DNA from: Paenibacillus thiaminolyticus
GTDB taxonomy: Bacteria > Bacillota > Bacilli > Paenibacillales > Paenibacillaceae
Direction: 5' to 3'
Assembly (NCBI RefSeq): GCF_007066085.1
Contig: NZ_CP041405.1
Location: 6,548,443-6,612,442, forward strand
Length of the DNA: 64,000 nucleotides
A model generated the notes under the pieces. The model saw nothing but the letters and a program-made list of their open reading frames with translations. It was not told where the DNA came from and made no database searches. Made by a program: the position numbers and the translations under genes. Positions 1 through 64,000 of this stretch are shown here, piece by piece. Position 1 is the first letter of the stretch; each line of letters begins with the position of its first letter.

Positions 1-2
1 AG

Positions 3-200
3 CTGTATCGGCTGAAGGAGGAGGGCAAATCGATATTGGTGACGACGCATGTCATGGATGAGGCGGAAAAATGCGGCCGGCTGGCGATGATGAGGGAAGG
101 CCGCTTGCTGACCCAAGGCTCGCCTGCCGAATTGAAGCGCCGCTTCGGCATTCAGAGCTTGGAGGAAATATTTATTAAGGCAGGGGGAATGGACGCATGA
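3..200 (+). CDS. ABC transporter ATP-binding protein, C-terminal end (cut by window edge)
   Basis: Only the last 65 residues are present. They read LYRLKEEGKSILVTTHVMDE and onward, in which the TTH is the switch (H-loop) histidine after a Walker B segment that lies outside the window. The following LTQGSPAELKRRFG stretch is the usual C-terminal part of a drug- or Nod-type ABC-2 exporter ATPase. The stop codon overlaps the start of the permease gene by four bases (ATGA), so the two are translationally coupled and probably form one exporter. Substrate cannot be told from this fragment. Confidence 0.9.
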   Translation: MYRLKEEGKSILVTTHVMDEAEKCGRLAMMREGRLLTQGSPAELKRRFGIQSLEEIFIKAGGMDA

Positions 201-1297
201 GGATGGCAGCCCTAGTCAGACGAATTGGCCAGCAGATGATGCGCGACAAACGAACCCTGGCGCTCATGATGGTGGCGCCCCTGCTTATTTTGACGCTCGT
301 TCACTTCCTGTTCGCGAGCGATTCCGCCGCGAATCCGAAGCTGGCCGTCATCGGCGCAAATGAAGTGACGGTAGAGGCGCTGCGGGAGAAGGAGATCGAA
401 CCGATCGCTTATCCAGGCGGAATCGAACCGAAGAAGCTTCTGGCCGAGGAGGATCTCGACGGCGTGCTGCAGTGGGAAGGGGAGGAGGGCGCCCTTACGC
501 TGCGGAATGAGGATCCGGCCTCCGCCAAAGCGCTGCAGATGAAGGTGATGCAGACGCTTGCGGCTCAGGCCGCCAAGCAGCAGGCAGAACGGCTGGCTCA
601 TCTGCTGCCTGGAAAGGTTGAGCTTCCGGCAGGGAACCCTCTCGATGCGGCGGAGCCGATGATTGTGATCGATTATATGTATGGCAATGCAGACACGTCG
701 TTCTTTGATGTGTTAAGTCCGATTCTCGTCGGTTTCTTTGTCTTCTTCTTCGTCTTCCTCATCTCGGGGATCGCCTTGCTGCGGGAACGAACGACCGGAA
801 CGCTGGATCGGCTGATGTCGACGCCGGTTCGCCGCAGCGAGATTGTATTCGGGTATTTGCTCGGCTACGGGCTGTTCGCCGTTATTCAGACGCTTATCGT
901 CGTCTTTTATTCGGTCAAGGTGCTCGGGATTGTCATGGCGGGGAGTCTCGGGAGCGTCATTATCATTAATTTGCTGCTTGCGCTGGTCGCTTTATCATTG
1001 GGGATATTGCTGTCGGCCTTCGCCAACTCGGAGTTCCAGATGGTGCAGTTCATTCCGCTTGTCGTCGTTCCTCAAGTTTTCTTCGCCGGCATCTTCCCGG
1101 TGGACGGCATGGCGGATTGGCTGCAGGCGGTGGCGCGGATCATGCCGATGTATTATGGAGGGGATGCGCTGCAAGCTGTCATGTACAAAGGGATGGGGCT
1201 GTCTGATATTTACTTCGATCTCGTCGTGCTGCTTGGGTTCGCGCTCGTCTTCATCGTGCTGAACATTGCCGTGCTGCGGAAGTACCGCAAAATATAA
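197..1297 (+). CDS. ABC-2 type transporter permease
   Basis: Membrane subunit, 366 residues, of the exporter whose ATPase ends just upstream. One transmembrane helix near residues 20-40 is followed by a ~130-residue extracytoplasmic stretch, then five or so hydrophobic segments from about residue 170 to the end. This is the ABC2_membrane_3 layout. The segment LLRERTTGTLDRLMSTPVRR (near 195-215) is the conserved cytoplasmic loop of this family. The start overlaps the ATPase stop (ATGA). A strong hairpin follows the stop. Substrate is unknown; a TetR-type repressor gene faces it, which is common for multidrug or antibiotic efflux. Confidence 0.92.
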   Translation: MRMAALVRRIGQQMMRDKRTLALMMVAPLLILTLVHFLFASDSAANPKLAVIGANEVTVEALREKEIEPIAYPGGIEPKKLLAEEDLDGVLQWEGEEGALTLRNEDPASAKALQMKVMQTLAAQAAKQQAERLAHLLPGKVELPAGNPLDAAEPMIVIDYMYGNADTSFFDVLSPILVGFFVFFFVFLISGIALLRERTTGTLDRLMSTPVRRSEIVFGYLLGYGLFAVIQTLIVVFYSVKVLGIVMAGSLGSVIIINLLLALVALSLGILLSAFANSEFQMVQFIPLVVVPQVFFAGIFPVDGMADWLQAVARIMPMYYGGDALQAVMYKGMGLSDIYFDLVVLLGFALVFIVLNIAVLRKYRKI

Positions 1298-1309
1298 ATG
1301 GAACCAGAA

Positions 1310-1340
1310 AAGCCGCCGCGGATCGTATCTGCGGCGGCTT
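1310..1340 (+). terminator. Rho-independent terminator between convergent genes
   Basis: A perfect 10-bp stem AAGCCGCCGC / GCGGCGGCTT lies between the permease stop and the TetR stop. The flanking A and T residues suit termination from either side. Confidence 0.75.
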
Positions 1341-1350
1341 GCTTGTTGGA

Positions 1351-2001
1351 TCAAGGGGTCAGCGCCTTCATCAGGAAGGAAATCGTGGCTTCCCGTTCCT
1401 GCTCGTCATTCCACTCTGATTGCTCCTTTTCGATAAAAAGGGATCTAGCCAGCACATATCCGATAATGACCGAAGCCGTGAGCCGGATAACCGTGCCGGT
1501 CGGCAGCTCGACAAGCTTCCCCTCGGCCTGGAAGCGGCGGATGATCTTCTCGACACGTTCCTTCACTTGGGAGACGATAATCTCCTGCAGCTGGGCCTGC
1601 AGATCAGGATGGAAGGGAAGCTCCTGCAGCACAATGCGGACCAGGCTCATATTGTGCTGCAAAAAATCGATGCGGTTCTCGATGAAGACCCGCAAAAATT
1701 GATCGTAGCTCTCATACTCCGTGTCCAGCACGTCCTTGAACTCGCGCAGCACGAACGGGGCCATCAGCTTCACGATGGAAGGGGCCACGATAGAGAGGAG
1801 CAAATCCTTCTTCGTCTTGTAATGACGGAAGATTGTGCCTTCCGCAACGCCAGCGCGCTGTGCAATCTCACTCGTCGAGGAAGCCGCAAAGCCCTTTTGC
1901 GCAAACACTTCAATCGCTGCCTTCACGATCCGCACCTGCTTCTCGGTCATCTTCACATTGGCATCGGCGTGCAGCAGCTCTTCAATCCATGGCTCGGTCA
2001 T
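1351..2001 (-). CDS. TetR/AcrR family transcriptional regulator
   Basis: DNA-binding repressor of 216 residues. The N-terminal helix-turn-helix lies around residues 20-65 (AAIEVFAQKGFAASSTSEIA, then GTIFRHYKTKKDLL), as in TetR proteins. The C-terminal helical region (about 80-216) is the variable ligand/dimer domain. It is convergent with the ABC exporter genes and probably regulates them, though no operator was identified. The Shine-Dalgarno-like AAGGAG lies about 14 bases before the ATG, which is longer than usual, so the true start may differ slightly. Confidence 0.9.
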   Translation of the reverse strand: MTEPWIEELLHADANVKMTEKQVRIVKAAIEVFAQKGFAASSTSEIAQRAGVAEGTIFRHYKTKKDLLLSIVAPSIVKLMAPFVLREFKDVLDTEYESYDQFLRVFIENRIDFLQHNMSLVRIVLQELPFHPDLQAQLQEIIVSQVKERVEKIIRRFQAEGKLVELPTGTVIRLTASVIIGYVLARSLFIEKEQSEWNDEQEREATISFLMKALTP

Positions 2002-2166
2002 AGGTTCAATGGCAACTCCTTATCTCCTTCGTTCCGTGTCACGTTACCGTTAGCTTATCACAAAGCAATAGGATTTGTTAAATGCAGAAGGGGCTGCCCC
2101 AAAAGCCATTCTCTCCGCCGTGATACAGCTCCGGCCTGCTTCATGCAGCGGGGCTTGCCGAGAAAA

Positions 2167-2680
2167 CTGCAAACAGACAGCATTTCCTTGGGGAGCTCCT
2201 TCATTACAGGAATTCCTGCAAAACTCAGGCTGTTGAGTAAGTCCAAGGGTTTTTTTTTGCACTGCATTTTTTATGTGGTGGATTTCGTCTCTCCGTAGAA
2301 AAAATCGATTTAAAATCGCTATGAGCGCCAAGTTTTGGTTAGGAAAATGGATAATCTCCAGCCCTTCGTAAAAAATGGGGGTTGTCCAACGGCCTGAAAA
2401 CTGCACCAATCCGCAAAACTGCACGATTTCTCCAGACACGCCTTATTCGTTAAGCGAAATCTGCAAAACTGCACGATTTCTACGCCTATTCGGTAAGCGA
2501 AATCCTGCGCAAATACAGCAATTCGATATGGACGACTTTCCCAGAAAGGGAATCCTGCAAAACTGCAGGAATTTCACCCGTTTCTCTTCGACTTAGCTCA
2601 AAAGGGCCTAAAATGATGTAGCTGTGCAGCAATTCCTCGAAATGTGGACTCATTGAGCCGAAATTCCTGTAAAATAGCAG
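2167..2680. repeat. Intergenic dyad-repeat element, locus A (six good sites plus degenerate ones)
   Basis: 14-bp near-palindromes begin at 2411 (CCGCAAAACTGCAC), 2461 (CTGCAAAACTGCAC), 2505 (CTGCGCAAATACAG), 2555 (CTGCAAAACTGCAG), 2616 (ATGTAGCTGTGCAG) and 2667 (CTGTAAAATAGCAG). Distances are 50, 44, 50, 61 and 51 bp, i.e. three pairs with 50-51 bp inside each pair. Two weaker sites at 2167 and 2216 are 49 bp apart. No convincing gene lies in 2002-3105. The same pattern recurs at 30.1, 34.3, 49.9 and 59.5 kb. Confidence 0.85.
2327..2397. repeat. Flanking repeat, copy 1 (second copy at 2757-2805)
   Basis: A segment beginning GCCAAGTTTTGGTTAGG and ending TTGTCCAACGGCCTGA recurs at 2757-2805 as GCCAAGTTTCGATTAGG through TTTTCCAACAGCCTGA. 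The two copies lie about 430 bp apart on either side of the main dyad sites of locus A. A TCTCC-containing stretch before each copy also looks related. Confidence 0.6.
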
Positions 2681-2756
2681 CAATTCCCTCCACACGTTAA
2701 ACCCCAGGAGATTATGATGTCTCCAGAAGGCGATGACGCTCTGAATGCCAAGTTTC

Positions 2757-2805
2757 GATTAGGTAGTCACCCCTCCGAAAAAACAGGGGTTTTCCAACAG
2801 CCTGA
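2757..2805. repeat. Flanking repeat, copy 2 (first copy at 2327-2397)
   Basis: This is the partner of the 2327 repeat, with the same beginning (GCCAAGTTT) and end (CCAACRGCCTGA) and an internal deletion of about 20 bases. It is followed by a weak dyad, CTGATCTATGCAG. Confidence 0.6.
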
Positions 2806-2962
2806 TCTATGCAGGATTCATCAACCACTATTCTCAAAAATGTAAAATAATTGAAATATAATAATCAACAGAGGATTTAGACGCTTCCTGCTTCGAGGCC
2901 TGTCAAAAGTCACCTTCGAGGTCGGGCGGCTCAAACTCTGCTCAAGCGGGCAGTGATGAAGA

Positions 2963-3010
2963 AAAAAGGTCGACCAGGGAACGAATGAAAACCCTGCCTC
3001 GACCTTTTCT
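2963..3010 (-). terminator. Terminator downstream of the CNNM/CorC gene (possibly bidirectional)
   Basis: An interrupted stem runs from AAGGTCGACCAGGG to CCCTGCCTCGACCTT. Read on the minus strand it ends in CGACCTTTTTTC, a good U-tract, and it lies about 100 bp after the stop of the minus-strand gene at 3106. Confidence 0.6.
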
Positions 3011-3105
3011 TTGAATTTTGCGGGCATCCCACAGCAGTAAAAAAGTACTTATGGGACAGCCTCGATTCTAGCGCCAGCCGCCACGATCATGGCCGCTGGA
3101 ATCTG

Positions 3106-4434
3106 TTATTCCACTGCGGGTACTTCCGCTTTGTCCTCGACAATCACTTCAATCTGGCGAATGCGGTTCTTGCTCATCTCGCGGATAATCATGCGGACAT
3201 GCTCATAACGCAATTCCTTGCCCCGGTGCAGCTCGGTGTAATGATTGAACACCCAGCCCCCGAACGTGTCCACTTCCGTATTGTCGATCTCGAGTCCGGT
3301 CAAATGACAGAACTCGTGCAGCGGCACAAGGCCGTCTAACAGGTAACATCCTTCATCCAGCACTTCTATTTCTGGGCGTTCATTGGTATCGAACTCGTCC
3401 CGAATTTCGCCTACAATTTCTTCCAATATATCTTCTATCGTAATAATCCCCGATGTCCCGCCGTATTCATCCACGAGCAAGGCCATATGCATATTTTCCT
3501 TCTGCATCCGTGTCAGCAACGTCTTGACCGGTATTGCCTCAGGTACGGTAAGAATCGGGTGAATCAAGGTTCGGAAATCAAAGTCCTTCTCTCTGTCATA
3601 CTCCAGGAACAGCTGCTTCGTGTTCATCATGCCGATGATATTGTCTTTGGAGCCGGTCGCGACCGGGAAGCGGGTGTACTGTTCCTTGCGGATAATCTCC
3701 AGATTCTGCTCCAACGAATAGTTGGTATAGAGGCAGGCCATATCCGTTCGCGGCACCATAATCTCCTTCGCCAGCAGTTCATCGAAGGCGAAGATGCGGT
3801 TCACATAGCCGTATTCGGCATTATTGATCTTCCCGCTCTGCAGGCTCTCGGACAGGATGATCTGAATCTCTTCCTGAGTATGAGCTTCCTCATGCTCGCC
3901 GGCCGCCTTAAGCCCGAAGGTCCGGACCAGCAGGTTCGCAGAGCCGTTAAGAAGCCAGATGAATGGGTACATCAATTTGTAAAAGAATATGATTGGCTTC
4001 GCTGCCAGCAAGGTGATCGCTTCGGCCTTCTGAATGGCCAGCGTCTTCGGCGCAAGCTCTCCGACGACAACGTGGAGGAAGGTAACGGACACAAATGCGA
4101 TGGCATAGGACAACACATGGCTGACATTGCTGCTAATATTCAAGTCCGTCAACCATGGGAGCAGCATCGCTTTCACGGTCGGCTCGCCCAGCATCCCGAG
4201 TCCTAACGCCGTAATCGTAATTCCCAACTGACAGGCTGACAGATATCCATCCATGTTGCTGGTGACTTGCTGAACGGCGAGCGCTTTCTTGTGGCCTTCC
4301 AGCACGAGCTGATCAACTCTGCTGGAACGCAGCTTCACGATAGCGAACTCGGTCGCAACGAAGAACGCAGTCAGCATAATCAATACAGCAATCATGAATA
4401 GATTCAATCCTATACCCATATAATCTTGTCTCAT
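3106..4434 (-). CDS. Hemolysin-family CNNM/CorC-type transporter protein (DUF21, CBS pair, CorC_HlyC)
   Basis: Membrane protein of 442 residues, the normal size for bacterial CNNM/HlyC proteins. Residues ~1-195 form the DUF21 membrane domain with about four helices (first one near 8-28). Residues ~215-340 contain a tandem CBS pair, with IMVPRTDMACL opening the first and LLVDEYGGTSGIITIEDILE closing the second. The last ~85 residues are the CorC_HlyC domain. Family members are linked to Mg2+ homeostasis or to membrane integrity; the cation is not deducible here. The gene is divergent from the DUF1836 gene, and both promoter regions contain a GTTCnTATGAAC-type palindrome. Confidence 0.92.
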   Translation of the reverse strand: MRQDYMGIGLNLFMIAVLIMLTAFFVATEFAIVKLRSSRVDQLVLEGHKKALAVQQVTSNMDGYLSACQLGITITALGLGMLGEPTVKAMLLPWLTDLNISSNVSHVLSYAIAFVSVTFLHVVVGELAPKTLAIQKAEAITLLAAKPIIFFYKLMYPFIWLLNGSANLLVRTFGLKAAGEHEEAHTQEEIQIILSESLQSGKINNAEYGYVNRIFAFDELLAKEIMVPRTDMACLYTNYSLEQNLEIIRKEQYTRFPVATGSKDNIIGMMNTKQLFLEYDREKDFDFRTLIHPILTVPEAIPVKTLLTRMQKENMHMALLVDEYGGTSGIITIEDILEEIVGEIRDEFDTNERPEIEVLDEGCYLLDGLVPLHEFCHLTGLEIDNTEVDTFGGWVFNHYTELHRGKELRYEHVRMIIREMSKNRIRQIEVIVEDKAEVPAVE

Positions 4435-4453
4435 CCCTTTATAAATAGATTTA

Positions 4454-4467
4454 AGTTCTTATGAACT
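4454..4467. promoter_or_regulatory. Palindrome upstream of the CNNM gene
   Basis: AGTTCTTATGAACT is a dyad with 5-bp arms located 20 bp before the CNNM start codon. It resembles the GTTCATATGAAC palindrome at 4618 in front of the divergent gene. Confidence 0.4.
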
Positions 4468-4585
4468 AATTTTACGAACTTTACCTTGGATGTACAACTG
4501 GCGGCAGGGCTCAATTTGAGGGAATCGGTCCGGTTTATGCCTATTGAGGACCGTGTGGAAGGCTATTCCCTTTGTTTTTCGCCTC

Positions 4586-4629
4586 TTTACAAGCAATTTT
4601 GAACAGTGCTATATTAGGTTCATATGAAC
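4586..4629 (+). promoter_or_regulatory. Promoter with downstream palindrome for the DUF1836 gene
   Basis: TTTACA (4586) and TATATT (4610) are separated by 18 bp. The perfect 12-bp palindrome GTTCATATGAAC (4618-4629) sits immediately after the -10, where a repressor would block transcription. Confidence 0.5.
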
Positions 4630-4654
4630 TTTTGCAATGCAAGGAGGGGAGCAG

Positions 4655-5413
4655 ATGGAGTCTTTCAAGCTGACTCGCAAAGAAATGTCGTCTCTATTGC
4701 TCTCGCTGCAAGGAATGCAGCGCCAGTCGCCGTTGGCCATACTTCAGGTCGCCTGGTCGAATACTCACGGTAATGCGGAGGCGGCAGGGGATTCAATGCA
4801 GTCGCTCCTGTCGCTGGATATGCCGCATATCATTAGAAAATTGATTCAGGGCCAGACGTTTGCCGGATTCTCGCTGCAGGAAATTGCGGATCTGGGCCAT
4901 TTGATAGAGCATTCGAATATTTCGATTACATCGATTCAGAATTGGGTGAAGCGCGACTTCAAAGATCTATTCGCCAGTATTAAGGAGGGGCGCAAATATT
5001 CGGTCAATCAAGCGGCGCTGTTGTTCATGATCGACGATCTGAAGTGCACGCTTGACTTCGTATCGATTCGAACGTTGTTCGATTCGCTGTTCCGCGATCG
5101 GCACGGAGGAATCGATCCGCTTCAGGTCTATCATGCTTATGCCGGCATGTTCGAGGAATTGGACGCGAACAATGACCAGTTGTTCGACGTGGCCGGACAT
5201 GCTGCGGCCGGGGGGGCGCAGGATGCGCTCCTGGAGCAGCTCGTCAAGACGACGGCCGACCGCACGGCGCAAGGATGGGCCCTATCCGGGGCCTGCCGGA
5301 AGGCAGTCAGCAACTGCCTCGTCATCGCCGTTCTTTCCGTCCAGGCCTCCTACCTGCAGGATATCGCGAAGCGATATTACACCGCCAACGTGTTCCTGCA
5401 ATTTGAATCGTAG
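4655..5413 (+). CDS. DUF1836 domain-containing protein
   Basis: Soluble protein of 252 residues. The central part (ITSIQNWVKRDFKDLF, then YSVNQAALLFMIDDLKCTLD) matches the DUF1836 pattern, a MerR-like winged HTH core in which a short helix-turn-helix precedes the YSxxQxAxLxxI helix. Its molecular role is unknown, but a DNA-binding function is likely. An in-frame ATG at 4637 exists, but the AAGGAGGGG ribosome site lies directly before the ATG at 4655, so that start is preferred. A hairpin terminator follows. Confidence 0.75.
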   Translation: MESFKLTRKEMSSLLLSLQGMQRQSPLAILQVAWSNTHGNAEAAGDSMQSLLSLDMPHIIRKLIQGQTFAGFSLQEIADLGHLIEHSNISITSIQNWVKRDFKDLFASIKEGRKYSVNQAALLFMIDDLKCTLDFVSIRTLFDSLFRDRHGGIDPLQVYHAYAGMFEELDANNDQLFDVAGHAAAGGAQDALLEQLVKTTADRTAQGWALSGACRKAVSNCLVIAVLSVQASYLQDIAKRYYTANVFLQFES

Positions 5414-5460
5414 CTTGATTCCGAAGCATGATCGGCGGCAAGATGAGCTACAGAGATGAG

Positions 5461-5509
5461 AAGCAAAGCGGCGCTCGCATCCGTCAGGATAGGGGCGCCG
5501 CTTGCTTTT
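5461..5509 (+). terminator. Rho-independent terminator after the DUF1836 gene
   Basis: A stem AAGCGGCGC / GCGCCGCTT, extended by an outer AAGC/GCTT pairing, is followed by TTTTT. Confidence 0.8.
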
Positions 5510-5556
5510 TGCCGAAGCTGGAAGCGTTAAAGCCTATTTATTTCCGTATAGGATAT

Positions 5557-5590
5557 AGCCAAGGCACAATGACAGCCACTTCAATATGAT
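5557..5590 (+). promoter_or_regulatory. Conserved YjcZ-type promoter block, copy 1
   Basis: AGCCAAGGCAC, 13 bases, then TCAATATGAT. The same two boxes with exactly 13 bases between them precede the other two YjcZ genes (5904 and 14085). A sporulation sigma factor promoter is likely, though which one cannot be told. Confidence 0.6.
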
Positions 5591-5622
5591 GAGTATGAAC
5601 CTAGCGAAAGGAGGATGCTCAA

Positions 5623-5733
5623 ATGGGTGAAGTTGGAGGCTTCTCGTGTGGATGTGGCGGCTTTACTTCGATTGGTGTAATCTTGGTATTGTTCATTCTT
5701 CTCGTCATCGTTTCTCGTGCGTTCATCTATTAG
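5623..5733 (+). CDS. YjcZ family sporulation protein (36 aa), copy 1
   Basis: Tiny protein with a Gly/Cys-rich N terminus (GGFSCGCGGF) followed by one membrane helix, TSIGVILVLFILLVIVSRAF. This is the hallmark of the YjcZ/SscA-like miniproteins found in spores of Bacillus and Paenibacillus. The ribosome site AAAGGAGG lies seven bases or so before the ATG. A terminator follows, so it is probably a single-gene transcript. A paralogue begins 235 bp downstream and another at 14153. It is presumed to act in spore assembly; its mechanism is unknown. Confidence 0.88.
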   Translation: MGEVGGFSCGCGGFTSIGVILVLFILLVIVSRAFIY

Positions 5734-5789
5734 AGACACCTGAATGGAAATTTTCCCTCTGCGTCTGCGCTCCGAGATCACTTTCATCG

Positions 5790-5817
5790 CAAGCCCTGCT
5801 TCTTGAGCAGGGCTTTC
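5790..5817 (+). terminator. Terminator after YjcZ copy 1
   Basis: Stem AAGCCCTGCT / AGCAGGGCTT with a short loop, ending in TTT. Confidence 0.75.
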
Positions 5818-5903
5818 TGAATTCCGCTGCGTGTGATTTGAGCAACCTCTAAGTATGGTTATCATTTCGTTGATTATCGCCTAATTCCTGTTCTATGGGC
5901 AAT

Positions 5904-5937
5904 AGCCAAGTCATCCCTGGGATTAACCCAGTATAAT
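5904..5937 (+). promoter_or_regulatory. Conserved YjcZ-type promoter block, copy 2
   Basis: AGCCAAGTCAT, 13 bases, then CCAGTATAAT: the same layout and spacing as at 5557 and 14085. Confidence 0.6.
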
Positions 5938-5967
5938 GCTGTATATTCATAAAAGGAGGGCTGCCTG

Positions 5968-6081
5968 ATGGGTGATATCAAAGGTGGGTACGGACATTTT
6001 CATCATCTCTTCACTTCTACAGGTGTAATCTTGGTTCTGTTCATCTTGCTCGTTATCGTTTCTCGCGCATGCATTTATTGA
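5968..6081 (+). CDS. YjcZ family sporulation protein (37 aa), copy 2
   Basis: The membrane segment STGVILVLFILLVIVSRA is nearly identical to that of copy 1. The N terminus differs: GGYGHFHHLF replaces the Cys-rich part, so histidines take the place of cysteines. An AAAAGGAGGG ribosome site precedes the ATG. It has its own promoter block and terminator and appears to be a tandem duplicate of the 5623 gene that has diverged in its exposed N terminus. Confidence 0.88.
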   Translation: MGDIKGGYGHFHHLFTSTGVILVLFILLVIVSRACIY

Positions 6082-6142
6082 AAACAACGATAGGATGATT
6101 GGGTCCCTCATGCGTCTGTGCTTATAGGTTGTCTTATATCAT

Positions 6143-6172
6143 GCCCTGCTGATGCTGCAGGGCTATTTTTTC
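6143..6172 (+). terminator. Terminator after YjcZ copy 2
   Basis: Stem GCCCTGC / GCAGGGC followed by TATTTTTT. Confidence 0.75.
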
Positions 6173-6398
6173 ACCCCTGTTTTTACGGCGCTTTTGCCAA
6201 TCGCATTTTTCTCTTCTTGTATTTACATCGTATGATTGTTCCACAGCGTTGGTATGGGATAGCTATGGAGAAAGGATAGAATGTTTTAGTAGATAAGGTG
6301 TTTGCTCACGGTCAAAGTACAGGGAGAGACCATTGACAGGAAGGGGAAGCGGCATTATAGTGAGTAGTAATCTAACGACGCGGCCTGGCTGGCCGAAC

Positions 6399-6427
6399 AC
6401 GGTTCGCCCAGTGCGGAGCCGTTTTTC
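6399..6427 (+). terminator. Terminator-like hairpin with no gene in front
   Basis: An imperfect stem ACGGTTCGC / GCGGAGCCGT is followed by TTTTTC. Between the previous terminator (6172) and this hairpin there are about 225 bp with no convincing reading frame, so it may end a small RNA or the leader of the TrmB gene. Confidence 0.45.
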
Positions 6428-6476
6428 TTTACCTGCTCAATAGTAGTTAGAGGAATAACGCCACATAGGAGACCAG

Positions 6477-7337
6477 ATGCCGCAAGAAGGGATGTGCCCC
6501 ATGGAGGACGTGTTCAAGGAGTTACAGAAGCTCGGCTTTTCTCCGTATGAGTGCAAAGCCTATATTGGACTGTTGAAGGTTCACCCCATTACAGGCTATG
6601 AGATCAGCAAGCGATCCGGCGTGCCGCGCTCTATGATTTACGAGGTGCTGGGGAAGCTGATGGATAAGGGGGCCGTTCATCTCGTGCCTTCCGATCCGGT
6701 CAAATACTCGCCGGTCCCTTCCCGCGAGCTGATCGATCGGCTGCGGAATCAGTTTGAGCAATCCTTTTCTTTTCTGGAACAAAAACTGTCGCTATTGCAG
6801 CGGGAGCGGGACATGGATGTCATCTGGCATATCCGCAGTGATGAACTGGTGCTGAATGAAATGGCGGATATGATCGGAAGGGCGGAGGACGAGCTGTGGC
6901 TGTCTGTCTGGGAGCCGCAGGTGCCTGTCGTTCAAGAAGCGGTGGAGACGCATCTGCGGGAAGGGGTCCAGGTGTTTTCCGTGCTCTTCGGCGCGCCGGA
7001 ATCCCGTATCGGGACGACCTTCCATCATGATTATATGCCGCCGGAAGTCGTTAAGGATCGGGCCGGAGGGCGCTTGACCATCGTGTCCCGCGACGGTGAG
7101 GAGGTGCTGATCGCGAACTTCTCCGGCGACGCTGCCTCTTGGGCGGTTCGGACGCATGACCCGGTGCTCGTCCTGGTGGCGACGGAGTATATCCGTCATG
7201 ACATCATGATTGAAGAGATAACGGCCGTGTTCGGGGCGGAGAAGCTGGATGCGCTGTGGCGGAATCATCCTGCGCTCTACCATGTCGTCACCGGACAACG
7301 GTATGAGGAGCAAAGGCGGACAGAGGAGGAACCATGA
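6477..7337 (+). CDS. TrmB-family transcriptional regulator
   Basis: Regulator of 286 residues. The N-terminal winged helix (about 10-75) contains LGFSPYECKAYIGLL and YEISKRSGVPRSMIYEVLGK, the TrmB signature. The C-terminal half (from ~105) resembles the phospholipase-D-like sensor region of TrmB proteins (DVIWHIRSDELVLNEMADMI). TAGGAGA just before the ATG supports this start; an ATG at 6501 is an alternative. Its stop overlaps the AzlC start (ATGA), so it probably controls branched-chain amino acid export or a similar flux with azlCD. Confidence 0.88.
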   Translation: MPQEGMCPMEDVFKELQKLGFSPYECKAYIGLLKVHPITGYEISKRSGVPRSMIYEVLGKLMDKGAVHLVPSDPVKYSPVPSRELIDRLRNQFEQSFSFLEQKLSLLQRERDMDVIWHIRSDELVLNEMADMIGRAEDELWLSVWEPQVPVVQEAVETHLREGVQVFSVLFGAPESRIGTTFHHDYMPPEVVKDRAGGRLTIVSRDGEEVLIANFSGDAASWAVRTHDPVLVLVATEYIRHDIMIEEITAVFGAEKLDALWRNHPALYHVVTGQRYEEQRRTEEEP

Positions 7338-8056
7338 ACCAACAATACATGAATGCGCCGGCGGCGAGAAATGAACCTTTTTTGCTGGGGGTAAGGGACT
7401 GCCTTCCCACGGTATTGGGATATCTAAGCATTGGCTTCGCGGCCGGGGTGGTGGAGAAAACGGCCGGCATGTCTTTGGCCGAGATCGCGCTGCTGTCGAT
7501 ATTTCTGTATGCCGGCTCTGCCCAATTCATCGTGGCCGGCATGCTCGCCTCGGGAAGCCCCGCTTTTGCCATTATTTTTACTGTGTTTTTTGTGAATTTG
7601 CGCCATCTGTTAATGAGCGCGGCGATGTCTCCTTATTTCCGTCATCTGCCCGCTTGGAAAAATATTCTGATCGGCTCCCAGCTGACCGATGAGACCTTCG
7701 GCGTTGCTGTTACGAAGCTGACGGGGCGGACGCAGGGGAGCTACCGGTGGATGCTCGGACTGAATGTGACCGCCTATCTCAATTGGCTCGCCGCCAATCT
7801 GGCCGGCGGGGTATTCGGACACTGGATCGACTCGCCGGAGAAGTACGGGTTAGATTTTGCCCTGCCGGCGATGTTCATCGGCCTGTTCATGTTGCAGTGG
7901 CTGGAACGGTCCAAGTTCAGGGTGGATCTGGCGGTCGCAGGCTGCGCCGTGGCGGCAGCCATTGCCGGGACGATGTTCCTGTCCAAGAGCGCCGGTGTCT
8001 TAATCGCTATTATTATCGCGGCAAGCGTAGGGGTGTGGATGGAAAAATGGAAGTAA
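7334..8056 (+). CDS. azlC: AzlC family branched-chain amino acid / azaleucine permease
   Basis: Inner membrane protein of 240 residues with about six hydrophobic segments. The N-terminal part (GVRDCLPTVLGYLSIGFAAG) and the segment AGSAQFIVAGML followed by NLRHLLMSAAMSPYF are typical of AzlC. AzlC works with the small AzlD subunit as an exporter of branched-chain amino acids and analogues such as 4-azaleucine. The gene overlaps the TrmB gene by four bases and azlD by ten, indicating one operon. Confidence 0.93.
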   Translation: MNQQYMNAPAARNEPFLLGVRDCLPTVLGYLSIGFAAGVVEKTAGMSLAEIALLSIFLYAGSAQFIVAGMLASGSPAFAIIFTVFFVNLRHLLMSAAMSPYFRHLPAWKNILIGSQLTDETFGVAVTKLTGRTQGSYRWMLGLNVTAYLNWLAANLAGGVFGHWIDSPEKYGLDFALPAMFIGLFMLQWLERSKFRVDLAVAGCAVAAAIAGTMFLSKSAGVLIAIIIAASVGVWMEKWK

Positions 8057-8370
8057 GATGGAGCTTTCTCTTGATGCTGGCGGGAGCGGCGCTCGTTACC
8101 TTGATACCGCGGGTGCTGCCGCTTATCGTCCTGAGCAAGAAGCCGCTGCCGGAATGGGGGCAGAACTGGTTGAGCCACATACCGATCGCGGTGATGTCGG
8201 CCCTTCTGGCTCAGGAGCTGTTCGTCGGCAGCGAAGGCGGCTCCCTGCTGCCGCTCATTGCCGCGGCGGCCGCATTCGCCGCCGCATACTTCACCCGGAG
8301 CTTGCTCATTACGGTCGTGACCGGGATGGCAGTCATTGCGCTGCTCCGCTATGCCGCCTCCGTGCTGTAG
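8047..8370 (+). CDS. azlD: AzlD family branched-chain amino acid transport protein
   Basis: Small membrane protein of 107 residues with about four hydrophobic segments. It opens MEVRWSFLLMLAGAALVTLI and has PRVLPLIVL, the conserved AzlD segment, next to it. The start at 8047 lies inside the end of azlC (ten-base overlap), the usual arrangement. A perfect 10-bp hairpin follows the stop. Confidence 0.9.
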   Translation: MEVRWSFLLMLAGAALVTLIPRVLPLIVLSKKPLPEWGQNWLSHIPIAVMSALLAQELFVGSEGGSLLPLIAAAAAFAAAYFTRSLLITVVTGMAVIALLRYAASVL

Positions 8371-8386
8371 CGCCCGGCAGGCGGAT

Positions 8387-8414
8387 GCGGCGAGCGAAGG
8401 AGGCCGCTCGCCGC
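8387..8414. terminator. Hairpin between convergent azlD and MerR genes
   Basis: The perfect stem GCGGCGAGCG / CGCTCGCCGC ends one base before the MerR stop codon. There is no clear T-run on either strand, so efficient intrinsic termination is uncertain. Confidence 0.5.
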
Positions 8415-9188
8415 TTAGGAACCCGCCTCCTGCTTCCGCTGCTGAACATCTTCGCCGGCGAGATAGAGCTCATACGCCTGCTCGAACAGCTCCAGCAGTT
8501 CAGGCTCCAGCGGATACATCCCGACTTGGGCGGATTGCTCCGGGCACTTCCGGATTTCCCACAGTTTATCGAGAAATTCCGCTTCTCCGGGAAAGGATTC
8601 CTCGCTCTTCTCGGCAATTCTCCGAATAATGCGCTGCACCTGGGGCGAAGCCGGTCCGGCATCCATATGCTTGCGGAGCTGTGCGATGAGCCCGAGCCAC
8701 TCCAGCGAATCGGGATCGGTGCCATCCACTCTCGGCAGGCGCGACATCAGCTTCTGCTCATGCTCCTGGAACAGGAGCTTGCGGTATTTCCTGCGCGTCT
8801 CCTGACTGCGTCCGGACAGTTGAATCAGCTTCTGAATCGCATTGCCCTTCGCATCTCCTTCGACAGCCATACTGTGAATGAGCTCGCGCAGTTGCATCTC
8901 CATCTGCTTAAGCTTCTCCTGCTCCTCCAGCACATAGGCGAGCTGATTGTTCAGACTGGCCGACCAATCAAGGTCATGGATGGCGAGCATCTCATCAATC
9001 TCTTGCAAGCGGAACCCCATCTGCTTCAAAAATTGGATATGCTTCAATCGCATCAAATCTTCATCCGAATAGAGCCGATGTCCGCCGGGCGTCTTGCCTG
9101 CCGGGTTCAGAAGCCCGATTTGGTCGTAATAGCGGAGCGTCCGGACGGTGATGCCGGTCGTTCTGGTCACATCTTGAATCGGAATCAC
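8415..9188 (-). CDS. MerR family transcriptional regulator
   Basis: Regulator of 257 residues. The MerR winged-helix is at residues 1-70 (TTGITVRTLRYYDQIGLLNP then GHRLYSDEDLMRLKHIQFL), followed by a coiled-coil dimer helix rich in E, Q and L (~80-125). A C-terminal domain (~130-257) with many acidic residues resembles the TipAS-like effector domain, which binds drugs or peptides in some members. No cysteine metal-site motif is seen, so a metal sensor is unlikely. It is convergent with azlCD and divergent from the MarR-MFS pair. Confidence 0.88.
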   Translation of the reverse strand: MIPIQDVTRTTGITVRTLRYYDQIGLLNPAGKTPGGHRLYSDEDLMRLKHIQFLKQMGFRLQEIDEMLAIHDLDWSASLNNQLAYVLEEQEKLKQMEMQLRELIHSMAVEGDAKGNAIQKLIQLSGRSQETRRKYRKLLFQEHEQKLMSRLPRVDGTDPDSLEWLGLIAQLRKHMDAGPASPQVQRIIRRIAEKSEESFPGEAEFLDKLWEIRKCPEQSAQVGMYPLEPELLELFEQAYELYLAGEDVQQRKQEAGS

Positions 9189-9304
9189 GATGCTTCCTCC
9201 TTACTTGCATAATGTCTCCCTATTATATAAGATGACGCTGCGTCAGTTTCAAGCCCTGCATAATATATGACCAGCGGCCGTTGTGGGATATCCATTGACA
9301 ATTC

Positions 9305-9340
9305 TAGTTGTTAGGCATATAGTTGTTTAGGCAACTATAT
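9305..9340 (+). promoter_or_regulatory. Probable MarR operator
   Basis: The perfect inverted repeat ATATAGTTG / CAACTATAT (9317-9325 and 9332-9340, six-base spacer) is preceded by a direct repeat of its left arm, TAGTTGTTAGGCA (9305). It lies 30 bp before the MarR start. Paired palindromes of this kind are typical for autoregulated MarR genes. Confidence 0.65.
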
Positions 9341-9371
9341 TGATTTTAATCACCGAAAGGGGACTGCGGGC

Positions 9372-9821
9372 TTGACCGAAGAGAATCGTCTGTTCCATTC
9401 CATTGGCTTCGTAATGGGCATGACCTATCGCAAGGTGTCGACACTGTTCCAGCATCGCTTGAAGGAGTACGACATCACGCCGGAGCAATGGACCATCCTG
9501 TATCAGATTAGCCGGGCCGACGGCTTGATTCAAAGAGAAATTGCCGAGCGATCAGGGAAGGATAAGCCGACGACGACGCGGATTCTCGATCATCTGGAAG
9601 CGAAGGGATTCGTGTTCAAGACACCGGGAGAGCATGATCGCCGTTCCTTCCTCGTCCGCATTACGGAGCGGGGGAAGGCGCTGATCGAGCGAACCTCGCC
9701 AATCGAGCAGCAAATGATTCATGACATCAAGCAATGTATGTCGGAAGACGAATATGATCTGCTTATCGAGCTTCTTCTCCGCGTCAACAGCCATGTGAAT
9801 GAATTACCAGACAGAGAATAA
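9372..9821 (+). CDS. MarR family transcriptional regulator
   Basis: Regulator of 149 residues. The winged helix-turn-helix spans about 30-100, with REIAERSGKDKPTTTRILDH as recognition helix region and HDRRSFLVRITERG as the wing. It starts with TTG, with AAAGGGG upstream. The MFS exporter gene begins 12 bases after its stop, so the two form an operon in which the regulator likely represses itself and the pump through the 9305-9340 palindrome. Confidence 0.92.
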   Translation: MTEENRLFHSIGFVMGMTYRKVSTLFQHRLKEYDITPEQWTILYQISRADGLIQREIAERSGKDKPTTTRILDHLEAKGFVFKTPGEHDRRSFLVRITERGKALIERTSPIEQQMIHDIKQCMSEDEYDLLIELLLRVNSHVNELPDRE

Positions 9822-9833
9822 GGAGAGAGACAC

Positions 9834-11030
9834 TTGATGAAGGAACCATCAACACCGCTTTGGACAAAATCATTCCTATCATTAACGATTTGTTCGTTTT
9901 TATTGTTTTTGAATTTACAGATGCTGCTGTCTTCCTTTCCCGCGTATGTAAAAAATGAATTCCATGCCGGGGATGTAACCGTCAGCCTGGTCACCAGCGT
10001 ATTCGCTGCCTCCGCCATCGTGACCCGCTTCATTACCGCGGCGCTGATGCGGAGGATGAAGCGCAGCGTCATCATGTATATCGGGCTTGCCGCCGCCGCG
10101 GTGATGACGGCCATCTACGCAGCGGCCGATTCGATCGGCTCCCTCCTGCTGATGCGGGTGGGATACGGCATCGGGTTCGGGATGGCCAGCACGATTATCC
10201 CGACGATGGTGTCCCAGATCATTCCGCTCCCCCGCATGGGGGAAGGGATCGGGTACTTCGGCTTGTCGACCAGCCTCGCCATGTCCATCGGACCGATGAT
10301 CGGACTCAATGTCATGAAGCAAGCCGGATTCGGCACGCTGACCATCATCGGGACGGTAACCGTCGCGCTCATCTTCCCGATCCTGCTGCTGACCCGCTCG
10401 ATCCCTCCCGAACGCAGGCAGCCCCGAGCCGCCGGCGCGTCCCGGCAGATGCAGTCCTTCCATCCGAAGCTGCTGTTCCCGGCTCTGCTCAATGTCATTC
10501 TGTCCGTTACCTACAGCGGGCTGCTCGGATTCATTGCCCTGTTCGGCGAAGCGGTGCATCTGGAGCAGGTCGGGCTGTTCTTCCTGTTCAATGCCGTCAC
10601 GATCATCCTGATCCGGCCGATATCCGGCCGGATTTTTGACAGCAGAGGCCATGCGGCCGTGCTGATCCCGGCGGCTATCTGTGTTATCGCCAGCCTGACG
10701 ATATTATCATATACAGCCTCGATCCCGATGCTGATCCTGTCCGCACTGCTGTACGGGCTCGGGTTCGGCGCGATTCAGCCGACGATTCAGGCCTGGATGA
10801 TCCGGCTCGTGCCGAAGGAGCAATACGGCATGGCGAACAGCATGTTCTACAACGCGACCGATCTCGGGGTCGCTGCCGGAGCGCTTCTGCTCGGGGCGAT
10901 CTCGGCCGTCACGGGCTATGCCGTCATGTACCGGTATTCCGCCGGCTTCATGGTTCTGTTCCTGCTTGTATACGCGATGGTGCAGGGGGGAGCGATGAGA
11001 CAGCGGAGCAAGGCGGATCTGTCGGCGTAA
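9834..11030 (+). CDS. MFS transporter (drug-efflux type)
   Basis: Membrane protein of 398 residues with about 12 predicted helices. The cytoplasmic loop after helix 2 carries RRMKRS, and GISGRIFDSRGH-type residues (PISGRIFDSRG) appear in the corresponding loop of the second half, the duplicated MFS A-motif. TTG at 9834 is directly followed by ATG at 9837; either could be the start behind AAGGAGAG. Co-transcription with a MarR regulator supports export of a toxic compound, not identifiable from sequence. Confidence 0.9.
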   Translation: MMKEPSTPLWTKSFLSLTICSFLLFLNLQMLLSSFPAYVKNEFHAGDVTVSLVTSVFAASAIVTRFITAALMRRMKRSVIMYIGLAAAAVMTAIYAAADSIGSLLLMRVGYGIGFGMASTIIPTMVSQIIPLPRMGEGIGYFGLSTSLAMSIGPMIGLNVMKQAGFGTLTIIGTVTVALIFPILLLTRSIPPERRQPRAAGASRQMQSFHPKLLFPALLNVILSVTYSGLLGFIALFGEAVHLEQVGLFFLFNAVTIILIRPISGRIFDSRGHAAVLIPAAICVIASLTILSYTASIPMLILSALLYGLGFGAIQPTIQAWMIRLVPKEQYGMANSMFYNATDLGVAAGALLLGAISAVTGYAVMYRYSAGFMVLFLLVYAMVQGGAMRQRSKADLSA

Positions 11031-11061
11031 GCGAACCATCCGTTATCTCAGCACAGAAGCT

Positions 11062-11109
11062 GTTCCGGCATCACGCTTCCGGATCGGCTTCTTCGCGTGA
11101 TGCCGGAAC
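11062..11109 (+). terminator. Long hairpin after the MFS gene
   Basis: A perfect 15-bp stem GTTCCGGCATCACGC / GCGTGATGCCGGAAC surrounds an 18-base loop. No T-run follows, so it may act as a processing or weak termination structure. Confidence 0.5.
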
Positions 11110-11208
11110 GATGAGCGGTTGCACCAGCGCTGTTCGGCAGACCGCACTGGTCAACGATCCCGCCCGGCGGTATAGTGAGAAGACAGGGAAAAGTGGAGGC
11201 TGGTATGC

Positions 11209-11853
11209 ATGGGTAAGTTGAAAATCGATGCTCCCAAATTGCCGCGGGAGCTGGCTGAACTGAATTTGCCGCACGGAATGCTGTATGATGAAGATGTGTT
11301 CCGTGAAGGGATGATCAAGGATTGCGTCATCGAACGGCAGAACGCGGATCGAGTTACCTTCGACAAAGTGGTATTACGGAATGCCACATTTGCAGAGACC
11401 GCTCTGTCGCGAACGGAGATGTTAGACGTCGTGCTAGACAGATGCGATTTGTCGAACATTGATTTGAGCGGGGCCATCATTCACCGCGCCGAATTCCGCA
11501 ATTGCAAGCTTATCGGAATCGACCTGATGGAGGCGACGCTCCGCAATGTGCGGTTCATCGGCTGCAACGCAAGTTATGCGAATTTCCGGTTCGCGAATAT
11601 GAAGCAGGTTCATTTTCAGGAGTGCTTGCTCGTTCATGCGGATTTATATAGCTCGAGCGTCCTGCAGACGCAATTCGAGAACTGCGATCTCGATCAGGCG
11701 CAATTATCCGGCACGAAGCTGGCCGGCATCGATCTGAGCGAGTGCACGTTCACGGCGCTGGGCGCCGGTCTGGACGACTTGCAGGGCTGCATCATCTCTC
11801 CGGAGCAAGCCGCTGTCTTCGCCGCCCAGTTCGGCCTGAAGATTAAGGAGTAG
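11209..11853 (+). CDS. Pentapeptide repeat protein
   Basis: Protein of 214 residues. From about residue 40 to 185 the pattern A(D/N)LxX / (F/I)xxCD repeats every five residues (for example VVLDRCDLSNIDLSGAIIHR and LVHADLYSSSVLQTQFENCD). This predicts a right-handed quadrilateral beta-helix of roughly 25-30 coils' worth of pentapeptides. Some such proteins mimic DNA and protect gyrase (Qnr, MfpA); function here is not evident. A preceding ATG at 11204 runs into a stop at once, so 11209 is the start, with GGAGG upstream. Confidence 0.85.
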   Translation: MGKLKIDAPKLPRELAELNLPHGMLYDEDVFREGMIKDCVIERQNADRVTFDKVVLRNATFAETALSRTEMLDVVLDRCDLSNIDLSGAIIHRAEFRNCKLIGIDLMEATLRNVRFIGCNASYANFRFANMKQVHFQECLLVHADLYSSSVLQTQFENCDLDQAQLSGTKLAGIDLSECTFTALGAGLDDLQGCIISPEQAAVFAAQFGLKIKE

Positions 11854-11868
11854 CGGGGAAAAAGTCTA

Positions 11869-13422
11869 TCAAGCTTCTTTGTCCAGCCGCGTCAGCGGCT
11901 TCTTGGCCGGTCCCTCCAGCACTTTGCCGATAATGGAGAAGCGGGAACCGTGGCAGGGGCAATCCCAGCTCCGTTCACCGCTGTTCCATTCCAGCTCGCA
12001 TCCCATATGGGTGCAGGTCGTATCGACAATGTGGAGCGTTCCGTCTTCATCCCGGAAGGCGCCGGCTCTGCTCCCGTTGAGGGTGACGACTGCGCCTTCC
12101 CCGGCAGCGAGATCCTCCGGCGTCCGCTGCACCGATTCGAGCTTCCCGCTGACGAGATGCTTGGCAACGTCGGCATTGTGGACGACGAAGTTCTTCACAT
12201 CCGGCGTCACCTGGAACCTGGACGGCGTGTACAACTCGCGATACGGGCTATCCTTGCCCTTCACAATATCGCGCAGAAGGAGACCCGCGGCCGCACTGTT
12301 CGTCATGCCCCATTTTCGGAATCCGGTGGCGACGAGCACATTGCCGATTCCCGACGAGACCGGACCGATATAAGGAACCTTATCCAACGTGTCCAGGTCC
12401 TGGGCCGACCAGCGGTACGAAATATGCGGAACCTGGACCAGCCGCTCGGCAAATGCCTGCAGCGCCTCATAGTGCTTCATCGTGCAGATGCCTTGCCCGG
12501 TTTTGTGGCTCTCGCCGCCAACCAGGAGCAGCGGTCCGCCATCCCGGGACGTCGCGGTTCGCACTGACCGCTTCGGATGGTCGGCGCTCAAATACATGCC
12601 TTCGAGATAGGCCTCATCTCCGATCGGGATTCCCAATACATAGGATCGCTCCGCATGAAGGCGGGTAAAATAATACCCTTTGCCATCGAAGAACGGGAAG
12701 TGGGTGCAGGAGATGACATGCTTCGCGGTCACACGGCAGCCATCCTTCGTAACAACGGTCGGAGCCGCTCCTTCTTCCACAGTCTGGGCCATCGTGTTCT
12801 CATAGACGATGCCTCCCGCTTGCAGAAATTGTTCCGTTAGCGCCTTCACATACTGCAAGGGATGGAACTGGGCCTGTCCCTTCATGACAATGGCACCTTT
12901 AATCGGCAGAGGGAGCGGGCAATCATCGACCCACTCGCCGGGGATGCCGAGCTTATGATAGGCGGTCATCTCATCTGCAATTCGACGAACGCTTTCCTCC
13001 TGTTCCGTATAAATATAAGCGTCCTGCTCGCGGTATTCGCACATGATGCGGTGCTTCTCTACATGCCGCTTGATGAACTGTGCGGCCTCCGTATTGGCCT
13101 GGTAATATAGCTTGGCCTTCTCTAGGCCGAACGTGCCGATCAAGTCATGATAAATGAGATCATGCTGTGCCGTAATTTTGGCGGTCGTGTGCCCGGTCGT
13201 GCCATTGAACAACCGGCCGGCATCAAGCAGGACGGTCCGGTAGCCCTCGCTTGCCAGCAGATAGGCCGCCGTGATGCCGGTGATTCCGCCCCCGACGATG
13301 GCAACATCGGCCTGAACCGAAGGCTCCTCCAGCTTCGGGAAGGCGGGAAGGGAACAAGTGTCTCTCCAGTACGATTGAGGGAGAACGGGCAATTCTTCAT
13401 GGATGGGGCGGTTCTCTGTCAT
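11869..13422 (-). CDS. FAD-dependent oxidoreductase with C-terminal Rieske [2Fe-2S] domain
   Basis: Fusion protein of 517 residues. The N-terminal DAO-type flavin domain carries the dinucleotide fold ADVAIVGGGITGITAAYLLA near residue 40. The last ~100 residues form a Rieske domain, with cluster ligands visible as C470-T-H472 and C488-P-C-H491. This resembles Bacillus YhfW and other glycine-oxidase-like/Rieske fusions, whose substrates are unsettled. The gene converges with the pentapeptide gene only 15 bp away, without an obvious terminator. Confidence 0.9.
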   Translation of the reverse strand: MTENRPIHEELPVLPQSYWRDTCSLPAFPKLEEPSVQADVAIVGGGITGITAAYLLASEGYRTVLLDAGRLFNGTTGHTTAKITAQHDLIYHDLIGTFGLEKAKLYYQANTEAAQFIKRHVEKHRIMCEYREQDAYIYTEQEESVRRIADEMTAYHKLGIPGEWVDDCPLPLPIKGAIVMKGQAQFHPLQYVKALTEQFLQAGGIVYENTMAQTVEEGAAPTVVTKDGCRVTAKHVISCTHFPFFDGKGYYFTRLHAERSYVLGIPIGDEAYLEGMYLSADHPKRSVRTATSRDGGPLLLVGGESHKTGQGICTMKHYEALQAFAERLVQVPHISYRWSAQDLDTLDKVPYIGPVSSGIGNVLVATGFRKWGMTNSAAAGLLLRDIVKGKDSPYRELYTPSRFQVTPDVKNFVVHNADVAKHLVSGKLESVQRTPEDLAAGEGAVVTLNGSRAGAFRDEDGTLHIVDTTCTHMGCELEWNSGERSWDCPCHGSRFSIIGKVLEGPAKKPLTRLDKEA

Positions 13423-13574
13423 GCTGATCCTCCTGATCCTTCACGGTATATGTTATCACCATTGCCGGAACGGCATCATCACATACATGCTCCGGCCTGA
13501 TTCAATGTCAGCCGGAATATTCCCGGTTCCGGGACATATATAATTACAATGAGACGGAAAAGGAGGGAACCCCC

Positions 13575-13958
13575 ATGACCGAGAAGAAGCCCGCACACAA
13601 ACCGCCTGCCGAGAAAGAAAAACCGCCTGCCAAGCCGCATCATGTTCAGACTTGCCTTCACCCGATCATGCAGCCTGCTTACGTCAATCATCATCCCGCC
13701 GCGTGCACACCGATATGCACGATGCCGGCCGTGCCGCAGCCAACCGAGTACGTAACCTGCCTGGATCCGGTATTCCTGGACCATCTAAGCCGGCATCAAG
13801 GCCAGCGGATTATCGTCCGGACGACTGTAGAGACGCTGGAAGGCGTATTGGCCAGCGTCGCGGTCGATCATATCCAGTTGAATCGGCATGACAAAGCGTT
13901 CCATATCCGGACCGCTCAGATTGTCCATTTCGAGGGGCTTCCGATTACGTATTTATGA
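13575..13958 (+). CDS. DUF2642 domain-containing protein (spore-coat type)
   Basis: 127 residues. The first ~55 are a Lys/Pro-rich leader (KKPAHKPPAEKEKPPAK) with His/Cys-containing stretches. The last ~65 (YVTCLDPVFLDHLSRHQGQ through IRTAQIVHFEG) match DUF2642, a small beta-barrel domain seen in Bacillus YuzF and other sporulation-associated proteins. An AAAAGGAGG ribosome site supports the start. It is followed by a strong terminator and then by a YjcZ gene, consistent with a sporulation context. Exact role unknown. Confidence 0.75.
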   Translation: MTEKKPAHKPPAEKEKPPAKPHHVQTCLHPIMQPAYVNHHPAACTPICTMPAVPQPTEYVTCLDPVFLDHLSRHQGQRIIVRTTVETLEGVLASVAVDHIQLNRHDKAFHIRTAQIVHFEGLPITYL

Positions 13959-13998
13959 TGCACGCGACTGGTCCGCGCAACGCACAATAATTAGGATA

Positions 13999-14022
13999 AA
14001 AAGGCTCCCGGCGGAGCCTTTT
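13999..14022 (+). terminator. Terminator after the DUF2642 gene
   Basis: Perfect 10-bp stem AAAAGGCTCC / GGAGCCTTTT with a four-base loop and T-run. Confidence 0.85.
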
Positions 14023-14084
14023 GTCATGAAAATAAACAGGCAAGTTTTTCTGGACGAAGCCCAAATTTTGCTTAATGGGGGTTT

Positions 14085-14118
14085 AGCCAAGTCACTTAGG
14101 ATGCCATCCCAATATGAT
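14085..14118 (+). promoter_or_regulatory. Conserved YjcZ-type promoter block, copy 3
   Basis: AGCCAAGTCAC, 13 bases, then CCAATATGAT, identical in layout to the blocks at 5557 and 5904. Downstream, CAATATGATAAGTATG and ACCTAGC also match copy 1. Confidence 0.65.
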
Positions 14119-14152
14119 AAGTATGTACCTAGCATGAAAGGAGGTTGCTGGA

Positions 14153-14269
14153 ATGAGTGGTGTAGGCGGAATCGGTTGCAAAGGTGTCGGGGGTCTGTTT
14201 ACTTCAACAGGCGTTATCTTAGTTCTCTTTATTTTGTTGGTTATCGTATTGCGTTCGTGTTTCATTTAA
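14153..14269 (+). CDS. YjcZ family sporulation protein (38 aa), copy 3
   Basis: Miniprotein with a Gly-rich, single-Cys N terminus (SGVGGIGCKGVGG) and the same membrane segment as the other two, STGVILVLFILLVIVLRS. AAAGGAGG ribosome site. It lies about 8 kb from the tandem pair yet keeps the same promoter block and terminator style, so the whole transcription unit was copied, not only the reading frame. Confidence 0.87.
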   Translation: MSGVGGIGCKGVGGLFTSTGVILVLFILLVIVLRSCFI

Positions 14270-14320
14270 TAAAGGTGAATTAGCCGTATAATCAACGCAC
14301 TGCTTATCGCTTCTTCTTTG

Positions 14321-14347
14321 AGCCCTGCTCCATAGCAGGGCTGTTAT
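14321..14347 (+). terminator. Terminator after YjcZ copy 3
   Basis: Stem AGCCCTGCT / AGCAGGGCT with a four-base loop. The same CCCTGC stem is used after the two other YjcZ genes. Confidence 0.7.
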
Positions 14348-14504
14348 GTTGTTTTCCGCCCTTGACAAGGACAATGCGGGGGCGTGTGTGCTTGGCTATG
14401 CAACCGGGAGTTCTCCGGCGCGGGATCGCATGATGTTCCTTGCATTCGGGAACAATAATTAAGAAATCCAACCTGGATCGATATAGTCGGCTGAGTGCAG
14501 GGGC

Positions 14505-14549
14505 AGAAGAAGAAAAAGAAAAAGCAGGGCTTCAGCACGAACCCCTGCT
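14505..14549 (-). terminator. Terminator of the NlpC/P60 gene
   Basis: Read on the minus strand: stem AGCAGGG / CCCTGCT followed by TTTTCTTTTTC. It lies 15 bp after the gene's stop. Confidence 0.75.
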
Positions 14550-14563
14550 ATCAATGACATATT

Positions 14564-15175
14564 TTATTGTTGCCAATTCCATTGGTCATCCTGGATAGGA
14601 GCTTGCTGATAATAGCCTTCCCCCGCGTTACGATCTTGAGTCGGGGCAGAGGCTGCGGATGCAGAGGTGGTAATGACGCGGCGCGCGGTCACAAACGTCT
14701 TGTCCCAGGCGCTGCCGGAAAAATCAGAAATCGTTACGCCGACACCGACTTTATAGGTGTGAAGAAGCTTGTCCCCGCCCATGTAAATGGAGACGTGGTT
14801 AATCTTGCCGTCCCGGTTCGTATCGGAAAAGACAAGATCGCCGGGCTGAAGATCGTTCTTGGAGACTTTAACGCCCGCCGCCGCTTGTTCCCGCGAAGAG
14901 CGCGGAAGCTCGATGCCATGCTTCTTGAATACATACTGCGTGAACGAAGAGCAGTCGAATTGATCGGTCCGGCCGGACTTGGCTCCGAAATGATAAGGGA
15001 CGCCGAGAAAGGCTTTCCCTGTCGCAATAATATTATCTGCTGCCGTAGAAGCGGACGCGGAGGCCGCTTGAGCTTGTTGAGGGGCTGCCATTACCGTGCC
15101 TGACAATGCTATCATAAAGCTAAGGCTGATTCCCGCCACTGTTTTTACGATGCGTTGATTCTTCATGTTGTTCAT
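14564..15175 (-). CDS. Secreted NlpC/P60 family cell-wall endopeptidase
   Basis: 203 residues with a signal peptide (MNNMKNQRIVKTVAG, hydrophobic core, cleavage after AAPQQAQA near 36). The NlpC/P60 domain covers ~45-165: the catalytic Cys is in DQFDCSSFTQYVF, the His in GKINHVSIYMGGDKLLHTY. Family members cleave gamma-D-Glu-diamino acid bonds in peptidoglycan stem peptides. The C-terminal ~35 residues are Ala/Ser- and Gln-rich with no wall-binding domain, so it is a minimal secreted hydrolase. It stands alone with its own terminator. Confidence 0.92.
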   Translation of the reverse strand: MNNMKNQRIVKTVAGISLSFMIALSGTVMAAPQQAQAASASASTAADNIIATGKAFLGVPYHFGAKSGRTDQFDCSSFTQYVFKKHGIELPRSSREQAAAGVKVSKNDLQPGDLVFSDTNRDGKINHVSIYMGGDKLLHTYKVGVGVTISDFSGSAWDKTFVTARRVITTSASAASAPTQDRNAGEGYYQQAPIQDDQWNWQQ

Positions 15176-15384
15176 GGTCTTCCTCCTTGTATTGAAAAGT
15201 TGGGGTAAGGCCTACAAACAACATAACATATGATTTGCATCCATTATTTAACGGATGTCATGAAAACGCTGTAACATCAATGAATTCCCGGCTTTATTAG
15301 AATTCGATGAGAAAATAGTAACGAGTTCGTCACAGCCAATATCTTGAAGCTCTTATTGATTGTTCACGGCTGTGAAGGCGAAGC

Positions 15385-15420
15385 TTGACATATGGGCTGC
15401 TTCAGGGATATTATAGATAC
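15385..15420 (+). promoter_or_regulatory. Promoter and probable Rrf2 box of the redox operon
   Basis: TTGACA (about 15386) is followed at about 18 bp by TATTAT. The -10 overlaps ATATTATAGATAC (15408-15420). The same 12-mer ATATTATAGATA reappears at 15915 before the next gene, suggesting one regulator binds both. Confidence 0.55.
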
Positions 15421-15446
15421 GATAAGTCCTTGAATGAGGTGCAGTC

Positions 15447-15845
15447 ATGAGATTTTCAAAAGCGACGAATTATGCTCTACACACGATGCTCATGCTCGTA
15501 GAAGCTTCTTCGGTGAAGCCGATTGGCGTCCAGCAGTTGGCGGAAGCGCAAGGCGTGTCGCCGACCTATCTTTCCAAAATTTTAACGAGACTCGTGAAAG
15601 CAGGAATGATTGAATCGGTATCCGGGGCCAATGGAGGCTATCGGCTAACGGGCAATAAAGACGACATTACGTTTTTGGATATCATTCATGCCATTGAGGG
15701 GACCGCTTCATTGTTCGAATGCGGCTTTGTCCACGGATCCGAATGCTTGATTCAAGCGGTCATGAAGGAAGCGGAAGAGAAAATGGAACAGCATCTTCAA
15801 AATGCGAAATTGGCGGATCTGGCCCACCAGCAAACGCAAATGTAA
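15447..15845 (+). CDS. Rrf2 family transcriptional regulator
   Basis: 132 residues. The winged helix is at the N terminus (KATNYALHTMLMLVEASSVK, then GVSPTYLSKILTRLVKAGMI, wing SGANGGYRL). Only two cysteines are seen in the sensor region, in FECGFVHGSECLI. This lacks the three-Cys Fe-S pattern of IscR/NsrR and suggests a thiol-based or non-cluster sensor. It precedes a thioredoxin-reductase-like gene, an AhpD-like half protein and a thioredoxin, so control of thiol redox balance is likely. Confidence 0.9.
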   Translation: MRFSKATNYALHTMLMLVEASSVKPIGVQQLAEAQGVSPTYLSKILTRLVKAGMIESVSGANGGYRLTGNKDDITFLDIIHAIEGTASLFECGFVHGSECLIQAVMKEAEEKMEQHLQNAKLADLAHQQTQM

Positions 15846-15914
15846 CGAGATCCGCCGCTTCGCGCGGTGTTGCAGCAACATGATTTGAAGCGGTGAAGGA
15901 CTATTTTTTTGGCT

Positions 15915-15927
15915 ATATTATAGATAT
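15915..15927 (+). promoter_or_regulatory. Second ATATTATAGATA box
   Basis: ATATTATAGATAT lies 40 bp before the TrxB-like start and repeats the box at 15408. It overlaps a TATATTAT -10-like sequence. Confidence 0.5.
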
Positions 15928-15966
15928 AAAGAGTCTTTTATATCCGTATTAGAAAGGATGAACAGC

Positions 15967-16869
15967 ATGATTTACGATTGCGCAATTATTGGCGGAGGCC
16001 CCGCCGGCTTGAATGCAGCTCTCGTCCTCGGGAGGGCAAGGAGGAGGGTCGCTTTGCTCGACAGCAACCGTCCCAGAAATGCCGTCACGCAAGCGTCACA
16101 TGGCTTTATTACGAGAGACGGCGTCACTCCGGCGGAATTCCGCCGCATTGCTTATGAGGAGGTGCTGCGTTATCCGCTAGTCGATCATGCGCGAACCGAG
16201 GTTGTGACACTGAACCGGACTGCATCGGGATTTGAGGTGCTTGATTCGTCAGGCCAGCGCCTTCAAGCGCGCAAAGTAATCCTGGCGATGGGCGTGAAGG
16301 AGGTTTTTCCGGAGATCGAAGGGTTTTATCCGCTATATGGAAAAAGCTTGTTCAATTGTCCTTATTGCGACGGCTGGGAGCTCCAGGATCAACCGCTTGT
16401 CATTGTGTCCGAATCGTCAAGCGTGTTCCATATGGCCAAGCTGCTCCTCAATTGGAGCAAGGATCTGGTCGTCTGCACGAACGGTAAGGCGCCTCTGCCG
16501 GAGGAGCAAATACAGCGGCTGCAATCCCTGGGTATCGCCGTAATGGAGCAGCCTGTGGCGGCTTTCGTCGGCAAGGAGGGGCAGCTTGAGCAGCTTCGCT
16601 TCGCGGACGGAACGCTGATTCCGCGGGCCGGCGGCTTCGTGACGCCTCACTGGGCGGCAAGCGCTCCGTTCGGCGAACAGTTGGGCTTGGACAGGACGGA
16701 ATCGGGCGGAATCAAGACGGATCAAGGGGGAAGAACCCCGATACCCGGCTTATACGCCGCAGGGGACGCTTCGTACTTCGCGCCTTCTCAAGTGATATTT
16801 GCCGCAGCAGATGGCAGTCGAACCGCGATGAGCGTCAATATGGATTTGACGGAGGAAGATTACGGATAG
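15967..16869 (+). CDS. Thioredoxin-reductase-like NAD(P)/FAD-dependent oxidoreductase
   Basis: 300 residues, the size of TrxB-type flavoproteins. FAD-binding GxGxxG variant at the start (CAIIGGGPAGLNAALVLGRA), a redox-active-looking CPYC in LFNCPYCDGWELQ, and a C-terminal TPIPGLYAAGDA FAD motif. The NADPH-binding region lacks a clear GGGNSA: it reads VSESSSVFHMAKLL, so it may differ in electron donor, as in the HxxxR-lacking Bdr or FFTR-type enzymes. An ATG at 15958 is in frame, but AAAGGA fits the ATG at 15967 better. It is the first enzyme gene of the redox operon. Confidence 0.85.
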   Translation: MIYDCAIIGGGPAGLNAALVLGRARRRVALLDSNRPRNAVTQASHGFITRDGVTPAEFRRIAYEEVLRYPLVDHARTEVVTLNRTASGFEVLDSSGQRLQARKVILAMGVKEVFPEIEGFYPLYGKSLFNCPYCDGWELQDQPLVIVSESSSVFHMAKLLLNWSKDLVVCTNGKAPLPEEQIQRLQSLGIAVMEQPVAAFVGKEGQLEQLRFADGTLIPRAGGFVTPHWAASAPFGEQLGLDRTESGGIKTDQGGRTPIPGLYAAGDASYFAPSQVIFAAADGSRTAMSVNMDLTEEDYG

Positions 16870-16882
16870 GAGGTAAGGCGGA

Positions 16883-17131
16883 ATGGAATTCAGAATGGTT
16901 CTCGATGAAGTTAATCCTGCTGCCAGACAGGAGAAAGCGGCGCTTGAGCTGGCGGAGCATATTACGCGAGTCGCCGAGCTTGGAGTGCCTGATCATGTAT
17001 ATGAACAAGTCCGCGCTAATTTTAATGAACAGCAATACGTGAATCTCGTGATGGCCATCAATGCAATCAATTGTTGGAACCGGCTCGAAATTGCGGCCGG
17101 CATGACACCTGGATGCTCACTGGAAAAATAA
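16883..17131 (+). CDS. Carboxymuconolactone decarboxylase/AhpD-like protein, C-terminal half only
   Basis: 82 residues that match only the second half of the AhpD-like/CMD family: ALELAEHITRVAELGVPDHV, then FNEQQYVNLVMAINAINCWN and RLEIAAGMTPG. The family's N-terminal half, with the redox CxxC of the CAYC type, is absent and no matching sequence lies upstream. Yet the gene has its own AGGAGG and ATG and sits tightly between the reductase and thioredoxin genes. It may be a natural short form, for instance a partner lacking the peroxidatic centre, or a remnant. Confidence 0.75.
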   Translation: MEFRMVLDEVNPAARQEKAALELAEHITRVAELGVPDHVYEQVRANFNEQQYVNLVMAINAINCWNRLEIAAGMTPGCSLEK

Positions 17132-17158
17132 ATGAAGCAAGAGGAGAGGAAGATCCGA

Positions 17159-17476
17159 ATGACAATTTACAATGCGACCGATGCCACATTTCACAAGGAA
17201 ATGCAAGGCACAGGCTTGACTGTCGTCAATTTTTGGGCGCCTTGGTGCGGACCTTGCCGGATGTTCCCTCCCATTCTTGAGGCGTATGACGCAGCAGGGA
17301 GCCACGATGTGAAAGTAATCAAATTCAATGTTGACGAAAGTACGGATACCGCTTCTCAATTCGGGATTATGGGCATTCCGGCTACCATTCTGTTCAAGAA
17401 TGGCGAAGCAGTCGACAAAAAAGTCGGAGTCATGTCCCTGGAAGGACTGAAGCAGTTTGTATCGAAGCATCAGTAA
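17159..17476 (+). CDS. Thioredoxin
   Basis: 105 residues with the canonical active site in FWAPWCGPCRMFPPIL and the cis-Pro region GIMGIPATILFKNGE. Start chosen at 17159 because GAGGAGAGGA lies just before it; an upstream in-frame ATG at 17132 directly abuts the previous stop. It is the last gene of the operon, probably the electron acceptor of the TrxB-like enzyme. A terminator follows. Confidence 0.95.
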   Translation: MTIYNATDATFHKEMQGTGLTVVNFWAPWCGPCRMFPPILEAYDAAGSHDVKVIKFNVDESTDTASQFGIMGIPATILFKNGEAVDKKVGVMSLEGLKQFVSKHQ

Positions 17477-17514
17477 AACCCGTTATTGTGTTAACCGGAT
17501 CGATTAGAAGCCGC

Positions 17515-17543
17515 GAAAAAGGAGCAGCAGGGCTGCTCCTTCC
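17515..17543. terminator. Bidirectional terminator between thioredoxin and VOC genes
   Basis: Perfect stem AAGGAGCAGC / GCTGCTCCTT with a three-base loop. AAAAA on the left and T-residues on the right serve both strands, with the stronger U-tract on the minus strand. Confidence 0.8.
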
Positions 17544-17560
17544 CTCATTATTTATGGCTT

Positions 17561-18001
17561 TTATGCTCCCATATCCCCGCCAGCGCCGAAATTAAGCTGC
17601 CACAGAACTCCAAACCGATCTTCCACTTGTCCGTAGCGTTTGCTCCAGAATGTCTCCTGCAGCTCCATGACGACCTTGCCGCCGACCTTGAGCTTGTCGA
17701 AGAACGTCTGCAAATCATCCTCGTTCTCGCTGACGATGGCCAAGCTGATATTGTTGCCGACTGTAAAAGGCATTCCCGGGAAGACGTCCGAGAACATGAC
17801 GTTGCTGCCCAAAATAGTAAGACGGGTATGCATAACCAGATGCTTGGCTTCCTCCGGAAGCGTAAAGTCCGGGTGGGGCGGCGTATCGCCAAAGGTCATG
17901 ATCTGCGGCTTGTCTGTGCCGAATACGTCGGCATAGAACTCGACGGCTTCCCGGCAGTTCCCGTTAAAATTCAAGTATGCATCTACGGACATGTGCTTCA
18001 A
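17561..18001 (-). CDS. VOC family protein (PhnB / glyoxalase-like)
   Basis: 146 residues with the fold signature of the PhnB-like vicinal oxygen chelate proteins: YLNFNGNCREAVEFYADVFG at the start, LPEEAKHLVMHTRLTILGSN in the middle and ETFWSKRYGQVEDRFGVLWQ near the end. Members bind small molecules or metals; no specific substrate can be assigned. It stands alone, convergent with thioredoxin. Confidence 0.85.
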   Translation of the reverse strand: MKHMSVDAYLNFNGNCREAVEFYADVFGTDKPQIMTFGDTPPHPDFTLPEEAKHLVMHTRLTILGSNVMFSDVFPGMPFTVGNNISLAIVSENEDDLQTFFDKLKVGGKVVMELQETFWSKRYGQVEDRFGVLWQLNFGAGGDMGA

Positions 18002-18106
18002 CTCCTTCGCTCGATTGGATCTTCATCGTATATTATTGGGCGGCAAGAAAGCAATTATGCTGCGAAAAAATATTTTAAATCTTAATAAATTAATGCAGCG
18101 ATTCGA

Positions 18107-18808
18107 CTATGACAGGTAAAAAATGAAAATAACAATGGCGTTCATGATGCCGTGCAGCATGACGGGCATCCACAGGGTGCCCCTTTTTTCATAAAAAAGT
18201 GCAAACACGCAGCCGGTTACGAAGGCATTCAACATGAGTTCGGGAGCATGGCCAGCTCCGAAAATAAGCGCGCTGACGATGACGCCGGCCAAGACGCCGA
18301 AGCGGCCCCGCAAATAGCCGAAGATTACGCCTCGATTCACGGCCTCTTCTACGAACGGAGCAATGACCGCCCCCATAAGGAATGTTAGGACGAAGCCGAG
18401 CGATTCTGCCGACTCGGCCTTGGAAGAGCCCGCCGTCCATAGAAAAGTAAATGTAAACCACAGCACGAGAAGCGAGATGAGATTGGTGATGAGCGCCCAG
18501 GGCAGCAATTGCAGCCAATCCTTCCTCGTGGGCCTTCGGAATCCGAAGGCTGTCCAGGATAAGTGATACTTGCGGATAACGACGAGCCCGATAACGACAA
18601 GCTGAATGAGGTGAAAGAGGCAGGCCGCTGTGTAGTGGGCATAGGGGGGACGAAGTCCCAGATGCTCCAGCGGGGCTGCGGCGATGCTCATGACGGGTGC
18701 CGACAGTAAGAGCCTCCATATGACGAGAATGAACAGCACGTCGATTCCATTCCATGTGACCTTGCCTCGTTCGTCAGCGCGAGGAGGGTGAGTCAGGTTG
18801 TTGCTCAT
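18107..18808 (-). CDS. CPBP family intramembrane metalloprotease
   Basis: 233 residues with about seven or eight hydrophobic segments. The conserved motifs are visible in order: EEAVNRGVIFG (EExxxR), ALIFGAGHAPEL (FxxxH) and VMLHGIMNAIVI (HxxxN). These glutamate and histidine residues form the metal site of Rce1-like CAAX proteases and bacteriocin-processing relatives. The start is placed at 18808, where GAAAGGAGAAACGTCA precedes the ATG; an upstream in-frame ATG at 18835 lacks this site. No bacteriocin genes are adjacent. Confidence 0.88.
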   Translation of the reverse strand: MSNNLTHPPRADERGKVTWNGIDVLFILVIWRLLLSAPVMSIAAAPLEHLGLRPPYAHYTAACLFHLIQLVVIGLVVIRKYHLSWTAFGFRRPTRKDWLQLLPWALITNLISLLVLWFTFTFLWTAGSSKAESAESLGFVLTFLMGAVIAPFVEEAVNRGVIFGYLRGRFGVLAGVIVSALIFGAGHAPELMLNAFVTGCVFALFYEKRGTLWMPVMLHGIMNAIVIFIFYLS

Positions 18809-18984
18809 TGACGTTTCTCCTTTCGATGCTTTCATATCATCGTTGATGTCATCTACGAATATTAGCCATTATAGGAGGCCTCGTTACGTCACTTTCAATG
18901 AACAAACGGTGAACTTCGGTTTGCCCGAGCAGGAATTGGGGGAAGTTGGATTATATTGCTTGGCGGAGTGAATAACACGACTTG

Positions 18985-19042
18985 TTGACATGACACCAAA
19001 TGGTTTCATATAATCAGAAAAGCGAAACCATTCGGTTTCATA
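18985..19042 (+). promoter_or_regulatory. Promoter with repeated GGTTTCATA operator for the SRPBCC-ArsR pair
   Basis: TTGACA (18985) and TATAAT (19009) are 18 bp apart. ATGGTTTCATA (19000) overlaps the -10, and TCGGTTTCATA (about 19032) lies 31 bp further on. GAAACCAT (19024) is the inverted form of the first copy. This looks like an ArsR-type autoregulatory operator. Confidence 0.6.
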
Positions 19043-19067
19043 TTTTTCGAATTAAAGGAGAATGAGG

Positions 19068-19502
19068 ATGGAAACCAACAACAAGAATCAAGTTCCCGAT
19101 ATCCAGCAAACCGTAGTCTTGAACGCGCCGATTCAAAAGGTGTGGGATGTCGTATCGACGGCGGAAGGCATTGCCTCCTGGTTCATGGAGAATGATTTCG
19201 AGCCGAAGGAAGGACATGAATTCCATATTCAGTCCCCGTTCGGCCCTTCCCCGTGCAAAGTCATCGAGATCGAGGAGCCGCATCGGCTGTCTTTCACATG
19301 GGACACGGAGGGCTGGGTCGTCACGTTCCTGTTGAAAGAGATGGGGGATAAGACCGAGTTCACGTTGGTTCACGGCGGGTGGAAGGAAGCGGATGCGATT
19401 ATCGCAAAGGCGAACGAGAGAAGCGCGGTCATTCGCGAGCGGATGAACCAGGGCTGGGATGGGATCGTACATCAAGGGCTTCGCAAGGCAGTCGAGGGGT
19501 AA
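19068..19502 (+). CDS. SRPBCC domain protein (AHSA1-like)
   Basis: 144 residues. The START/AHSA1 fold signature is clear: [20 protein letters not shown] at the N terminus, [15 protein letters not shown] in the middle, and [19 protein letters not shown] at the end. Start 19068 is favoured because AAAGGAG lies eight bases before it, while the ATG at 19062 is too close. It is directly followed by an ArsR gene; such pairs are common in Bacilli and the SRPBCC protein often acts on an unknown hydrophobic ligand. Confidence 0.88.
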
Positions 19503-19871
19503 GTGTCATCGCCTGCGGCTAAATACGATGTATTTCAGGCTATCGCCGACCCAACCCGCAGAGAAGTTCTTCGCTTGCTGGCGGACCGGGAATTGCCGAT
19601 CTCCCAGATTACGAGCCATTTCCCGATCAGCCGCACCGCCATTGCCAAGCATCTTCATATTCTGACCGAAGCCGAACTGGTCAGCGGACGGAAGGTGGGC
19701 CGGGAGAAGATCTACCGGCTGCACCCGGAGCCGCTGACGGAGCTGAAGGATTGGCTCTCCTTCTACGAGCGCTTCTGGAGCAACAAGCTGTCGATCCTGA
19801 AGCATGTCGTGGAGCAAGAGGCGAATCCCGGCTTGCATGTCGCGGCTGCGGAGGAGAAGGACAGGCACTGA
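19503..19871 (+). CDS. ArsR family transcriptional regulator (SRPBCC-linked type)
   Basis: 122 residues starting with GTG directly after the previous stop. Winged HTH: FQAIADPTRREVLRLLADRE then FPISRTAIAKHLHILTEAEL and wing GREKIYRLHPEPL. No metal-binding Cys pair is present, so it is not a classical arsenic or cadmium sensor. It most likely represses its own operon through the GGTTTCATA repeats upstream. Confidence 0.9.
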   Translation: MSSPAAKYDVFQAIADPTRREVLRLLADRELPISQITSHFPISRTAIAKHLHILTEAELVSGRKVGREKIYRLHPEPLTELKDWLSFYERFWSNKLSILKHVVEQEANPGLHVAAAEEKDRH

Positions 19872-19889
19872 CATTCCGTCAGTGCCTGT
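19861..19889 (+). terminator. Hairpin overlapping the ArsR stop codon
   Basis: Perfect 12-bp stem ACAGGCACTGAC / GTCAGTGCCTGT with a five-base loop. There is no T-run, so it may be a bidirectional barrier more than a classical terminator. Confidence 0.55.
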
Positions 19890-19947
19890 GTCGACTATGC
19901 TGCCTCCCGGCGCGGCGGAAGAGCAGCGGATCTTGCGGACGCTTGGC

Positions 19948-21147
19948 TTACTTGGTCATTCGAAAGGATCCCTTGGCCAGATAGACAGCAAGGCAGGCGA
20001 CGATGGCGCCCGCGATGAGGAACAGCAAGGGAATCGGCAAATGGTCCGCCCATAGGCCTGACAGGAGCAAGCCAAGCGGCAAGACCAGCTTCATGAACAT
20101 CGAAGAGGTGCCTGCGACGCGGCCGAGTAAATGATTGGGCGTCGACTCCTGGCGAATCGCCAAATAAATGATATTAACGATGACGGTGGTACAGGTTCGG
20201 CAGGCTAACAGAATCGCGAGCTGCCACCAGGTCCCCGCGAAGAAAAAGAAGCAGAGCACAACCGCATCGATGCAGAGCATAGCATGGAAAATGGCGCCTC
20301 TTGTCCATTTCTTGCGAAGCAGCTTCTGTCCTTGCGCCCCGGCAATCCCCCCAAATGCCGAGATGGAGAACATCCAGCCCACCTCCTTCGGCGTTGCCCC
20401 CAATTGATCGACCGTGTAAAAGACGAGCACGCCGATAACTAAGCTCGTGGCCAAATTGGTAAACAAGATGGCGATTGTCGGCGGAAGCAATGTCTGATTG
20501 CCGAACAGCTCGCGCATCCCTTCCTTCATGTCTTGCCAAAGGGTCTGTTCACACGCGCATTCAGGCGACGGCACCGGATCAAGCAGCAAGACCGTAACCC
20601 ATAACAGAACCAAGCTTATCGCATACAGGAAGAACAACCATTCATAAGTAAGCCAGATGATAAGGAAGCCGGCGATGGACGGGCCGATAATCGAGAGGAC
20701 CGTGCCCAGCAGCGAGAACCGGGCCTGAATATCCGTCATCCTCTCCCGGGGAAACAGCTGCGGCATAATCGCATGCTTCGCGTTGCCGAAGGTGTAGCTG
20801 ACGGCCGACAGCAGGAAGCCGAACAGATATAGCTGCCACAGATGGAGCGCATCCAGCCAGAGGAGAAGAACGAGGAGTGTAGCGAGTCCGGCTTGCAGCA
20901 AGCTTGTCCATGTCATCATCTTCCGCCGGTTCATCCGGTCCACCATCGCCCCGGCAAGCATGCCGAGCAGCACGTTCGGCACAAAATCCATCACGCGCAT
21001 CGTACTCATGGCGAGTGCGGATTGGGACCATTCATAAATAAACAGCGGCAAAATAAAGCTGTAGATCTGGCCGCCCATCGTTACAATGAACGTGCCGGCA
21101 TATAACACATTGAAATTGCGATACTGATGCAACGATTGCTCTGACAT
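19948..21147 (-). CDS. MFS transporter (EntS/macrolide-efflux-like)
   Basis: 399 residues with about 12 helices. The loop after helix 2 reads GAMVDRMNRRKMMTW, the A-motif of the MFS_3 group (GxxxDRxxRRxxM) that includes macrolide and siderophore exporters. It is divergent from the SgrR-like regulator at 21251. In Bacillus and Paenibacillus this pairing of an SBP-domain regulator with an MFS exporter is frequent, and the regulator probably controls the pump. Confidence 0.9.
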   Translation of the reverse strand: MSEQSLHQYRNFNVLYAGTFIVTMGGQIYSFILPLFIYEWSQSALAMSTMRVMDFVPNVLLGMLAGAMVDRMNRRKMMTWTSLLQAGLATLLVLLLWLDALHLWQLYLFGFLLSAVSYTFGNAKHAIMPQLFPRERMTDIQARFSLLGTVLSIIGPSIAGFLIIWLTYEWLFFLYAISLVLLWVTVLLLDPVPSPECACEQTLWQDMKEGMRELFGNQTLLPPTIAILFTNLATSLVIGVLVFYTVDQLGATPKEVGWMFSISAFGGIAGAQGQKLLRKKWTRGAIFHAMLCIDAVVLCFFFFAGTWWQLAILLACRTCTTVIVNIIYLAIRQESTPNHLLGRVAGTSSMFMKLVLPLGLLLSGLWADHLPIPLLFLIAGAIVACLAVYLAKGSFRMTK

Positions 21148-21250
21148 GCTTCCTCATCCTTCCGTAGATGTTATTTCCAGTGTAGAATGAAGAAACGGGA
21201 ACAAAAAGTGATCATATTATAAAAACAGTTCCCCTTTTAGGAGGATGATC

Positions 21251-23014
21251 ATGTATCCTTATTTGATTGAGCTGGCCAGACGTTTCCCGCCAGGAATCGA
21301 AAGGGAGACAGGGATTGGGGAACTGGCCGCTCTGTTCCATTGCTCCGCGCGTTATACGAAGACGATAATGAAACAACTGCATCAGCAGGGGGACATCCGC
21401 TGGATTTCTTTTCAAGGCAGGGGCAAGAAGCCGCGTCTTCGGCTGAACAAGAGCTTGGAGGAGATCATTCGCCTCTATTTTCAAGCGCTGTGGGAGAAGG
21501 GCGAATTCCAAAAGGCGTTCCAGCTCATCGCCGAGCATGGCATGTTCCAAGACGGGGAGATTCAGCGTGTCATTGAGGAGGCGTACGGCCTCCACCAGAT
21601 TGTACATAACGAGAAGCCGCTGGATGTGTTCCGTTATCCGTATCCGGATACACGCTTAGTGCTCGATCCGCTGTATGCGATCTCGAGGCATGATGTGCAT
21701 TTTGTCGAACACATCTTTGAACCGCTGCTGCGGTTCGAACCGGAGCTTCAACAGCCCGTGCCCAATCTTGCCCACGCTGTCGACACCGGGGACGGAGTGA
21801 CTTGGCGAATTCTGCTGCGCAAAGGCGTCCGCTTCCATGATGGAACCGCTGTCCGAAGCTCGGATGTGATGGGCACGCTGAATCGGGCCATGAAGCGGGA
21901 CCGGATGTTCATTCCGATGGAGCGCGTCAACATAGAGGATGATTATTCCTTGACGGTGCAGTTGAAGGAACGCAATTATTTGTTCCCGCGAATCGTATGC
22001 AGTCCGAAGCTGTCCATCGTGCCGCTGCGATGGATTGAAGGCGGAGAAGACGGCATTCCGCCCGGGACGGGGCCCTTCCGGCTGGCCAGCCTAACGGATA
22101 CCTTGGTGAAGCTGGAAGCATTCGAGCATTATTTTGGCTGCCGGCCTTGGCTCGACCAGGTTGAGGTGATCCATACGCCCAACCTATTGACATTTGGGTT
22201 ATCGACCAGTGTGTCGAACGATCCGGACGAAGAGGCGATGATAATCGAGCAGGTCGAGCAGGGAGCCGATTTTGTGCTGATCAATGGCAATGAATCGAGC
22301 GTCTTCCATGATGAGGCCGCACGGCATTGGCTGTATAGCGCGATCGAGAGCGAAGCGTTTTGCTTGTGGGAAGAGGGAGAATTCGCGGCGGCGAGCTTCC
22401 TGGTACACCGTCCGGAACAGCAGCTGCCCCAGGCATGCGCGAGGCCGAAGCCCGAGACGTGTGCAAGACCGAAGTCTCGCATCCCGTATCCGAAGCCTGA
22501 CATCCCGTGGCCGACGATCCGCATCCGGGTTCAGCAAATCCGGCCGGAGGCCAATCATATGAGAGAGGCGAAGGTGCTGGAGCGGCTCCTGCATGCGCAT
22601 GGACTGCAATGCGCGTTGGAGCTTGTGTCCCCGGGCGAGATCGATGAGGAAGCAGGGAGCAAGTATGATTGCTTCGTCGGGGGAATCGCTTTCGGCAAGG
22701 ACTGGATGATGTCGGCGATGGCCATGTTGCAGGCCAAGGGCAATTATTTCATGTCAGCGCTGCCGGAAGAGGGCCGAAGTCATGTGCGCTCCCTCCTTCG
22801 CCAGCTTCAAGGCGAGCAATCGGAAGCGGCGAGAGTGCGATGGTATGAGGAGATAGAATCGTATTTCACCAGCAAGGCTATCTTGAAATTTCTGGCGCAT
22901 CGCCGCCATACGCTCTATGTGTCGAAGCACAGCCCGTTCTACCATATCCGCATGGATGCCAACGGGAAAATAGATTACCGCGCTATCGTAAGGAGCAGGG
23001 ATTCCCGGCAATAG
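21251..23014 (+). CDS. SgrR-like transcriptional regulator with solute-binding (SBP_5) domain
   Basis: 587 residues. An N-terminal winged HTH (residues ~5-75: FHCSARYTKTIMKQLHQQGD) is followed by an SBP_5-type ligand domain from about 115, with GDGVTWRILLRKGVRFHDGT and PPGTGPFRLASL as hallmarks. The start at 21251 has AGGAGG at the correct distance, unlike the ATG at 21245. A low-complexity insert rich in Ala-Arg-Pro-Lys-Pro (near residues 393-420) interrupts the SBP domain and contains short repeats (CARPKPE, CARPKS, YPKPD). It likely senses an imported solute and regulates the divergent MFS gene. Confidence 0.85.
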   Translation: MYPYLIELARRFPPGIERETGIGELAALFHCSARYTKTIMKQLHQQGDIRWISFQGRGKKPRLRLNKSLEEIIRLYFQALWEKGEFQKAFQLIAEHGMFQDGEIQRVIEEAYGLHQIVHNEKPLDVFRYPYPDTRLVLDPLYAISRHDVHFVEHIFEPLLRFEPELQQPVPNLAHAVDTGDGVTWRILLRKGVRFHDGTAVRSSDVMGTLNRAMKRDRMFIPMERVNIEDDYSLTVQLKERNYLFPRIVCSPKLSIVPLRWIEGGEDGIPPGTGPFRLASLTDTLVKLEAFEHYFGCRPWLDQVEVIHTPNLLTFGLSTSVSNDPDEEAMIIEQVEQGADFVLINGNESSVFHDEAARHWLYSAIESEAFCLWEEGEFAAASFLVHRPEQQLPQACARPKPETCARPKSRIPYPKPDIPWPTIRIRVQQIRPEANHMREAKVLERLLHAHGLQCALELVSPGEIDEEAGSKYDCFVGGIAFGKDWMMSAMAMLQAKGNYFMSALPEEGRSHVRSLLRQLQGEQSEAARVRWYEEIESYFTSKAILKFLAHRRHTLYVSKHSPFYHIRMDANGKIDYRAIVRSRDSRQ

Positions 23015-23024
23015 GGGCATTCGG

Positions 23025-23234
23025 CTACAGCTCCCCTTCGATAATCTTCGTCATGGCCAGATCGCCATTCCGGGCAGCCACCGTCAATGGCGTCGCTTGA
23101 TACGGATATACCATGTCGAGAGCGTTGAAATTGATGTCGGCGCCATGGTCGAGCAGCGCCTCGAATCGCCCGATATCCTGCAACTGTATCGATCTCAATC
23201 CCTCCTTTCTTAACAAAACTTCATAAATCTTCAT
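23025..23234 (-). CDS. Short ankyrin-repeat protein or remnant
   Basis: 69 residues containing one good ankyrin unit and part of another: RFEALLDHGADINFNALDM then ATPLTVAARNGDLAMTKIIE. This is too few repeats for a stable ankyrin domain. An AAAGGAGGG sequence lies inside the first 15 codons, so translation may start at one of the TTG codons after it. It is probably the end of a larger decayed ankyrin gene. Confidence 0.5.
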   Translation of the reverse strand: MKIYEVLLRKEGLRSIQLQDIGRFEALLDHGADINFNALDMVYPYQATPLTVAARNGDLAMTKIIEGEL

Positions 23235-23344
23235 AATCGTCTAGCAGAATCTTTAGAAACATTAACACTCTATTTAAAGATAAACAAGATAAACAAGCTA
23301 CGATGAAGCCTAGTAGAAAAACACTTCATGGAGGCTTGTTATTG

Positions 23345-24415
23345 ATGAAAAAGAAATCGATTGCCGTCTTGTTCGGCGGCTGCTCCACCGAATATGAGGT
23401 ATCCTTGAAATCCGCCGCGTCGGTCATCGATCATGTGGACCGGAATCGCTATCATATCGTTATGGTCGGCATTACGCGCGAGGGAAGGTGGCTGAAATAT
23501 CACGGCAGCACCGAGGATATCCGGCAGGACCGCTGGCATGCCCATCCCGCCTGCTTGCCCGCATGTCTCTCGCCAAGCCGGGACGTCGGCGGTCTCATCG
23601 TGCTTGTCGGCACCGAGTATCATCTTACTCCCATCGATGCCGTCTTCCCCGTCCTGCACGGCAAAAACGGCGAGGACGGAACCGTTCAGGGGCTGCTGGA
23701 GCTGTCGGGGATTCCGTTCGTCGGCTGCGGCTCGCTGTCGTCCGCCATCGGGATGGACAAGGAGATCGCGCATACGTTAGTGCGCGCGGCCGGCATCGAG
23801 ACGGCGGAGTCGATTGCGATCTGGGATGACGAACCGCTGGACACTGCGCTGGATGCTGCGGCAAGACTCGGATTCCCGCTGTATGTGAAGCCGGCCCGAT
23901 CCGGATCGTCCCTGGGCATTACGAAGGCATGCAATAAGCAAGAGCTGATGGCTGGCGCCATACTCGCTTTTTCCCATGATAATAAGATCGTGATCGAGCA
24001 GCATGTGAATGGCTTCGAGGCGGGATGCGCCGTGCTGGGCGATGCCGATCCGATCGTGGGGGAGGTTGATGAGATTGAGCTTCGGGACGGATTTTTCAAT
24101 TATCATGAAAAATATACGCTGGAGACGTCTGTCATTCATATGCCGGCCCGCATCGACGCCGATACCGCAGCCAGGATCAAAGCAGCGGCGTTGACTGTCT
24201 ATCGTACGCTCGGCTGCCGCGGGCTGGCCCGAGTCGACCTGTTCCTGACGGATGAAGGGAAGATTGTATTCAACGAAGTGAATACGATGCCGGGCTTCAC
24301 TTCCGCCAGCCGATATCCGAATATGCTGCGCGGGATCGGCCTGTCCTTCCCGGACATCCTGGACCGGCTGATTCAGCTCGCCCTTGCGGAGGAGCGGAGC
24401 GCATGCATCAAGTGA
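23345..24415 (+). CDS. D-alanine--D-serine ligase, VanC/VanG type
   Basis: 356 residues, ATP-grasp. It opens KKSIAVLFGGCSTEYEVSLK and continues with FPVLHGKNGEDGTVQGLLEL, KPARSGSSLGITKA, VFNEVNTMPGFT and SRYPNMLRGIGLS, all Ddl/Van ligase signatures. The substrate-binding region reads DGFFNYHEKYTLETS, with E255-K256-Y257 matching my recollection of the VanC D-Ala:D-Ser ligase (EEKYQL). It would make D-Ala-D-Ser for peptidoglycan precursors with low vancomycin affinity. Start at 23345, nine bases after GGAGG; an earlier in-frame ATG (23303) lacks a site. It overlaps the next gene by 13 bases. Confidence 0.87.
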   Translation: MKKKSIAVLFGGCSTEYEVSLKSAASVIDHVDRNRYHIVMVGITREGRWLKYHGSTEDIRQDRWHAHPACLPACLSPSRDVGGLIVLVGTEYHLTPIDAVFPVLHGKNGEDGTVQGLLELSGIPFVGCGSLSSAIGMDKEIAHTLVRAAGIETAESIAIWDDEPLDTALDAAARLGFPLYVKPARSGSSLGITKACNKQELMAGAILAFSHDNKIVIEQHVNGFEAGCAVLGDADPIVGEVDEIELRDGFFNYHEKYTLETSVIHMPARIDADTAARIKAAALTVYRTLGCRGLARVDLFLTDEGKIVFNEVNTMPGFTSASRYPNMLRGIGLSFPDILDRLIQLALAEERSACIK

Positions 24416-25257
24416 GGATGTATGCGGTTAACCGCAGATCGCTTATGGGAAAATATACGGAAATTGCCATCGGCCAGGATCGGATTCATGAGGGGCATGT
24501 GCTGCTCGTGAACCGAGACCATCCGGTGAAGCGCCCGCCGGCGCCGGAGGAGCTGCTTCCGGTGCAGCAGATTCCGGCGGCGCTTCATCGCGAGGAGCAG
24601 GAGATTCGGCTGGAGCAGACCTGCCTGCGCCAGTTGAACAAGCTGCTCCAAGCCTGCCGTGCCGCGGGGCGCATCGTGGCTGTCAGCGGCTACCGCTCGA
24701 AGGAAGCGCAAGCCCGCATCTATGCGGCATCGGTGCGGGACCACGGTCCCGCCTTCACGGCGAGCTATGTCGCGCGCCCGAATGAGAGCGAGCATCAGAC
24801 CGGGCTCGCAGTGGATGTCGGCGAAGCTGCTGCTGCGATCGACTATCTTTGTCCGTTGTTCCCCGATCGCGGCGTCTGCCGGGATTTCAGGCGCCTTGCT
24901 GCGGATTACGGCTTTATTCAGAGGTACGAGGAAGGCAAGGAACAGATTACCGGGATCGCTTGCGAGCCGTGGCATTTTCGCTATGTCGGCTTCCCGCATT
25001 CGCGGATTATCGCAGAGAACGGACTGTGCCTGGAGGAGTATATCGATGATGTGAAGCAATTTACCTGCGATGGGCCGCATCTGATCGTCGAGGGCCGGTA
25101 CGGGGTGGATGAAGTGTATTATGTTCCGGCGGCAGCGAATGGCCTGACCGCGGTGCCTGTCGTTCACGGCACGCCCTGCCGCTTGTCCGGCAATAATCAG
25201 GACGGCTTCATCGTGACTGTGCTTCATCGCAAAGGCGGTGCGCGCCGTGACGGCTAA
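24403..25257 (+). CDS. VanXY/VanY-like D,D-peptidase (M15B family)
   Basis: 284 residues. The zinc motif SxHxxGxAxD appears as S-E-H131-Q-T-G-L-A-V-D138, and E188-P-W-H191 supplies the catalytic Glu and third ligand. The arginine-containing SGYRSKEAQARIYA segment (~90-105) is also typical. Enzymes of this group remove D-Ala from the stem peptide or split D-Ala-D-Ala, so that the D-Ala-D-Ser form prevails. About 70 extra C-terminal residues follow the catalytic domain and have no family I recognise. No signal peptide is apparent, which favours a cytoplasmic VanXY role. Overlaps both neighbours. Confidence 0.85.
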   Translation: MHQVRMYAVNRRSLMGKYTEIAIGQDRIHEGHVLLVNRDHPVKRPPAPEELLPVQQIPAALHREEQEIRLEQTCLRQLNKLLQACRAAGRIVAVSGYRSKEAQARIYAASVRDHGPAFTASYVARPNESEHQTGLAVDVGEAAAAIDYLCPLFPDRGVCRDFRRLAADYGFIQRYEEGKEQITGIACEPWHFRYVGFPHSRIIAENGLCLEEYIDDVKQFTCDGPHLIVEGRYGVDEVYYVPAAANGLTAVPVVHGTPCRLSGNNQDGFIVTVLHRKGGARRDG

Positions 25258-26953
25258 CGCTCAATGTGCCGGGCTCGACCGCTTCAAGATCGTGGCTGCC
25301 CTGCTGGTCATTGCCATTTATACCGGTTCGTTGATGCCGTACAGCCCCTATGCCGATTTTGTGTTGACCGGCATTGCGGCGCGTGTGGCCGTGCCGTTTT
25401 TCTTTATCGCATCGGGGTTTTTATTGTTCCGCAAGCTGACGGGGGAGAAGGCTCGGGATCGCGGCCTGCTGCATCGCTTCATACGTAGAATCGGGCTGCT
25501 GTATGCGGTGTCCATCGTACTGTATTTGCCTTTGAACGGGTATGCGGGTTACTTTGACGTATTTCTCGTACCGTCCGTATACGCCGGGTTCCTGCTGCTG
25601 CTGCTGCTGCGGCAGACGGTCGGGAGCGGCACGGCGCTGCGGGAGATGAGCACGTGGATCTGTATATTGCACCCGTGGGCCATCGTGCTCGTACGCGGGT
25701 CGGCCAAGCTTGCCGGCCTTACGCCGATCCTGGTCGGAGACAGTCTCGTTCATTATGCGGCGGTCGCGGCGCTGTCGGTTATGATGTCCTTCAGCGTTGT
25801 CTTCTTCCTTCGCCGCTTGCAGCAATCAGCGCCGGATCCGCGCCGCCGGGCATGGGCGGAGATACGGCTGGATGATGTGACGCATAACGTGCGGGAGCTG
25901 CGCGGACTGCTGGCGCCCGATTGCGAGCTGATGGCCGTCGTCAAGGCGGATGCTTACGGGCATGGCAGCATTCCGGTGGCCAGACATTTAAGCCGCATTG
26001 GCGTGCGTCATTTCGCGGTGGCGGACGTGGAGGAAGGAATTGCGCTGCGCCGAGAAGGCATCAAGGGAGAAATATTGGTGCTCGGCTATACCTCTCCCGC
26101 GCGGTTCGGTGATCTGGCGCGATACCGGCTGTCGCAGACGGTCATCAGCGCCGATTACGGCAAAGCATTGAACGCAGTCGGCAAACCGATGAACGTTCAT
26201 ATTAAGATTGATACCGGCATGAGCCGGCTGGGCGAACGTTGGACCGATACGGAAGCGATCCGTTCGATGTATCGGCTTCGCAACTTGCGCGTCACTGGAA
26301 CGTTCACGCATTTGTCTTGCTCCGACAGCCTTGCCGAAGCGGATATCGCGTTCACGAATGCCCAAATCAAGCGATTTGGGGAGACGATCGAGGAGATCCA
26401 GGCGGCCGGGCTGGACCCGGGCACACTACATATGCAGAGCAGCTACGGGATCGTCAATTATTCGGAGCTGCGCTGCGGCATGGCCCGTCCGGGCATTGCC
26501 CTGTTCGGCCTGCTCGGCACGGAACGCGATCAGGCGCAAGCGCCGATCGATCTGCGTCCGGCACTGTCGTGGAGGGCGAGGGTGACCTTGGTCAAGCAGA
26601 TGCAGGCAATCGATCCTGTCGGGTACGGGCGCAATTACACGACCAGGCCGGGCAGCGTCATTGCGACGGTGTCGATCGGCTATGCGGACGGCGTGCCGCG
26701 AGTTCTCGCGGAGAAGGGGGGAGCGGTTCTCATTCGAGGCCACAGGGCGCCGATCGCGGGCAACATTTGCATGGATCAATTGATGGTGGATGTGACGCAT
26801 ATCGAGGGGGTTCAGGAAGGGGATACGGTAACGCTGATCGGACAAGACGGGCAAGCATCCATTACGGCAGGCGAGATGGCGCGCCGCTGCGGAACGATAA
26901 CGAACGAGATCGTGAGCCGCATCGGCCAGCGAGTGGACAGAATCTATCTCTAG
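25238..26953 (+). CDS. VanT-like membrane serine/alanine racemase with shortened membrane domain
   Basis: 571 residues, versus about 700 for enterococcal VanT. The N-terminal part (~12-195) is an acyltransferase_3-like membrane domain (GLDRFKIVAALLVIAIYTGS, ARVAVPFFFIASGFLLFRKL) but only some five to six helices remain instead of ten or so. The C-terminal ~365 residues are an Alr-type PLP racemase: K236 in AVVKADAYGHG, Y482 in SIGYADG. At the position of the substrate-facing Tyr354 of Geobacillus Alr there is N556 (GTITNEIVSRIG), the replacement linked to serine use in VanT. GTG start overlapping the previous gene by 20 bases. Confidence 0.85.
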   Translation: MRAVTANAQCAGLDRFKIVAALLVIAIYTGSLMPYSPYADFVLTGIAARVAVPFFFIASGFLLFRKLTGEKARDRGLLHRFIRRIGLLYAVSIVLYLPLNGYAGYFDVFLVPSVYAGFLLLLLLRQTVGSGTALREMSTWICILHPWAIVLVRGSAKLAGLTPILVGDSLVHYAAVAALSVMMSFSVVFFLRRLQQSAPDPRRRAWAEIRLDDVTHNVRELRGLLAPDCELMAVVKADAYGHGSIPVARHLSRIGVRHFAVADVEEGIALRREGIKGEILVLGYTSPARFGDLARYRLSQTVISADYGKALNAVGKPMNVHIKIDTGMSRLGERWTDTEAIRSMYRLRNLRVTGTFTHLSCSDSLAEADIAFTNAQIKRFGETIEEIQAAGLDPGTLHMQSSYGIVNYSELRCGMARPGIALFGLLGTERDQAQAPIDLRPALSWRARVTLVKQMQAIDPVGYGRNYTTRPGSVIATVSIGYADGVPRVLAEKGGAVLIRGHRAPIAGNICMDQLMVDVTHIEGVQEGDTVTLIGQDGQASITAGEMARRCGTITNEIVSRIGQRVDRIYL

Positions 26954-27108
26954 CACGAGCGGATTTATCTCTCAGGGGGAGGAATGCCGCTTCCGGCAGA
27001 GAGTGTTACGATGTAACTTGCAGATACCGGAGTACTTCAGCAGTCCGGACCATTCTCCTAACGATATGGGAGAAGAATCAGTGGGGCGCATCATGACATC
27101 TCGTTGGG

Positions 27109-27167
27109 GGACGCGTGCTGGTGCTGCTGATCGCCGAGGCGATTGGTGGTCCGGGCGCGTCCTTTTT
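27109..27167 (+). terminator. Terminator region of the van-like operon
   Basis: Outer stem GGACGCG / CGCGTCC followed by TTTTT, with an inner hairpin ATCGCC-GA-GGCGAT. It lies about 155 bp after the racemase stop. The stretch 26954-27108 shows no gene. Confidence 0.6.
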
Positions 27168-27175
27168 GCGTTGTC

Positions 27176-27305
27176 TTGACTTTCGGCTCAAGGTGATTTA
27201 TGATAGGTGATGTGATTTAGTAATTTAGTAATCTACTAAATATCTATATTCGATTTAGGGTAGTCTAGATATAGACTAGTTTCGAAATAGACTAGTGTCG
27301 ATCTA
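27176..27305 (+). promoter_or_regulatory. Strong promoter followed by a stack of palindromes
   Basis: TTGACT (27176) and TATGAT (27199) are exactly 17 bp apart. Downstream come ATTTAGTA-ATC-TACTAAAT (27223-27241), with a further direct ATTTAGTA at 27215; TAGTCTA-GATA-TAGACTA (27261-27278); and a second ATAGACTAGT with TTTCGAAA between the two copies. The stack lies in the 5' leader of the next gene and looks like multiple operator sites or an RNA structure. Confidence 0.6.
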
Positions 27306-27332
27306 TATCAGATCGGATGGAGGAGATAGAAG

Positions 27333-27812
27333 ATGAAAATTCCTACAAATTTAAAGCATAAGCCTGTCATTGTCTCGGAAAATTACGAAAATGTGGACGG
27401 ACGTTACTCGGGACATTCCGATGCGAAGGGGCTCTCCTTGGGCTTGGCCCAATGGAATGACCGCGGCAAGGTCGATATCTCGGCCAAAGTATGGCGATAT
27501 ACCGGCGAGAAATGGTCCAGACAGTCGGAGGAGCTGCCGCTTCACCGCGTGCTTGACCTGGCCATCCTCGTCTGCCGGAGCATGGTTCATTTTCGCGAAG
27601 CGTACCGTTATCAGGACTTGTATGATCCGGAGAATCCGGTCATCGACCGCATCGGGCTGCAAGGGGATGCAATGACGGTGGCAGTGTGCACCGAGAACGA
27701 TAAGATTAAGGAAGATATCAAGCTGTTCAGCCAGGCGCTCAGCGACGATGACGAGCTGAATGGCGAACGGCTGCGGACATTGTCTGCCCTATTGAAGGAA
27801 ATGGGGTATTGA
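27333..27812 (+). CDS. Uncharacterised protein (DUF6530-like)
   Basis: 159-residue soluble protein. Features seen are LSLGLAQWNDRGKVDISAKV, then WRYTGEKWSRQSEELPLHRV and LDLAILVCRSMVHFREAYRY. I associate this with the DUF6530 family but cannot confirm it, and no activity is known to me. No signal peptide or membrane helix. GGAGGAG ribosome site. A GIY-YIG protein gene follows within 45 bp, so they likely form an operon governed by the palindrome-rich leader. Confidence 0.7.
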   Translation: MKIPTNLKHKPVIVSENYENVDGRYSGHSDAKGLSLGLAQWNDRGKVDISAKVWRYTGEKWSRQSEELPLHRVLDLAILVCRSMVHFREAYRYQDLYDPENPVIDRIGLQGDAMTVAVCTENDKIKEDIKLFSQALSDDDELNGERLRTLSALLKEMGY

Positions 27813-27855
27813 TTTGGATAAAGCATCTATGCCGCGTGAGGAAGGAGGAGCCGCC

Positions 27856-28251
27856 ATGGCACTGGATAAGGAGAGAAAGAAAGAGCTGGCCTCGGCATAC
27901 CAGAAATCGTTCCGGCCAATGGGCGTTTACCAGATCCGCAATGTGAAGAACGGAAAAATTTTCGTGGATGGCACGATGGATCTGGAAGGAGCCAAAAACC
28001 GGCTTGAATTCATGAAGCAGACGAAGATGAGCGGCATCATTCCGGAGCTGAAGCAGGATTGGGACGCATACGGCGGCGACTGCTTCGTGTTCGAGGAACT
28101 CGATCAGATCAAGCCGCGGGAAGAAAGCGTCGCCGACCGTTCCGAATTGAAAAAATACCGGGACGAGGTGGACGCGCTGCTGGATCTGTGGATCGAGAAG
28201 CTGCAGCCATTCGGAGATAACGGATATAATAAACCGAAGCGCACGCCCTAA
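27856..28251 (+). CDS. GIY-YIG nuclease superfamily protein
   Basis: 131 residues. GVYQIRNVKNGKIFVDGTMD stands for the G-[IV]-Y...[FY]-[IV]-G half of the fold, where the usual YIG/FVG is FVDG. DWDAYGGDCFVFEELDQI and WIEKLQPFGDNGYNK are conserved in the small Bacillus GIY-YIG proteins of this type. The classical catalytic Arg and Glu of the full nuclease are not obvious, so nuclease activity is uncertain. GAAGGAGGAG lies before the ATG at 27856, which is preferred over a TTG at 27814. A terminator follows. Confidence 0.8.
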   Translation: MALDKERKKELASAYQKSFRPMGVYQIRNVKNGKIFVDGTMDLEGAKNRLEFMKQTKMSGIIPELKQDWDAYGGDCFVFEELDQIKPREESVADRSELKKYRDEVDALLDLWIEKLQPFGDNGYNKPKRTP

Positions 28252-28315
28252 GTGCAGTAACCGGCCGGAAGGCCAATGTCATTAAGATAAGGCGTGGAAA
28301 CCATAATCAAGCACA

Positions 28316-28353
28316 AGAGCAGGTTATCGAAAAGATAGCCCGCTCTTTTTTTG
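28316..28353 (+). terminator. Terminator after the GIY-YIG gene
   Basis: Imperfect stem AGAGCAGGTTATC / GATAGCCCGCTCT around a GAAAA loop, followed by TTTTTTT. Confidence 0.85.
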
Positions 28354-28426
28354 AAAGAAAATCAAGACTTAACAGGTAGATGGATATGTGTGGCGAAGAC
28401 CCTTGAAACACGAGGAGGCCACGTCC

Positions 28427-29634
28427 ATGAATGAGTATGCGAATTCGCTAAAAAAAACGCTGACATCCCTCATACGAGAAATGGCAGCCGCACCAGCTCC
28501 TTATGTCAAAAACCCTGAAAAGATTTTACCCGAAAGAAAAAGCTGCCCTTTGAAACGGTGATGCAACTCCTGATCTCCATGGGGCAACAGCATATATAAG
28601 GAACTTTGGAATCACAAGGCTATGACGTAAACACCGCAACCACTTCCGCTTTGTCCAACAGAGGAATAAAGTGCTGCCGTCTGCTGTGGAATTCTTGTTT
28701 CACGCATTTACGCAATCGGTTACGGATATCAAGGACTACCGAGGGTATCGGCTACTTGCCGTTGACGGTTCGGATTTGCATATCGCAACTGACTCTGCGG
28801 ACACGGACACCTATTTTCAAAGTCAACCGAACACGAAAGGCTATAACCTTCTGCATTTGAACGCTGCCTATGACTTGTGCAACAGACTGTACGTGGATGC
28901 CATTGTTCAGCCACGAAGGTTGTGCAACGAGGGAAGGGCGCTGGCTGCTATGGTTCACCGTTCTCCAATCAAGGGCAAAACCATTGTGATTGCCGATAGA
29001 GGTTATGAAAGTTACAACAATTTCGCGCATCTTGAACGCAAAGGGTGGAACTATGTCATACGGGTAAAGGATTTGGATTCCAATGGTATTCTTTCGGGCT
29101 TGCGTTTGCCCTCTAGCGGAGAGTTTGATAGGAACGTTCATCTGACACTCACCAAAACAAACCAAAGAGGTCAAGGCTAATCCCGAGATTTACAAGTTCG
29201 TTCCTTCCACGTCTACCTTTGATTTTTTGGATTTGCATGAGAACTTGTTTTACCCGATTTCCTTTCGGGTGGTTCGTTTCGTCCTGCCGAGTGGCGCTTT
29301 TGAGACCGTCATTACGAATCTTACCGCCACGGATTTCCCACCGGGTGAAATCATGTCAATGTATAACATGCGATGGGGCATTGAAACCTCATTCCGGGCA
29401 TTAAAGTACACTGTCGGTCTGACGAATTTTCATGCAAAGAAACGAGAGTCCATCACCCAGGAGATATTCGCAAGAATGATCCTGTACAATTTCGCTGAAA
29501 TGATGACCTCGCACGTCGTCATTCCCAAATGGAGAAACGGCACCCCTATCAAGTTAACTTCACGGTTGCCGTTCACGTGTAGACACTTCCTGCGCTCAAG
29601 GGACGATGAACCCCGCCTGATGTTGAAGCGCTGA
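28427..29634 (+). mobile_element. IS4-family transposase remnant (several frameshifts)
   Basis: A single DDE transposase can be followed across frames. The N terminus starts at 28427 behind GAGGAGG and breaks near 28520. The core (28671-29180) holds the first Asp in YRLLAVDGSDLHIAT and the second in GKTIVIADRGYESYNN. The last part (29227-29634) holds the IS4 Y-(2)-R-(3)-E-like stretch YNMRWGIETSFRALKYTVGL. At least three frame changes make it inactive. Terminal inverted repeats could not be placed, so the element's true ends are unknown; flanks to about 28366 and 29740 show no genes. Confidence 0.85.
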
Positions 29635-29822
29635 TTCGCAAAACATTTTGCCGATTCGACCCATTCGCCCAGGGCAGCAGAATACGCGCAAAATACGCTA
29701 CAAATCAGTGGTTAGCTTCGTCTATAGAGTAGCATAATTTGTTTCATATGAACATTTTTTTAAGCGGATCTTCCCTCCGCTTTGTTCGCCGTGCACTTTT
29801 TTCCTTGCTTGTATAAAAAAAG

Positions 29823-29852
29823 AAACGGCACAGGGTCTTTCCCATGCCGTTT
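29823..29852 (+). terminator. Hairpin downstream of the IS4 remnant
   Basis: Stem AAACGGCA / TGCCGTTT with an inner GGG/CCC pairing, ending in TTT. Confidence 0.5.
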
Positions 29853-29929
29853 TAGATTCCTATGTTTTCGGCTCTTGTCTTTGAGCTAAACTTAATGACA
29901 TTGGCCGGAAGGCCGGTTTTTTGCTGTAC

Positions 29930-29998
29930 ATGGGATGCCATCGGATTCCACGGGATGCCATGGGGTTCCATGGCATCCATGCGATTCCGTGGGATGGG
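29930..29998. repeat. Degenerate 20-bp tandem repeat
   Basis: Three adjacent units: ATGGGATGCCATCGGATTCC (29930), ACGGGATGCCATGGGGTTCC (29950) and ATGGCATCCATGCGATTCC (29970), then GTGGGATGGG. GGATGCC and GGCATCC are mutual inverted forms, so the block can also fold on itself. No gene is evident in 29635-30556. Confidence 0.55.
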
Positions 29999-30070
29999 AC
30001 GACGGCGTGCCTCCTTGCGTGGCGATGGCGTTCCTGGCTGGACGATTCAAGGCGTGGTGTAAAGCGAATC

Positions 30071-30246
30071 CTGCAAATTTACCGTATTTTATCGCATAGG
30101 AGGGCGTGTTTTCCATAATTGCTGTGAAAATACAGGAATTTGCCTGTTTTCACGGAAGTGGCGCTGGTACAGGGTAGAATTGATGTATATTTGCAGGATT
30201 CCGAGTAACCTTAATCGGGCGTGAGGAAAATCCTGCATTTTTGCAG
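30071..30246. repeat. Intergenic dyad-repeat element, locus B (four sites)
   Basis: 14-bp sites begin at 30071 (CTGCAAATTTACCG), 30122 (CTGTGAAAATACAG), 30183 (ATGTATATTTGCAG) and 30233 (CTGCATTTTTGCAG). Distances are 51, 61 and 50 bp. Sites 1-2 are A-rich after CTGC and sites 3-4 T-rich before GCAG, so the whole element is arranged as a large inverted repeat. Confidence 0.85.
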
Positions 30247-30556
30247 CTTCACTCTTCTACCTATCTGCCGCCGAAAGTGGAACGTTAGCAAGTATGTGTG
30301 ATTCGTGATGGACTTACACAACATCCTCACTTTATTCAATGGATTGCCATCCTTCTTTTCCATCTTCGGGCTTCGCCGCCCAAAATAGTTGTCTAAGGCT
30401 AACAACAGTAAGACATTAGCGACTCCACCTGGACGAAATAATCATCACCGCTCTGTGCCAATCAGTCATCTAAAAATGAGACACTTCACTAAGTGTCCAA
30501 TCATTCTCCTTTTGTCGAACATAGTTTGAGAATATCATACGAGAGGAGATGATTTT

Positions 30557-30991
30557 TTGGTACGTATTCTTGATAAAGCTGCTGTGGAGCCGCGGCGCAA
30601 ATTCAACCGAGCAAGGGCAGTTACTATTAAACATTCACCGGGAAGAACTCGCCTGGCAACCATTCGTTTAAGAATTCCTTCAATCAATGCTCAACCGAAT
30701 CGGGTTGAATTAGTAGCGACGGTTGGTATCCGGGGGGTTAAGGGTATCGCCCAAATTCTGTTCAGAATCTTCCGTGATGGAGTAGAGATTTTCAATACAA
30801 AGCAAGGGATTGAATCAGCTGGTTCTGAACAGAACTATGCGGTCACATTTCAGGCGATCGATAAAAATGTCAAATCAGGCAGCCACGTCTATACCGTAAC
30901 TGCAGAAAATCGAACCAAGAATACGAGAGCTGATGTTGTGGGTCCTGTTTCCTTCAGCGGGTTAGCCGTTAAAACGAGAAGCTCATCCTGA
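30557..30991 (+). CDS. Exosporium protein C-like protein
   Basis: 144 residues. The middle and end (VELVATVGIRGVKGIAQILF, RIFRDGVEIFNTKQGIESAG, VVGPVSFSGLAVKT) correspond to the exosporium protein C family, beta-sandwich proteins of the outer spore layer in Bacillus and Paenibacillus. The first ~35 residues are basic (RRKFNRARAVTIKHSPGRTR), which is unusual for the family. TTG start behind GAGAGGAG. A CATACGA sequence about 20 bp upstream resembles a mother-cell sigma -10, and an inverted repeat GACACTT-CACT-AAGTGTC lies at about 30479. Confidence 0.78.
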   Translation: MVRILDKAAVEPRRKFNRARAVTIKHSPGRTRLATIRLRIPSINAQPNRVELVATVGIRGVKGIAQILFRIFRDGVEIFNTKQGIESAGSEQNYAVTFQAIDKNVKSGSHVYTVTAENRTKNTRADVVGPVSFSGLAVKTRSSS

Positions 30992-31013
30992 ATGTTCCGG
31001 ACCTGAATAACGC

Positions 31014-31041
31014 AACCCAGTACCACGCCCGGTACTGGGTT
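31014..31041 (+). terminator. Terminator after the exosporium-type gene
   Basis: Perfect 11-bp stem AACCCAGTACC / GGTACTGGGTT followed by CGTTTTGTT. Confidence 0.85.
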
Positions 31042-31091
31042 CGTTTTGTTATGGTGGCGCTGTCCCTCGATTTTGTCTTGAGATCAATTTT

Positions 31092-31362
31092 ATGATTTCG
31101 GCGTCTTTTCGCAGCTCTTCCATGGCGATCGCGTTCTCGCTGCTGTTCATGCTTTTGGGCAATTCTATCGTCAGCATGCAGATTAAATATGATGGGTGAA
31201 ATATTGCTGTTCGGCAGGGTCAATGTAAGCCAGCATGTCAATGGGCCGCCGACTCGGCCTGACATGACGATGCTGTTCCCGGTTTCGGTGCTGCTGGTCT
31301 ACTTCGCAGAATTCCATCTTATATCATGGCTTGTCTTTACGAGAAGGGATATGGCAGGGTAG
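31092..31362 (+). pseudogene. ABC-2-type permease remnant (frameshifted C-terminal part)
   Basis: Two consecutive frames give the tail of an ABC permease. The first is MISASFRSSSMAIAFSLLFM through MQIKYDG-stop. A shifted frame from about 31196 continues with LLFGRVNVSQHVNGPPTRPD and ends VYFAEFHLISWLVFTRRDMA before a stop at 31362. The join is where a single-base change would restore the frame. No N-terminal part is left upstream, so this is a dead fragment. Confidence 0.7.
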
Positions 31363-31479
31363 GATTGACCCCATCTTAGGCGATGAACATCGCTATTTTC
31401 GCATTGTAGCCAGCGGCATTATCGATTACAATAGCAGTGTCTGTAAAATAATGTATGTTCGTGGACGGAGGACTGCAGC

Positions 31480-32595
31480 GTGCCGGGTGGACTCATTCGC
31501 ATGTCGCTAATGTTTATGTTGCTTCTTGTCATAGGGGCTGCCGCAGGATGCCTGAAGGTGGATAGAACACCGGGGATTCATGTGAATGGCGAGGCGCAGG
31601 AATGGCCTGCGGCATCGCCGGAGGATATCGGCATGGACAGGGAGAGGCTCGATCAAGTGGCGGTCTCGCTGGCGGACGAGCCGATCTATGCCATGGTAGT
31701 CGTGAAAGACGGGCATATCGTATCCGAATATTATAAGAAGGGATATCATTCCGAGCGCAAACTATGGATGAATTCCGTTGCGAAGAGTGTAACGTCCGCT
31801 CTTGTGGGCATGGCCGTCGAGCAAAAGGCGATTCGCAGCATCGAGCAGCCACTATCCGATTTTTTTCCGTCGTTGAGACACGAAGAGACCGATATGCGCA
31901 TGCAAAATATTACCGTGAAGGATCTGCTCCGGATGACCTCGGGACTGGATTGGCCTGAATCGACAGCGTGGGGTTACGATCTTACGCCGATGATTGACAG
32001 CGAGGATTGGGCGGAGTTCGTGCTCACTTTCCCGATGAAGGAGGCGCCCGGCACGGCGGTATTCGATTACAATTCCGGGGGCTCGCAGTTATTATCGGCC
32101 ATTGTGCAGCGTCAAACTGGGAAAAGCATGCAGCAGTTCGCCGATGATCATCTATTCGGCCCGCTCGGAATACGGGATTATGATTGGAGAAGGGGACCGA
32201 ATGAAGAGACGGCGGGCGGATTCGGCATCGAACTGAAGCCGCGGGATGCGGCCAAGCTAGGCCTTCTCTATCTGAACCAAGGCGAGTGGGAGGGGCGCCG
32301 TCTTCTGTCTGAAGATTGGATACGCGAATCGACAGCCAAGCATACGGACGTGGGCGAAGACAACGGAATGAGCGTCTTCGGAGATTATGGCTACCACTGG
32401 TGGGTCCGTTCGTTCGATTCTTATGAAGCGTACTTGGCGATGGGCTACGGTGGACAGTACATCATAGTCGTGCCGCCGCTGAACCTCGTTGTCGTCTTCG
32501 CCAGTTATTCGGATCAGGATACGGCGCTGCCGCTGCAGCATATGCATGCCCTCATCGAAGCTGCTGCTTCTACGTCAGCGGACTCTTCTTCATAA
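31480..32595 (+). CDS. Serine hydrolase, class C beta-lactamase-like lipoprotein
   Basis: 371 residues. Signal with lipobox-like AAAGC (Cys near residue 24) suggests a membrane-anchored lipoprotein. Active-site SxxK is S99-V-A-K102 in WMNSVAKSVTSALVG, YxN is Y197-N-S in FDYNSGGSQLL, and the third motif region is GYGGQYIIVVPP. Such AmpC-like proteins include esterases, D-aminopeptidases and carboxypeptidases; true beta-lactamase activity is not implied. GTG start eight bases after GGAGGA; an ATG at 31501 is possible. Confidence 0.88.
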   Translation: MPGGLIRMSLMFMLLLVIGAAAGCLKVDRTPGIHVNGEAQEWPAASPEDIGMDRERLDQVAVSLADEPIYAMVVVKDGHIVSEYYKKGYHSERKLWMNSVAKSVTSALVGMAVEQKAIRSIEQPLSDFFPSLRHEETDMRMQNITVKDLLRMTSGLDWPESTAWGYDLTPMIDSEDWAEFVLTFPMKEAPGTAVFDYNSGGSQLLSAIVQRQTGKSMQQFADDHLFGPLGIRDYDWRRGPNEETAGGFGIELKPRDAAKLGLLYLNQGEWEGRRLLSEDWIRESTAKHTDVGEDNGMSVFGDYGYHWWVRSFDSYEAYLAMGYGGQYIIVVPPLNLVVVFASYSDQDTALPLQHMHALIEAAASTSADSSS

Positions 32596-32675
32596 GGCGG
32601 ACTGACTTCCCAAGGAAACGGCTTGGGGACCCGGTGCAGGGAAGTGGCGGACAAATCGTCCTTGCGCATCGAAAA

Positions 32676-32708
32676 GCCTCCCGCCCCGCACGAAGCGGAA
32701 CAGGAGGC
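32676..32708 (-). terminator. Terminator of the cytochrome P450 gene
   Basis: On the minus strand GCCTCCTGTTCCGC pairs imperfectly with GCGGGGCGGGAGGC around a TTCG-containing loop and is followed by TTTT. Confidence 0.65.
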
Positions 32709-32750
32709 GGGAACCGGATATGCATGCTTCAACCCAACGCCTTCGCATCG

Positions 32751-33968
32751 TTACTGGAATTGTAACGGCAAGGAGACGAACCCGCGCATCAGATAAGTGG
32801 GCTGCCATTCGAGCTGCTCGGGCGGCATGGCCAGCTTCATGCTGCTTCGGCGGCGCAGTAGAGTACCGATTGCAATCCGTCCTTCCAAGCGGGCGAGGGG
32901 AGCTCCCAGGCAATGATGGATCCCCATTCCGAACGCGATATGGTGGTTCCGCTCCCGGGCCAAGTCCAGCCGATCCGGCTCTTTGAAGTACTCGGGATCG
33001 CGGTTAGCCGAGGCAAGTGCGACGAGCACCATATCTCCCTTCGAGATGAGCTTGCCGTTCCATTCATAATCTTCTCCGATCCAGCGGTTCGTTGCGAATT
33101 CGACAGGGCCCATGAACCGCAGCAGTTCTTCGACGGCGGAATCCATTAAGGAAGGGGTGTTCCGAAGCGTCTCCAGTTCGTCCGGATGATTCAATAACGT
33201 GAATATGCCATTGCCAATCAGGTTTACGGTCGTTTCATGCCCGGCGATGATCAGCAGGACAATCGTCGAGATCAGTTCCTTTTCCGACAAGGAGTCCCCT
33301 TCGGATTCCGCTTGCACAAGCAAGGATAACAGGTCTTCCTTCGGATCTCGCCGGCGCTGCTCAATCAGGGCCGTAATATAGTCCGTAAAAGCAGCTATGT
33401 CCGACTCGATTTGCTTATATTTCTCGGGTACATTGATGGCCGAGATGAGCGCATGGGACCACTCTCGGAACTGATCCCTCTCTTCGTTCGGCAGACCCAG
33501 CATCTCGGATATGACAATAATCGGAAGGGGATAGGCATAATCTTGAATCAACTCTATGGAGGGCTGATTCTCCACTTGATTCAGCAGCTCATCCGCTATG
33601 TTCTGAATCCGATCTTTCAGCCTCTCAATCATGCGGGGGGTAAATGCTTTTTGCACGAGGCCGCGAAGCCGGGTATGATCCGGCGGGTCCGAGTTCAGCA
33701 TATGTCTGACCGTCAGGTCCATTTGAGACGGGGGGAGTCCCATTTCTTCGGGCGTGACGAATTGGAACAAATTTTTCTTCAAATAATCGGCTTTCAGTGC
33801 AGCAACGGCGTCCTCGTAGCGTGTCACGATCCAGGCTGTCCTGCCGTTCGGCAACCTGATTTTGTGAATCGGATCATGTTCTCTGAGCTTCTCATACAGC
33901 GAATAGGCATGATTTTTAAAATCGGATGAAAAAGGATTGACCATCGGTATTGTTGGGCTTGTGGTCAT
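32751..33968 (-). CDS. Cytochrome P450 (CYP107-like)
   Basis: 405 residues. The heme-binding loop is FGMGIHHCLGAPLARLEG. The I-helix oxygen-activation motif is LLIIAGHETTVNLIGNG, and the K-helix ExxR is EELLRFMGP. Overall it resembles soluble bacterial CYP107/BioI-like enzymes that hydroxylate lipids or polyketides with a separate ferredoxin or flavodoxin. No redox partner gene is adjacent. Start at 33968, preceded by GAAGGAGG at eight bases; the longer frame to 33989 has no such site. A conserved dyad-repeat locus lies upstream at 34251. Confidence 0.92.
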   Translation of the reverse strand: MTTSPTIPMVNPFSSDFKNHAYSLYEKLREHDPIHKIRLPNGRTAWIVTRYEDAVAALKADYLKKNLFQFVTPEEMGLPPSQMDLTVRHMLNSDPPDHTRLRGLVQKAFTPRMIERLKDRIQNIADELLNQVENQPSIELIQDYAYPLPIIVISEMLGLPNEERDQFREWSHALISAINVPEKYKQIESDIAAFTDYITALIEQRRRDPKEDLLSLLVQAESEGDSLSEKELISTIVLLIIAGHETTVNLIGNGIFTLLNHPDELETLRNTPSLMDSAVEELLRFMGPVEFATNRWIGEDYEWNGKLISKGDMVLVALASANRDPEYFKEPDRLDLARERNHHIAFGMGIHHCLGAPLARLEGRIAIGTLLRRRSSMKLAMPPEQLEWQPTYLMRGFVSLPLQFQ

Positions 33969-34250
33969 TCGAGTGCCTCCTTCATTCATATTTCGCGGTT
34001 ACCGGACAGGTATAACCACGCTGAGCAATTATACTAATTATAACTCAATATCCCACTATGTACATATATTTCTTTTTTCTTAGGGCGCCAGGAGAACGCT
34101 CCGCTTTATCGTGAGCTGTTCTTCTTTTTTATAGTCGTTCCCGTCGGGCCGAAAGATGGTGTTTTGCTGTAAATGGAAACCCAAGGAGAGGGGGGCATCG
34201 TCACCATTGCGTTACTATTCATAGTGTGGCGAGCAAATGGGAAGTAGATC

Positions 34251-34426
34251 CTGCAAAATTACATTATTTTAGAGCACTGGAGGATGGATTCTCGATAATT
34301 GATGCATAGATACATTAATATCCCTTATTTAACAGAATATGAGCCCTGGAGGGGTGAAATTGCTGTATATTTGCAGGATCCCTCGCGACGCTAATCGGCA
34401 TTGGAAAAAATCCTGCATTTCTGCAG
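34251..34426. repeat. Intergenic dyad-repeat element, locus C (four sites)
   Basis: Sites begin at 34251 (CTGCAAAATTACAT), 34301 (GATGCATAGATACAT), 34363 (CTGTATATTTGCAG) and 34413 (CTGCATTTCTGCAG). Distances are 50, 62 and 50 bp. The outer arms resemble locus B over most of their length, while the sequence between sites differs. No gene is evident in 33990-34647. Confidence 0.85.
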
Positions 34427-34647
34427 TAATCGTCCTTCAGAAGTCTCATCACCGATGAAGAACTTCTGCTTGGGCGCCGCCCTTCCCCGCGGAATCGAGG
34501 GCTCTCATCCAGAAGCACCCTCTTGTTACTATCCCATCGATTGTTAAAAAGTATAGTGAAATCTTGAATATCGTAGGTGTTCACGCCGCACATCCTTCAT
34601 GTATGTTCATCTCGTAAGCATATTCTACAAGGCAAAGGAGATGGATA

Positions 34648-37600
34648 ATGTTGAGTACAAGGACTACGGCCAAGAGGAGACGGATAGGGGCGTGCGCCCT
34701 TGCGCTGTCCATGCTGATGGCGCAGCCGGTCACAGGGTCATATGCTGCAGACGCATACGCTGGAGACGCATACACCGCGGACGCATATGCTGCAGACGCA
34801 TACGCTGGAGACGCATACACCGCGGACGCATATGCTGCAGACGCATACGCTGGAGACGCATACACCGCGGACGCATATGCTGCAGACGAATACGCCGCAG
34901 GCGCATACGCCGCAGATGCGTACACCGCAGACGCATACGCCGCGGATGCATACACCGCAGGCGCATCCGCCACGGACAGCGGCTTCGCCACCGCCGAGAC
35001 GCGGGCGCAGCCGGACCATGGGAACGGGAGCGAAGCGCGGGCAGCTTCGCAGCATGATCTGGATGTGATACACCGTGACCTGGGGGGATATCCTTCCGTG
35101 TCGGCCACTTACAATGGAGGCGTCACCGCCATCGGGGACGGCGCCTTCGTGCTGGCCGCCAACCCGGATACAACGCCGATTCTGGCGGCTGCCCGTTACG
35201 GCGCAGGGCGGGTCGTCGTCGCCGGAGACGATTCTTACTTCAAATTCACCTCTGACATTACCGATGCTCGCCGCACGGCCGCCCGCAATATCCTCATCTG
35301 GGCAACCGAAGAAGCAGAACCACTCACTTATCAGGATGCGCTCGACGGCGCAGGAACGCTCCCTCTGCTCACGGCGACAAGCAAGAACTTTGCCGCAGAT
35401 TCCCGTTACCCGATTCAAGTATTGACAAGTGATTCCTTCCATTCGTTCGAGCTAGATCCTGCCCGCTACCCGGTGGCCTATGTGGACGCGACGATGAAGC
35501 AGGACGAGATCGATGCGCTGGCTTCCTATGTGGAGCGGGGCGGCAGCATCGTCGTGGCGATGAAGGGATGGGTCATGGAGCAATATCCGCACGTCTTCCT
35601 GGGGGAGGCGTATCAGGGACGCACGGCCAAGCTGAGCGAGGATTATCCGCTTCAAAGGCTGCTGAACCGGATGGGGCTCGGGCTGATGAACAATATTGCC
35701 ACGACGAAGTCGGAGACGTTCCCCAAGCTGACGGAGCAGGGCGCCGACCATTACCATGCGGCTGCTCTGGTGGATCAGGCGAAGCGTGTAGAAGCCGGGC
35801 AGTTGGATCCGAATCAGCTTGAGATTGGCCCGGCGGGAGCCGATGTGAAGAAGAAGCTGCAGGTGCTTGCGGCCATTACCGGGGGCACCTTCGGCGGTTT
35901 GACCGCAGAGAGTCCGATGTACGCGCAGATTCAGCAGGATGCCGAGCATCTGGACACCGATCTGAGCTTCCCGCTCGACCGTTCCCTCGCTCCTTATTCA
36001 AGCGCTCTGCTCGCGTACAAGTTAAGTCTCGTCGGCAACCAGCTTGACGCCCCCAAATCCCCGTATGCCGATAACTTTCCGGGCCCTGTGCCCGCCGATG
36101 CGCCGAGAGTGCAGCAGAAGACGGTCACCGTTGATTTTGATTATTCGACCTTCGATTATTTACGCCAGGGCACGGTACCGAAAAATTGGATCAGCACCGG
36201 ATTATATGCGCCGGCAGGGGAATGGCTGACGGTTCATGTTCCGGAAGGAACGGCCGGGCTAGATGTGCAGGTGGGGGCGCATACGGATAATTTGACGAGC
36301 CAAAACGTATGGAAGCGCATTCCCGTCGTCACTCAGCGGAAAACGCTGGCGCCAGGCGAGAACCGTATCCGCAGCCCGTACGGCGGACTCCTCTATCTCA
36401 TTCCGACGAAGCCGCAGGCGGGCGTCCGGAAGGACATCGCGATTGAGGGCGGAGTCGAGGCTCCTTATTATGTGCTCGGCCAGACGGCGGATGAAGAGTG
36501 GAGATCGGCTATCAGCCAGCGTCCGGCGCCGTGGGCCGAGCTGCAAGGCCGCAGAGTCATCCTGACGCTGCCGTCCGAATATGTGCGGAATCTCGGCGAT
36601 CCGAAGTTATTGCTGGAGCAATGGGATCGGATCGTGGAGTACACGGATGAAGTCGCCGGCTTGTCCCCGGAGGCGCCGCTGCCTCATCGGAGTGTGAATC
36701 TTCCCTTCCGCTACGTGGCGGACCGGCAGATCAGCGCCGGCTTCATGCACGCGGGCTACCCGATCATGTTCCAGATCGATCCTTCTGCGGCGCATGCGGT
36801 CGATATCGAGCGGGTTACGCGCAATGGTTGGGGCTTCTGGCATGAGACCGGGCATGAATATCAGCAGGGCCCGTGGAATTGGGATGTCACGGGCGAAGTG
36901 ACCGTCAATATTTATTCTCTGTACGTCCAGCAGAAGTTCGGCAATCCAAGCAATCTGCTCACTCGCAACAATGAAGGCAAGGATTTCTATGATCGCGCCC
37001 AGGATTATATGGAGCACAGCGATCCGGGTACGACAGTCTACGGCAAGTCCGGCCAGGATCTATTCGTCAACCTCGTGTTATTCCGCCAATTGTCACTCGC
37101 CTATGGCTGGGACTTCTATCAAGAGCTGCACCGCGCCTATCGCGAATTGCCTGCGAATCAGCTTCCGGCGGACAATCAGGCCAAGATTGACCTGTTTGTC
37201 GTCATGGCCTCGAAGACGGCGGGCGAGGATTTGACTGAATTTTTCGATAAATGGTTCCTCAAATATACGCCTGGCACCGTGAAGGCCCAGATCGCGGCCT
37301 TGAATCTGCCGAAGCCTTCGCAGCCGATCTGGAAGCTCCATGAAACCGAAGGCATCGAGGCGCCCGTCATTGATCTCGCGCCGAAGCAGGAGTGGACCAA
37401 GGAGAAGGTGGAGGTGGAGGTGATCAACCCGACTCCGATCGAGGAGGGCTCCGGCCTGAGAAATCAATACAAAGTCGGGGAAGACGGCACGTGGACGGAA
37501 TACCGGGAGCCGTTCACGATCGATGCCGAGGGCGTGACGAACGTCTATGCAAGGGTGAGACAGCTCTCCGGGGTGACAAGCGACGAGGTGATGGCGAGCG

Positions 37601-38109
37601 TCAAGATCGACCGCACGGCGCCGCTCATCGAGACCTCAGTCACGGATACCGTCTATGGCAGCACGCCGATCACGCTCCCGATTACGGCAACCGACGCTTT
37701 GAGCGGCGTGCAGACCCTTACGGTGCTGCTGGATGGCGCTCCGCTGGAAGCTCCTTATGTGATCGTGCCGTCGGAGCTCGCGGCAGGACGTCATGAGCTG
37801 AAGATTACGGCGGTCGATTACGCGGGAAATGCCCGGGAAGTAAGCCTGGCCTTCGCAGTGGTGAAGACGGTCTCGGTGCAGGCTCTGTATGACGCAGTGG
37901 ATCGGGCTGGTGCCGAGGGCAGGATCACGAACCGCGGCATCGTTCAGGCGCTAAAGAGTCATATTGCGAAGGTCGAGAAGGGGGACGTGAACGACCCGGA
38001 CACGTATCGGGCGCTGGAGCAGTTCATTCAGGCCCAGTCCGGCAAGCATATCGATGAGCAGACAGCCAGCGAGCTGCTTCGCCTCATTGCGCGGCTGCAG
38101 GACGCGTAA
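34648..38109 (+). CDS. Secreted M60-family (enhancin/mucinase-like) metallopeptidase
   Basis: 1153 residues. Signal peptide 1-33 (basic start, ALALSMLMAQPVTGSYA). Residues ~32-106 are fifteen near-identical pentads (YAADA, YAGDA, YTADA). An M60-like beta domain (~515-615, GLYAPAGEWLTVHVPEGTAG, VQVGAHTDNL) leads into the catalytic domain, with zinc motif H732-E-T-G-H736 and E750 fourteen residues on, fitting HExxH(x)nE. The C terminus has an Ig/OmpL47-like region (~915-1060) and an 80-residue helical FIVAR-like tail. M60 enzymes cut mucin-type glycoproteins. AAAGGAG before the ATG. It precedes a sugar-uptake cluster, suggesting glycoprotein foraging. Confidence 0.88.
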   Translation: MLSTRTTAKRRRIGACALALSMLMAQPVTGSYAADAYAGDAYTADAYAADAYAGDAYTADAYAADAYAGDAYTADAYAADEYAAGAYAADAYTADAYAADAYTAGASATDSGFATAETRAQPDHGNGSEARAASQHDLDVIHRDLGGYPSVSATYNGGVTAIGDGAFVLAANPDTTPILAAARYGAGRVVVAGDDSYFKFTSDITDARRTAARNILIWATEEAEPLTYQDALDGAGTLPLLTATSKNFAADSRYPIQVLTSDSFHSFELDPARYPVAYVDATMKQDEIDALASYVERGGSIVVAMKGWVMEQYPHVFLGEAYQGRTAKLSEDYPLQRLLNRMGLGLMNNIATTKSETFPKLTEQGADHYHAAALVDQAKRVEAGQLDPNQLEIGPAGADVKKKLQVLAAITGGTFGGLTAESPMYAQIQQDAEHLDTDLSFPLDRSLAPYSSALLAYKLSLVGNQLDAPKSPYADNFPGPVPADAPRVQQKTVTVDFDYSTFDYLRQGTVPKNWISTGLYAPAGEWLTVHVPEGTAGLDVQVGAHTDNLTSQNVWKRIPVVTQRKTLAPGENRIRSPYGGLLYLIPTKPQAGVRKDIAIEGGVEAPYYVLGQTADEEWRSAISQRPAPWAELQGRRVILTLPSEYVRNLGDPKLLLEQWDRIVEYTDEVAGLSPEAPLPHRSVNLPFRYVADRQISAGFMHAGYPIMFQIDPSAAHAVDIERVTRNGWGFWHETGHEYQQGPWNWDVTGEVTVNIYSLYVQQKFGNPSNLLTRNNEGKDFYDRAQDYMEHSDPGTTVYGKSGQDLFVNLVLFRQLSLAYGWDFYQELHRAYRELPANQLPADNQAKIDLFVVMASKTAGEDLTEFFDKWFLKYTPGTVKAQIAALNLPKPSQPIWKLHETEGIEAPVIDLAPKQEWTKEKVEVEVINPTPIEEGSGLRNQYKVGEDGTWTEYREPFTIDAEGVTNVYARVRQLSGVTSDEVMASVKIDRTAPLIETSVTDTVYGSTPITLPITATDALSGVQTLTVLLDGAPLEAPYVIVPSELAAGRHELKITAVDYAGNAREVSLAFAVVKTVSVQALYDAVDRAGAEGRITNRGIVQALKSHIAKVEKGDVNDPDTYRALEQFIQAQSGKHIDEQTASELLRLIARLQDA
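34741..34965 (+). repeat. 15-bp tandem repeat inside the M60 gene
   Basis: Fifteen 15-bp units. The first nine form three perfect 45-bp copies (34741, 34786, 34831), each encoding YAADA-YAGDA-YTADA. The remaining six units are diverged. Copy-number change would keep the frame and only alter the length of the Ala/Asp/Tyr spacer after the signal peptide. Confidence 0.92.
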
Positions 38110-38125
38110 ATGTACGGTCTTATTG

Positions 38126-38157
38126 GGAGCCATTCTTCCGCAGGGAAGGGTGGCTCC
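38126..38157 (+). terminator. Terminator after the M60 gene
   Basis: Stem GGAGCCA / TGGCTCC with inner CTTCC/GGAAG pairing, followed by TCTGC. Without a long T-run its strength is moderate. Confidence 0.6.
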
Positions 38158-38220
38158 TCTGCTTGTGTGCAGCAGCCGGAACAATCCGCGCCCAGCATAG
38201 AGAGGAAGGCCGGATGTACC

Positions 38221-38280
38221 TTAAAAATCGTCAGCCTATTTTTAAAATAATCAGTCCCCGATCTTAAAATAATACGGTCC
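38221..38280 (+). promoter_or_regulatory. Three helically phased TTAAAAT repeats before the sugar-uptake operon
   Basis: TTAAAAATCGTCAGCC (38221), TTAAAATAATCAGTCC (38242) and TTAAAATAATACGGTCC (38264) are 21 and 22 bp apart, i.e. about two helical turns. This is the usual layout of tandem AraC-type activator sites, and the operon encodes an AraC regulator. Confidence 0.5.
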
Positions 38281-38380
38281 CGCGGTAAAGACGGGAGTAT
38301 CCAAGGAACGGAGCATTCCGGTATCGTAAAAAGGGTAAGGCGAGAGGGGAGAACATCTCATGTGAGGGGGGCTTAGTGAA

Positions 38381-40138
38381 GTGAATGAAGTGAAGGAACC
38401 GAAGGAATCGAAGGAACTGAAGGTGCCGAAGGTATTGAAGAAATTGAAGCAAATGAATGCATCGAAGGTATGTAAGGTATCGGAGCAGGTTCACCCATCG
38501 CAATGTGTGAAATTGCATCGTGGGCGTCGCGTAAAATTGCATCGCGCAAAACGCGTATGCATCGCGATCCTGGCTGCCATGATGGCGCTAACGCTGGCCG
38601 CCTGCAGCGGCGGCTCCGGATCGAACGCTCAAGAGGCGAATGGCGATCAGCCGCCTGAGAAGCTGACGAATCTGACGTATTGGGTCCAGATGGTCAGCCA
38701 AGTATCCGCCACGCTGAAAAGCTACAATGAAATCGAGGCTTATAAGGAGTTGGAGAAGGTCACGGGGGTGAAGGTGGACTTCCAGCATCCGCCGGAAGGA
38801 CAGCAAGCGAAGGAGCAGTTCAATCTGATGCTGACATCGGATAAGCTGCCGGATGTCATCGAATATTCATGGACGAGTTATCCGGGCGGCCCCGAAAAAG
38901 CAATCAAGGACGGCAAAATCATCCGCCTGAACGAGCTGATTGATGAGCATGCGCCGAATCTGAAGAAGGTGCTGGGAGAGCATCCGGAATGGAAGAAGGA
39001 GATTATGACGGATGAAGGCAGCATCTACGCGTTCCCGTTCATTCGTTCGCATGATCGGTTAAAAGTGTTTCTCGGGCCGACGATTAGGCAGGATTGGCTC
39101 GATAAGCTGAACCTGGAGATGCCGGCGACGATTGATGAATGGTATACGGTGCTCAAGGCGTTCAAGGAGAATGATATGAACGGCAACGGCAAGGCCGACG
39201 AGATTCCGCTGTATCTGGCCAAAGGCGATGTGGACGCGTCAACCGCCTTCCTTGGCGCCTTCGGCATCAATGCCGGCTTCTATCAGGAGGGCGGAACCGT
39301 CAAGTATGGGCCGACGGCTCCGAGGTTCAAGGAGTTCCTGACGCTGATGAATACATGGTATCAGGAAGGGCTGTTGGACCGCGACTTCGCCACTACCGAT
39401 GCGAAGCTGCTGGAAGCGAAGATCACCGGCGGGCAGATCGGCGCGGCCGTGCTGTATACGGGCAGCGGGATCGGGAACTACAATACGCTCATGAAGGACA
39501 AGGACCCGAATTTCCATCTCGTCGCCGCTCCGTATCCCGTTATGAACAAGGGCGACAAGCAGATTTGGGGATACAAGGACTTCGCATATACGGGCATCGG
39601 CGCCGCGGTTACGACGAGCAACAAAAACCCGGTCGAGACGGTGAAATGGCTTGATTATGCTTATTCGGAGGAGGGTACCCTGCTGTTCAACTTCGGCAAG
39701 GAAGGTGTCAGCTACACGATGGAGAACGGCAAGCCGGTCTTCAAGCCGGAGGTGATGAACGATCCTTCCGGGCTTCCGCTGATTCAGTCGATGTCCCAGC
39801 ATAACCGCGCGACGTTCAGCGGACCGTTCATGCTCGATATCCGCTTCGACGAGCAGTACACCACTTCCCCGGATCAGCTCAAGTCCAAGGAGATCTGGGC
39901 GGAGCCGACACTGGAGCTGAAGCTGCCGCGCACGACGCCGAACAGCGAAGAGAGCAGCCGCTATGCCTCCATCATGAACGATATCAACACCTTCAAGGAT
40001 GAGATGTATTTGAAGTTCATTATGGGCCAGGAGCCGCTGGATAACTTCGATAAATACGTCAAGACAATCGAGGGCATGGGGCTTCAGGAAGCGATCCAGA
40101 TTCAGCAGAACGCGCTGGAGCGTTATAACCAACGTTAA
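38381..40138 (+). CDS. Extracellular solute-binding lipoprotein of a sugar ABC transporter
   Basis: 585 residues, LplA/YtcQ-like size. The first ~50 residues are a very Lys-rich leader (KEPKESKELKVPKVLKKLKQ), built from 9-bp DNA repeats, before a lipoprotein signal (VCIAILAAMMALTLAAC, lipobox LAAC). The rest is an SBP_1 fold: YKELEKVTGVKVDFQHPPEG, LTSDKLPDVIEYSW and NGNGKADEIPLYLAKG, a Ca-binding-like loop common in this group. GTG start at 38381 follows GAGGGGGG, but the signal peptide alone would begin near the RGRRVKLHRAKR stretch. It delivers oligosaccharides to the permeases encoded next. Confidence 0.9.
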   Translation: MNEVKEPKESKELKVPKVLKKLKQMNASKVCKVSEQVHPSQCVKLHRGRRVKLHRAKRVCIAILAAMMALTLAACSGGSGSNAQEANGDQPPEKLTNLTYWVQMVSQVSATLKSYNEIEAYKELEKVTGVKVDFQHPPEGQQAKEQFNLMLTSDKLPDVIEYSWTSYPGGPEKAIKDGKIIRLNELIDEHAPNLKKVLGEHPEWKKEIMTDEGSIYAFPFIRSHDRLKVFLGPTIRQDWLDKLNLEMPATIDEWYTVLKAFKENDMNGNGKADEIPLYLAKGDVDASTAFLGAFGINAGFYQEGGTVKYGPTAPRFKEFLTLMNTWYQEGLLDRDFATTDAKLLEAKITGGQIGAAVLYTGSGIGNYNTLMKDKDPNFHLVAAPYPVMNKGDKQIWGYKDFAYTGIGAAVTTSNKNPVETVKWLDYAYSEEGTLLFNFGKEGVSYTMENGKPVFKPEVMNDPSGLPLIQSMSQHNRATFSGPFMLDIRFDEQYTTSPDQLKSKEIWAEPTLELKLPRTTPNSEESSRYASIMNDINTFKDEMYLKFIMGQEPLDNFDKYVKTIEGMGLQEAIQIQQNALERYNQR

Positions 40139-40200
40139 GCGGCGGGAAGCGGGAGAGTCACTCTCGCTTCTTCCATACAACGAGGAAAGTGGGGACACGG

Positions 40201-41169
40201 ATGGCAGCTTCACCACCGGCGCTACCGCCCGACAAGAAGGCGAGAGAACGCCGCAAGCTCGAAAAGCGAAGCCTCATCAAGAAGGACTTGAAGCGGAATA
40301 AATATATATATTTGCTGGCGCTTCCGGTTATCGCGTATTACGCCATTTTCCACTACGGACCGATGTACGGCCTGCTGATGGCTTTCAAAGATTACAGCAT
40401 CGCGGACGGCATCTGGGGCAGCAAGTGGATCGGCTTCGATCATTTCAAGAATTTTTTCAACAGCTACTACTTCGGCCGTCTGCTTCGCAATACGATCCTG
40501 ATCAATGTGTACGAGCTGTTGTTTGCTTTTCCCGCGCCGATAATATTGGCCTTGCTGCTGAACGAGATTCGGGGCCGCATCTTCAAGCGCACGGTGCAGA
40601 CGATCTCTTATCTGCCGCATTTCATCTCGATTGTCGTCGTGGTGGGAATGATGTTCGATTTCCTGGCGCGGGACGGACTGATTAATCAGCTGCTTGGGTT
40701 TCTGGGCATCGACAGCATTCCGTTCATGTCGGAGCCGGGCTGGTTCCGGACGCTGTTCGTAGGCTCCGGCATCTGGCAGGGGCTGGGCTGGGGCTCCATT
40801 ATCTACCTGGCCGCGATCGCCACGATCGATCCGACCTTGTATGAAGCGGCCAAGATCGACGGAGCCGGGCGCTTCAAGCAGGTGCTCCATATTACGATTC
40901 CGGGAATGATGCCGACCATCGTCATTATGTTCATTCTGAACATGGGTTCGATGATGAGCGTCGGCAGCGAGAAGGTGCTGCTCATGTACAGTCCGCTTAC
41001 GTACGAGACGGCGGATGTCATCTCCACCTTCGTCTACCGAAGAGGGGTGCTCGATTCCGATTATGGATTTACGACGGCGGTCGGCTTGTTCAACTCGGTG
41101 GTCAGCTTCATTCTGCTGGTCGTCTCCAATACGATCAGCAAGCGGGTCAGCGAGCACAAATTATGGTAG
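40201..41169 (+). CDS. Sugar ABC transporter permease, LplB type
   Basis: 322 residues with six helices. YIYLLALPVIAYYAIFHYGP and MYGLLMAFKDYSI at the start are diagnostic of LplB/YtcP-type systems. The EAA loop is YEAAKIDGAGRFKQVLHITI-PG around residue 220. A GTG at 40189 is an alternative start; spacing to GAGG does not decide between them. It pairs with the next permease and the lipoprotein upstream; the ATPase is not encoded here, as these systems normally share an MsmX-like ATPase. Confidence 0.92.
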   Translation: MAASPPALPPDKKARERRKLEKRSLIKKDLKRNKYIYLLALPVIAYYAIFHYGPMYGLLMAFKDYSIADGIWGSKWIGFDHFKNFFNSYYFGRLLRNTILINVYELLFAFPAPIILALLLNEIRGRIFKRTVQTISYLPHFISIVVVVGMMFDFLARDGLINQLLGFLGIDSIPFMSEPGWFRTLFVGSGIWQGLGWGSIIYLAAIATIDPTLYEAAKIDGAGRFKQVLHITIPGMMPTIVIMFILNMGSMMSVGSEKVLLMYSPLTYETADVISTFVYRRGVLDSDYGFTTAVGLFNSVVSFILLVVSNTISKRVSEHKLW

Positions 41170-41184
41170 AGAGGAGGCGGGCCG

Positions 41185-42060
41185 TTGAGAACTTCACTCG
41201 GTGAGAAAGTGTTTACCGGATTCAATACGATATTGATGCTGCTGCTCTGCTTCGTGACGCTGTATCCGTTCATCTATGTCGGATTCGCTTCCTTGAGCAG
41301 TCCCGCCTCGCTCGCTCAGCACCGCGGGCTGCTGTTGGCCCCGCTGGAGATCAACTTCAGCGCGTATAAGGCCGTATTCGACAATCCGATGATTACGACG
41401 GGATACCGGAATACGCTGATCTATGTCATCTGCGGCACGGCGATCAATTTGCTCTTGACGGCTATCGGGGCGTATGTGCTGTCGCGGCGCAATCTGTATT
41501 TCAAAAATATTCTCATGCTGCTGATCGTCATTACGATGTTTTTCGGCGGGGGCCTGATTCCGACGTATCTGCTCATTAACAAGCTCGGCATGCTGAATAC
41601 GGTCTGGGCCCTGCTTATTCCCGGGGCGATCAGCACCTTCAACATGATTATTATGCGAACCGGGTTCCAGTCCGTTCCGATCAGTCTGGAGGAATCCGCG
41701 CGCATCGACGGGGCGAATGATCTCGTCATTCTGTTCCGCATTATCATTCCGTTATCGATGCCGGTCATCGCGGTCATGATTCTGTGGTATGCCGTCGGAC
41801 ATTGGAACTCCTACTTCAGCGCCTTGATCTATATGCGGGATCGGGAGCTGTTCCCGCTGCAGCTCGTGCTGCGCGAGATTCTGATCACGAACTCGATGGA
41901 CAGCATGATGACCGATTCCGGGGCGGGCGATCGGATCGCGATTGCGGAGACGATCAAGTACGCGACGATCATCGTCTCGACGCTGCCGATTCTGGTGCTT
42001 TATCCTTTTCTGCAAAAATATTTTGTCAAAGGCGTATTAATCGGGGCTATCAAAGAATAG
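41185..42060 (+). CDS. Sugar ABC transporter permease, YtcP/AraQ type
   Basis: 291 residues with six helices. The EAA loop reads EESARIDGANDLVILFRIII-PLSMP near residue 175, and the C terminus YPFLQKYFVKGVLIGAIKE is the conserved end of this family. TTG start behind AGAGGAGG, 15 bases after the first permease. The following 240 bp (42061-42303) hold no convincing gene and no clear terminator, so transcription may continue into the regulator gene. Confidence 0.93.
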   Translation: MRTSLGEKVFTGFNTILMLLLCFVTLYPFIYVGFASLSSPASLAQHRGLLLAPLEINFSAYKAVFDNPMITTGYRNTLIYVICGTAINLLLTAIGAYVLSRRNLYFKNILMLLIVITMFFGGGLIPTYLLINKLGMLNTVWALLIPGAISTFNMIIMRTGFQSVPISLEESARIDGANDLVILFRIIIPLSMPVIAVMILWYAVGHWNSYFSALIYMRDRELFPLQLVLREILITNSMDSMMTDSGAGDRIAIAETIKYATIIVSTLPILVLYPFLQKYFVKGVLIGAIKE

Positions 42061-42303
42061 TTCAGTAACAGCAAGCAATGAAGAAACAGAAATCAATGAA
42101 GTACCAGCAATCAAAGAAGAACAGCAGCCAATGCAGAGCGGAGCCGCGCGCCGGCGGGTGCATCACCATCCTGATGCTCGGGAAGCAATTGGGCGCGCAT
42201 CGGCGGATTCGCGGTCACAATTCAAAAGGAAGAAGCAGGGAATCAGGGATCGATCACGAAGGATACATGATTCATTCCAAATTCAACAAGCGGAGGGATC
42301 ATC

Positions 42304-44694
42304 ATGCGATCGATAGTGAACCTTCTTCTGAAGCTTCGCAAACGCAGCTTAAGCCGCGTCTTGACGGCGATGATTGTGTCGAACCTGTGCTTGCTGCTGA
42401 TTCCGGTCACCATGGGCTTATTCCTGTATACGATGGTGGAGGATGTGCTCGAAAATAATGCCCGGCGGTCCAATTCGGCGATGCTGGAGCAGCTTCGGCT
42501 GTCGATGGATCATAAGCTGAAGGAGCTGGATATCCTCGCGAAGCAGGTAGCCTTCAATCCGAAGCTGACCGCCCTGCTCAGTTCTAGCGGAACCGCAAGC
42601 GAGGAGTCGTATAAGCAGGTCGAGTTCGTGCGCGATTATCTGAACCGCTACCAGAGCTTCGCCAGCGGCTTCGTGAAGGACTTCTACGTCTACCTGCAGG
42701 CGGGGGATCTGATCCTGAAGCCGGGCCTGCGTACCGACGCGAGCACCTTCTATGAGAAGTATTATGCGTATGTGGATATGGATGCGGAAGCATGGCGCTC
42801 GGGGATGCTGGATGGCTATCACAGCATGACCTATCTGCCCTCGGCTGCGCTGCTGCAGGATCCGGTCAATGGCGGGAGCCCGGCCAAGGTGATCACGTAT
42901 GTGCAATCGCTTCCAATCTATGAAGTGACCGGGACGCGCGGATCGCTGGTCATCTTGATCGACGAGCAGAAGGTGCAGGAAATGTTCAAGCAGATCGAGC
43001 TGGCGAACGACAGCACCATTTTCATCGTGAATCATAACCGGGAGATTATCGCGGCTACCGATCCCGCCCTTGCGCTGCCGGATGAGATGTCGGAGCAGCT
43101 GGCGAACGGTTCCGGATTATTCGATTACGCCTGGAATGGTACCGATAGCATCGTCTCTTATGCTTTATCCGCGGAAGCCGGCTGGCATTATGTGTCCGTG
43201 ATGCCGAAGGATCGGTTCATGCAGCGGGTCGAGAGCATGAAGCGGATCGCGCTCTTCGTCTTGATCGTGGCCCTGGCATGCGGAGGGGCGACGGCTTACT
43301 GGCTCGCTTACCGCCATTATAGTCCCGTCAAAAGAATGGTCGACGCCCTTATCCAAGGCAAGCCGGAGCGGAAGCGGCCGGGGAATGAATATGAGTTCAT
43401 CCGCGAATCGATCGAGGGGACGCTGCTCGAAGAGAAGCATCTGCGCAGCCGTCTGCTGCGGCAGGCTCCGGTTATCCGGAGCAATTTCCTCTCGCGCCTC
43501 ATCCGCGGGTATGTGGATTTCGAGCGGGAGCCGCTTGAGTCTCAGCTCGACTTCCTGCATATGGAATTCCTGTCCGATCGGTTCGCCGTCTTCATCGTGC
43601 AGGCGGAAGATATTACGGGGTATGCGAAGCAGGAGTCGGAGGCGAAGTGGACGCAGATTCGCTTCATTATCTCGAATATCGGAACGGATATGATCCAGGC
43701 CCGCCATATCGGCTATGCCGTCGAGCTGGAGCGGGACCGGATTGGCTTTCTCTGTAATTTCGACCCTGCGCTGGCGGAGGAGCACGCGAAGGATCTGCAG
43801 GAGATGACCGAGCAATTGCTGGATATGATGCATCAGCGGTTCCGCATTTCTGTGACGATCGCGGTCAGCGGCATTCATGAGGGTCCTGCCCAGATCGGCC
43901 ATGCCTATCTGGAGGCGATGGCGGCCTTCGACTACCGCATGTTCCGGGGGCGGAATGCGATCATCCATTTCGGCGAGATTCAGGATGTGACCCCGCATTA
44001 TTATTATCCGCTTGAATTCGAAACGCAGTTGGTCAACCACGTGAAAAGCGGGGATACCGAAAATGTCGTGAAGCTGCTCGACAATATTTACGAGATGAAC
44101 TTCAACGCGGCCAAGACGACATTCGAGCTGGGGATGTGCTTGTTTTTCAATATTATGAGTACGTTCCTGAAGATTACCAATTCAACCAATACAGATCATG
44201 AAGCGCTGCTGGGCCCGAATATCGATCCGATCAAAAATCTATTCAATTATAGAACCGTGGAAGAGATGCATGCCGAGACGAAGCGCTTGTTCGCTAGGCT
44301 TACGTCCTCCTTCCAGACGGCGCAGAGCGATCACAGCAAGCAGCTCTTGGCGGACATTATGCGCGTGATCGATCTTCATCTGCATGATCAGAATCTGGGA
44401 CTTGTCATGATCGCCGATCATGTCGGCATGACTCCGCAGTATGTGTCCAGCTTCTTCAAGAAGGCGAGCAATCAGAATCTGACCGACTACATCACCCGCG
44501 CCCGGATTGATCTGGCAAAGGCGCATATGGCGCAGTCCGATCTCACGAATTCGCAGCTCGCTCAGATGGTGGGGTATACGAATGACGTCGTGTTCATTCG
44601 CGCCTTCAAGAAGCTGGAAGGGGTGACGCCGGGCAAGTACCGCATCAGCATTCAGCGTTCCGCTTGCGAACGCGATAAGGAGGCTCATCTATGA
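42304..44694 (+). CDS. Membrane-bound AraC-family regulator with extracellular Cache-type sensor
   Basis: 796 residues. Helix 1 at ~17-42 (LTAMIVSNLCLLLIPVTMGL) and helix 2 at ~318-340 (IALFVLIVALACGGATAYWL) enclose a ~270-residue outside domain likely of dCache type. A cytoplasmic region leads to a C-terminal AraC HTH pair (~690-785: LGLVMIADHVGMTPQYVSSF, LAQMVGYTNDVVFIRAFKKL). Such YesN/YtdP-like one-component regulators directly sense extracytoplasmic sugars or their binding proteins and activate uptake operons. Start after CGGAGGGATCATC. Its stop overlaps the GH88 start (ATGA). Confidence 0.9.
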   Translation: MRSIVNLLLKLRKRSLSRVLTAMIVSNLCLLLIPVTMGLFLYTMVEDVLENNARRSNSAMLEQLRLSMDHKLKELDILAKQVAFNPKLTALLSSSGTASEESYKQVEFVRDYLNRYQSFASGFVKDFYVYLQAGDLILKPGLRTDASTFYEKYYAYVDMDAEAWRSGMLDGYHSMTYLPSAALLQDPVNGGSPAKVITYVQSLPIYEVTGTRGSLVILIDEQKVQEMFKQIELANDSTIFIVNHNREIIAATDPALALPDEMSEQLANGSGLFDYAWNGTDSIVSYALSAEAGWHYVSVMPKDRFMQRVESMKRIALFVLIVALACGGATAYWLAYRHYSPVKRMVDALIQGKPERKRPGNEYEFIRESIEGTLLEEKHLRSRLLRQAPVIRSNFLSRLIRGYVDFEREPLESQLDFLHMEFLSDRFAVFIVQAEDITGYAKQESEAKWTQIRFIISNIGTDMIQARHIGYAVELERDRIGFLCNFDPALAEEHAKDLQEMTEQLLDMMHQRFRISVTIAVSGIHEGPAQIGHAYLEAMAAFDYRMFRGRNAIIHFGEIQDVTPHYYYPLEFETQLVNHVKSGDTENVVKLLDNIYEMNFNAAKTTFELGMCLFFNIMSTFLKITNSTNTDHEALLGPNIDPIKNLFNYRTVEEMHAETKRLFARLTSSFQTAQSDHSKQLLADIMRVIDLHLHDQNLGLVMIADHVGMTPQYVSSFFKKASNQNLTDYITRARIDLAKAHMAQSDLTNSQLAQMVGYTNDVVFIRAFKKLEGVTPGKYRISIQRSACERDKEAHL

Positions 44695-45887
44695 TTACGA
44701 ATATCGTCAAGGAAGCAATCGCGGCTCCGCAGCGCTTCGGAGTGAACGGGCAAGCGGTATGGAGCACAGAAAAATGCGACCAGGCGATTGAATTTGTGCT
44801 TCGCCAGATCGATCGCAATCTGGAGCCGTTCGCCCGCCAATTCCCGGCGCCGGCGAGCATCAATCTCATCTATCCGGCCATCGGCAACACCGAGTGGACC
44901 TCGTCCTTCTGGACGGGGATGCTCTGGCTGGCGTATGAAGTGACCGGCGAGGCGAAATACCGGAACACGGCCGAGCAGCAGTTGGAAAGCTATAAGGAGC
45001 GGATCGAGCAGCGGATCGCCACCGGGACGCATGATCTCGGCTTCCTCTATACGCTCTCCTGCATCGCCGCCTACAAGCTCACTGGCAATACGGAAGCGAA
45101 GGCGATCGCGCTGCAGGCCGCAGACCTTCTGATGGAGCGTTATTTCGAGAAGGCGGGCATCATTCAGGCATGGGGCAATCTGAATAATCCGAGCCAGCGC
45201 GGGCGGATGATCGTCGATTGCGCGATGAATCTGCCGCTGCTCTACTGGGCTTCCGAGATGACCGGGGATGCGCGGTATCACGAGGCGGCGGAGCGCCATA
45301 TCCGGCAGACGGCGACCTATCTCATTCGCGGCGACGCTTCGACGTATCATACGTTCTATATGGATACGGAGACGGGCGAGCCGAAGTACGGCAAGACCGC
45401 GCAGGGCTATGCCGACGATTCCTGCTGGTCGCGCGGCCAGGCGTGGGCGATGTACGGGCTCCCGCTCAGTTACCGCTATACCCGGGATGCGTCGCTGCTC
45501 GAGTATGCGGAGAAAGTGACTCATTATTATTTGAACCGGCTGCCGGAAGATTATATCTGCTATTGGGATCTGATCTTCACCGCAGGGGAGGAAGAGCGGG
45601 ACAGCTCGGCCGCAGCGATCGCGGCTTGCGGGATGATGGAGCTGGCGAAGCATTTGCCGCTGGCGCATGAACATCGCCGCCTGTATGAGAATGCGGCGCT
45701 GCTGACGCTCGATTCGCTGGCGGCGCGCTACACATCGGCCACACGGCCCGAATCGAACGGAGTGCTCCTCCATGCCGTCTACGGCAAGCCGCTTGGCAAC
45801 GGCGTCGACGAATGCTGCATCTGGGGCGATTATTATTATTTCGAGGCATTGGTGCGGGCCAGGACGGACTGGCGCAGCTATTGGTAG
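44691..45887 (+). CDS. GH88 unsaturated glucuronyl hydrolase
   Basis: 398 residues, alpha/alpha-barrel. Family signatures: D115 in THDLGFLYTLS and D176 in RMIVDCAMNLPLLYW correspond to the Asp88/Asp149 pair of Bacillus sp. GL1 UGL, with YADDSCWSRGQAWAMYGLPL and ERDSSAAAIAACGMMEL further on. UGL removes the 4,5-unsaturated uronate left by polysaccharide lyases on glycosaminoglycan, xanthan or gellan oligosaccharides. No signal peptide, so it acts in the cytoplasm after import. Translationally coupled to the AraC gene. No lyase gene is present in the window. Confidence 0.93.
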   Translation: MITNIVKEAIAAPQRFGVNGQAVWSTEKCDQAIEFVLRQIDRNLEPFARQFPAPASINLIYPAIGNTEWTSSFWTGMLWLAYEVTGEAKYRNTAEQQLESYKERIEQRIATGTHDLGFLYTLSCIAAYKLTGNTEAKAIALQAADLLMERYFEKAGIIQAWGNLNNPSQRGRMIVDCAMNLPLLYWASEMTGDARYHEAAERHIRQTATYLIRGDASTYHTFYMDTETGEPKYGKTAQGYADDSCWSRGQAWAMYGLPLSYRYTRDASLLEYAEKVTHYYLNRLPEDYICYWDLIFTAGEEERDSSAAAIAACGMMELAKHLPLAHEHRRLYENAALLTLDSLAARYTSATRPESNGVLLHAVYGKPLGNGVDECCIWGDYYYFEALVRARTDWRSYW

Positions 45888-45987
45888 GCCGTGAATGGAA
45901 CCGGGTTAGAGGAAGGCGCTGAAGGAGACGGGGGAGTTTTGGAATCAAGGGCCCCTAAGGAATTGGGGAATGCAGGAAGGAGTCATC

Positions 45988-48900
45988 ATGCATACGGTAT
46001 TCTATGAAAATGCCCCGAGCGGCTGGAACGAGGCGTTGCCGCTCGGCAACGGGCATTTCGGCGGAATGATGTTCTTCGAGGATAATAGGTTGACGCTGGC
46101 GATGAATCATTACGAGGTGTATTACCGGAAGCTTCACCGTTATAGCCAGGCGTATCGCTGCGGTGAGAGGCGATCGTACCGGAAGATGTACGGCCGCACT
46201 TACGAGGAACTGAAGGAACGGGCGCGCGAGATGTACCGCGATCCGGAGCGGGAGCCGTTCTTCCTCTATGGCGATGCGCTGTCGGAGCATAATCTGCATC
46301 GCCGCTACGGCAAGCCGGCCGGCGGCGTGTCTCATTATCCGACGGGGGAGATCGCCCTGTTCCCATCCGCGGAGCTGGCAGACCCCGACCGCTATGTCCT
46401 GCAGCTTGATGTCGAGCAAGCATGTGTCCGGCTGCGGATCGAGCAAGGAGAGGACAAGCTGGAGGCCTGCACGATTATCGCCCAAGACGGGGACTATGTC
46501 CTGTGCGAGATTCGGCAGACGTCTCCATCGCTGCTGGAGGCGGTCTCACTATCCCTTCCGGTCCGGAGATATGCGGAGTTGGCCGCGGATTATTGGCGGG
46601 TCGATGACACGACCTTTTGCTATCGGGGCTCCTTCTATCCGGACGGCGAAGACCGTGGGGTGTATGAGCCGTTTTCTTTTCTCGTCATGACGAGGATCGC
46701 CGGAGCGCAGGGGATAGCGGACATAAGCGACGATGGAATGCGAATCCGCCTTGCGGCTGCCGAGCCGTCGGTGACGCTGCTGACGACCGTGGTGACCGGG
46801 GCGCCGGATCTGGAGGCCGTCGCCCTAGAGCGGCTGAATCGGGAGGCTGCCCGGGTCGAGCGGCTGAAGGAGCGCCATCGTGTGTACTGGACGCGCTTCT
46901 GGGAACGCTCCTCCGTCTCGCTCCCCGATCCGCTGCTGGAGGATCTGTGGCATATCAATCTGTATGCGATCGCCTGCAGCAGCGGCAAGGGCGGGAGAAT
47001 GGCCGAGCAGGCCTGCGGTCTGAACGGCCTGTGGGATATTAAGCAGCCGACCAAATGGGGCAGCATGTGGTATTGGGACGTCAATATTCAGGCGGCGTTC
47101 TGGCCGCTCTATACGACGAATCATCTGGAGATTGCCGAGGTGTTCCACGACGGGCTGCTGTCGTATGCCGATGAAGCGGAGCGGATGGCGCGGGAATTTT
47201 ACGGGCTGGACGGCATCGCGGGCGATTATCCGCATGCGCTGTACTACAGTATCTGGCCCTGGTGCGCGCAATTTTTGTGGGACTATTACCGCTACAGCAT
47301 GGACCGGGAATTCTTGAAGGAGAAGGCGTATCCGCTGTTCAAGCGCATTCTGCGGTTCTGCGAAGGGATTGTGGAGGCGGACGGCGAGAGCGGTACATAT
47401 GCCGTCTTCCCCGATATCTCGCCGGAGCAGGGACCGCTGACGCGGAATTCGGTCAGCACGCTGTCGACGGTGAAGCATCTGCTTCGCATCGCTGTTGAAG
47501 CGAATAGGCTGCTGGGCGAGGCGGAGGAGGATCGCCGCCGCTGGAGCGAGCTGGCGGAGCGGCTTGCCCCTTATCCGACGGGCGAGTCGAAGCGTTACGG
47601 CTCCGTGCTGCGCGATTCGGAATGGGCGCCCGCCGGCATGCCTCTGCGCCATCCCTCGCTGCTGATGCCGATCTATCCGATCGGCGAGCTCAGCAAGCAT
47701 AGCGCGCCGGAGCTGCGGCAGTTGGCGGAGAACACGCTCCGCTATGCGGAGCATCATACCGAATATGGCGTGTTCCAGTTCGGCTGGCTCTCCTGCGCGG
47801 CCTCGCGGCTGGGCAAGGGGAACGCCGCGCTCCGGCTGCTCTATGAGCAGGGGATCGATCTGTCGCTGCGGGGCAATGGCTTGTTCGCGGAGGAGACGGA
47901 GCGGTGGATGAATTACTGCAACATTACGAATGAACCGCTCTATCATCCGCATATGATGGAGGCTTCCGGGGAGGTGGTCGCCGCTATCAATGAAATGCTG
48001 CTGCAAAGCTGGTCCGGCGCCATCGAGGTGTTCCCCGCCATCCCGTCAGGGGAGCCGGAGCCGGATCGGATGGCCGGTCTGTATGCGCATGAGGTCGGCC
48101 ACAAGGTTCGTCCTTACGCCAGGTGGGAGGAGTGCAGCTTCCGCAATCTGCTGGCGGCGGGAGCGTTCGAGGTCAGCGCCGCCCGGAGGGAGGGGCGCAC
48201 GGCCTGGGTCCGGCTGAAGAGCAAGGCGGGACAGCGCGCCGTATTGGTCCATCCGTTCGGCCCGGAGGCGGAAGCGGCCGTGGCGCGGCTGGACGAGTCC
48301 GGGTGGAGGAGGATTCCGCATCATTTGGAGCAGGGGCGGCTCGGCTTCGACACGGAGGCCGCCGGAGATTATGCCGTGTATCCGGCGGCGATTGCGGTGG
48401 ATGGTCTCTCACTGGTTTTGTGCGGGGAGGCGGGAGCCGAGGATGCGGCCGCCGGGTCGGCAGTTGGACAGTCGGATGAGCCAGGCCAGTCCGATAATCC
48501 TGGTGAGGCCTGCCAGTCTGGTGATGCGGGTCGGGGCGGTATGGCAGATCGATCTGCTGAGGCGGGTCAATCTGGTGTTGTGGAGCAGTACGGTAAGATG
48601 GGGAAGTTCGGTGAGTCGGGTCAGTCTGGTAAGGTGGTGCAGTGCGGTGAGGCAGGGCAATCTGGTGAGATGGAGCAGTACGGTAAGACGGGGAAGTCCG
48701 GTGAGTCGGGTCAGTCTAGTGAGATGGAGCAGTACGGTAAGATGGGTCAGGCAGGTGAAGTGAGGCAATCAAGTGAGAAGGGGCCGTTCAGTGAGGCAGG
48801 CCGTTCCGGCGAGACGGGCGAATCCGATGTGCCCGGTCAAGCTGCTGTGCCGGGTCCGGGCCGCAGCTCGCCGCGTGTGCGCGAGGCGCATACGGGCCGG

Positions 48901-49503
48901 CGGGTCTTTCTCGGGAAGGACCGGGATACGCGGCATTATCAGCTGCTGGATCATTTCACCTTCGATTATTATGCGGGCAATTACCGGGAATCGCGTCTCG
49001 CCGCCTACCGGATCGATTGCGGCCCGGGGAAGCGGGCCAAGGATTACGGCCAGGCCTTGCCGCGGCAGGTCCATATAGACGGCATCGTAGGCCAGACGTT
49101 CCGCCCGTTAACGCCGCAGATGGCCTTTACGCCTTATACGGGCATCGGGTGGATGGACGGTGGGGAGCTGATCGCGGAAGACCGCGGGGCGCCGGATGAG
49201 CTGCGCCGGGATTTCATCGGCGGGACGGAGGAGGCGACGCTCTTGATCGAGCTGCCGCGAGGCCGCTACGATCTGCTCTTCGTCTCCGGAGACAGCGCCA
49301 GCCCTTCGTATACGGCCATCGAGATCGAAGGGCAGTGCGTCTGGCAGCCGGAACGGCCGCTGCGCACAGGAGAATTCGCGACCGACATTGTGCCGATCGC
49401 GCAGAGACGGGACGGCTGCGCGGCGATCCGCTTCAGTGCCGGGAAAGGTTTGCCGTGGCGGGTGAATGTACTCATTGTGAACAAGAATTATCCGTATTTG
49501 TGA
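45988..49503 (+). CDS. GH95-like glycoside hydrolase (alpha-L-fucosidase family) with repeat linker
   Basis: 1171 residues. The N-terminal domain opens FYENAPSGWNEALPLGNGHF-GG, the GH95/GH65-like signature. The helical barrel has MWYWDVNIQAAFWPLYTTNH, matching the N-x-N...WP region of GH95, but the first position is D364 where fucosidases of the family have Asn (N366 is kept). Residues ~825-955 are a Gly/Gln/Ser/Glu hexapeptide repeat. The last ~210 residues form a second domain resembling the beta-sandwich of rhamnogalacturonan esterases. No signal peptide, so it is cytoplasmic. Start 45988 after GGAAGGAG. Substrate may be fucose or a related sugar. Confidence 0.8.
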   Translation: MHTVFYENAPSGWNEALPLGNGHFGGMMFFEDNRLTLAMNHYEVYYRKLHRYSQAYRCGERRSYRKMYGRTYEELKERAREMYRDPEREPFFLYGDALSEHNLHRRYGKPAGGVSHYPTGEIALFPSAELADPDRYVLQLDVEQACVRLRIEQGEDKLEACTIIAQDGDYVLCEIRQTSPSLLEAVSLSLPVRRYAELAADYWRVDDTTFCYRGSFYPDGEDRGVYEPFSFLVMTRIAGAQGIADISDDGMRIRLAAAEPSVTLLTTVVTGAPDLEAVALERLNREAARVERLKERHRVYWTRFWERSSVSLPDPLLEDLWHINLYAIACSSGKGGRMAEQACGLNGLWDIKQPTKWGSMWYWDVNIQAAFWPLYTTNHLEIAEVFHDGLLSYADEAERMAREFYGLDGIAGDYPHALYYSIWPWCAQFLWDYYRYSMDREFLKEKAYPLFKRILRFCEGIVEADGESGTYAVFPDISPEQGPLTRNSVSTLSTVKHLLRIAVEANRLLGEAEEDRRRWSELAERLAPYPTGESKRYGSVLRDSEWAPAGMPLRHPSLLMPIYPIGELSKHSAPELRQLAENTLRYAEHHTEYGVFQFGWLSCAASRLGKGNAALRLLYEQGIDLSLRGNGLFAEETERWMNYCNITNEPLYHPHMMEASGEVVAAINEMLLQSWSGAIEVFPAIPSGEPEPDRMAGLYAHEVGHKVRPYARWEECSFRNLLAAGAFEVSAARREGRTAWVRLKSKAGQRAVLVHPFGPEAEAAVARLDESGWRRIPHHLEQGRLGFDTEAAGDYAVYPAAIAVDGLSLVLCGEAGAEDAAAGSAVGQSDEPGQSDNPGEACQSGDAGRGGMADRSAEAGQSGVVEQYGKMGKFGESGQSGKVVQCGEAGQSGEMEQYGKTGKSGESGQSSEMEQYGKMGQAGEVRQSSEKGPFSEAGRSGETGESDVPGQAAVPGPGRSSPRVREAHTGRRVFLGKDRDTRHYQLLDHFTFDYYAGNYRESRLAAYRIDCGPGKRAKDYGQALPRQVHIDGIVGQTFRPLTPQMAFTPYTGIGWMDGGELIAEDRGAPDELRRDFIGGTEEATLLIELPRGRYDLLFVSGDSASPSYTAIEIEGQCVWQPERPLRTGEFATDIVPIAQRRDGCAAIRFSAGKGLPWRVNVLIVNKNYPYL
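48462..48850 (+). repeat. 18-bp (hexapeptide) tandem repeat inside the GH95-like gene
   Basis: About 20 six-residue units of type G-Q-S-G-E-x / E-Q-Y-G-K-M. Exact long copies such as GAGCAGTACGGTAAGA recur at 48583, 48673 and 48727, i.e. 90 and 54 bp apart, multiples of 18. Codon use shifts to GGT and AGT here, unlike the flanking high-GC coding sequence. Confidence 0.85.
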
Positions 49504-49639
49504 GATCTCGATGTTCAAAGAGTAGGCCGATGTTAGCGAATGTCGCAATTAGTGCGGTCGTGCCGAAGTAATCCGAGTAAATTCGTAGGTCAGCCATGTC
49601 TGCAGCCGGATAGCGGGCATTGCGGCGGATTGTAACTCG

Positions 49640-49860
49640 CTGCTGCAGCGGGTCGCGGAAGCTTAATGCGCGCGTGCTGGGTGTGACCAGTAGTATGAGT
49701 CGTGCTGCGTCTGGAACAAGTAGTGTGGGGATGGTGCTTCCGCGGAAGTAGTATGGGTTGCATGACTCATCTGGGCCAGTAATATGCAGTGAGTGCTGCG
49801 TCTGCAACAGTAGTTTTTTAGACCAGGGCGATGGCCCCTGGTTTTGGGATATTCCACTGA
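49640..49860. other. Gene-free stretch with diverged AGTAGTATG repeats and a hairpin
   Basis: AGTAGTATG-type words recur five times with GTGCTGCGTCTG between some of them, in a region without a convincing reading frame. A stem ACCAGGG / CCCTGGT followed by TTTT at 49822-49846 could terminate transcription from the GH95-like gene. Confidence 0.45.
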
Positions 49861-49886
49861 TGAAAGGGGAGTGACGACCTGGAATC

Positions 49887-50062
49887 CTGCGAAACTACAG
49901 TATTTTTTCCACTTGGCGGGTAATATGGGGGAAATTCCTGCATGGGTACATCATTTTGCTCGATTCGTGTCCAAACCAAGCGATAACATACAAAATTGGT
50001 GCATTTTTGCAGGATTCACTCGTTCGAATAGCGGGGTCTATGAAAATACTGTACTTTTGCAG
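49887..50062. repeat. Intergenic dyad-repeat element, locus D (four sites)
   Basis: Sites begin at 49887 (CTGCGAAACTACAG), 49938 (CTGCATGGGTACAT), 49999 (GTGCATTTTTGCAG) and 50049 (CTGTACTTTTGCAG). Distances are 51, 61 and 50 bp, the same rhythm as loci B, C and E. Confidence 0.85.
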
Positions 50063-50326
50063 CATTTTGGAGGGGAGAGGAGCTAAGTCTATATAATTGT
50101 GTAAAAAGCAAATGGCAAAAAAGAGCCATAGCGGGGAGAGTATAATTGGCCCGGACGAGTGCGAAGGCGAGTGTGAGCGCAGCTGGTCCTGGCACGCTCC
50201 GGACGCCCGGGAGGGGAGGATGCGAGCGCGGCTCTTCGCGGGGCGTCGGCGGCGGCTTCTTGGGGTTGGAGGGCCTTGGCGCAGACAAAGGCAAGACAGC
50301 GGTGAACAGACAAAGGCGAGGCAATG

Positions 50327-50416
50327 GTGCAGACAAAAGTGAGACAAAGGCGAGACAATGGTGCAGACAAAAGTGAGACAAAGGCGAGACAATGGTGCAG
50401 ACAAAAGTGAGACAAA
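50327..50416. repeat. 34-bp tandem repeat
   Basis: Units starting GTGCAGACAAAAGTGAGACA lie at 50327, 50361 and 50395 (third incomplete), preceded by more diverged GACAAAGGCGAGG copies from 50283. Frames open through the block on both strands but encode only repeats. Confidence 0.8.
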
Positions 50417-50494
50417 GGTGCGGATCAAACGGTGGACAGAAGGTTTTTGTTATGGCTAGCGGATTGCTTTGTTCTGGAAAAGGTGCTACACTCG

Positions 50495-50525
50495 TTTTAA
50501 ACGATGATTTAAACATCGTTTAAAA
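50495..50525 (+). promoter_or_regulatory. Perfect 12-bp inverted repeat, probable TetR operator
   Basis: TTTTAAACGATG / CATCGTTTAAAA with a seven-base spacer that is itself AT-rich (ATTTAAA). It lies about 180 bp before the tetR-like gene. Confidence 0.65.
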
Positions 50526-50528
50526 GGA

Positions 50529-50632
50529 TTTCATTTTAAAAAGAATGTTCTCTTTCATTTTCAAGAGGTTGTTCTCTTTCATTTTTTAAGAGAATGTTTT
50601 CCTCCATTTTTAAGAGATATCTTCCTTCATTT
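50529..50632 (+). repeat. 24-26-bp tandem repeat in the tetR leader
   Basis: Four adjacent units beginning TTTCATTTT or TCCATTTTT at 50529, 50553, 50577 and 50603, each with an AAGAG(A)ATGTTCTC-like second half, and a partial fifth at 50622. The block fills the space between the operator palindrome and the gene. Confidence 0.7.
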
Positions 50633-50705
50633 CAGCTCGACCAAGACCAACGCAAATTGGGCAAGTGTAATGCTCTTACATCAATTCAGAATAAGGAGGG
50701 GTTCG

Positions 50706-51270
50706 ATGACACCGCCAGACCAGAGTACTGATACGAAAGAGAAGATTTTGCAGACGACATTGGACGTCATCAAGCGGGAAGGATTCGACAGCGTGACGGT
50801 TCGCAAGATCGCGTCCCATTCCGGCACGAACATCGCGCTTGTCAATTACTATTTTGGTTCCAAGGATAAGCTGATCAACGAGGCGATCAAGGGCTTGCTG
50901 ATCGGCTTTCGCGATACATTCGATGTGCTGGATGACGTATCTGTCCCGCCGAAGGAGCGATTGAAATTCTTTTTGGCCCGCTATGTTCAGGTCATTCAGC
51001 AATATCCGGAGCTGGTGCTTCATACGATAGCCGCCGGCTCGGCGATGTTCGCGTCCCAGCATGAGTATGGGGAATTTTTGCGGGCCACGGCCGGAATCGT
51101 TAGTGATAATGATTACGCAAATTTTTGGCGCCATTTTTCTCCCCGCATTAATGAAGCCGCTGCTTGAATCCGGGGCCGGGGTCAAGCAAGCTCCTATCGA
51201 CAGGCAAATCGATTTTTTGTTTGAACGCTATTTTCCTGAACAGGGAGAAGCAAAGGAGCGAGGGGAATGA
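50706..51270 (+). pseudogene. TetR/AcrR family regulator, frameshifted near 51095
   Basis: The HTH region is intact: ILQTTLDVIKREGFDSVTVR, then TNIALVNYYFGSKDKLINEA. The open frame from ATG 50706 (after AAGGAGG) stops at 51167, but the last ~50 residues make sense only in the +1 frame: SLVIMITQIFGAIFLPALMK through DRQIDFLFERYFPEQG, ending at 51270. One lost base in the GC-rich run around 51085-51105 explains this. Restored, its stop overlaps the next gene by four bases. A partly functional or wrongly sequenced gene is as likely as a true pseudogene. Confidence 0.8.
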
Positions 51271-51923
51271 AATTTCTAAGAGATTATTGGCAGGATCTAG
51301 GTCTCGTTGTCGCCTTCTTCGTATGCATTGGCCTGCTGGCAAATGGAGATCGCACACCGGAAATCGAGATTATCTTATGGCTCAGCTTTGTGGCGATATT
51401 GGTGCATCAATTCGAAGAATATCGGTGGCCGGGTTATTTCGGAGGGCTGTTTAACGCCGTCATTTTTCGAAGCGAGCACCCGGAGCGCTACCCGTTGAAT
51501 ACGCAATCCGCCATGATCATCAACCTCGGCATCGCTTATCTGTTCTATCTTCTACCCGTCTTTGTACCGCATCTCATCTGGCTCGGGCTTGCCCCCGTTT
51601 TCATGGGCTTTTTCCAATTTATATGGCATGGCATCTTTGCTAACCTCAAGGCGAAAACAATATATAACCCCGGCTTGGGCGCCGTTCTGCTGCTTCATTT
51701 TCCGATCGGCGGCTGGTATATCTATCATATCTTGACTCACAATCTGGCAAGCGCGTGGATTGATTTTGGGCACGGTTTATTTTGTGATCGCCGTCTATCT
51801 TTCATCATCAAGGGGAATATGTGGCTGAAGAACGAACACTCGCCCTATGCGTTTACTCCGAAGCAGCTTGGCCCGTACAACTTGTCCGCAGAACGAAAAA
51901 CGCAGCACGGGGATCGGGACTAG
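51267..51923 (+). CDS. HXXEE domain-containing membrane protein
   Basis: 218 residues with about four to five hydrophobic segments. The eponymous motif is HQFEEYRWPG near residue 50. The stretch LASAWIDFGHGLFCDRRLSF is not membrane-like, whereas a shifted frame gives ILGTVYFVIAVYLS there. Two compensating indels around 51765 and 51805 therefore probably altered ~15 residues; the end NEHSPYAFTPKQLGPY is back in the family frame. HXXEE proteins are of unknown function and often sit beside TetR genes, as here. Confidence 0.78.
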   Translation: MKFLRDYWQDLGLVVAFFVCIGLLANGDRTPEIEIILWLSFVAILVHQFEEYRWPGYFGGLFNAVIFRSEHPERYPLNTQSAMIINLGIAYLFYLLPVFVPHLIWLGLAPVFMGFFQFIWHGIFANLKAKTIYNPGLGAVLLLHFPIGGWYIYHILTHNLASAWIDFGHGLFCDRRLSFIIKGNMWLKNEHSPYAFTPKQLGPYNLSAERKTQHGDRD

Positions 51924-52012
51924 CCAACGTTCGCAGCGGATACTTGCATGACAAGGTCCGTCTTCTTCAGCCTTTTCCGTAATGAAGCGGCGTTGATGCT
52001 TGTGAGACTTTT

Positions 52013-53197
52013 TTACTTAAATAAGTTAAGCGTCGTAATAATGATTGGCATAGCGAACACATCAATCAGAAAGGCGCCGACAATAGGAACGATCAGGTAC
52101 GCTTTGCGGGAAGGGCCGAAGCGCTCCGTGACCGCGGCCATATTGGCCATCGCATTGGGCGTGGCGCCCAGTCCGTGGCCCGTGAAGCCTGCGACCATTA
52201 CGGCGGCGTCATAGTTTTTGCCGAGCAGCCGGAACAAAATGAAAATACCGAACAGGACGATAAATACGACCTGGACCAGCACGATGACGAGGATTGGAAG
52301 CGCCAGATCGGCTACCTCCCACAGCTTGATGCTCATGAGCGCCATGGACAGGAAGATGCCAAGCGTAACGTCGCTAATCAGGTTGATGCTTTTCATATCG
52401 ATCGCTTGTGGCTTGAATTTATCCACGGTATTGCGGACGATGACGGCGACGAACATGGCCCCGACATAACCGGGCAGGACGAAGCCGGTGGCTGACGAGA
52501 ACAGATCTCCCAAATATGTCCCTAACGCCATGCAGAAGGTAATGAGCAAGACTTGAATGAAGAAAGTATGAGTCGTAATCGGCTGTGCGTGTTCTTTTAC
52601 GTCCACAGCATCCTCAATGGCTTCGGTTGGTTTCAGATTGTATTTGCCAAGCAGATACTTGACCGTCGGGCCGCCGACCAAGCCTCCGGCGATAAGACCG
52701 AACGTGGCCGCCGCAATCCCGATGGACAGTGCGGACGGGATGCCCATCTCTTCGATGGTTTGTCCAAATGCGGTTGCGGCTCCATGTCCGCCTTCCATAG
52801 ACACCGCTCCGGCCATCATCCCGATCAGGGGGTGGATGCCGAACAGGGAAGCGAGGGAGACGCCGATGACATTTTGCGCCAGAGCGAGGAAGCCGCAGGC
52901 TAGCCAATAGATGACGAGCAGCTTGCCGCCCAGCTTGATGAGCTGGAAGCTGGCGCCCAAGCCTACCGTGGTGAAGAACGTGAGCATGAACAGGCTTTGG
53001 AGCGAGGTGTCTAATGTAATGGATAACAGGCCTGTCGTCTTCAGAATTGTAGCGATAATGGCGAACAAGAGACCTCCGACCACGGGGCCGGAATACAAAA
53101 CCTTTGCAGCACGCCTGTCTTTTGACAATGAATGTCCGAGTACGAGCAGCGCGACGGCCAAAAATATCGTGTTCACTTGATTAAGTGCCAATGTCAT
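52013..53197 (-). CDS. Sodium/glutamate symporter (GltS-like)
   Basis: 394 residues with ten or more helices. The N-terminal LNQVNTIFLAVALLVLGHSL, the loop GAVSMEGGHGAATAFGQTIE and its counterpart GFTGHGLGATPNAMANMAAV are the paired re-entrant motifs of the GltS/ESS family of Na+-coupled glutamate carriers. It overlaps the HutG-like gene by 17 bases, so the two are one operon: import of glutamate (or a related compound) next to an enzyme that releases glutamate. Confidence 0.9.
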   Translation of the reverse strand: MTLALNQVNTIFLAVALLVLGHSLSKDRRAAKVLYSGPVVGGLLFAIIATILKTTGLLSITLDTSLQSLFMLTFFTTVGLGASFQLIKLGGKLLVIYWLACGFLALAQNVIGVSLASLFGIHPLIGMMAGAVSMEGGHGAATAFGQTIEEMGIPSALSIGIAAATFGLIAGGLVGGPTVKYLLGKYNLKPTEAIEDAVDVKEHAQPITTHTFFIQVLLITFCMALGTYLGDLFSSATGFVLPGYVGAMFVAVIVRNTVDKFKPQAIDMKSINLISDVTLGIFLSMALMSIKLWEVADLALPILVIVLVQVVFIVLFGIFILFRLLGKNYDAAVMVAGFTGHGLGATPNAMANMAAVTERFGPSRKAYLIVPIVGAFLIDVFAMPIIITTLNLFK

Positions 53198-54143
53198 CGT
53201 TGTCCCTCCCTAAAATGGCCATGATGGCTTCATTCGTCAAGTAAGCACCTAACTTTACGGTTCTGCCCTGTTCGTCTACGGCCGGATTCACTTCGCAAAT
53301 ATCAAAAGAAAGCGCTTTCGAATGTGATGCTGCCGCTCGGATAAGGCTGCGGACAATCATCGGATTCAATCCGAAAGGGGACGGGGCGCTGACTCCCGGC
53401 GCAAATGCCGCATTGATCACGTCGGTGCACAGGGTAAGCATCACATAATCGTGCTGGTCGATAAATTCGTGCAAGGCGGATGTAATCTCATCCATCAGTC
53501 CATCCTGCATCTCTTCTTCCAAAATATAGCCCGCGCCAAGCTCGTCCGCCTTGTCGAACAGCTCCTGGGTATTGCCGAAGCGCTGAATGCCGAGCACAAA
53601 ATAATGGCTGTTGCGGTCCTGCTCCAATATTTGGCGGAACATCGTGCCCGAGGAAGGCTGCTGGTCATAGGCGCGCAAATCGAAATGAGCGTCAATGTTG
53701 ATGATGCCCAGCGAAGCGTCTGCGCCGATATAGCGGCGGACCCCTAGATAATGCCCATACAGCGTCTCATGGCCTCCGCCTAATATAATCGGAGTAGCCG
53801 CTGCGGACAGGATGCGGTAGACCGCCTGGCCCAATGCTTCCTGGGCTTCTTCCAGCTGTTCGCCGCGGCAGCTTATATTGCCGGCGTCGGCAAGCCGATG
53901 GCCTTCCTCGGCTCTCCAAGGAATGCTTGCAAGCGCCCGCCGGATCGCATTCGGAGCTTGTGCCGCCCCGACTCGGCCCTGATTCCGCCGCACGCCTTCC
54001 TCGCATTCAAACCCGATAATGGCGCAAGTCTTGGCAGAGGCAGCAGAGGCAGTCTGCCATGTATCCAGATCGATCGGTTCCACGATTTGATGGTAGCGGA
54101 AGCTGCTTCTTCTCTGCATGATCCGTCCGTCCGGTCCACACAT
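53181..54143 (-). CDS. Formimidoylglutamase/ureohydrolase family protein (HutG-like)
   Basis: About 320 residues of the arginase fold. Metal-site motifs: GGGHETLYGHY (His), INIDAHFDLR (two Asp and His) and a third motif reading TLCTDVINAAFAPGVSAPSP. In the third motif the usual DxD is C-T-D, so the first ligand Asp is replaced by Cys. I cannot say from memory how common that is in Bacillus HutG. HutG splits N-formimidoyl-glutamate to glutamate and formamide, but no other hut gene is present. Several in-frame starts exist (TTG 54152, ATG 54143, ATG 54119); 54143 has a moderate AAGGTTGG site. Confidence 0.8.
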   Translation of the reverse strand: MCGPDGRIMQRRSSFRYHQIVEPIDLDTWQTASAASAKTCAIIGFECEEGVRRNQGRVGAAQAPNAIRRALASIPWRAEEGHRLADAGNISCRGEQLEEAQEALGQAVYRILSAAATPIILGGGHETLYGHYLGVRRYIGADASLGIINIDAHFDLRAYDQQPSSGTMFRQILEQDRNSHYFVLGIQRFGNTQELFDKADELGAGYILEEEMQDGLMDEITSALHEFIDQHDYVMLTLCTDVINAAFAPGVSAPSPFGLNPMIVRSLIRAAASHSKALSFDICEVNPAVDEQGRTVKLGAYLTNEAIMAILGRDNDDIGT

Positions 54144-54301
54144 CAGATCCAACCTTGTTTTGCAATTTTCCCATCCTCTCTATGAGTTTCTGACCTGTAT
54201 TCGGTTGTTTGTATTATTATAAGATGACATTCTTATAATTTAAAATATATAATATTAATAAATTAATAGCTTGGAGTTATAAATTAGAAAGGAAGATAGC
54301 G

Positions 54302-55204
54302 TTGGACATCAAGCAATTGTTTTATTTCGTGACGGTTGCCGATCAGTTGAGCTACTCCAAAGCGGCGCAAAAACTGCATATTTCCCAGCCTTCGTTAAGC
54401 AACGCCATTAAAAATCTGGAGCATGAGGTCGGTTCGCCCTTGCTGGAACGAAGCACCCGAAAAATAGAGATGACGGACGCCGGCAAAGTGCTGTATAACA
54501 AATCGCTTCAGCTCCTGTCCCATATGAACATTTTGAAAAAGGAGATGCAAGAGGTAAGGCTGACGGGAAGCGGGGAGCTTATCATCGGCATGATCGAGTC
54601 GGTGAGGCATTGGGTTCCGAAAGTCATTCGCGAATACCAGGGCCGGTTCCCTTCGATACGGATCAAGCTAATCGAGGTGTTGAGCCGGAAGGCGGTCATC
54701 GATTCCTTGCGGAAATATCATACCCATCTCATCATTACCAATCAGTGTATTGAGGAGGAGGACATCGAATCGCTTCCTTTATATAAGGAGAAATTGGTGC
54801 TCGTGCTGCACCGGGATCACCCTCTGTCCGTGAAGGAATCCATTACCTTTACAGAGCTGGCCGAGGAGCCTTTTATTATTAGCATGGAGGGGTTCCAGAC
54901 GAGGGAGGATATTTTGGAAGCCTTCGCGCTTGAAGAAGCATCCCCGAACATCCAATTTGAAATTGAACGCTTTGAGACCGCTTTGACACTCGTCCGAGAA
55001 AATCTGGGGGTTGCCATCATCCCTGAAAATTATCTAGTTGAACCGAAGGATGCCTCCATGGTCCGGAAAATGATGGATTCGCCTGCGCTCGAACGAACGG
55101 TGTATCTAACGTATATGAAAAACCGCTATTTGGCTCCCGCGGTCCAGAGCTTCCTGGAAGACATTCAACGGTGCTTCGCCTCAGACCACAAAGCCAACGT
55201 CTGA
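54302..55204 (+). CDS. LysR family transcriptional regulator
   Basis: 300 residues. The N-terminal HTH is standard (MDIKQLFYFVTVADQLSYSK, AAQKLHISQPSLSNAIKNLE) and residues ~90-295 form the LysR substrate-binding domain. TTG start behind GAAAGGAAG. It is divergent from the HutG-GltS operon with an AT-rich intergenic region, and is the likely regulator of it, perhaps responding to glutamate or formimidoyl-glutamate. A hairpin covers its stop codon. Confidence 0.93.
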   Translation: MDIKQLFYFVTVADQLSYSKAAQKLHISQPSLSNAIKNLEHEVGSPLLERSTRKIEMTDAGKVLYNKSLQLLSHMNILKKEMQEVRLTGSGELIIGMIESVRHWVPKVIREYQGRFPSIRIKLIEVLSRKAVIDSLRKYHTHLIITNQCIEEEDIESLPLYKEKLVLVLHRDHPLSVKESITFTELAEEPFIISMEGFQTREDILEAFALEEASPNIQFEIERFETALTLVRENLGVAIIPENYLVEPKDASMVRKMMDSPALERTVYLTYMKNRYLAPAVQSFLEDIQRCFASDHKANV

Positions 55205-55216
55205 CGGACGTTGGCT
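55192..55216. terminator. Hairpin between the convergent LysR and PocR-AraC genes
   Basis: Perfect 10-bp stem AGCCAACGTC / GACGTTGGCT with a five-base loop; the minus strand continues with TTTG. It overlaps the LysR stop. Confidence 0.6.
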
Positions 55217-55241
55217 GCGCCGCTCGCGATGGAGCAGATCT

Positions 55242-56263
55242 CTAGCGCTGGTAAATCTGCCGATAGCGGGCCGGCGTAATGCGCTCGAATTTTTTGAACG
55301 TTTTGATGAAATAGCTTGGTTCGCTGAACCCGAGATCGTTGCTGATCTGCGAGACGGACAGCTCCGTCGTCTCCAGCAGCTGCTTGGCCCATTCCATCTT
55401 CAGGCGGGGGATGAACACGGAGAAGTTCTCTCCGGTCTCCTTCGTAAAGATGCGGCTGAAATAGCTCGGACTGACATGACAGAGGACCGCCATATCGGCC
55501 AGCTTCACATTTTCGCTTTTATGACTATAAATATAATCGAATGCCGGCTGCAGAATCGGGTTGACGCTTCCGTTCTCTGCTGGGTCATGCTGTTGATGTG
55601 ACTGTTGAGCAGCGTGTTTTCCAGTTCGCTTTTCATGGTCTGAATATTGCGGAACGCATGATCGGCCAACGAATCGATGATCGGGTTATTGCCGGTTAAC
55701 GCTTGCCGGTACATGTCGATGGTCGCATTTTTATGAATCGCTTCCTCTACAATATAATTGCATAGATGATACAGCATCTCCGAGATCGTCACCACTTCGT
55801 CATACGACAGGACCGGCAGCGAATCGTAGTCCTGCTCCAGGGTGCGGAATTTGGCGTTGGCGACGGCATTGGAGGGACGCGTCACGATCTGCTCCAGGTC
55901 CATCGGGTTGTCGCGCAGCTTGACCTGACCGGCCATGATGGCGCCCATATATTGATTGTGAACGATAATCGGGATGGCAATATCGACAATATTGAAGTGG
56001 CAAAGGTAGATATAAGGCTTGTTCAGCCGCACCGCTTCCAGACCGCCCCGAGCGTCGCATTTTTGGCAGTAGGGCGACAAGGCTTCGTCCCGGCGTATCG
56101 CCTGGCAGAAGCTCTGGCAGTGACTGTGCTTCGTGACGGGCACGCCTTTATAATCGGTCGTGATGACGGCCATTTTCGTAACGAGAGAGAGCGAGTCCTG
56201 CAGCGTCTGCCATTTTTCCATATCAATGATGCTGTCCAAATGAAACCGCGAGGTCATAATCAC
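55242..56263 (-). pseudogene. PocR-domain AraC-family regulator, split by one frameshift
   Basis: The N-terminal frame (56263 to 55505) is a PocR ligand-binding domain with its cysteines (HSHCQSFCQ-like KHSHCQSFCQAIRRDE, SPYCQKCDARGGLEAV). It runs out of frame near 55590, after QQRTE. The adjacent frame continues SVNPILQPAFDYIYSHKSEN and then the AraC HTH pair (VSPSYFSRIFTKETGENFSV, ISNDLGFSEPSYFIKTFKKF) to 55242. One missing base restores a protein of about 340 residues. PocR regulators respond to propanediol or glycerol-type inducers, which fits the divergent glycerol dehydrogenase and DHA kinase genes. Confidence 0.85.
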
Positions 56264-56463
56264 TCATTCTCCTTCCGTACGCTCTTCCCTATTATAGCAC
56301 ATAATAATCGGATGACAGGACAAGATAATACTATTTTGAATAAGAGGATAAGAAAATACGATGAGAAAGCGCTTTATTTTGCAGGGATAGTTCCATGATC
56401 TTGTACCCGGCCGCAACTATAATGGAAGTGGAAGTTCACACAACACAGAGGAGGATTACGCAA

Positions 56464-57594
56464 ATGAGAAAAGCGTTTATCAGTCCAGCCAAATATGTAC
56501 AAGGTGAAAATGAACTCTTGAATCTCGGATATTTTATCAAAACCTTCGGAAAATCGGCTCTGCTGATTGCCCATGCCGATGATGTGCAGCGCGTCAAGCC
56601 GAAGCTTGAACATACGATGAAGACATATGGAGTGACGCTAGTTGAGAGCGGTTTCAACGGAGAGTGCTCCCGTCAGGAAGTGCAGCGGTTGAAGAAGCTT
56701 GCGGCGGAGCATAATTGTTCCTGCACGATCGGGCTGGGCGGAGGCAAGGCGATCGACACCTCCAAATGCGTCGCGGAAGGCGAAGCGCTCATTATCGTTC
56801 CGACGATCGCGGCGACGGATGCGCCGACAAGCCATTCCGCCGTGCTGTATACGCCGGAAGGAGAGTTCGACGATTATGCTTATTTCAAGCAAAGTCCGAC
56901 GGTCGTCATGATCGATACGACGGTGATCGCGAATGCGCCGACGCGCTTCCTGGTCGCCGGGATGGGGGATGCGCTGTCGACGTATTTCGAAGCGAGAGCG
57001 ACGTCGAATTCGTATTCGCGAGTCAATGCAGGGCTGCCATGCGGCGAGCAAGAGGGGGTAGGTCCGGCAGTCGGCACCCGTGCCGCGCTGGCTCTGGCCA
57101 AGCTGTGCTATGAGACTTTGCTGGAGGATGGAGCCAAGGCCAAAGCGGCCTGCGACGCGAATCTGGTGACGCCTGCGTTTGAAAATATTGTGGAAACGAA
57201 TATCCTGCTGTCCGGCCTGGGCTTCGAAAGCGGCGGTCTCGCGGCGGCTCATGCGATCCACAATGGCTTGACGGCACTGGAGGGTACGCATCATTATTAT
57301 CATGGGGAGAAAGTGGCCTTTACGACGCTGGTGCAATTGGTTCTGGAAAATGCGAGCACCGCGGAAATGAATGAGGTGCTGCAATTCTGCGTCAGCGTGG
57401 GCCTGCCGGTCTGTCTGGCTGATATCGGCGTGACGAGCGTGACGGATGAAGAGCTGCGGAACGTGGCGGCCAAAGCCTGCATCGCGGAAGAGTCGATTCA
57501 TTCGATGCCATTCCCGGTTAATGAAGAGATGGTGGTGGCCGCGATTCGCGTCGCGGATCAGATTGGCCAGCAATTTAAGCAAAAGGGTGAATAA
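56464..57594 (+). CDS. gldA: Glycerol dehydrogenase
   Basis: 376 residues, the usual length. NAD-binding GLGGGKAIDTSK, and the zinc ligands Asp in AGMGDALSTYFEA and two His in AAAHAIHNGLT and HHYYHGEKVAF, are all present. It oxidises glycerol to dihydroxyacetone with NAD+. GAGGAGG lies before the ATG at 56464, though the frame is open from 56395. The DHA kinase gene begins four bases after its stop, so the two form the classical oxidative glycerol route. Confidence 0.95.
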   Translation: MRKAFISPAKYVQGENELLNLGYFIKTFGKSALLIAHADDVQRVKPKLEHTMKTYGVTLVESGFNGECSRQEVQRLKKLAAEHNCSCTIGLGGGKAIDTSKCVAEGEALIIVPTIAATDAPTSHSAVLYTPEGEFDDYAYFKQSPTVVMIDTTVIANAPTRFLVAGMGDALSTYFEARATSNSYSRVNAGLPCGEQEGVGPAVGTRAALALAKLCYETLLEDGAKAKAACDANLVTPAFENIVETNILLSGLGFESGGLAAAHAIHNGLTALEGTHHYYHGEKVAFTTLVQLVLENASTAEMNEVLQFCVSVGLPVCLADIGVTSVTDEELRNVAAKACIAEESIHSMPFPVNEEMVVAAIRVADQIGQQFKQKGE

Positions 57595-57597
57595 TCG

Positions 57598-59346
57598 TGA
57601 AGAAGATTATCAATAAGCCGGAGACACTTGTCCGGGAAATGTGCAGCGGCCTGGTGCTTGCTCATCCGGAGCTGGAATTCATCAGCAAGTACAAGATCGT
57701 GAAGAAGAGAGCTGAACGGGGAAAAGGTCACCTTGATCAGCGGCGGAGGAAGCGGCCATGAGCCGGCGCATGCCGGCTTCGTCGGGCAAGGATGCTCGAT
57801 GTGGCGGTGTGCGGCGATGTGTTCGCCTCCCGTCCCAGATTCAGGTCTATCAAGCGATCAAGGCTTCCGCCAGCAAAAGGGCACGCTGCTCATCATCAAA
57901 ATTATAGCGGCGACATTATGAACTTCAAAATGCGGCCCATCTCGCGGAAGAAGACGGCATCAAGGTCGATTATGTGAAAGTGGACGACGACATCGCGGTG
58001 GAGGACAGTCTGTATACGGTCGGCCGCCGAGGCGTGGCCGGAACGGTGTTCGTGCATAAGATCGCCGGCGCTGCCGAAGCGGGCCTGGAATTGGCGGATG
58101 TGAAGGCTGTCGCCCAACACGCGATCGACCGGACGAGAAGCATCGGCTTCGCCCTCACGTCCTGCACCGTCCCGGCCAAAGGGACGCCGACCTTCGAGCT
58201 GGGCGAGGATGAAATCGAGTACGGCGTCGGCATTCACGGCGAGCCCGGCATTCGCAGGGAGAAGATGCAGTCGGCGGATGAGCTGGCGAAGAAAATGGTG
58301 GCGGATCTGTTCCGCGATATGAAGCTGGATGATGGCTCCGCTGATGAGCTTGCGGTGCTGGTGAACGGGTTCGGCGGCTCGCCGCTGCAGGAGTTGTATC
58401 TGCTCGCTAACGCGGTCGTGCGGGAAATCCGCAGTCGTGGAGTCTCCATTTTTAAGGTCTTCGTCGGCAACTATATGACGAGCATCGATATGGCCGGGGC
58501 TTCCGTGTCTTTGATGCGGCTGGATGAGCAGTTGAAGCCGTTTTTGGAGGCGGACTGCGATACGCCGGCGCTGCAGGTCAGCGGGCCGTTCGCGCCGCTG
58601 GCTGTCCAGGAGGAGGCAGCGGAGACGGCGGAGAAGCAAGCGGTGTCTTATCGCTGCGAGACGGATCCTGCCTATGCGAAGATTGAGGGGAATGTGTTCT
58701 CGCTGAACAACTTGATCTATCTTACCGACAAGATGAGCGAGATTATTATCGAGAATGAAGTGCCCTTCTGCGAGCTCGATTCGCATGCCGGGGACGGCGA
58801 CTTCGGCATGAGCGTCGCGAAAGGCTTCAAGCAATTGAAGCGCGAATGGCATGAGATTCTGGCGCATCACGCCGGGAATATCGGCGAGTTCTTCCATGCT
58901 TGCTCCCTGGTCATTATGGAGCATTGCGGCGGCGCTTCCGGGCCGATCTGGGGCTCGGCGTTCCGGGCGGCCGGGAAATATGCCGGGGACCGCACCGAAT
59001 TGACGGTCCCTGAATTCGCGGGGATGATGCAGGCGGTGGTCAAAGGGATTCAGGACACCGGCGAACGCTCCTTCGGCCGCGGTGCTGTCGTCGGCGACAA
59101 GACGCTGATCGACGCGCTGGCTCCGTTCGCGGACGCCTGGGAGCGGAGCGCCGTAGCGGGCGACGAGGTGAAGACGGCAGCGACCGCAGCGGCGGAAGCT
59201 GCCGTCAAGGCGCGAAGCATACGGAGACGATCGTCGCCCGTATGGGCCGGGCAGGCACGGTTGGCGAGCGCAGCCTCGGCTACCCGGACGCCGGCGCCTA
59301 TGCGCTCGGCGTGATTTTCACGGAGTTGGCGCGGGTGATGGAGTAG
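57598..59346 (+). pseudogene. Dihydroxyacetone kinase DhaK-DhaL fusion with several single-base deletions
   Basis: Joined frames give a single ~583-residue ATP-dependent DHA kinase. DhaK: GSGHEPAHAGF, then the substrate-linking His in YGVGIHGEPGIRRE. A DhaL domain begins about 58660, with CELDSHAGDGDFGMSVAKGF and HCGGASGPIWGSAF. Frame breaks lie near 57713, 57792, 57830, 57865, 57898, 57925 and 59212. Most would be repaired by restoring one base in a run (AAAA to AAAAA, CCC to CCCC, GG to GGG). The end, YPDAGAYALGVIFTELARVM, is the family terminus at 59346. GTG start. As given the gene cannot make full-length kinase. Confidence 0.87.
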
Positions 59347-59350
59347 CACT

Positions 59351-59374
59351 TGGCCCCTGCGGTTGCAGGGGCCA
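59351..59374 (+). terminator. Hairpin after the DHA kinase gene
   Basis: Stem TGGCCCCTG / CAGGGGCCA with a six-base loop directly after the stop; no T-run. Confidence 0.55.
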
Positions 59375-59481
59375 GGCTCAGGTGCAGGCGCTGCGGCAGA
59401 TGCCAGTGGCAGGTGCACAGGTGGAGCGCTGCTGGACTTCTGAACTGCCGGGCTTCCGGAAGTGCCCGTCCGGGGACAAAT

Positions 59482-59651
59482 GCTGCAAAACTACAGTAAT
59501 TTACTCCTTTGGCAGGCGGATAAGGTCAAAAGCTGCGCTGGTGCAGCTTTTGACCTTTTGCCGTCAGGAGCAAAGTGGTGAAAATTCCTGTAGATTTGCA
59601 GGAATCATTTTCGGGTAGCTAGTTGTCTCGGAGAATACTGCAGTGGTGCAG
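59482..59651. repeat. Intergenic dyad-repeat element, locus E (four sites)
   Basis: Sites begin at 59482 (CTGCAAAACTACAG), 59532 (CTGCGCTGGTGCAG), 59588 (CTGTAGATTTGCAG) and 59638 (CTGCAGTGGTGCAG). Distances are 50, 56 and 50 bp. Site 2 is the tip of a perfect 15-bp hairpin, AAGGTCAAAAGCTGC / GCAGCTTTTGACCTT (59522-59557). Confidence 0.85.
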
Positions 59652-60186
59652 CAATTTCTGAACTTTCGAGGATCAAAGTCGCATTAACAAGTGTCTTTTA
59701 AACAAATTTATGATTTATTTCTTTGATGTGCTGAAAACAAAACGGATGTTATAGATGACGGGATGAGTTAGTCTAAATGATTTCCAGCAAAACGCACGAA
59801 AATCTCCATTAAAGCTGGTGTTCGTATATTGTTAACTGAAAGCATCGGAGACACTTCGCTCTTCCTAAAGGTAGGGGAGGTGTCTCTTTTTCTATGTACG
59901 ATGATATTTCCAACATTACACTCTGTAGGTATACTTAGGGGAGGAGCAAGCGTTGTGAGAGGGAATTTGGAAAGGTAGAGTGAAGTGGAGTTGGCGTTAT
60001 GATCCTGCTCGTCGGATTATACGTATACGCGCCTCTTTGTAGGCTAAATTTAGAATACAGTAACGAGAGTTATGACAAATGATTTTTTGATTTATTCAGA
60101 CACCAACTGGCAGAAAGTAGACATGAAATTAGTCAGGTTCTGAGCTTAAAAATGATATAATGAAAAAATAAAAGACAGATGATATA
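59652..60186. other. Gene-free stretch with an orphan terminator
   Basis: No reading frame with a ribosome site was found. A strong hairpin GAGACAC / GTGTCTC with TTTTTCT lies at 59848-59891 without a gene in front of it. Composition becomes AT-rich here. Confidence 0.5.
59848..59891 (+). terminator. Orphan Rho-independent terminator
   Basis: Stem GAGACACTTCGCTCTTCCT pairs loosely with AGGGGAGGTGTCTC, followed by TTTTTC. It could end a small RNA starting in 59660-59840. Confidence 0.6.
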
Positions 60187-60717
60187 GTGTTTTCCACTCT
60201 AAAAGAAATGTGTGATTATAATTTATTTGAGCCTAATATGAGTCCTAATGAATTTTTTAGACAAAGTTGGATCATTGATGTCCATGAGGCAGACGAGATG
60301 ACGCAGCGATTCGTTGTATTTCTCATCATAGATGCAATTGATACATACCTCGCTCGTCTACGGGACTCAGCCTTGGATGATGAGTTTAACCGAGCGTTAC
60401 GATTAATGATTGTTATTGATGAGGCTAGAAAAGTACTTGGGTTTGGGCAACCTTCTCTGATTAATATAGTAAGGACAAGTAGATCAAAAGGCGGGGCGGT
60501 ACTCTTTATAACGCAATCTCCAGATGACTTTGCTCAAGATGACGAGAATTATCTTGAAAATATTGGCTTACCAATTTGTTTTAGAACTAACGCCAGAAAC
60601 TCCTCCTTAAAATCTGTTCTCGGCGGTTCGGTTGATCTTGCAGGACTTGGTAATGGTGTTTGTGTAACCAGATTACCAGAAAATCCTACACTGGTTAGAG
60701 TTCAAGCTTGGCAGTAA
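60187..60717 (+). CDS. HerA-like ATPase, C-terminal fragment (DptH/DndH-type)
   Basis: 176 residues that match only the C-terminal part of a HerA/FtsK-like ATPase. Walker B is ALRLMIVIDEARKVLGFG. The downstream SKGGAVLFITQSPDDFAQDD and DLAGLGNGVCVTRLPENP are very similar in pattern to DptH-type ATPases of phosphorothioation-dependent restriction. The N-terminal half with Walker A is missing: an in-frame stop lies just before the GTG start and no related frame is found upstream. It is therefore probably an inactive relic of a DNA-defence gene in AT-rich DNA. Confidence 0.65.
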   Translation: MFSTLKEMCDYNLFEPNMSPNEFFRQSWIIDVHEADEMTQRFVVFLIIDAIDTYLARLRDSALDDEFNRALRLMIVIDEARKVLGFGQPSLINIVRTSRSKGGAVLFITQSPDDFAQDDENYLENIGLPICFRTNARNSSLKSVLGGSVDLAGLGNGVCVTRLPENPTLVRVQAWQ

Positions 60718-60934
60718 TCCTCCTGATAGATCAATACTTTGTAATTAAGAGCGGTAGTACAGAATTCAATACTGAACTGCCGCTTTTTTGTGTTTATTTG
60801 GAAATGTTTCGATAGTATGTCCTCATCTTGTTTAAGGATTCAGTTTACTTAACTTTATATTTATTGTCCTGACAAGTGTTGTAGACGATCCAAGATAATA
60901 AAAAAAAGGACAAGGTAAACAAGCTAAAAAAGAA

Positions 60935-60952
60935 AAGGGCCGCAAGGCCCTT
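60935..60952 (-). terminator. Terminator at the end of the 60951 gene
   Basis: Minus strand: AAGGGCC-TTGC-GGCCCTT followed by TTCTTTTTT. The stem touches the stop codon. Confidence 0.8.
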
Positions 60953-61223
60953 AATTCATTTGAATATGTAATTCATTAAAAAGATACAAGGCATCTTTAA
61001 ATCCTTGTAAATATATTTTACTTTCCAAAACGATTTGTAATGAAATTTGGGCGTCTTCATAGAGAAATAGGGTGTGTTGAAGGTTATCTGGAAGCGAATC
61101 TCGAATTAGTTTTAGATACTTCTGACATTCAGAAGAAAGTTGTTCAAGGTCTGATTTTGAGTATAGCGTTTCTATACGATTGCGAATTAAAGGTTCAGCT
61201 AAGACTTCAAAGGATTCAGGCAA
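60951..61223 (-). CDS. Small unknown protein (possibly DUF6809-like)
   Basis: 90 residues, mainly helical, acidic. LYSKSDLEQLSSECQKYLKL and EDAQISLQIVLESKIYLQGF resemble in pattern the small helical proteins of mobile elements (DUF6809), but I am not certain. TTG start directly behind a perfect AGGAGG, and its own terminator, argue that it is a real gene. Neighbouring genes are fragments of mobile or defence type. Confidence 0.6.
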   Translation of the reverse strand: MPESFEVLAEPLIRNRIETLYSKSDLEQLSSECQKYLKLIRDSLPDNLQHTLFLYEDAQISLQIVLESKIYLQGFKDALYLFNELHIQMN

Positions 61224-61380
61224 TGACTTACCTCCTCTCTTTAACTCTATAAGATTATTATATACCTTCGTAGGGTTAATTGTAAAGAGAATTATTAACT
61301 TTATAAGGTGAAATGATGACTTCTAATTGAAAAAAATGATTTTCAGAGAGATAATATATTGAGCATGGGAGGGAATCTGT

Positions 61381-61593
61381 TTGATAAAGTGTAATATCAG
61401 AGTTTTAATGGCTGAGCACCGAATAGATGATATAACAGAGTTAATGACCAGATCTGGACTGAGTAGAAATTCAATTAACAAACTGTATAAAGAAATAAAT
61501 ATTGAGACAACAAAATTAGAAACATTATTTAAACTGTGCGATACATTTGGATGCAAACTATCAGATTTAATTGAATACACGCCTGATAATTAA
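61381..61593 (+). CDS. Helix-turn-helix protein (Cro/CI, YozG-like)
   Basis: 70 residues covering a single HTH_26/Xre domain: RVLMAEHRIDDITELMTRSG, then LSRNSINKLYKEINIETTKL and LCDTFGCKLSDLIEYTPDN. Typical of small regulators on phages and mobile elements. TTG start behind GGGAGG. It lies on the opposite strand to the 60951 gene, and about 160 bp separates their starts. Confidence 0.82.
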   Translation: MIKCNIRVLMAEHRIDDITELMTRSGLSRNSINKLYKEINIETTKLETLFKLCDTFGCKLSDLIEYTPDN

Positions 61594-61639
61594 AGAGTAC
61601 TAAACGACGAGGGAATATTCGCAGAAGGACCCCACCGTA

Positions 61640-62170
61640 CAATGCATCTACGCTGTGGTACATTCGCCCCTTGGTTGTCAGATGTATAAACAAAAAGAAT
61701 ATTCAGACAACACACGACCCAACCTAAGATAAGAGTTATCTAAGCCCGGGTCGCGTCTTTTTACATTGCTCTGGGGTTGATGGGGATTATGGAGTTAATG
61801 TTAATTACACTGATCAAAAACAATTAAACATGAATTGATTGAGAGATAGTTATCGTAAGAGAATAAGAAGACTTAAGGTATGCTTTTATATAAATGTTAG
61901 TTAATTGGTAACTATCTTTCTTCAATTTTGGTATGTGATGAGTAATTGGGAAATGATTAATATATAGAATCTCTGAAAGACCTATTGATAGCTATTCAAT
62001 AAAGGCCCAACTTCAGCTAACATCATATCTACGTTGCGGACTGCACCCTTGGTTCGCAAGCCAGAGAAGTTGATTCAGCGAACAACCCTGCGAGGCTAAG
62101 TGCTTCGCACCCAGTCGCTGGCGTATCTTTAAGCCTCTCGGGCTCGTGAATATAGAAATGTCCTGCGAAA
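61640..62170. other. AT-rich non-coding stretch with two related motifs and a terminator
   Basis: No gene found. ATCTACGCTGTGG followed by CCCCTTGGTT (about 61649-61676) and ATCTACGTTGCGG followed by ACCCTTGGTT (about 62027-62054) look like two copies of one structured element. The second is followed by several short hairpins (GGCTTG-type and CTCTCGGGCTCG). A terminator-like hairpin lies between them at 61716-61763. Confidence 0.4.
61716..61763 (+). terminator. Terminator-like double hairpin
   Basis: Outer CGACCC / GGGTCG and inner AGATAA / TTATCT stems are followed by CGTCTTTTT. Confidence 0.6.
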
Positions 62171-62196
62171 TAATTCCGAAACGAAAGGTGATTGTT

Positions 62197-62541
62197 TTGA
62201 ACGAAGTTGAAGTAACACTACAAGATGTTTTTGCAGAAGAGCTTGATTCGATTCTCGGCTGATATTATATCTATGATGAATTTATTAAGTACTGGCCAGG
62301 TGTCTATATTAACGATATAAAGTTTCAAAGTTACTCAGTATCAATTTCATCATTATATTCGATGATGCGTTTTTCTGGTTTTATAACTGAAGAAGACTTC
62401 AACGATTTTTCTTCATACCTTTCTGGGGAACCGGAAACATGCTTCAATGAACTACGATTACCTGAAAGCGGTGTAATGATCGCTAGCGTACAAATTAAAG
62501 AACCTATAATAAATATTAGATTTAACAATGAAATCTTATGA
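62197..62541 (+). pseudogene. Unknown gene with an in-frame TGA at codon 22
   Basis: From a TTG behind GAAAGGTGATT the frame reads MNEVEVTLQDVFAEELDSIL-G, then TGA (62260-62262), then continues open for 92 codons: YYIYDEFIKYWPGVYINDIK to LPESGVMIASVQIKEP and a stop at 62541. The codons after the TGA show ordinary protein character and no other stop. No start codon with a ribosome site follows the TGA early on. It is probably a decayed gene where TGG became TGA. Family unknown; size and context resemble immunity-type proteins, which is only a guess. An IS3 end begins four bases after its stop. Confidence 0.55.
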
Positions 62542-62544
62542 ATC

Positions 62545-63621
62545 TTGGATTGTCAACAGTATATCAAACAGCTTTCTTAAGGGCTGATCTTCTGTAGTCA
62601 ACAGGACTCATATAGCCTAAAGTTCCATGTATTCGGTGATTGTTATACCAATTTACGTAGTCGTACAGCTCTAACTCAAGATGCTGAAGGCTCTGGAAGT
62701 TCATCTGGAACTCAGTAAGTGTCTATCGATCAACTTGTTCTTGAATTCACTACCACGATCCTTGTGGAATAACTGAATTTGACGTAGAGGCAAAGGCATA
62801 CCGACCAGGGGCATCCTTTGGCCTGCGCTAAAGCCAATGATCTCTCGATTAAAGAGGTCAACCAGTACACAAATGTACTGCCATCTGTTTTGACTTTGAC
62901 ATACGTCAGAACGCTTACAACGACGCGTTTCGCTTCAGTTTGCTGGAACTGACGGTTCAGTTCAATTGGCTGCTGCGACTGGTTACATGCCGCTTTGTGA
63001 GGTTTGTATTGAGTCACCGTGTACGTAGAAACAAGTCCCTGTTCCTTCATGGATGCGTCCAATTCGACGTCTAGATCGATAAGTCCGCGTTCATGAAGCT
63101 TGGCTTTGATCTTTCTTGTGCCATAGGCTTTCCGGTTCTTTTCGAAGATTTCAACGATAGGTTTTGTCATCTCGTCTTCATAGTGACGTTCTTTTTCTTC
63201 ATAATAGTACGTGCTTCTAGAAATTTGCAGGACGTCGCATTGCTGATACCGAGTATTTGTCACGATTTCGTTTGATGACACTTACTTTCGTCCCATGATA
63301 AGCGCGGCTTGCTTTAAAATGTCGTTCTCCATTTTGAGTAGCTGATTTTCTTTTCGCGGAGCGATAAGTTCATTTTCTTCTGGCGAACGATTGTCCTTCT
63401 CTGAGAAGGGACCTGACAGATGAGCTTGTTTGATCCAGCGATCTAATGCAGATGCTGTTAGTTCTTATTCACTTACAATATCTGCTCTTGATTTTCCTTC
63501 TCGTATAACTGAACCATCTGTTTTTGAATTCATCTGTAAATGTACGTCTTTTCCTTGGCATAGTAGATCCGCTCCTTGGTCTGATGTGTTCATTCTACTA
63601 GCCCATATTTTTTCTGTCCAA
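62545..63621 (-). mobile_element. Decayed IS3-family insertion sequence
   Basis: Minus-strand orfA starts at 63561 (RKRRTFTDEFKKQMVQLYEK) and has an in-frame stop near 63460. OrfB follows (QQCDVLQISRSTYYYEEKER, FEKNRKAYGTRKIKAKLHER) from 63281 and breaks up at about 62730. The true end is seen in another frame as WYNNHRIHGTLGYMSPVDYR to 62564. The central DDE region is shortened and mutated, so it is inactive. TTGGATTG (62545) and CTGTCCAA (63614-63621) may be the worn terminal inverted repeats; the exact ends are uncertain. Confidence 0.8.
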
Positions 63622-63674
63622 TTAAGTATAGCCGATCCAGACTAATAAAATTAAAGCAAAGGAAGAATTCCACA

Positions 63675-63931
63675 GTGCTTTTAGAAAATTATTATACTGA
63701 AAATTATAAAAGCTTTGATGAATGGTTTGAACTGATTAGAAAAGGGGAATTTGTATATCCACAGCTAAGGATACCTTACGAAGAGTGGCTTGAAGAATAT
63801 ATTGACAACATAAAGACAAAAACAATACACGAAGTAAAAGAACTTTTAAGATGCTTATTAGTTCCAATACATCGAAAATTGATGTTGAGGATTATAAACT
63901 GTATCGTACCTTGAAGGATTCTGACCCCTAA
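63675..63931 (+). pseudogene. Small unknown protein gene, probably frameshifted
   Basis: From GTG 63675 the frame reads MLLENYYTENYKSFDEWFEL through KTIHEVKELLR and then an unlikely basic tail. A neighbouring frame continues MLISSNTSKIDVEDYKLYRT-LKDSDP to a stop at 63931, which looks more protein-like. The switch point is near TTTTAAGATG (about 63843), so one base may have been lost. Family unknown. It lies directly beyond the IS3 right end. Confidence 0.45.
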
Positions 63932-64000
63932 AATTGAAATGAAAATTATTATTAAGTATGGACTCAAATGAAATGTACAAAAGAATAGAAAATGGAAACG

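Follow-up and report, generated by a model that had tools for sequence, protein, structure and literature searches.

Here, we report a family of intergenic repeat arrays in Paenibacillus thiaminolyticus and other Paenibacillaceae, each built of four palindromes phased at whole turns of the helix, together with a candidate partner, a nuclease-domain protein of about 225 amino acids whose gene mostly has such an array on its 3' side. The array is quite probably the DNA-binding array of this cognate nuclease, which would assemble on it as an oligomer and would have spread it through the genome by breakage and repair. The array-nuclease pairs point to a new kind of repeat-plus-nuclease system.

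The source genome is a single contig of 6,612,442 bp, of which the last 64 kb, hereafter the window, was analysed as a whole. The motif CTGYANNNNTRCAG occurs 28 times in the window with at most one mismatch, against 4.1 ± 2.5 in shuffled sequence (shuffle maximum 11), and the five loci that a sequence-only reading had singled out by a shared 14-mer were all recovered. Array A (2411–2680, plus strand) has sites starting at 2411, 2461, 2505, 2555, 2616 and 2667 with gaps of 50, 44, 50, 61 and 51 bp; its standard 50/61/51 quartet is 2505–2680, and two additional sites precede it at distances of 44 and 94 bp. Array B (30071–30246; starts 30071, 30122, 30183 and 30233) is spaced 51/61/50, which is 50/61/51 on the minus strand. 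Arrays C (34251–34426; starts 34251, 34302, 34363 and 34413) and D (49887–50062; starts 49887, 49938, 49999 and 50049) are minus-strand quartets, both with gaps of 51, 61 and 50 bp. Each has orthologous counterparts in relatives, array C in G001 and G007 and array D in G001 and G011. Array E (59483–59651, minus strand; starts 59483, 59533, 59588 and 59638) is a quartet with gaps of 50, 55 and 50 bp. The spacings first reported for A, B and D were confirmed, those for C (50 and 62) have to be replaced by 51/61/50, and for E the 50-bp pairs stand while the reported gap of 56 bp and start at 59482 become 55 bp and 59483.

A second copy of locus E at the start of the contig (L002) is spaced 51/61/50. 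The two copies show 0 mismatches and 18 gap openings over 3019 bp, the gaps lying in homopolymer runs where they are visible in the alignment, and from this comparison the odd 50/55/50 spacing looks like an assembly artefact. Window positions 48548–60989 correspond to G000:C1:2559–15017, with 1 and 0 mismatches and 14 and 18 gap openings in L001 and L002, about 3 kb each; judged by these alignments, the duplication between contig start and end is probably an unmerged terminal overlap of the circular chromosome with homopolymer errors. Elsewhere in the window, an open frame at 28671–29180 matches a DDE transposase domain (PF01609, positions 3–108 of 200).

Genome-wide, the exact motif was found 283 times against 16 for the reversed pattern, and the four-site pattern gave 100 matches in the source genome and 0 in the reversed control. 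By a symmetric profile trained on exact motifs, the site measures about 26 bp and reads roughly RAAATYCTGCAAATTTGCAGRATTTY. In the window and 57 fetched stretches (911 kb) this profile marked 392 sites and its reversed control 23; site density is inflated here because the stretches were picked for a motif hit. The spacing pattern is not a consequence of this selection: site-pair distances peak at 50 (77 pairs), 51 (58), 61 (63), 111 (58), 112 (53) and 162 bp (49), and the reversed control held no site pair within 300 bp. The element consists of four palindromes of about 26 bp whose starts are 50, 61 and 51 bp apart, that is 5, 6 and 5 turns. With DNA at about 10.2 bp per turn, 50–51 and 61 bp are whole numbers of turns and the sites therefore lie on the same side of the DNA; the extra sites at 44–48 bp are not at a whole number of turns. 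Among 55 quartets, 26 are spaced 50/61/51, 23 are spaced 51/61/50 and six are off by one base, the two orders being one element in two orientations. The proposal that spacing itself is selected and that the sites form a large dyad is thus upheld by the distance peaks and the mirror-image quartets, and the spacing rule proves stronger than first described. In one other genome (G368, L131 3607–4241) three quartets are fused into 12 sites whose spacing alternates strictly between 51 and 61 bp, as though quartets were able to combine into a longer phased array.

The four-site pattern was present in 9 of 60 genomes, the source genome included, and a sequence-only profile was positive in 171 of the 394 family genomes and in 17 of 19 genera; about six candidates were scored per genome in this survey, and the copy numbers are floors. 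Spacings in 39 stretches of other genomes, picked for profile matches, were 49–52 and 60–62 bp with few exceptions. Among 84,980 named genomes an exact three-site pattern hit at least 113 stretches; all among the matches listed were from Paenibacillaceae, by title Paenibacillus, Cohnella, Fontibacillus and MAGs. Viral contigs searched with one exact pattern and a plasmid collection searched with array C gave no match. A motif-blind scan covered 2.28 Mb of fetched sequence and required only four palindromes resembling one another at 50/61/51 (±1). At a score of 6.3 it found 134 peaks, compared with 2 for random spacings, and at a score of 6.0 it found 146, compared with 10. The TGYA core is missing from eleven of the 146 peaks; a clear but unrelated core is seen in some of them (CGGAC..GTCCG, CGATG..CATCG, GCGGC..), and the others look like chance. 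In stretches of G016, G003 and G060 (300 kb) the geometry scan returned one real and one control peak at threshold.

For the partner search, 80 of the at least 113 named loci were inspected, and the genes of the 53 that pass the array profile were clustered. Among the 14 largest gene clusters, one protein of about 225 amino acids was encoded close to the array, at 82–190 bp in three loci (P. faecis, Fontibacillus phaseoli and a MAG). Larger clusters of response regulators (12 loci) and ABC transporters (7 loci) lie about 3 kb off and look like ordinary neighbours, and no other close shared family was seen by clustering or in eight loci inspected by eye. A co-occurring protein, as envisaged in the sequence-only reading, is accordingly at hand as a candidate. 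Its likeness to Vsr/DUF559 proteins shows in a borderline Pfam score for one member (PF04480, 20.5 against a cutoff of 20.6) and in the annotation of many homologues, precomputed as DUF559 or named, for example, very-short-patch-repair endonuclease. Sequence searches of NCBIfam, PADLOC and PDB with the partner protein gave no match, nor did two family proteins match the anti-phage defence models of PADLOC at E≤1. The predicted structure comprises a DUF559/Vsr-like (EDxHD homing-endonuclease-like) domain and a C-terminal winged helix of the MarR/ArsR type. Residues D63, D72, E85 and H92 are invariant in 60 sequences and are candidates for the E, D, H and D of the EDxHD active site (structure 3r3p). 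Foldseek returned a weak row for 1t0f (E 0.012), and a similar two-domain layout is seen in TnsA of Tn7, an endonuclease with a winged helix; the ends of Tn7 have a geometry unlike the 5/6/5-turn arrays.

Array and gene go together across genomes. Homologues at E≤1e-10 were found in 297 of 394 family genomes, and 167 of the 171 array-positive genomes have one, while only 4 of the 97 genomes lacking a homologue are array-positive, presence being compared in a tally made by hand from the profile and protein searches. The four are G275, with six matches, and G024, G167 and G169, with one borderline match each. Homologues in 130 array-negative genomes are read as paralogues with other motifs, a reading tested in part. 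Within the genus of the source genome, the best homologue reaches E 1.1e-60 or better in all 12 array-positive genomes, and the seven array-negative ones have none (five) or only distant ones (two); in three array-positive genomes (G006, G012 and G018) the best homologue has one in-frame stop. The sole homologue detected in the source genome lies at C1:2925305–2925991, and the first 14-mer of its array starts 5 bp past the stop codon. Its product shares 95% identity with a protein of P. thiaminolyticus. An array of this motif was found at 24 of the 30 best-scoring homologue loci. Close homologues (n = 30) without a convincing array are L304, L321 and L324, the last exceeding its control by 0.06 in a re-centred scan with no visible motif, and L319, a locus truncated by the contig end, gave no array in the search with this motif or on re-centring. 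Many genomes of genus g6 (e.g. G136, L339) have one distant homologue at E about 1e-22, perhaps an older, single-copy branch; L339, the sole g6 locus inspected, has a weak 50/63/51 array.

Paralogues extend the association to other motifs. Thirty further homologue loci of 27–66% identity were fetched from 11 genomes with up to 10 matches each, giving 60 loci in total, which were scanned with two forward and two reverse sites against 12 control spacing sets. Arrays at 51 of the 60 loci beat all 12 control spacings, where about five (4.6) would be expected by chance. In 41 of these, 23 close homologues and 18 paralogues, the distance from the gene end to the array on its 3' side is about −2 to 303 bp; for L299–L328 the distance was taken from a single nominal gene end, good to about 30 bp, and this end was wrong for L319 and missing for L342. 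The array is elsewhere or doubtful at the other ten positive loci (L303, L308, L319, L329, L330, L332, L338, L342, L352 and L357). Nine loci were not above controls (L304, L321, L323, L324, L337, L343, L344, L345 and L354), although L323 has an array by the search with the close-homologue motif and L343 a 51-bp array by re-centring. The re-centred scan placed 26 of 35 loci above six control sets, with slim or doubtful margins for L324, L331, L338, L339, L342, L344 and L357, and revealed two geometries: clear 5/6/5-turn quartets (L333, L334, L335, L340, L341 and L348–L351) and clear uniform 51-bp arrays (L336, L346, L347, L352, L355, L356 and L358). A spacing of about 61 bp in the latter seven loci was an effect of off-centre windows and was discarded.

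The arrays of paralogues differ in palindrome motif. In G060 and G322 the paralogue motif occurs beside the gene and elsewhere (five and three places, respectively) with no control match; uniform 51-bp arrays of CATCGTYGCA palindromes are present in G060 at C1:6039657–6040138 and in five other places. The CGGAC pattern had one match, with three mismatches, in 197 family genomes, and with improved spacing it was found in 2 of 19 genomes of the source genus (G003 and G007) beside one control match in G009. The G007 match is probably chance, and in G003, where the CGGAC quartet belongs to a paralogue, the strict pattern was found only at its gene. Protein similarity and motif similarity are correlated (Mantel r 0.863 in 45 loci and 0.569 in 20 paralogues; 0 of 2000 permutations in both), with r inflated in that the permutations ignore relatedness and a gene and its linked array share descent; the 45 are those of the 51 positive loci whose array follows the gene at −60 to 700 bp. 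Spacers are equally gene-linked and serve as a comparison: identity among 25 close homologues is 67% in sites and 40% in spacers, while between close homologues and paralogues the values are 38% and 36%. The site motif thus tracks protein similarity and the spacers hardly do.

Each palindrome may be pictured as the site for a dimer of the 225-residue protein, and from the arrangement of the sites at 5, 6 and 5 turns it would follow that four dimers sit on one face of the DNA in one symmetric complex. We infer dimer binding by the winged helix, oligomerisation, cleavage and spread by repair, as well as any benefit to the host. The gene and its 3' array would form one unit, with extra array copies, about 100 in the source genome, dispersed between genes in the way that RAYTs disperse REPINs. 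Most likely the nuclease domain would cut DNA within or beside an array, and repair with a second array as template would copy the latter; in the source lineage arrays are also carried by MITEs that insert at the centres of sites. Parallel systems, often in the same genomes, would be formed by paralogues that recognise other sequences and have their own arrays, of the same or the uniform 51-bp geometry. A broader generalization, which we offer tentatively and consider open to doubt, is a new class of winged-helix EDxHD-type nucleases that form phased multi-dimer complexes on their own arrays and copy them by breakage and repair, with specificity diversifying by gene duplication, geometry fixed by the shape of the complex and several orthogonal pairs per genome.

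The placement and age of the arrays bear on whether a nuclease spreads them or a host keeps them. No quartet of 44 overlaps a gene predicted with a simple purpose-made gene caller, and arrays are enriched in convergent gaps, which hold 16 of the 44 but make up 29 of 214 gaps of at least 250 bp. Synteny with four relatives extends over the 20 kb tested at about 90% identity. For seven orthologous quartets (nine comparisons) sites are 87.1% and spacers 72.6% identical, with the same direction in 9 of 9; these nine omit locus A against L084, which is not orthologous, and two comparisons of uncertain mapping in L062, whereas a wider count of 12 comparisons gives 87.7% and 76.5% and the same direction in 11 of 12. 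Seven comparisons with absent or gapped arrays and two register-shifted duplicates had been dropped from the wider count. The comparison of dyads with spacers suggested by the sequence-only reading thus came out in favour of the dyads, and as sites are conserved above spacers, old array copies have been kept in place with their sites. A domesticated host system, in which arrays are retained because they help the cell to organise its chromosome, repair its DNA or mark it as self and are not spread by the nuclease, would fit this conservation, the intergenic and convergent placement of the 44 quartets, the number of about 100 arrays in the source genome, and the single detected gene copy under purifying selection in G000, G011 and G014. 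We regard it as possible but somewhat less than probable; the patchy presence in the family, the several homologues per genome and the turnover of motifs are more like selfish elements. The domesticated and selfish readings are not mutually exclusive.

A MITE-like mobile insertion (2226–2804, plus strand; ends CAGGCTGTTGAG at 2226 and CAACAGCCTG at 2804) carries array A and splits an older quartet with an imperfect duplication. The remnant of that quartet at 2167–2225 (plus strand), read directly, consists of a degenerate site (2167–2180) and a left half-site (2216–2225), and the right half-site resumes near 2811. An outer insertion of approximate boundaries (2090–3063, no strand assigned; ends GGGGCTGCCCCAAAAG and, on the reverse strand, GAGGCTGTCCCATAAG) is missing at the orthologous place in G001, G007 and G011. 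The insertion at 2226–2804 is of a MITE class, ending in CAGGCYGTTGAG/CAACGGCCTG, that elsewhere enters array sites at their centre: 11 of 16 candidate junctions, some of which are nested or mispaired, score above the 99th percentile of random junctions. Among these 11, three (strand coordinates L035 9374, L084 18661 and L102 9828) have a perfect 6–7 bp duplication between CTGC and GCAG. In L032 and L055 a perfect duplication is found at a junction not in a good site, and L065 is a fourth such MITE junction, read by eye. Young copies of the locus A family are absent from relatives as parts of insertions of, very roughly, 570–1040 bp with ends set by alignment. Clean insertion of a bare quartet was not found, quartets missing from a relative having sat in larger indels, and at strain level, too, an empty site corresponding to a bare array did not turn up.

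The arrays could accordingly be passengers of ordinary IS or MITE elements with no functional tie to the nuclease, as the insertion around locus A and the MITE class at site centres would have it, but this is very unlikely. The 49 exact quartets fall into 18 groups by spacer identity, and group representatives are 70% identical in sites, 35% in spacers and 26% in outside flanks; conservation ends about 6 bp beyond the outer sites (−6 to +182), with nothing common further out among the 18 divergent groups. The earlier worry that the copies are degraded ends of a known transposon does not seem to hold for the quartet itself, yet locus A sits inside an insertion with IS-like ends, and larger array-carrying insertions do show ends of the terminal inverted repeat and target duplication type. 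Against passengers also stand the geometry kept beside nuclease genes with unrelated motifs and the motif that follows the protein.

We consider it similarly improbable that the arrays are operators of a transcription factor. A MarR/ArsR-type winged helix and palindromic, phased sites would suit a regulator, but the arrays tend to sit 3' of the nuclease gene, are depleted in divergent gaps, which hold 5 of the 44 quartets but account for 62 of 214 gaps of at least 250 bp, and were not seen to have another close neighbour family in common.

The sequence-only reading had also raised paired RNA hairpins. At 100 sites of 25 elements the paired positions of the half-sites show no excess of complementary combinations, which are in deficit at the Y/R position (0.48 against 0.56) and in slight excess at two near-invariant positions; three of the 25 elements were later found to be register-shifted and were excluded from the 28-sequence alignment A1. 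RNAalifold on A1 gave a consensus fold of only −2.95 kcal/mol with 7 pairs, and an Rfam search of the window gave no match. Half-sites that vary independently and the lack of a conserved fold argue for duplex sites of a symmetric protein, the other possibility raised in that reading, and the palindromes look like putative duplex protein sites. Hairpins or bidirectional terminators, which the palindromic sites with A/T flanks and the arrays between convergent genes might have suggested, can thus be practically discounted.

The overall picture of arrays and nuclease resembles that of REPINs and RAYTs (PMC2817692, PMC8049555). REP, BIME and REPIN repeats are described as dispersed extragenic palindromes of high copy number that accompany the gene of a cognate nuclease, with this gene adjoining a repeat and with coevolution of repeat and protein (PMC2817692, PMC1525189). 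A repeat beside the gene, presence of the repeat along with the gene and coevolution are all found here, and the insertion of MITEs into array sites parallels that of IS elements into REPs (PMC1525189). The RAYT, however, is an IS200/IS605-type tyrosine (HUH) transposase flanked by inverted REPs, whereas the partner here is predicted to be a Vsr-like nuclease domain with a winged helix and not a tyrosine transposase, and its array is mostly 3' of the gene, the 5' side not having been scanned systematically (L302 has arrays on both sides). A REP is a hairpin recognised single-stranded; the array sites appear to be duplex, with no covariation or fold and with fixed 5/6/5-turn spacing. Because enzyme and DNA form differ in these defining features, the system would work like REPIN-RAYT but is not a member of it. 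The EDxHD homing endonuclease I-Bth0305I shares the predicted fold of the catalytic domain and acts as a dimer on a target that spans nearly 60 bp (PMC3943268); it is a phage enzyme with a single target, in contrast to four palindromes over about 180 bp in many copies, a winged helix and an array beside the gene. In the open-access literature we found no description of a DUF559 protein with cognate genomic arrays or of the array-nuclease system.

Should the partner assignment hold, it would account for a repeat family present in 171 of the 394 genomes surveyed in a bacterial family. The array-nuclease pairs would also offer many natural pairs of protein and site, with the motif readable from the adjacent array and a built-in spacing code, from which winged-helix specificity could be learned and on which cooperative assembly on phased DNA could be studied. 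On the same condition, the system would be an independent counterpart of REPIN-RAYT, so that the question of why bacteria keep nuclease-linked repeats would become testable in two unrelated systems.
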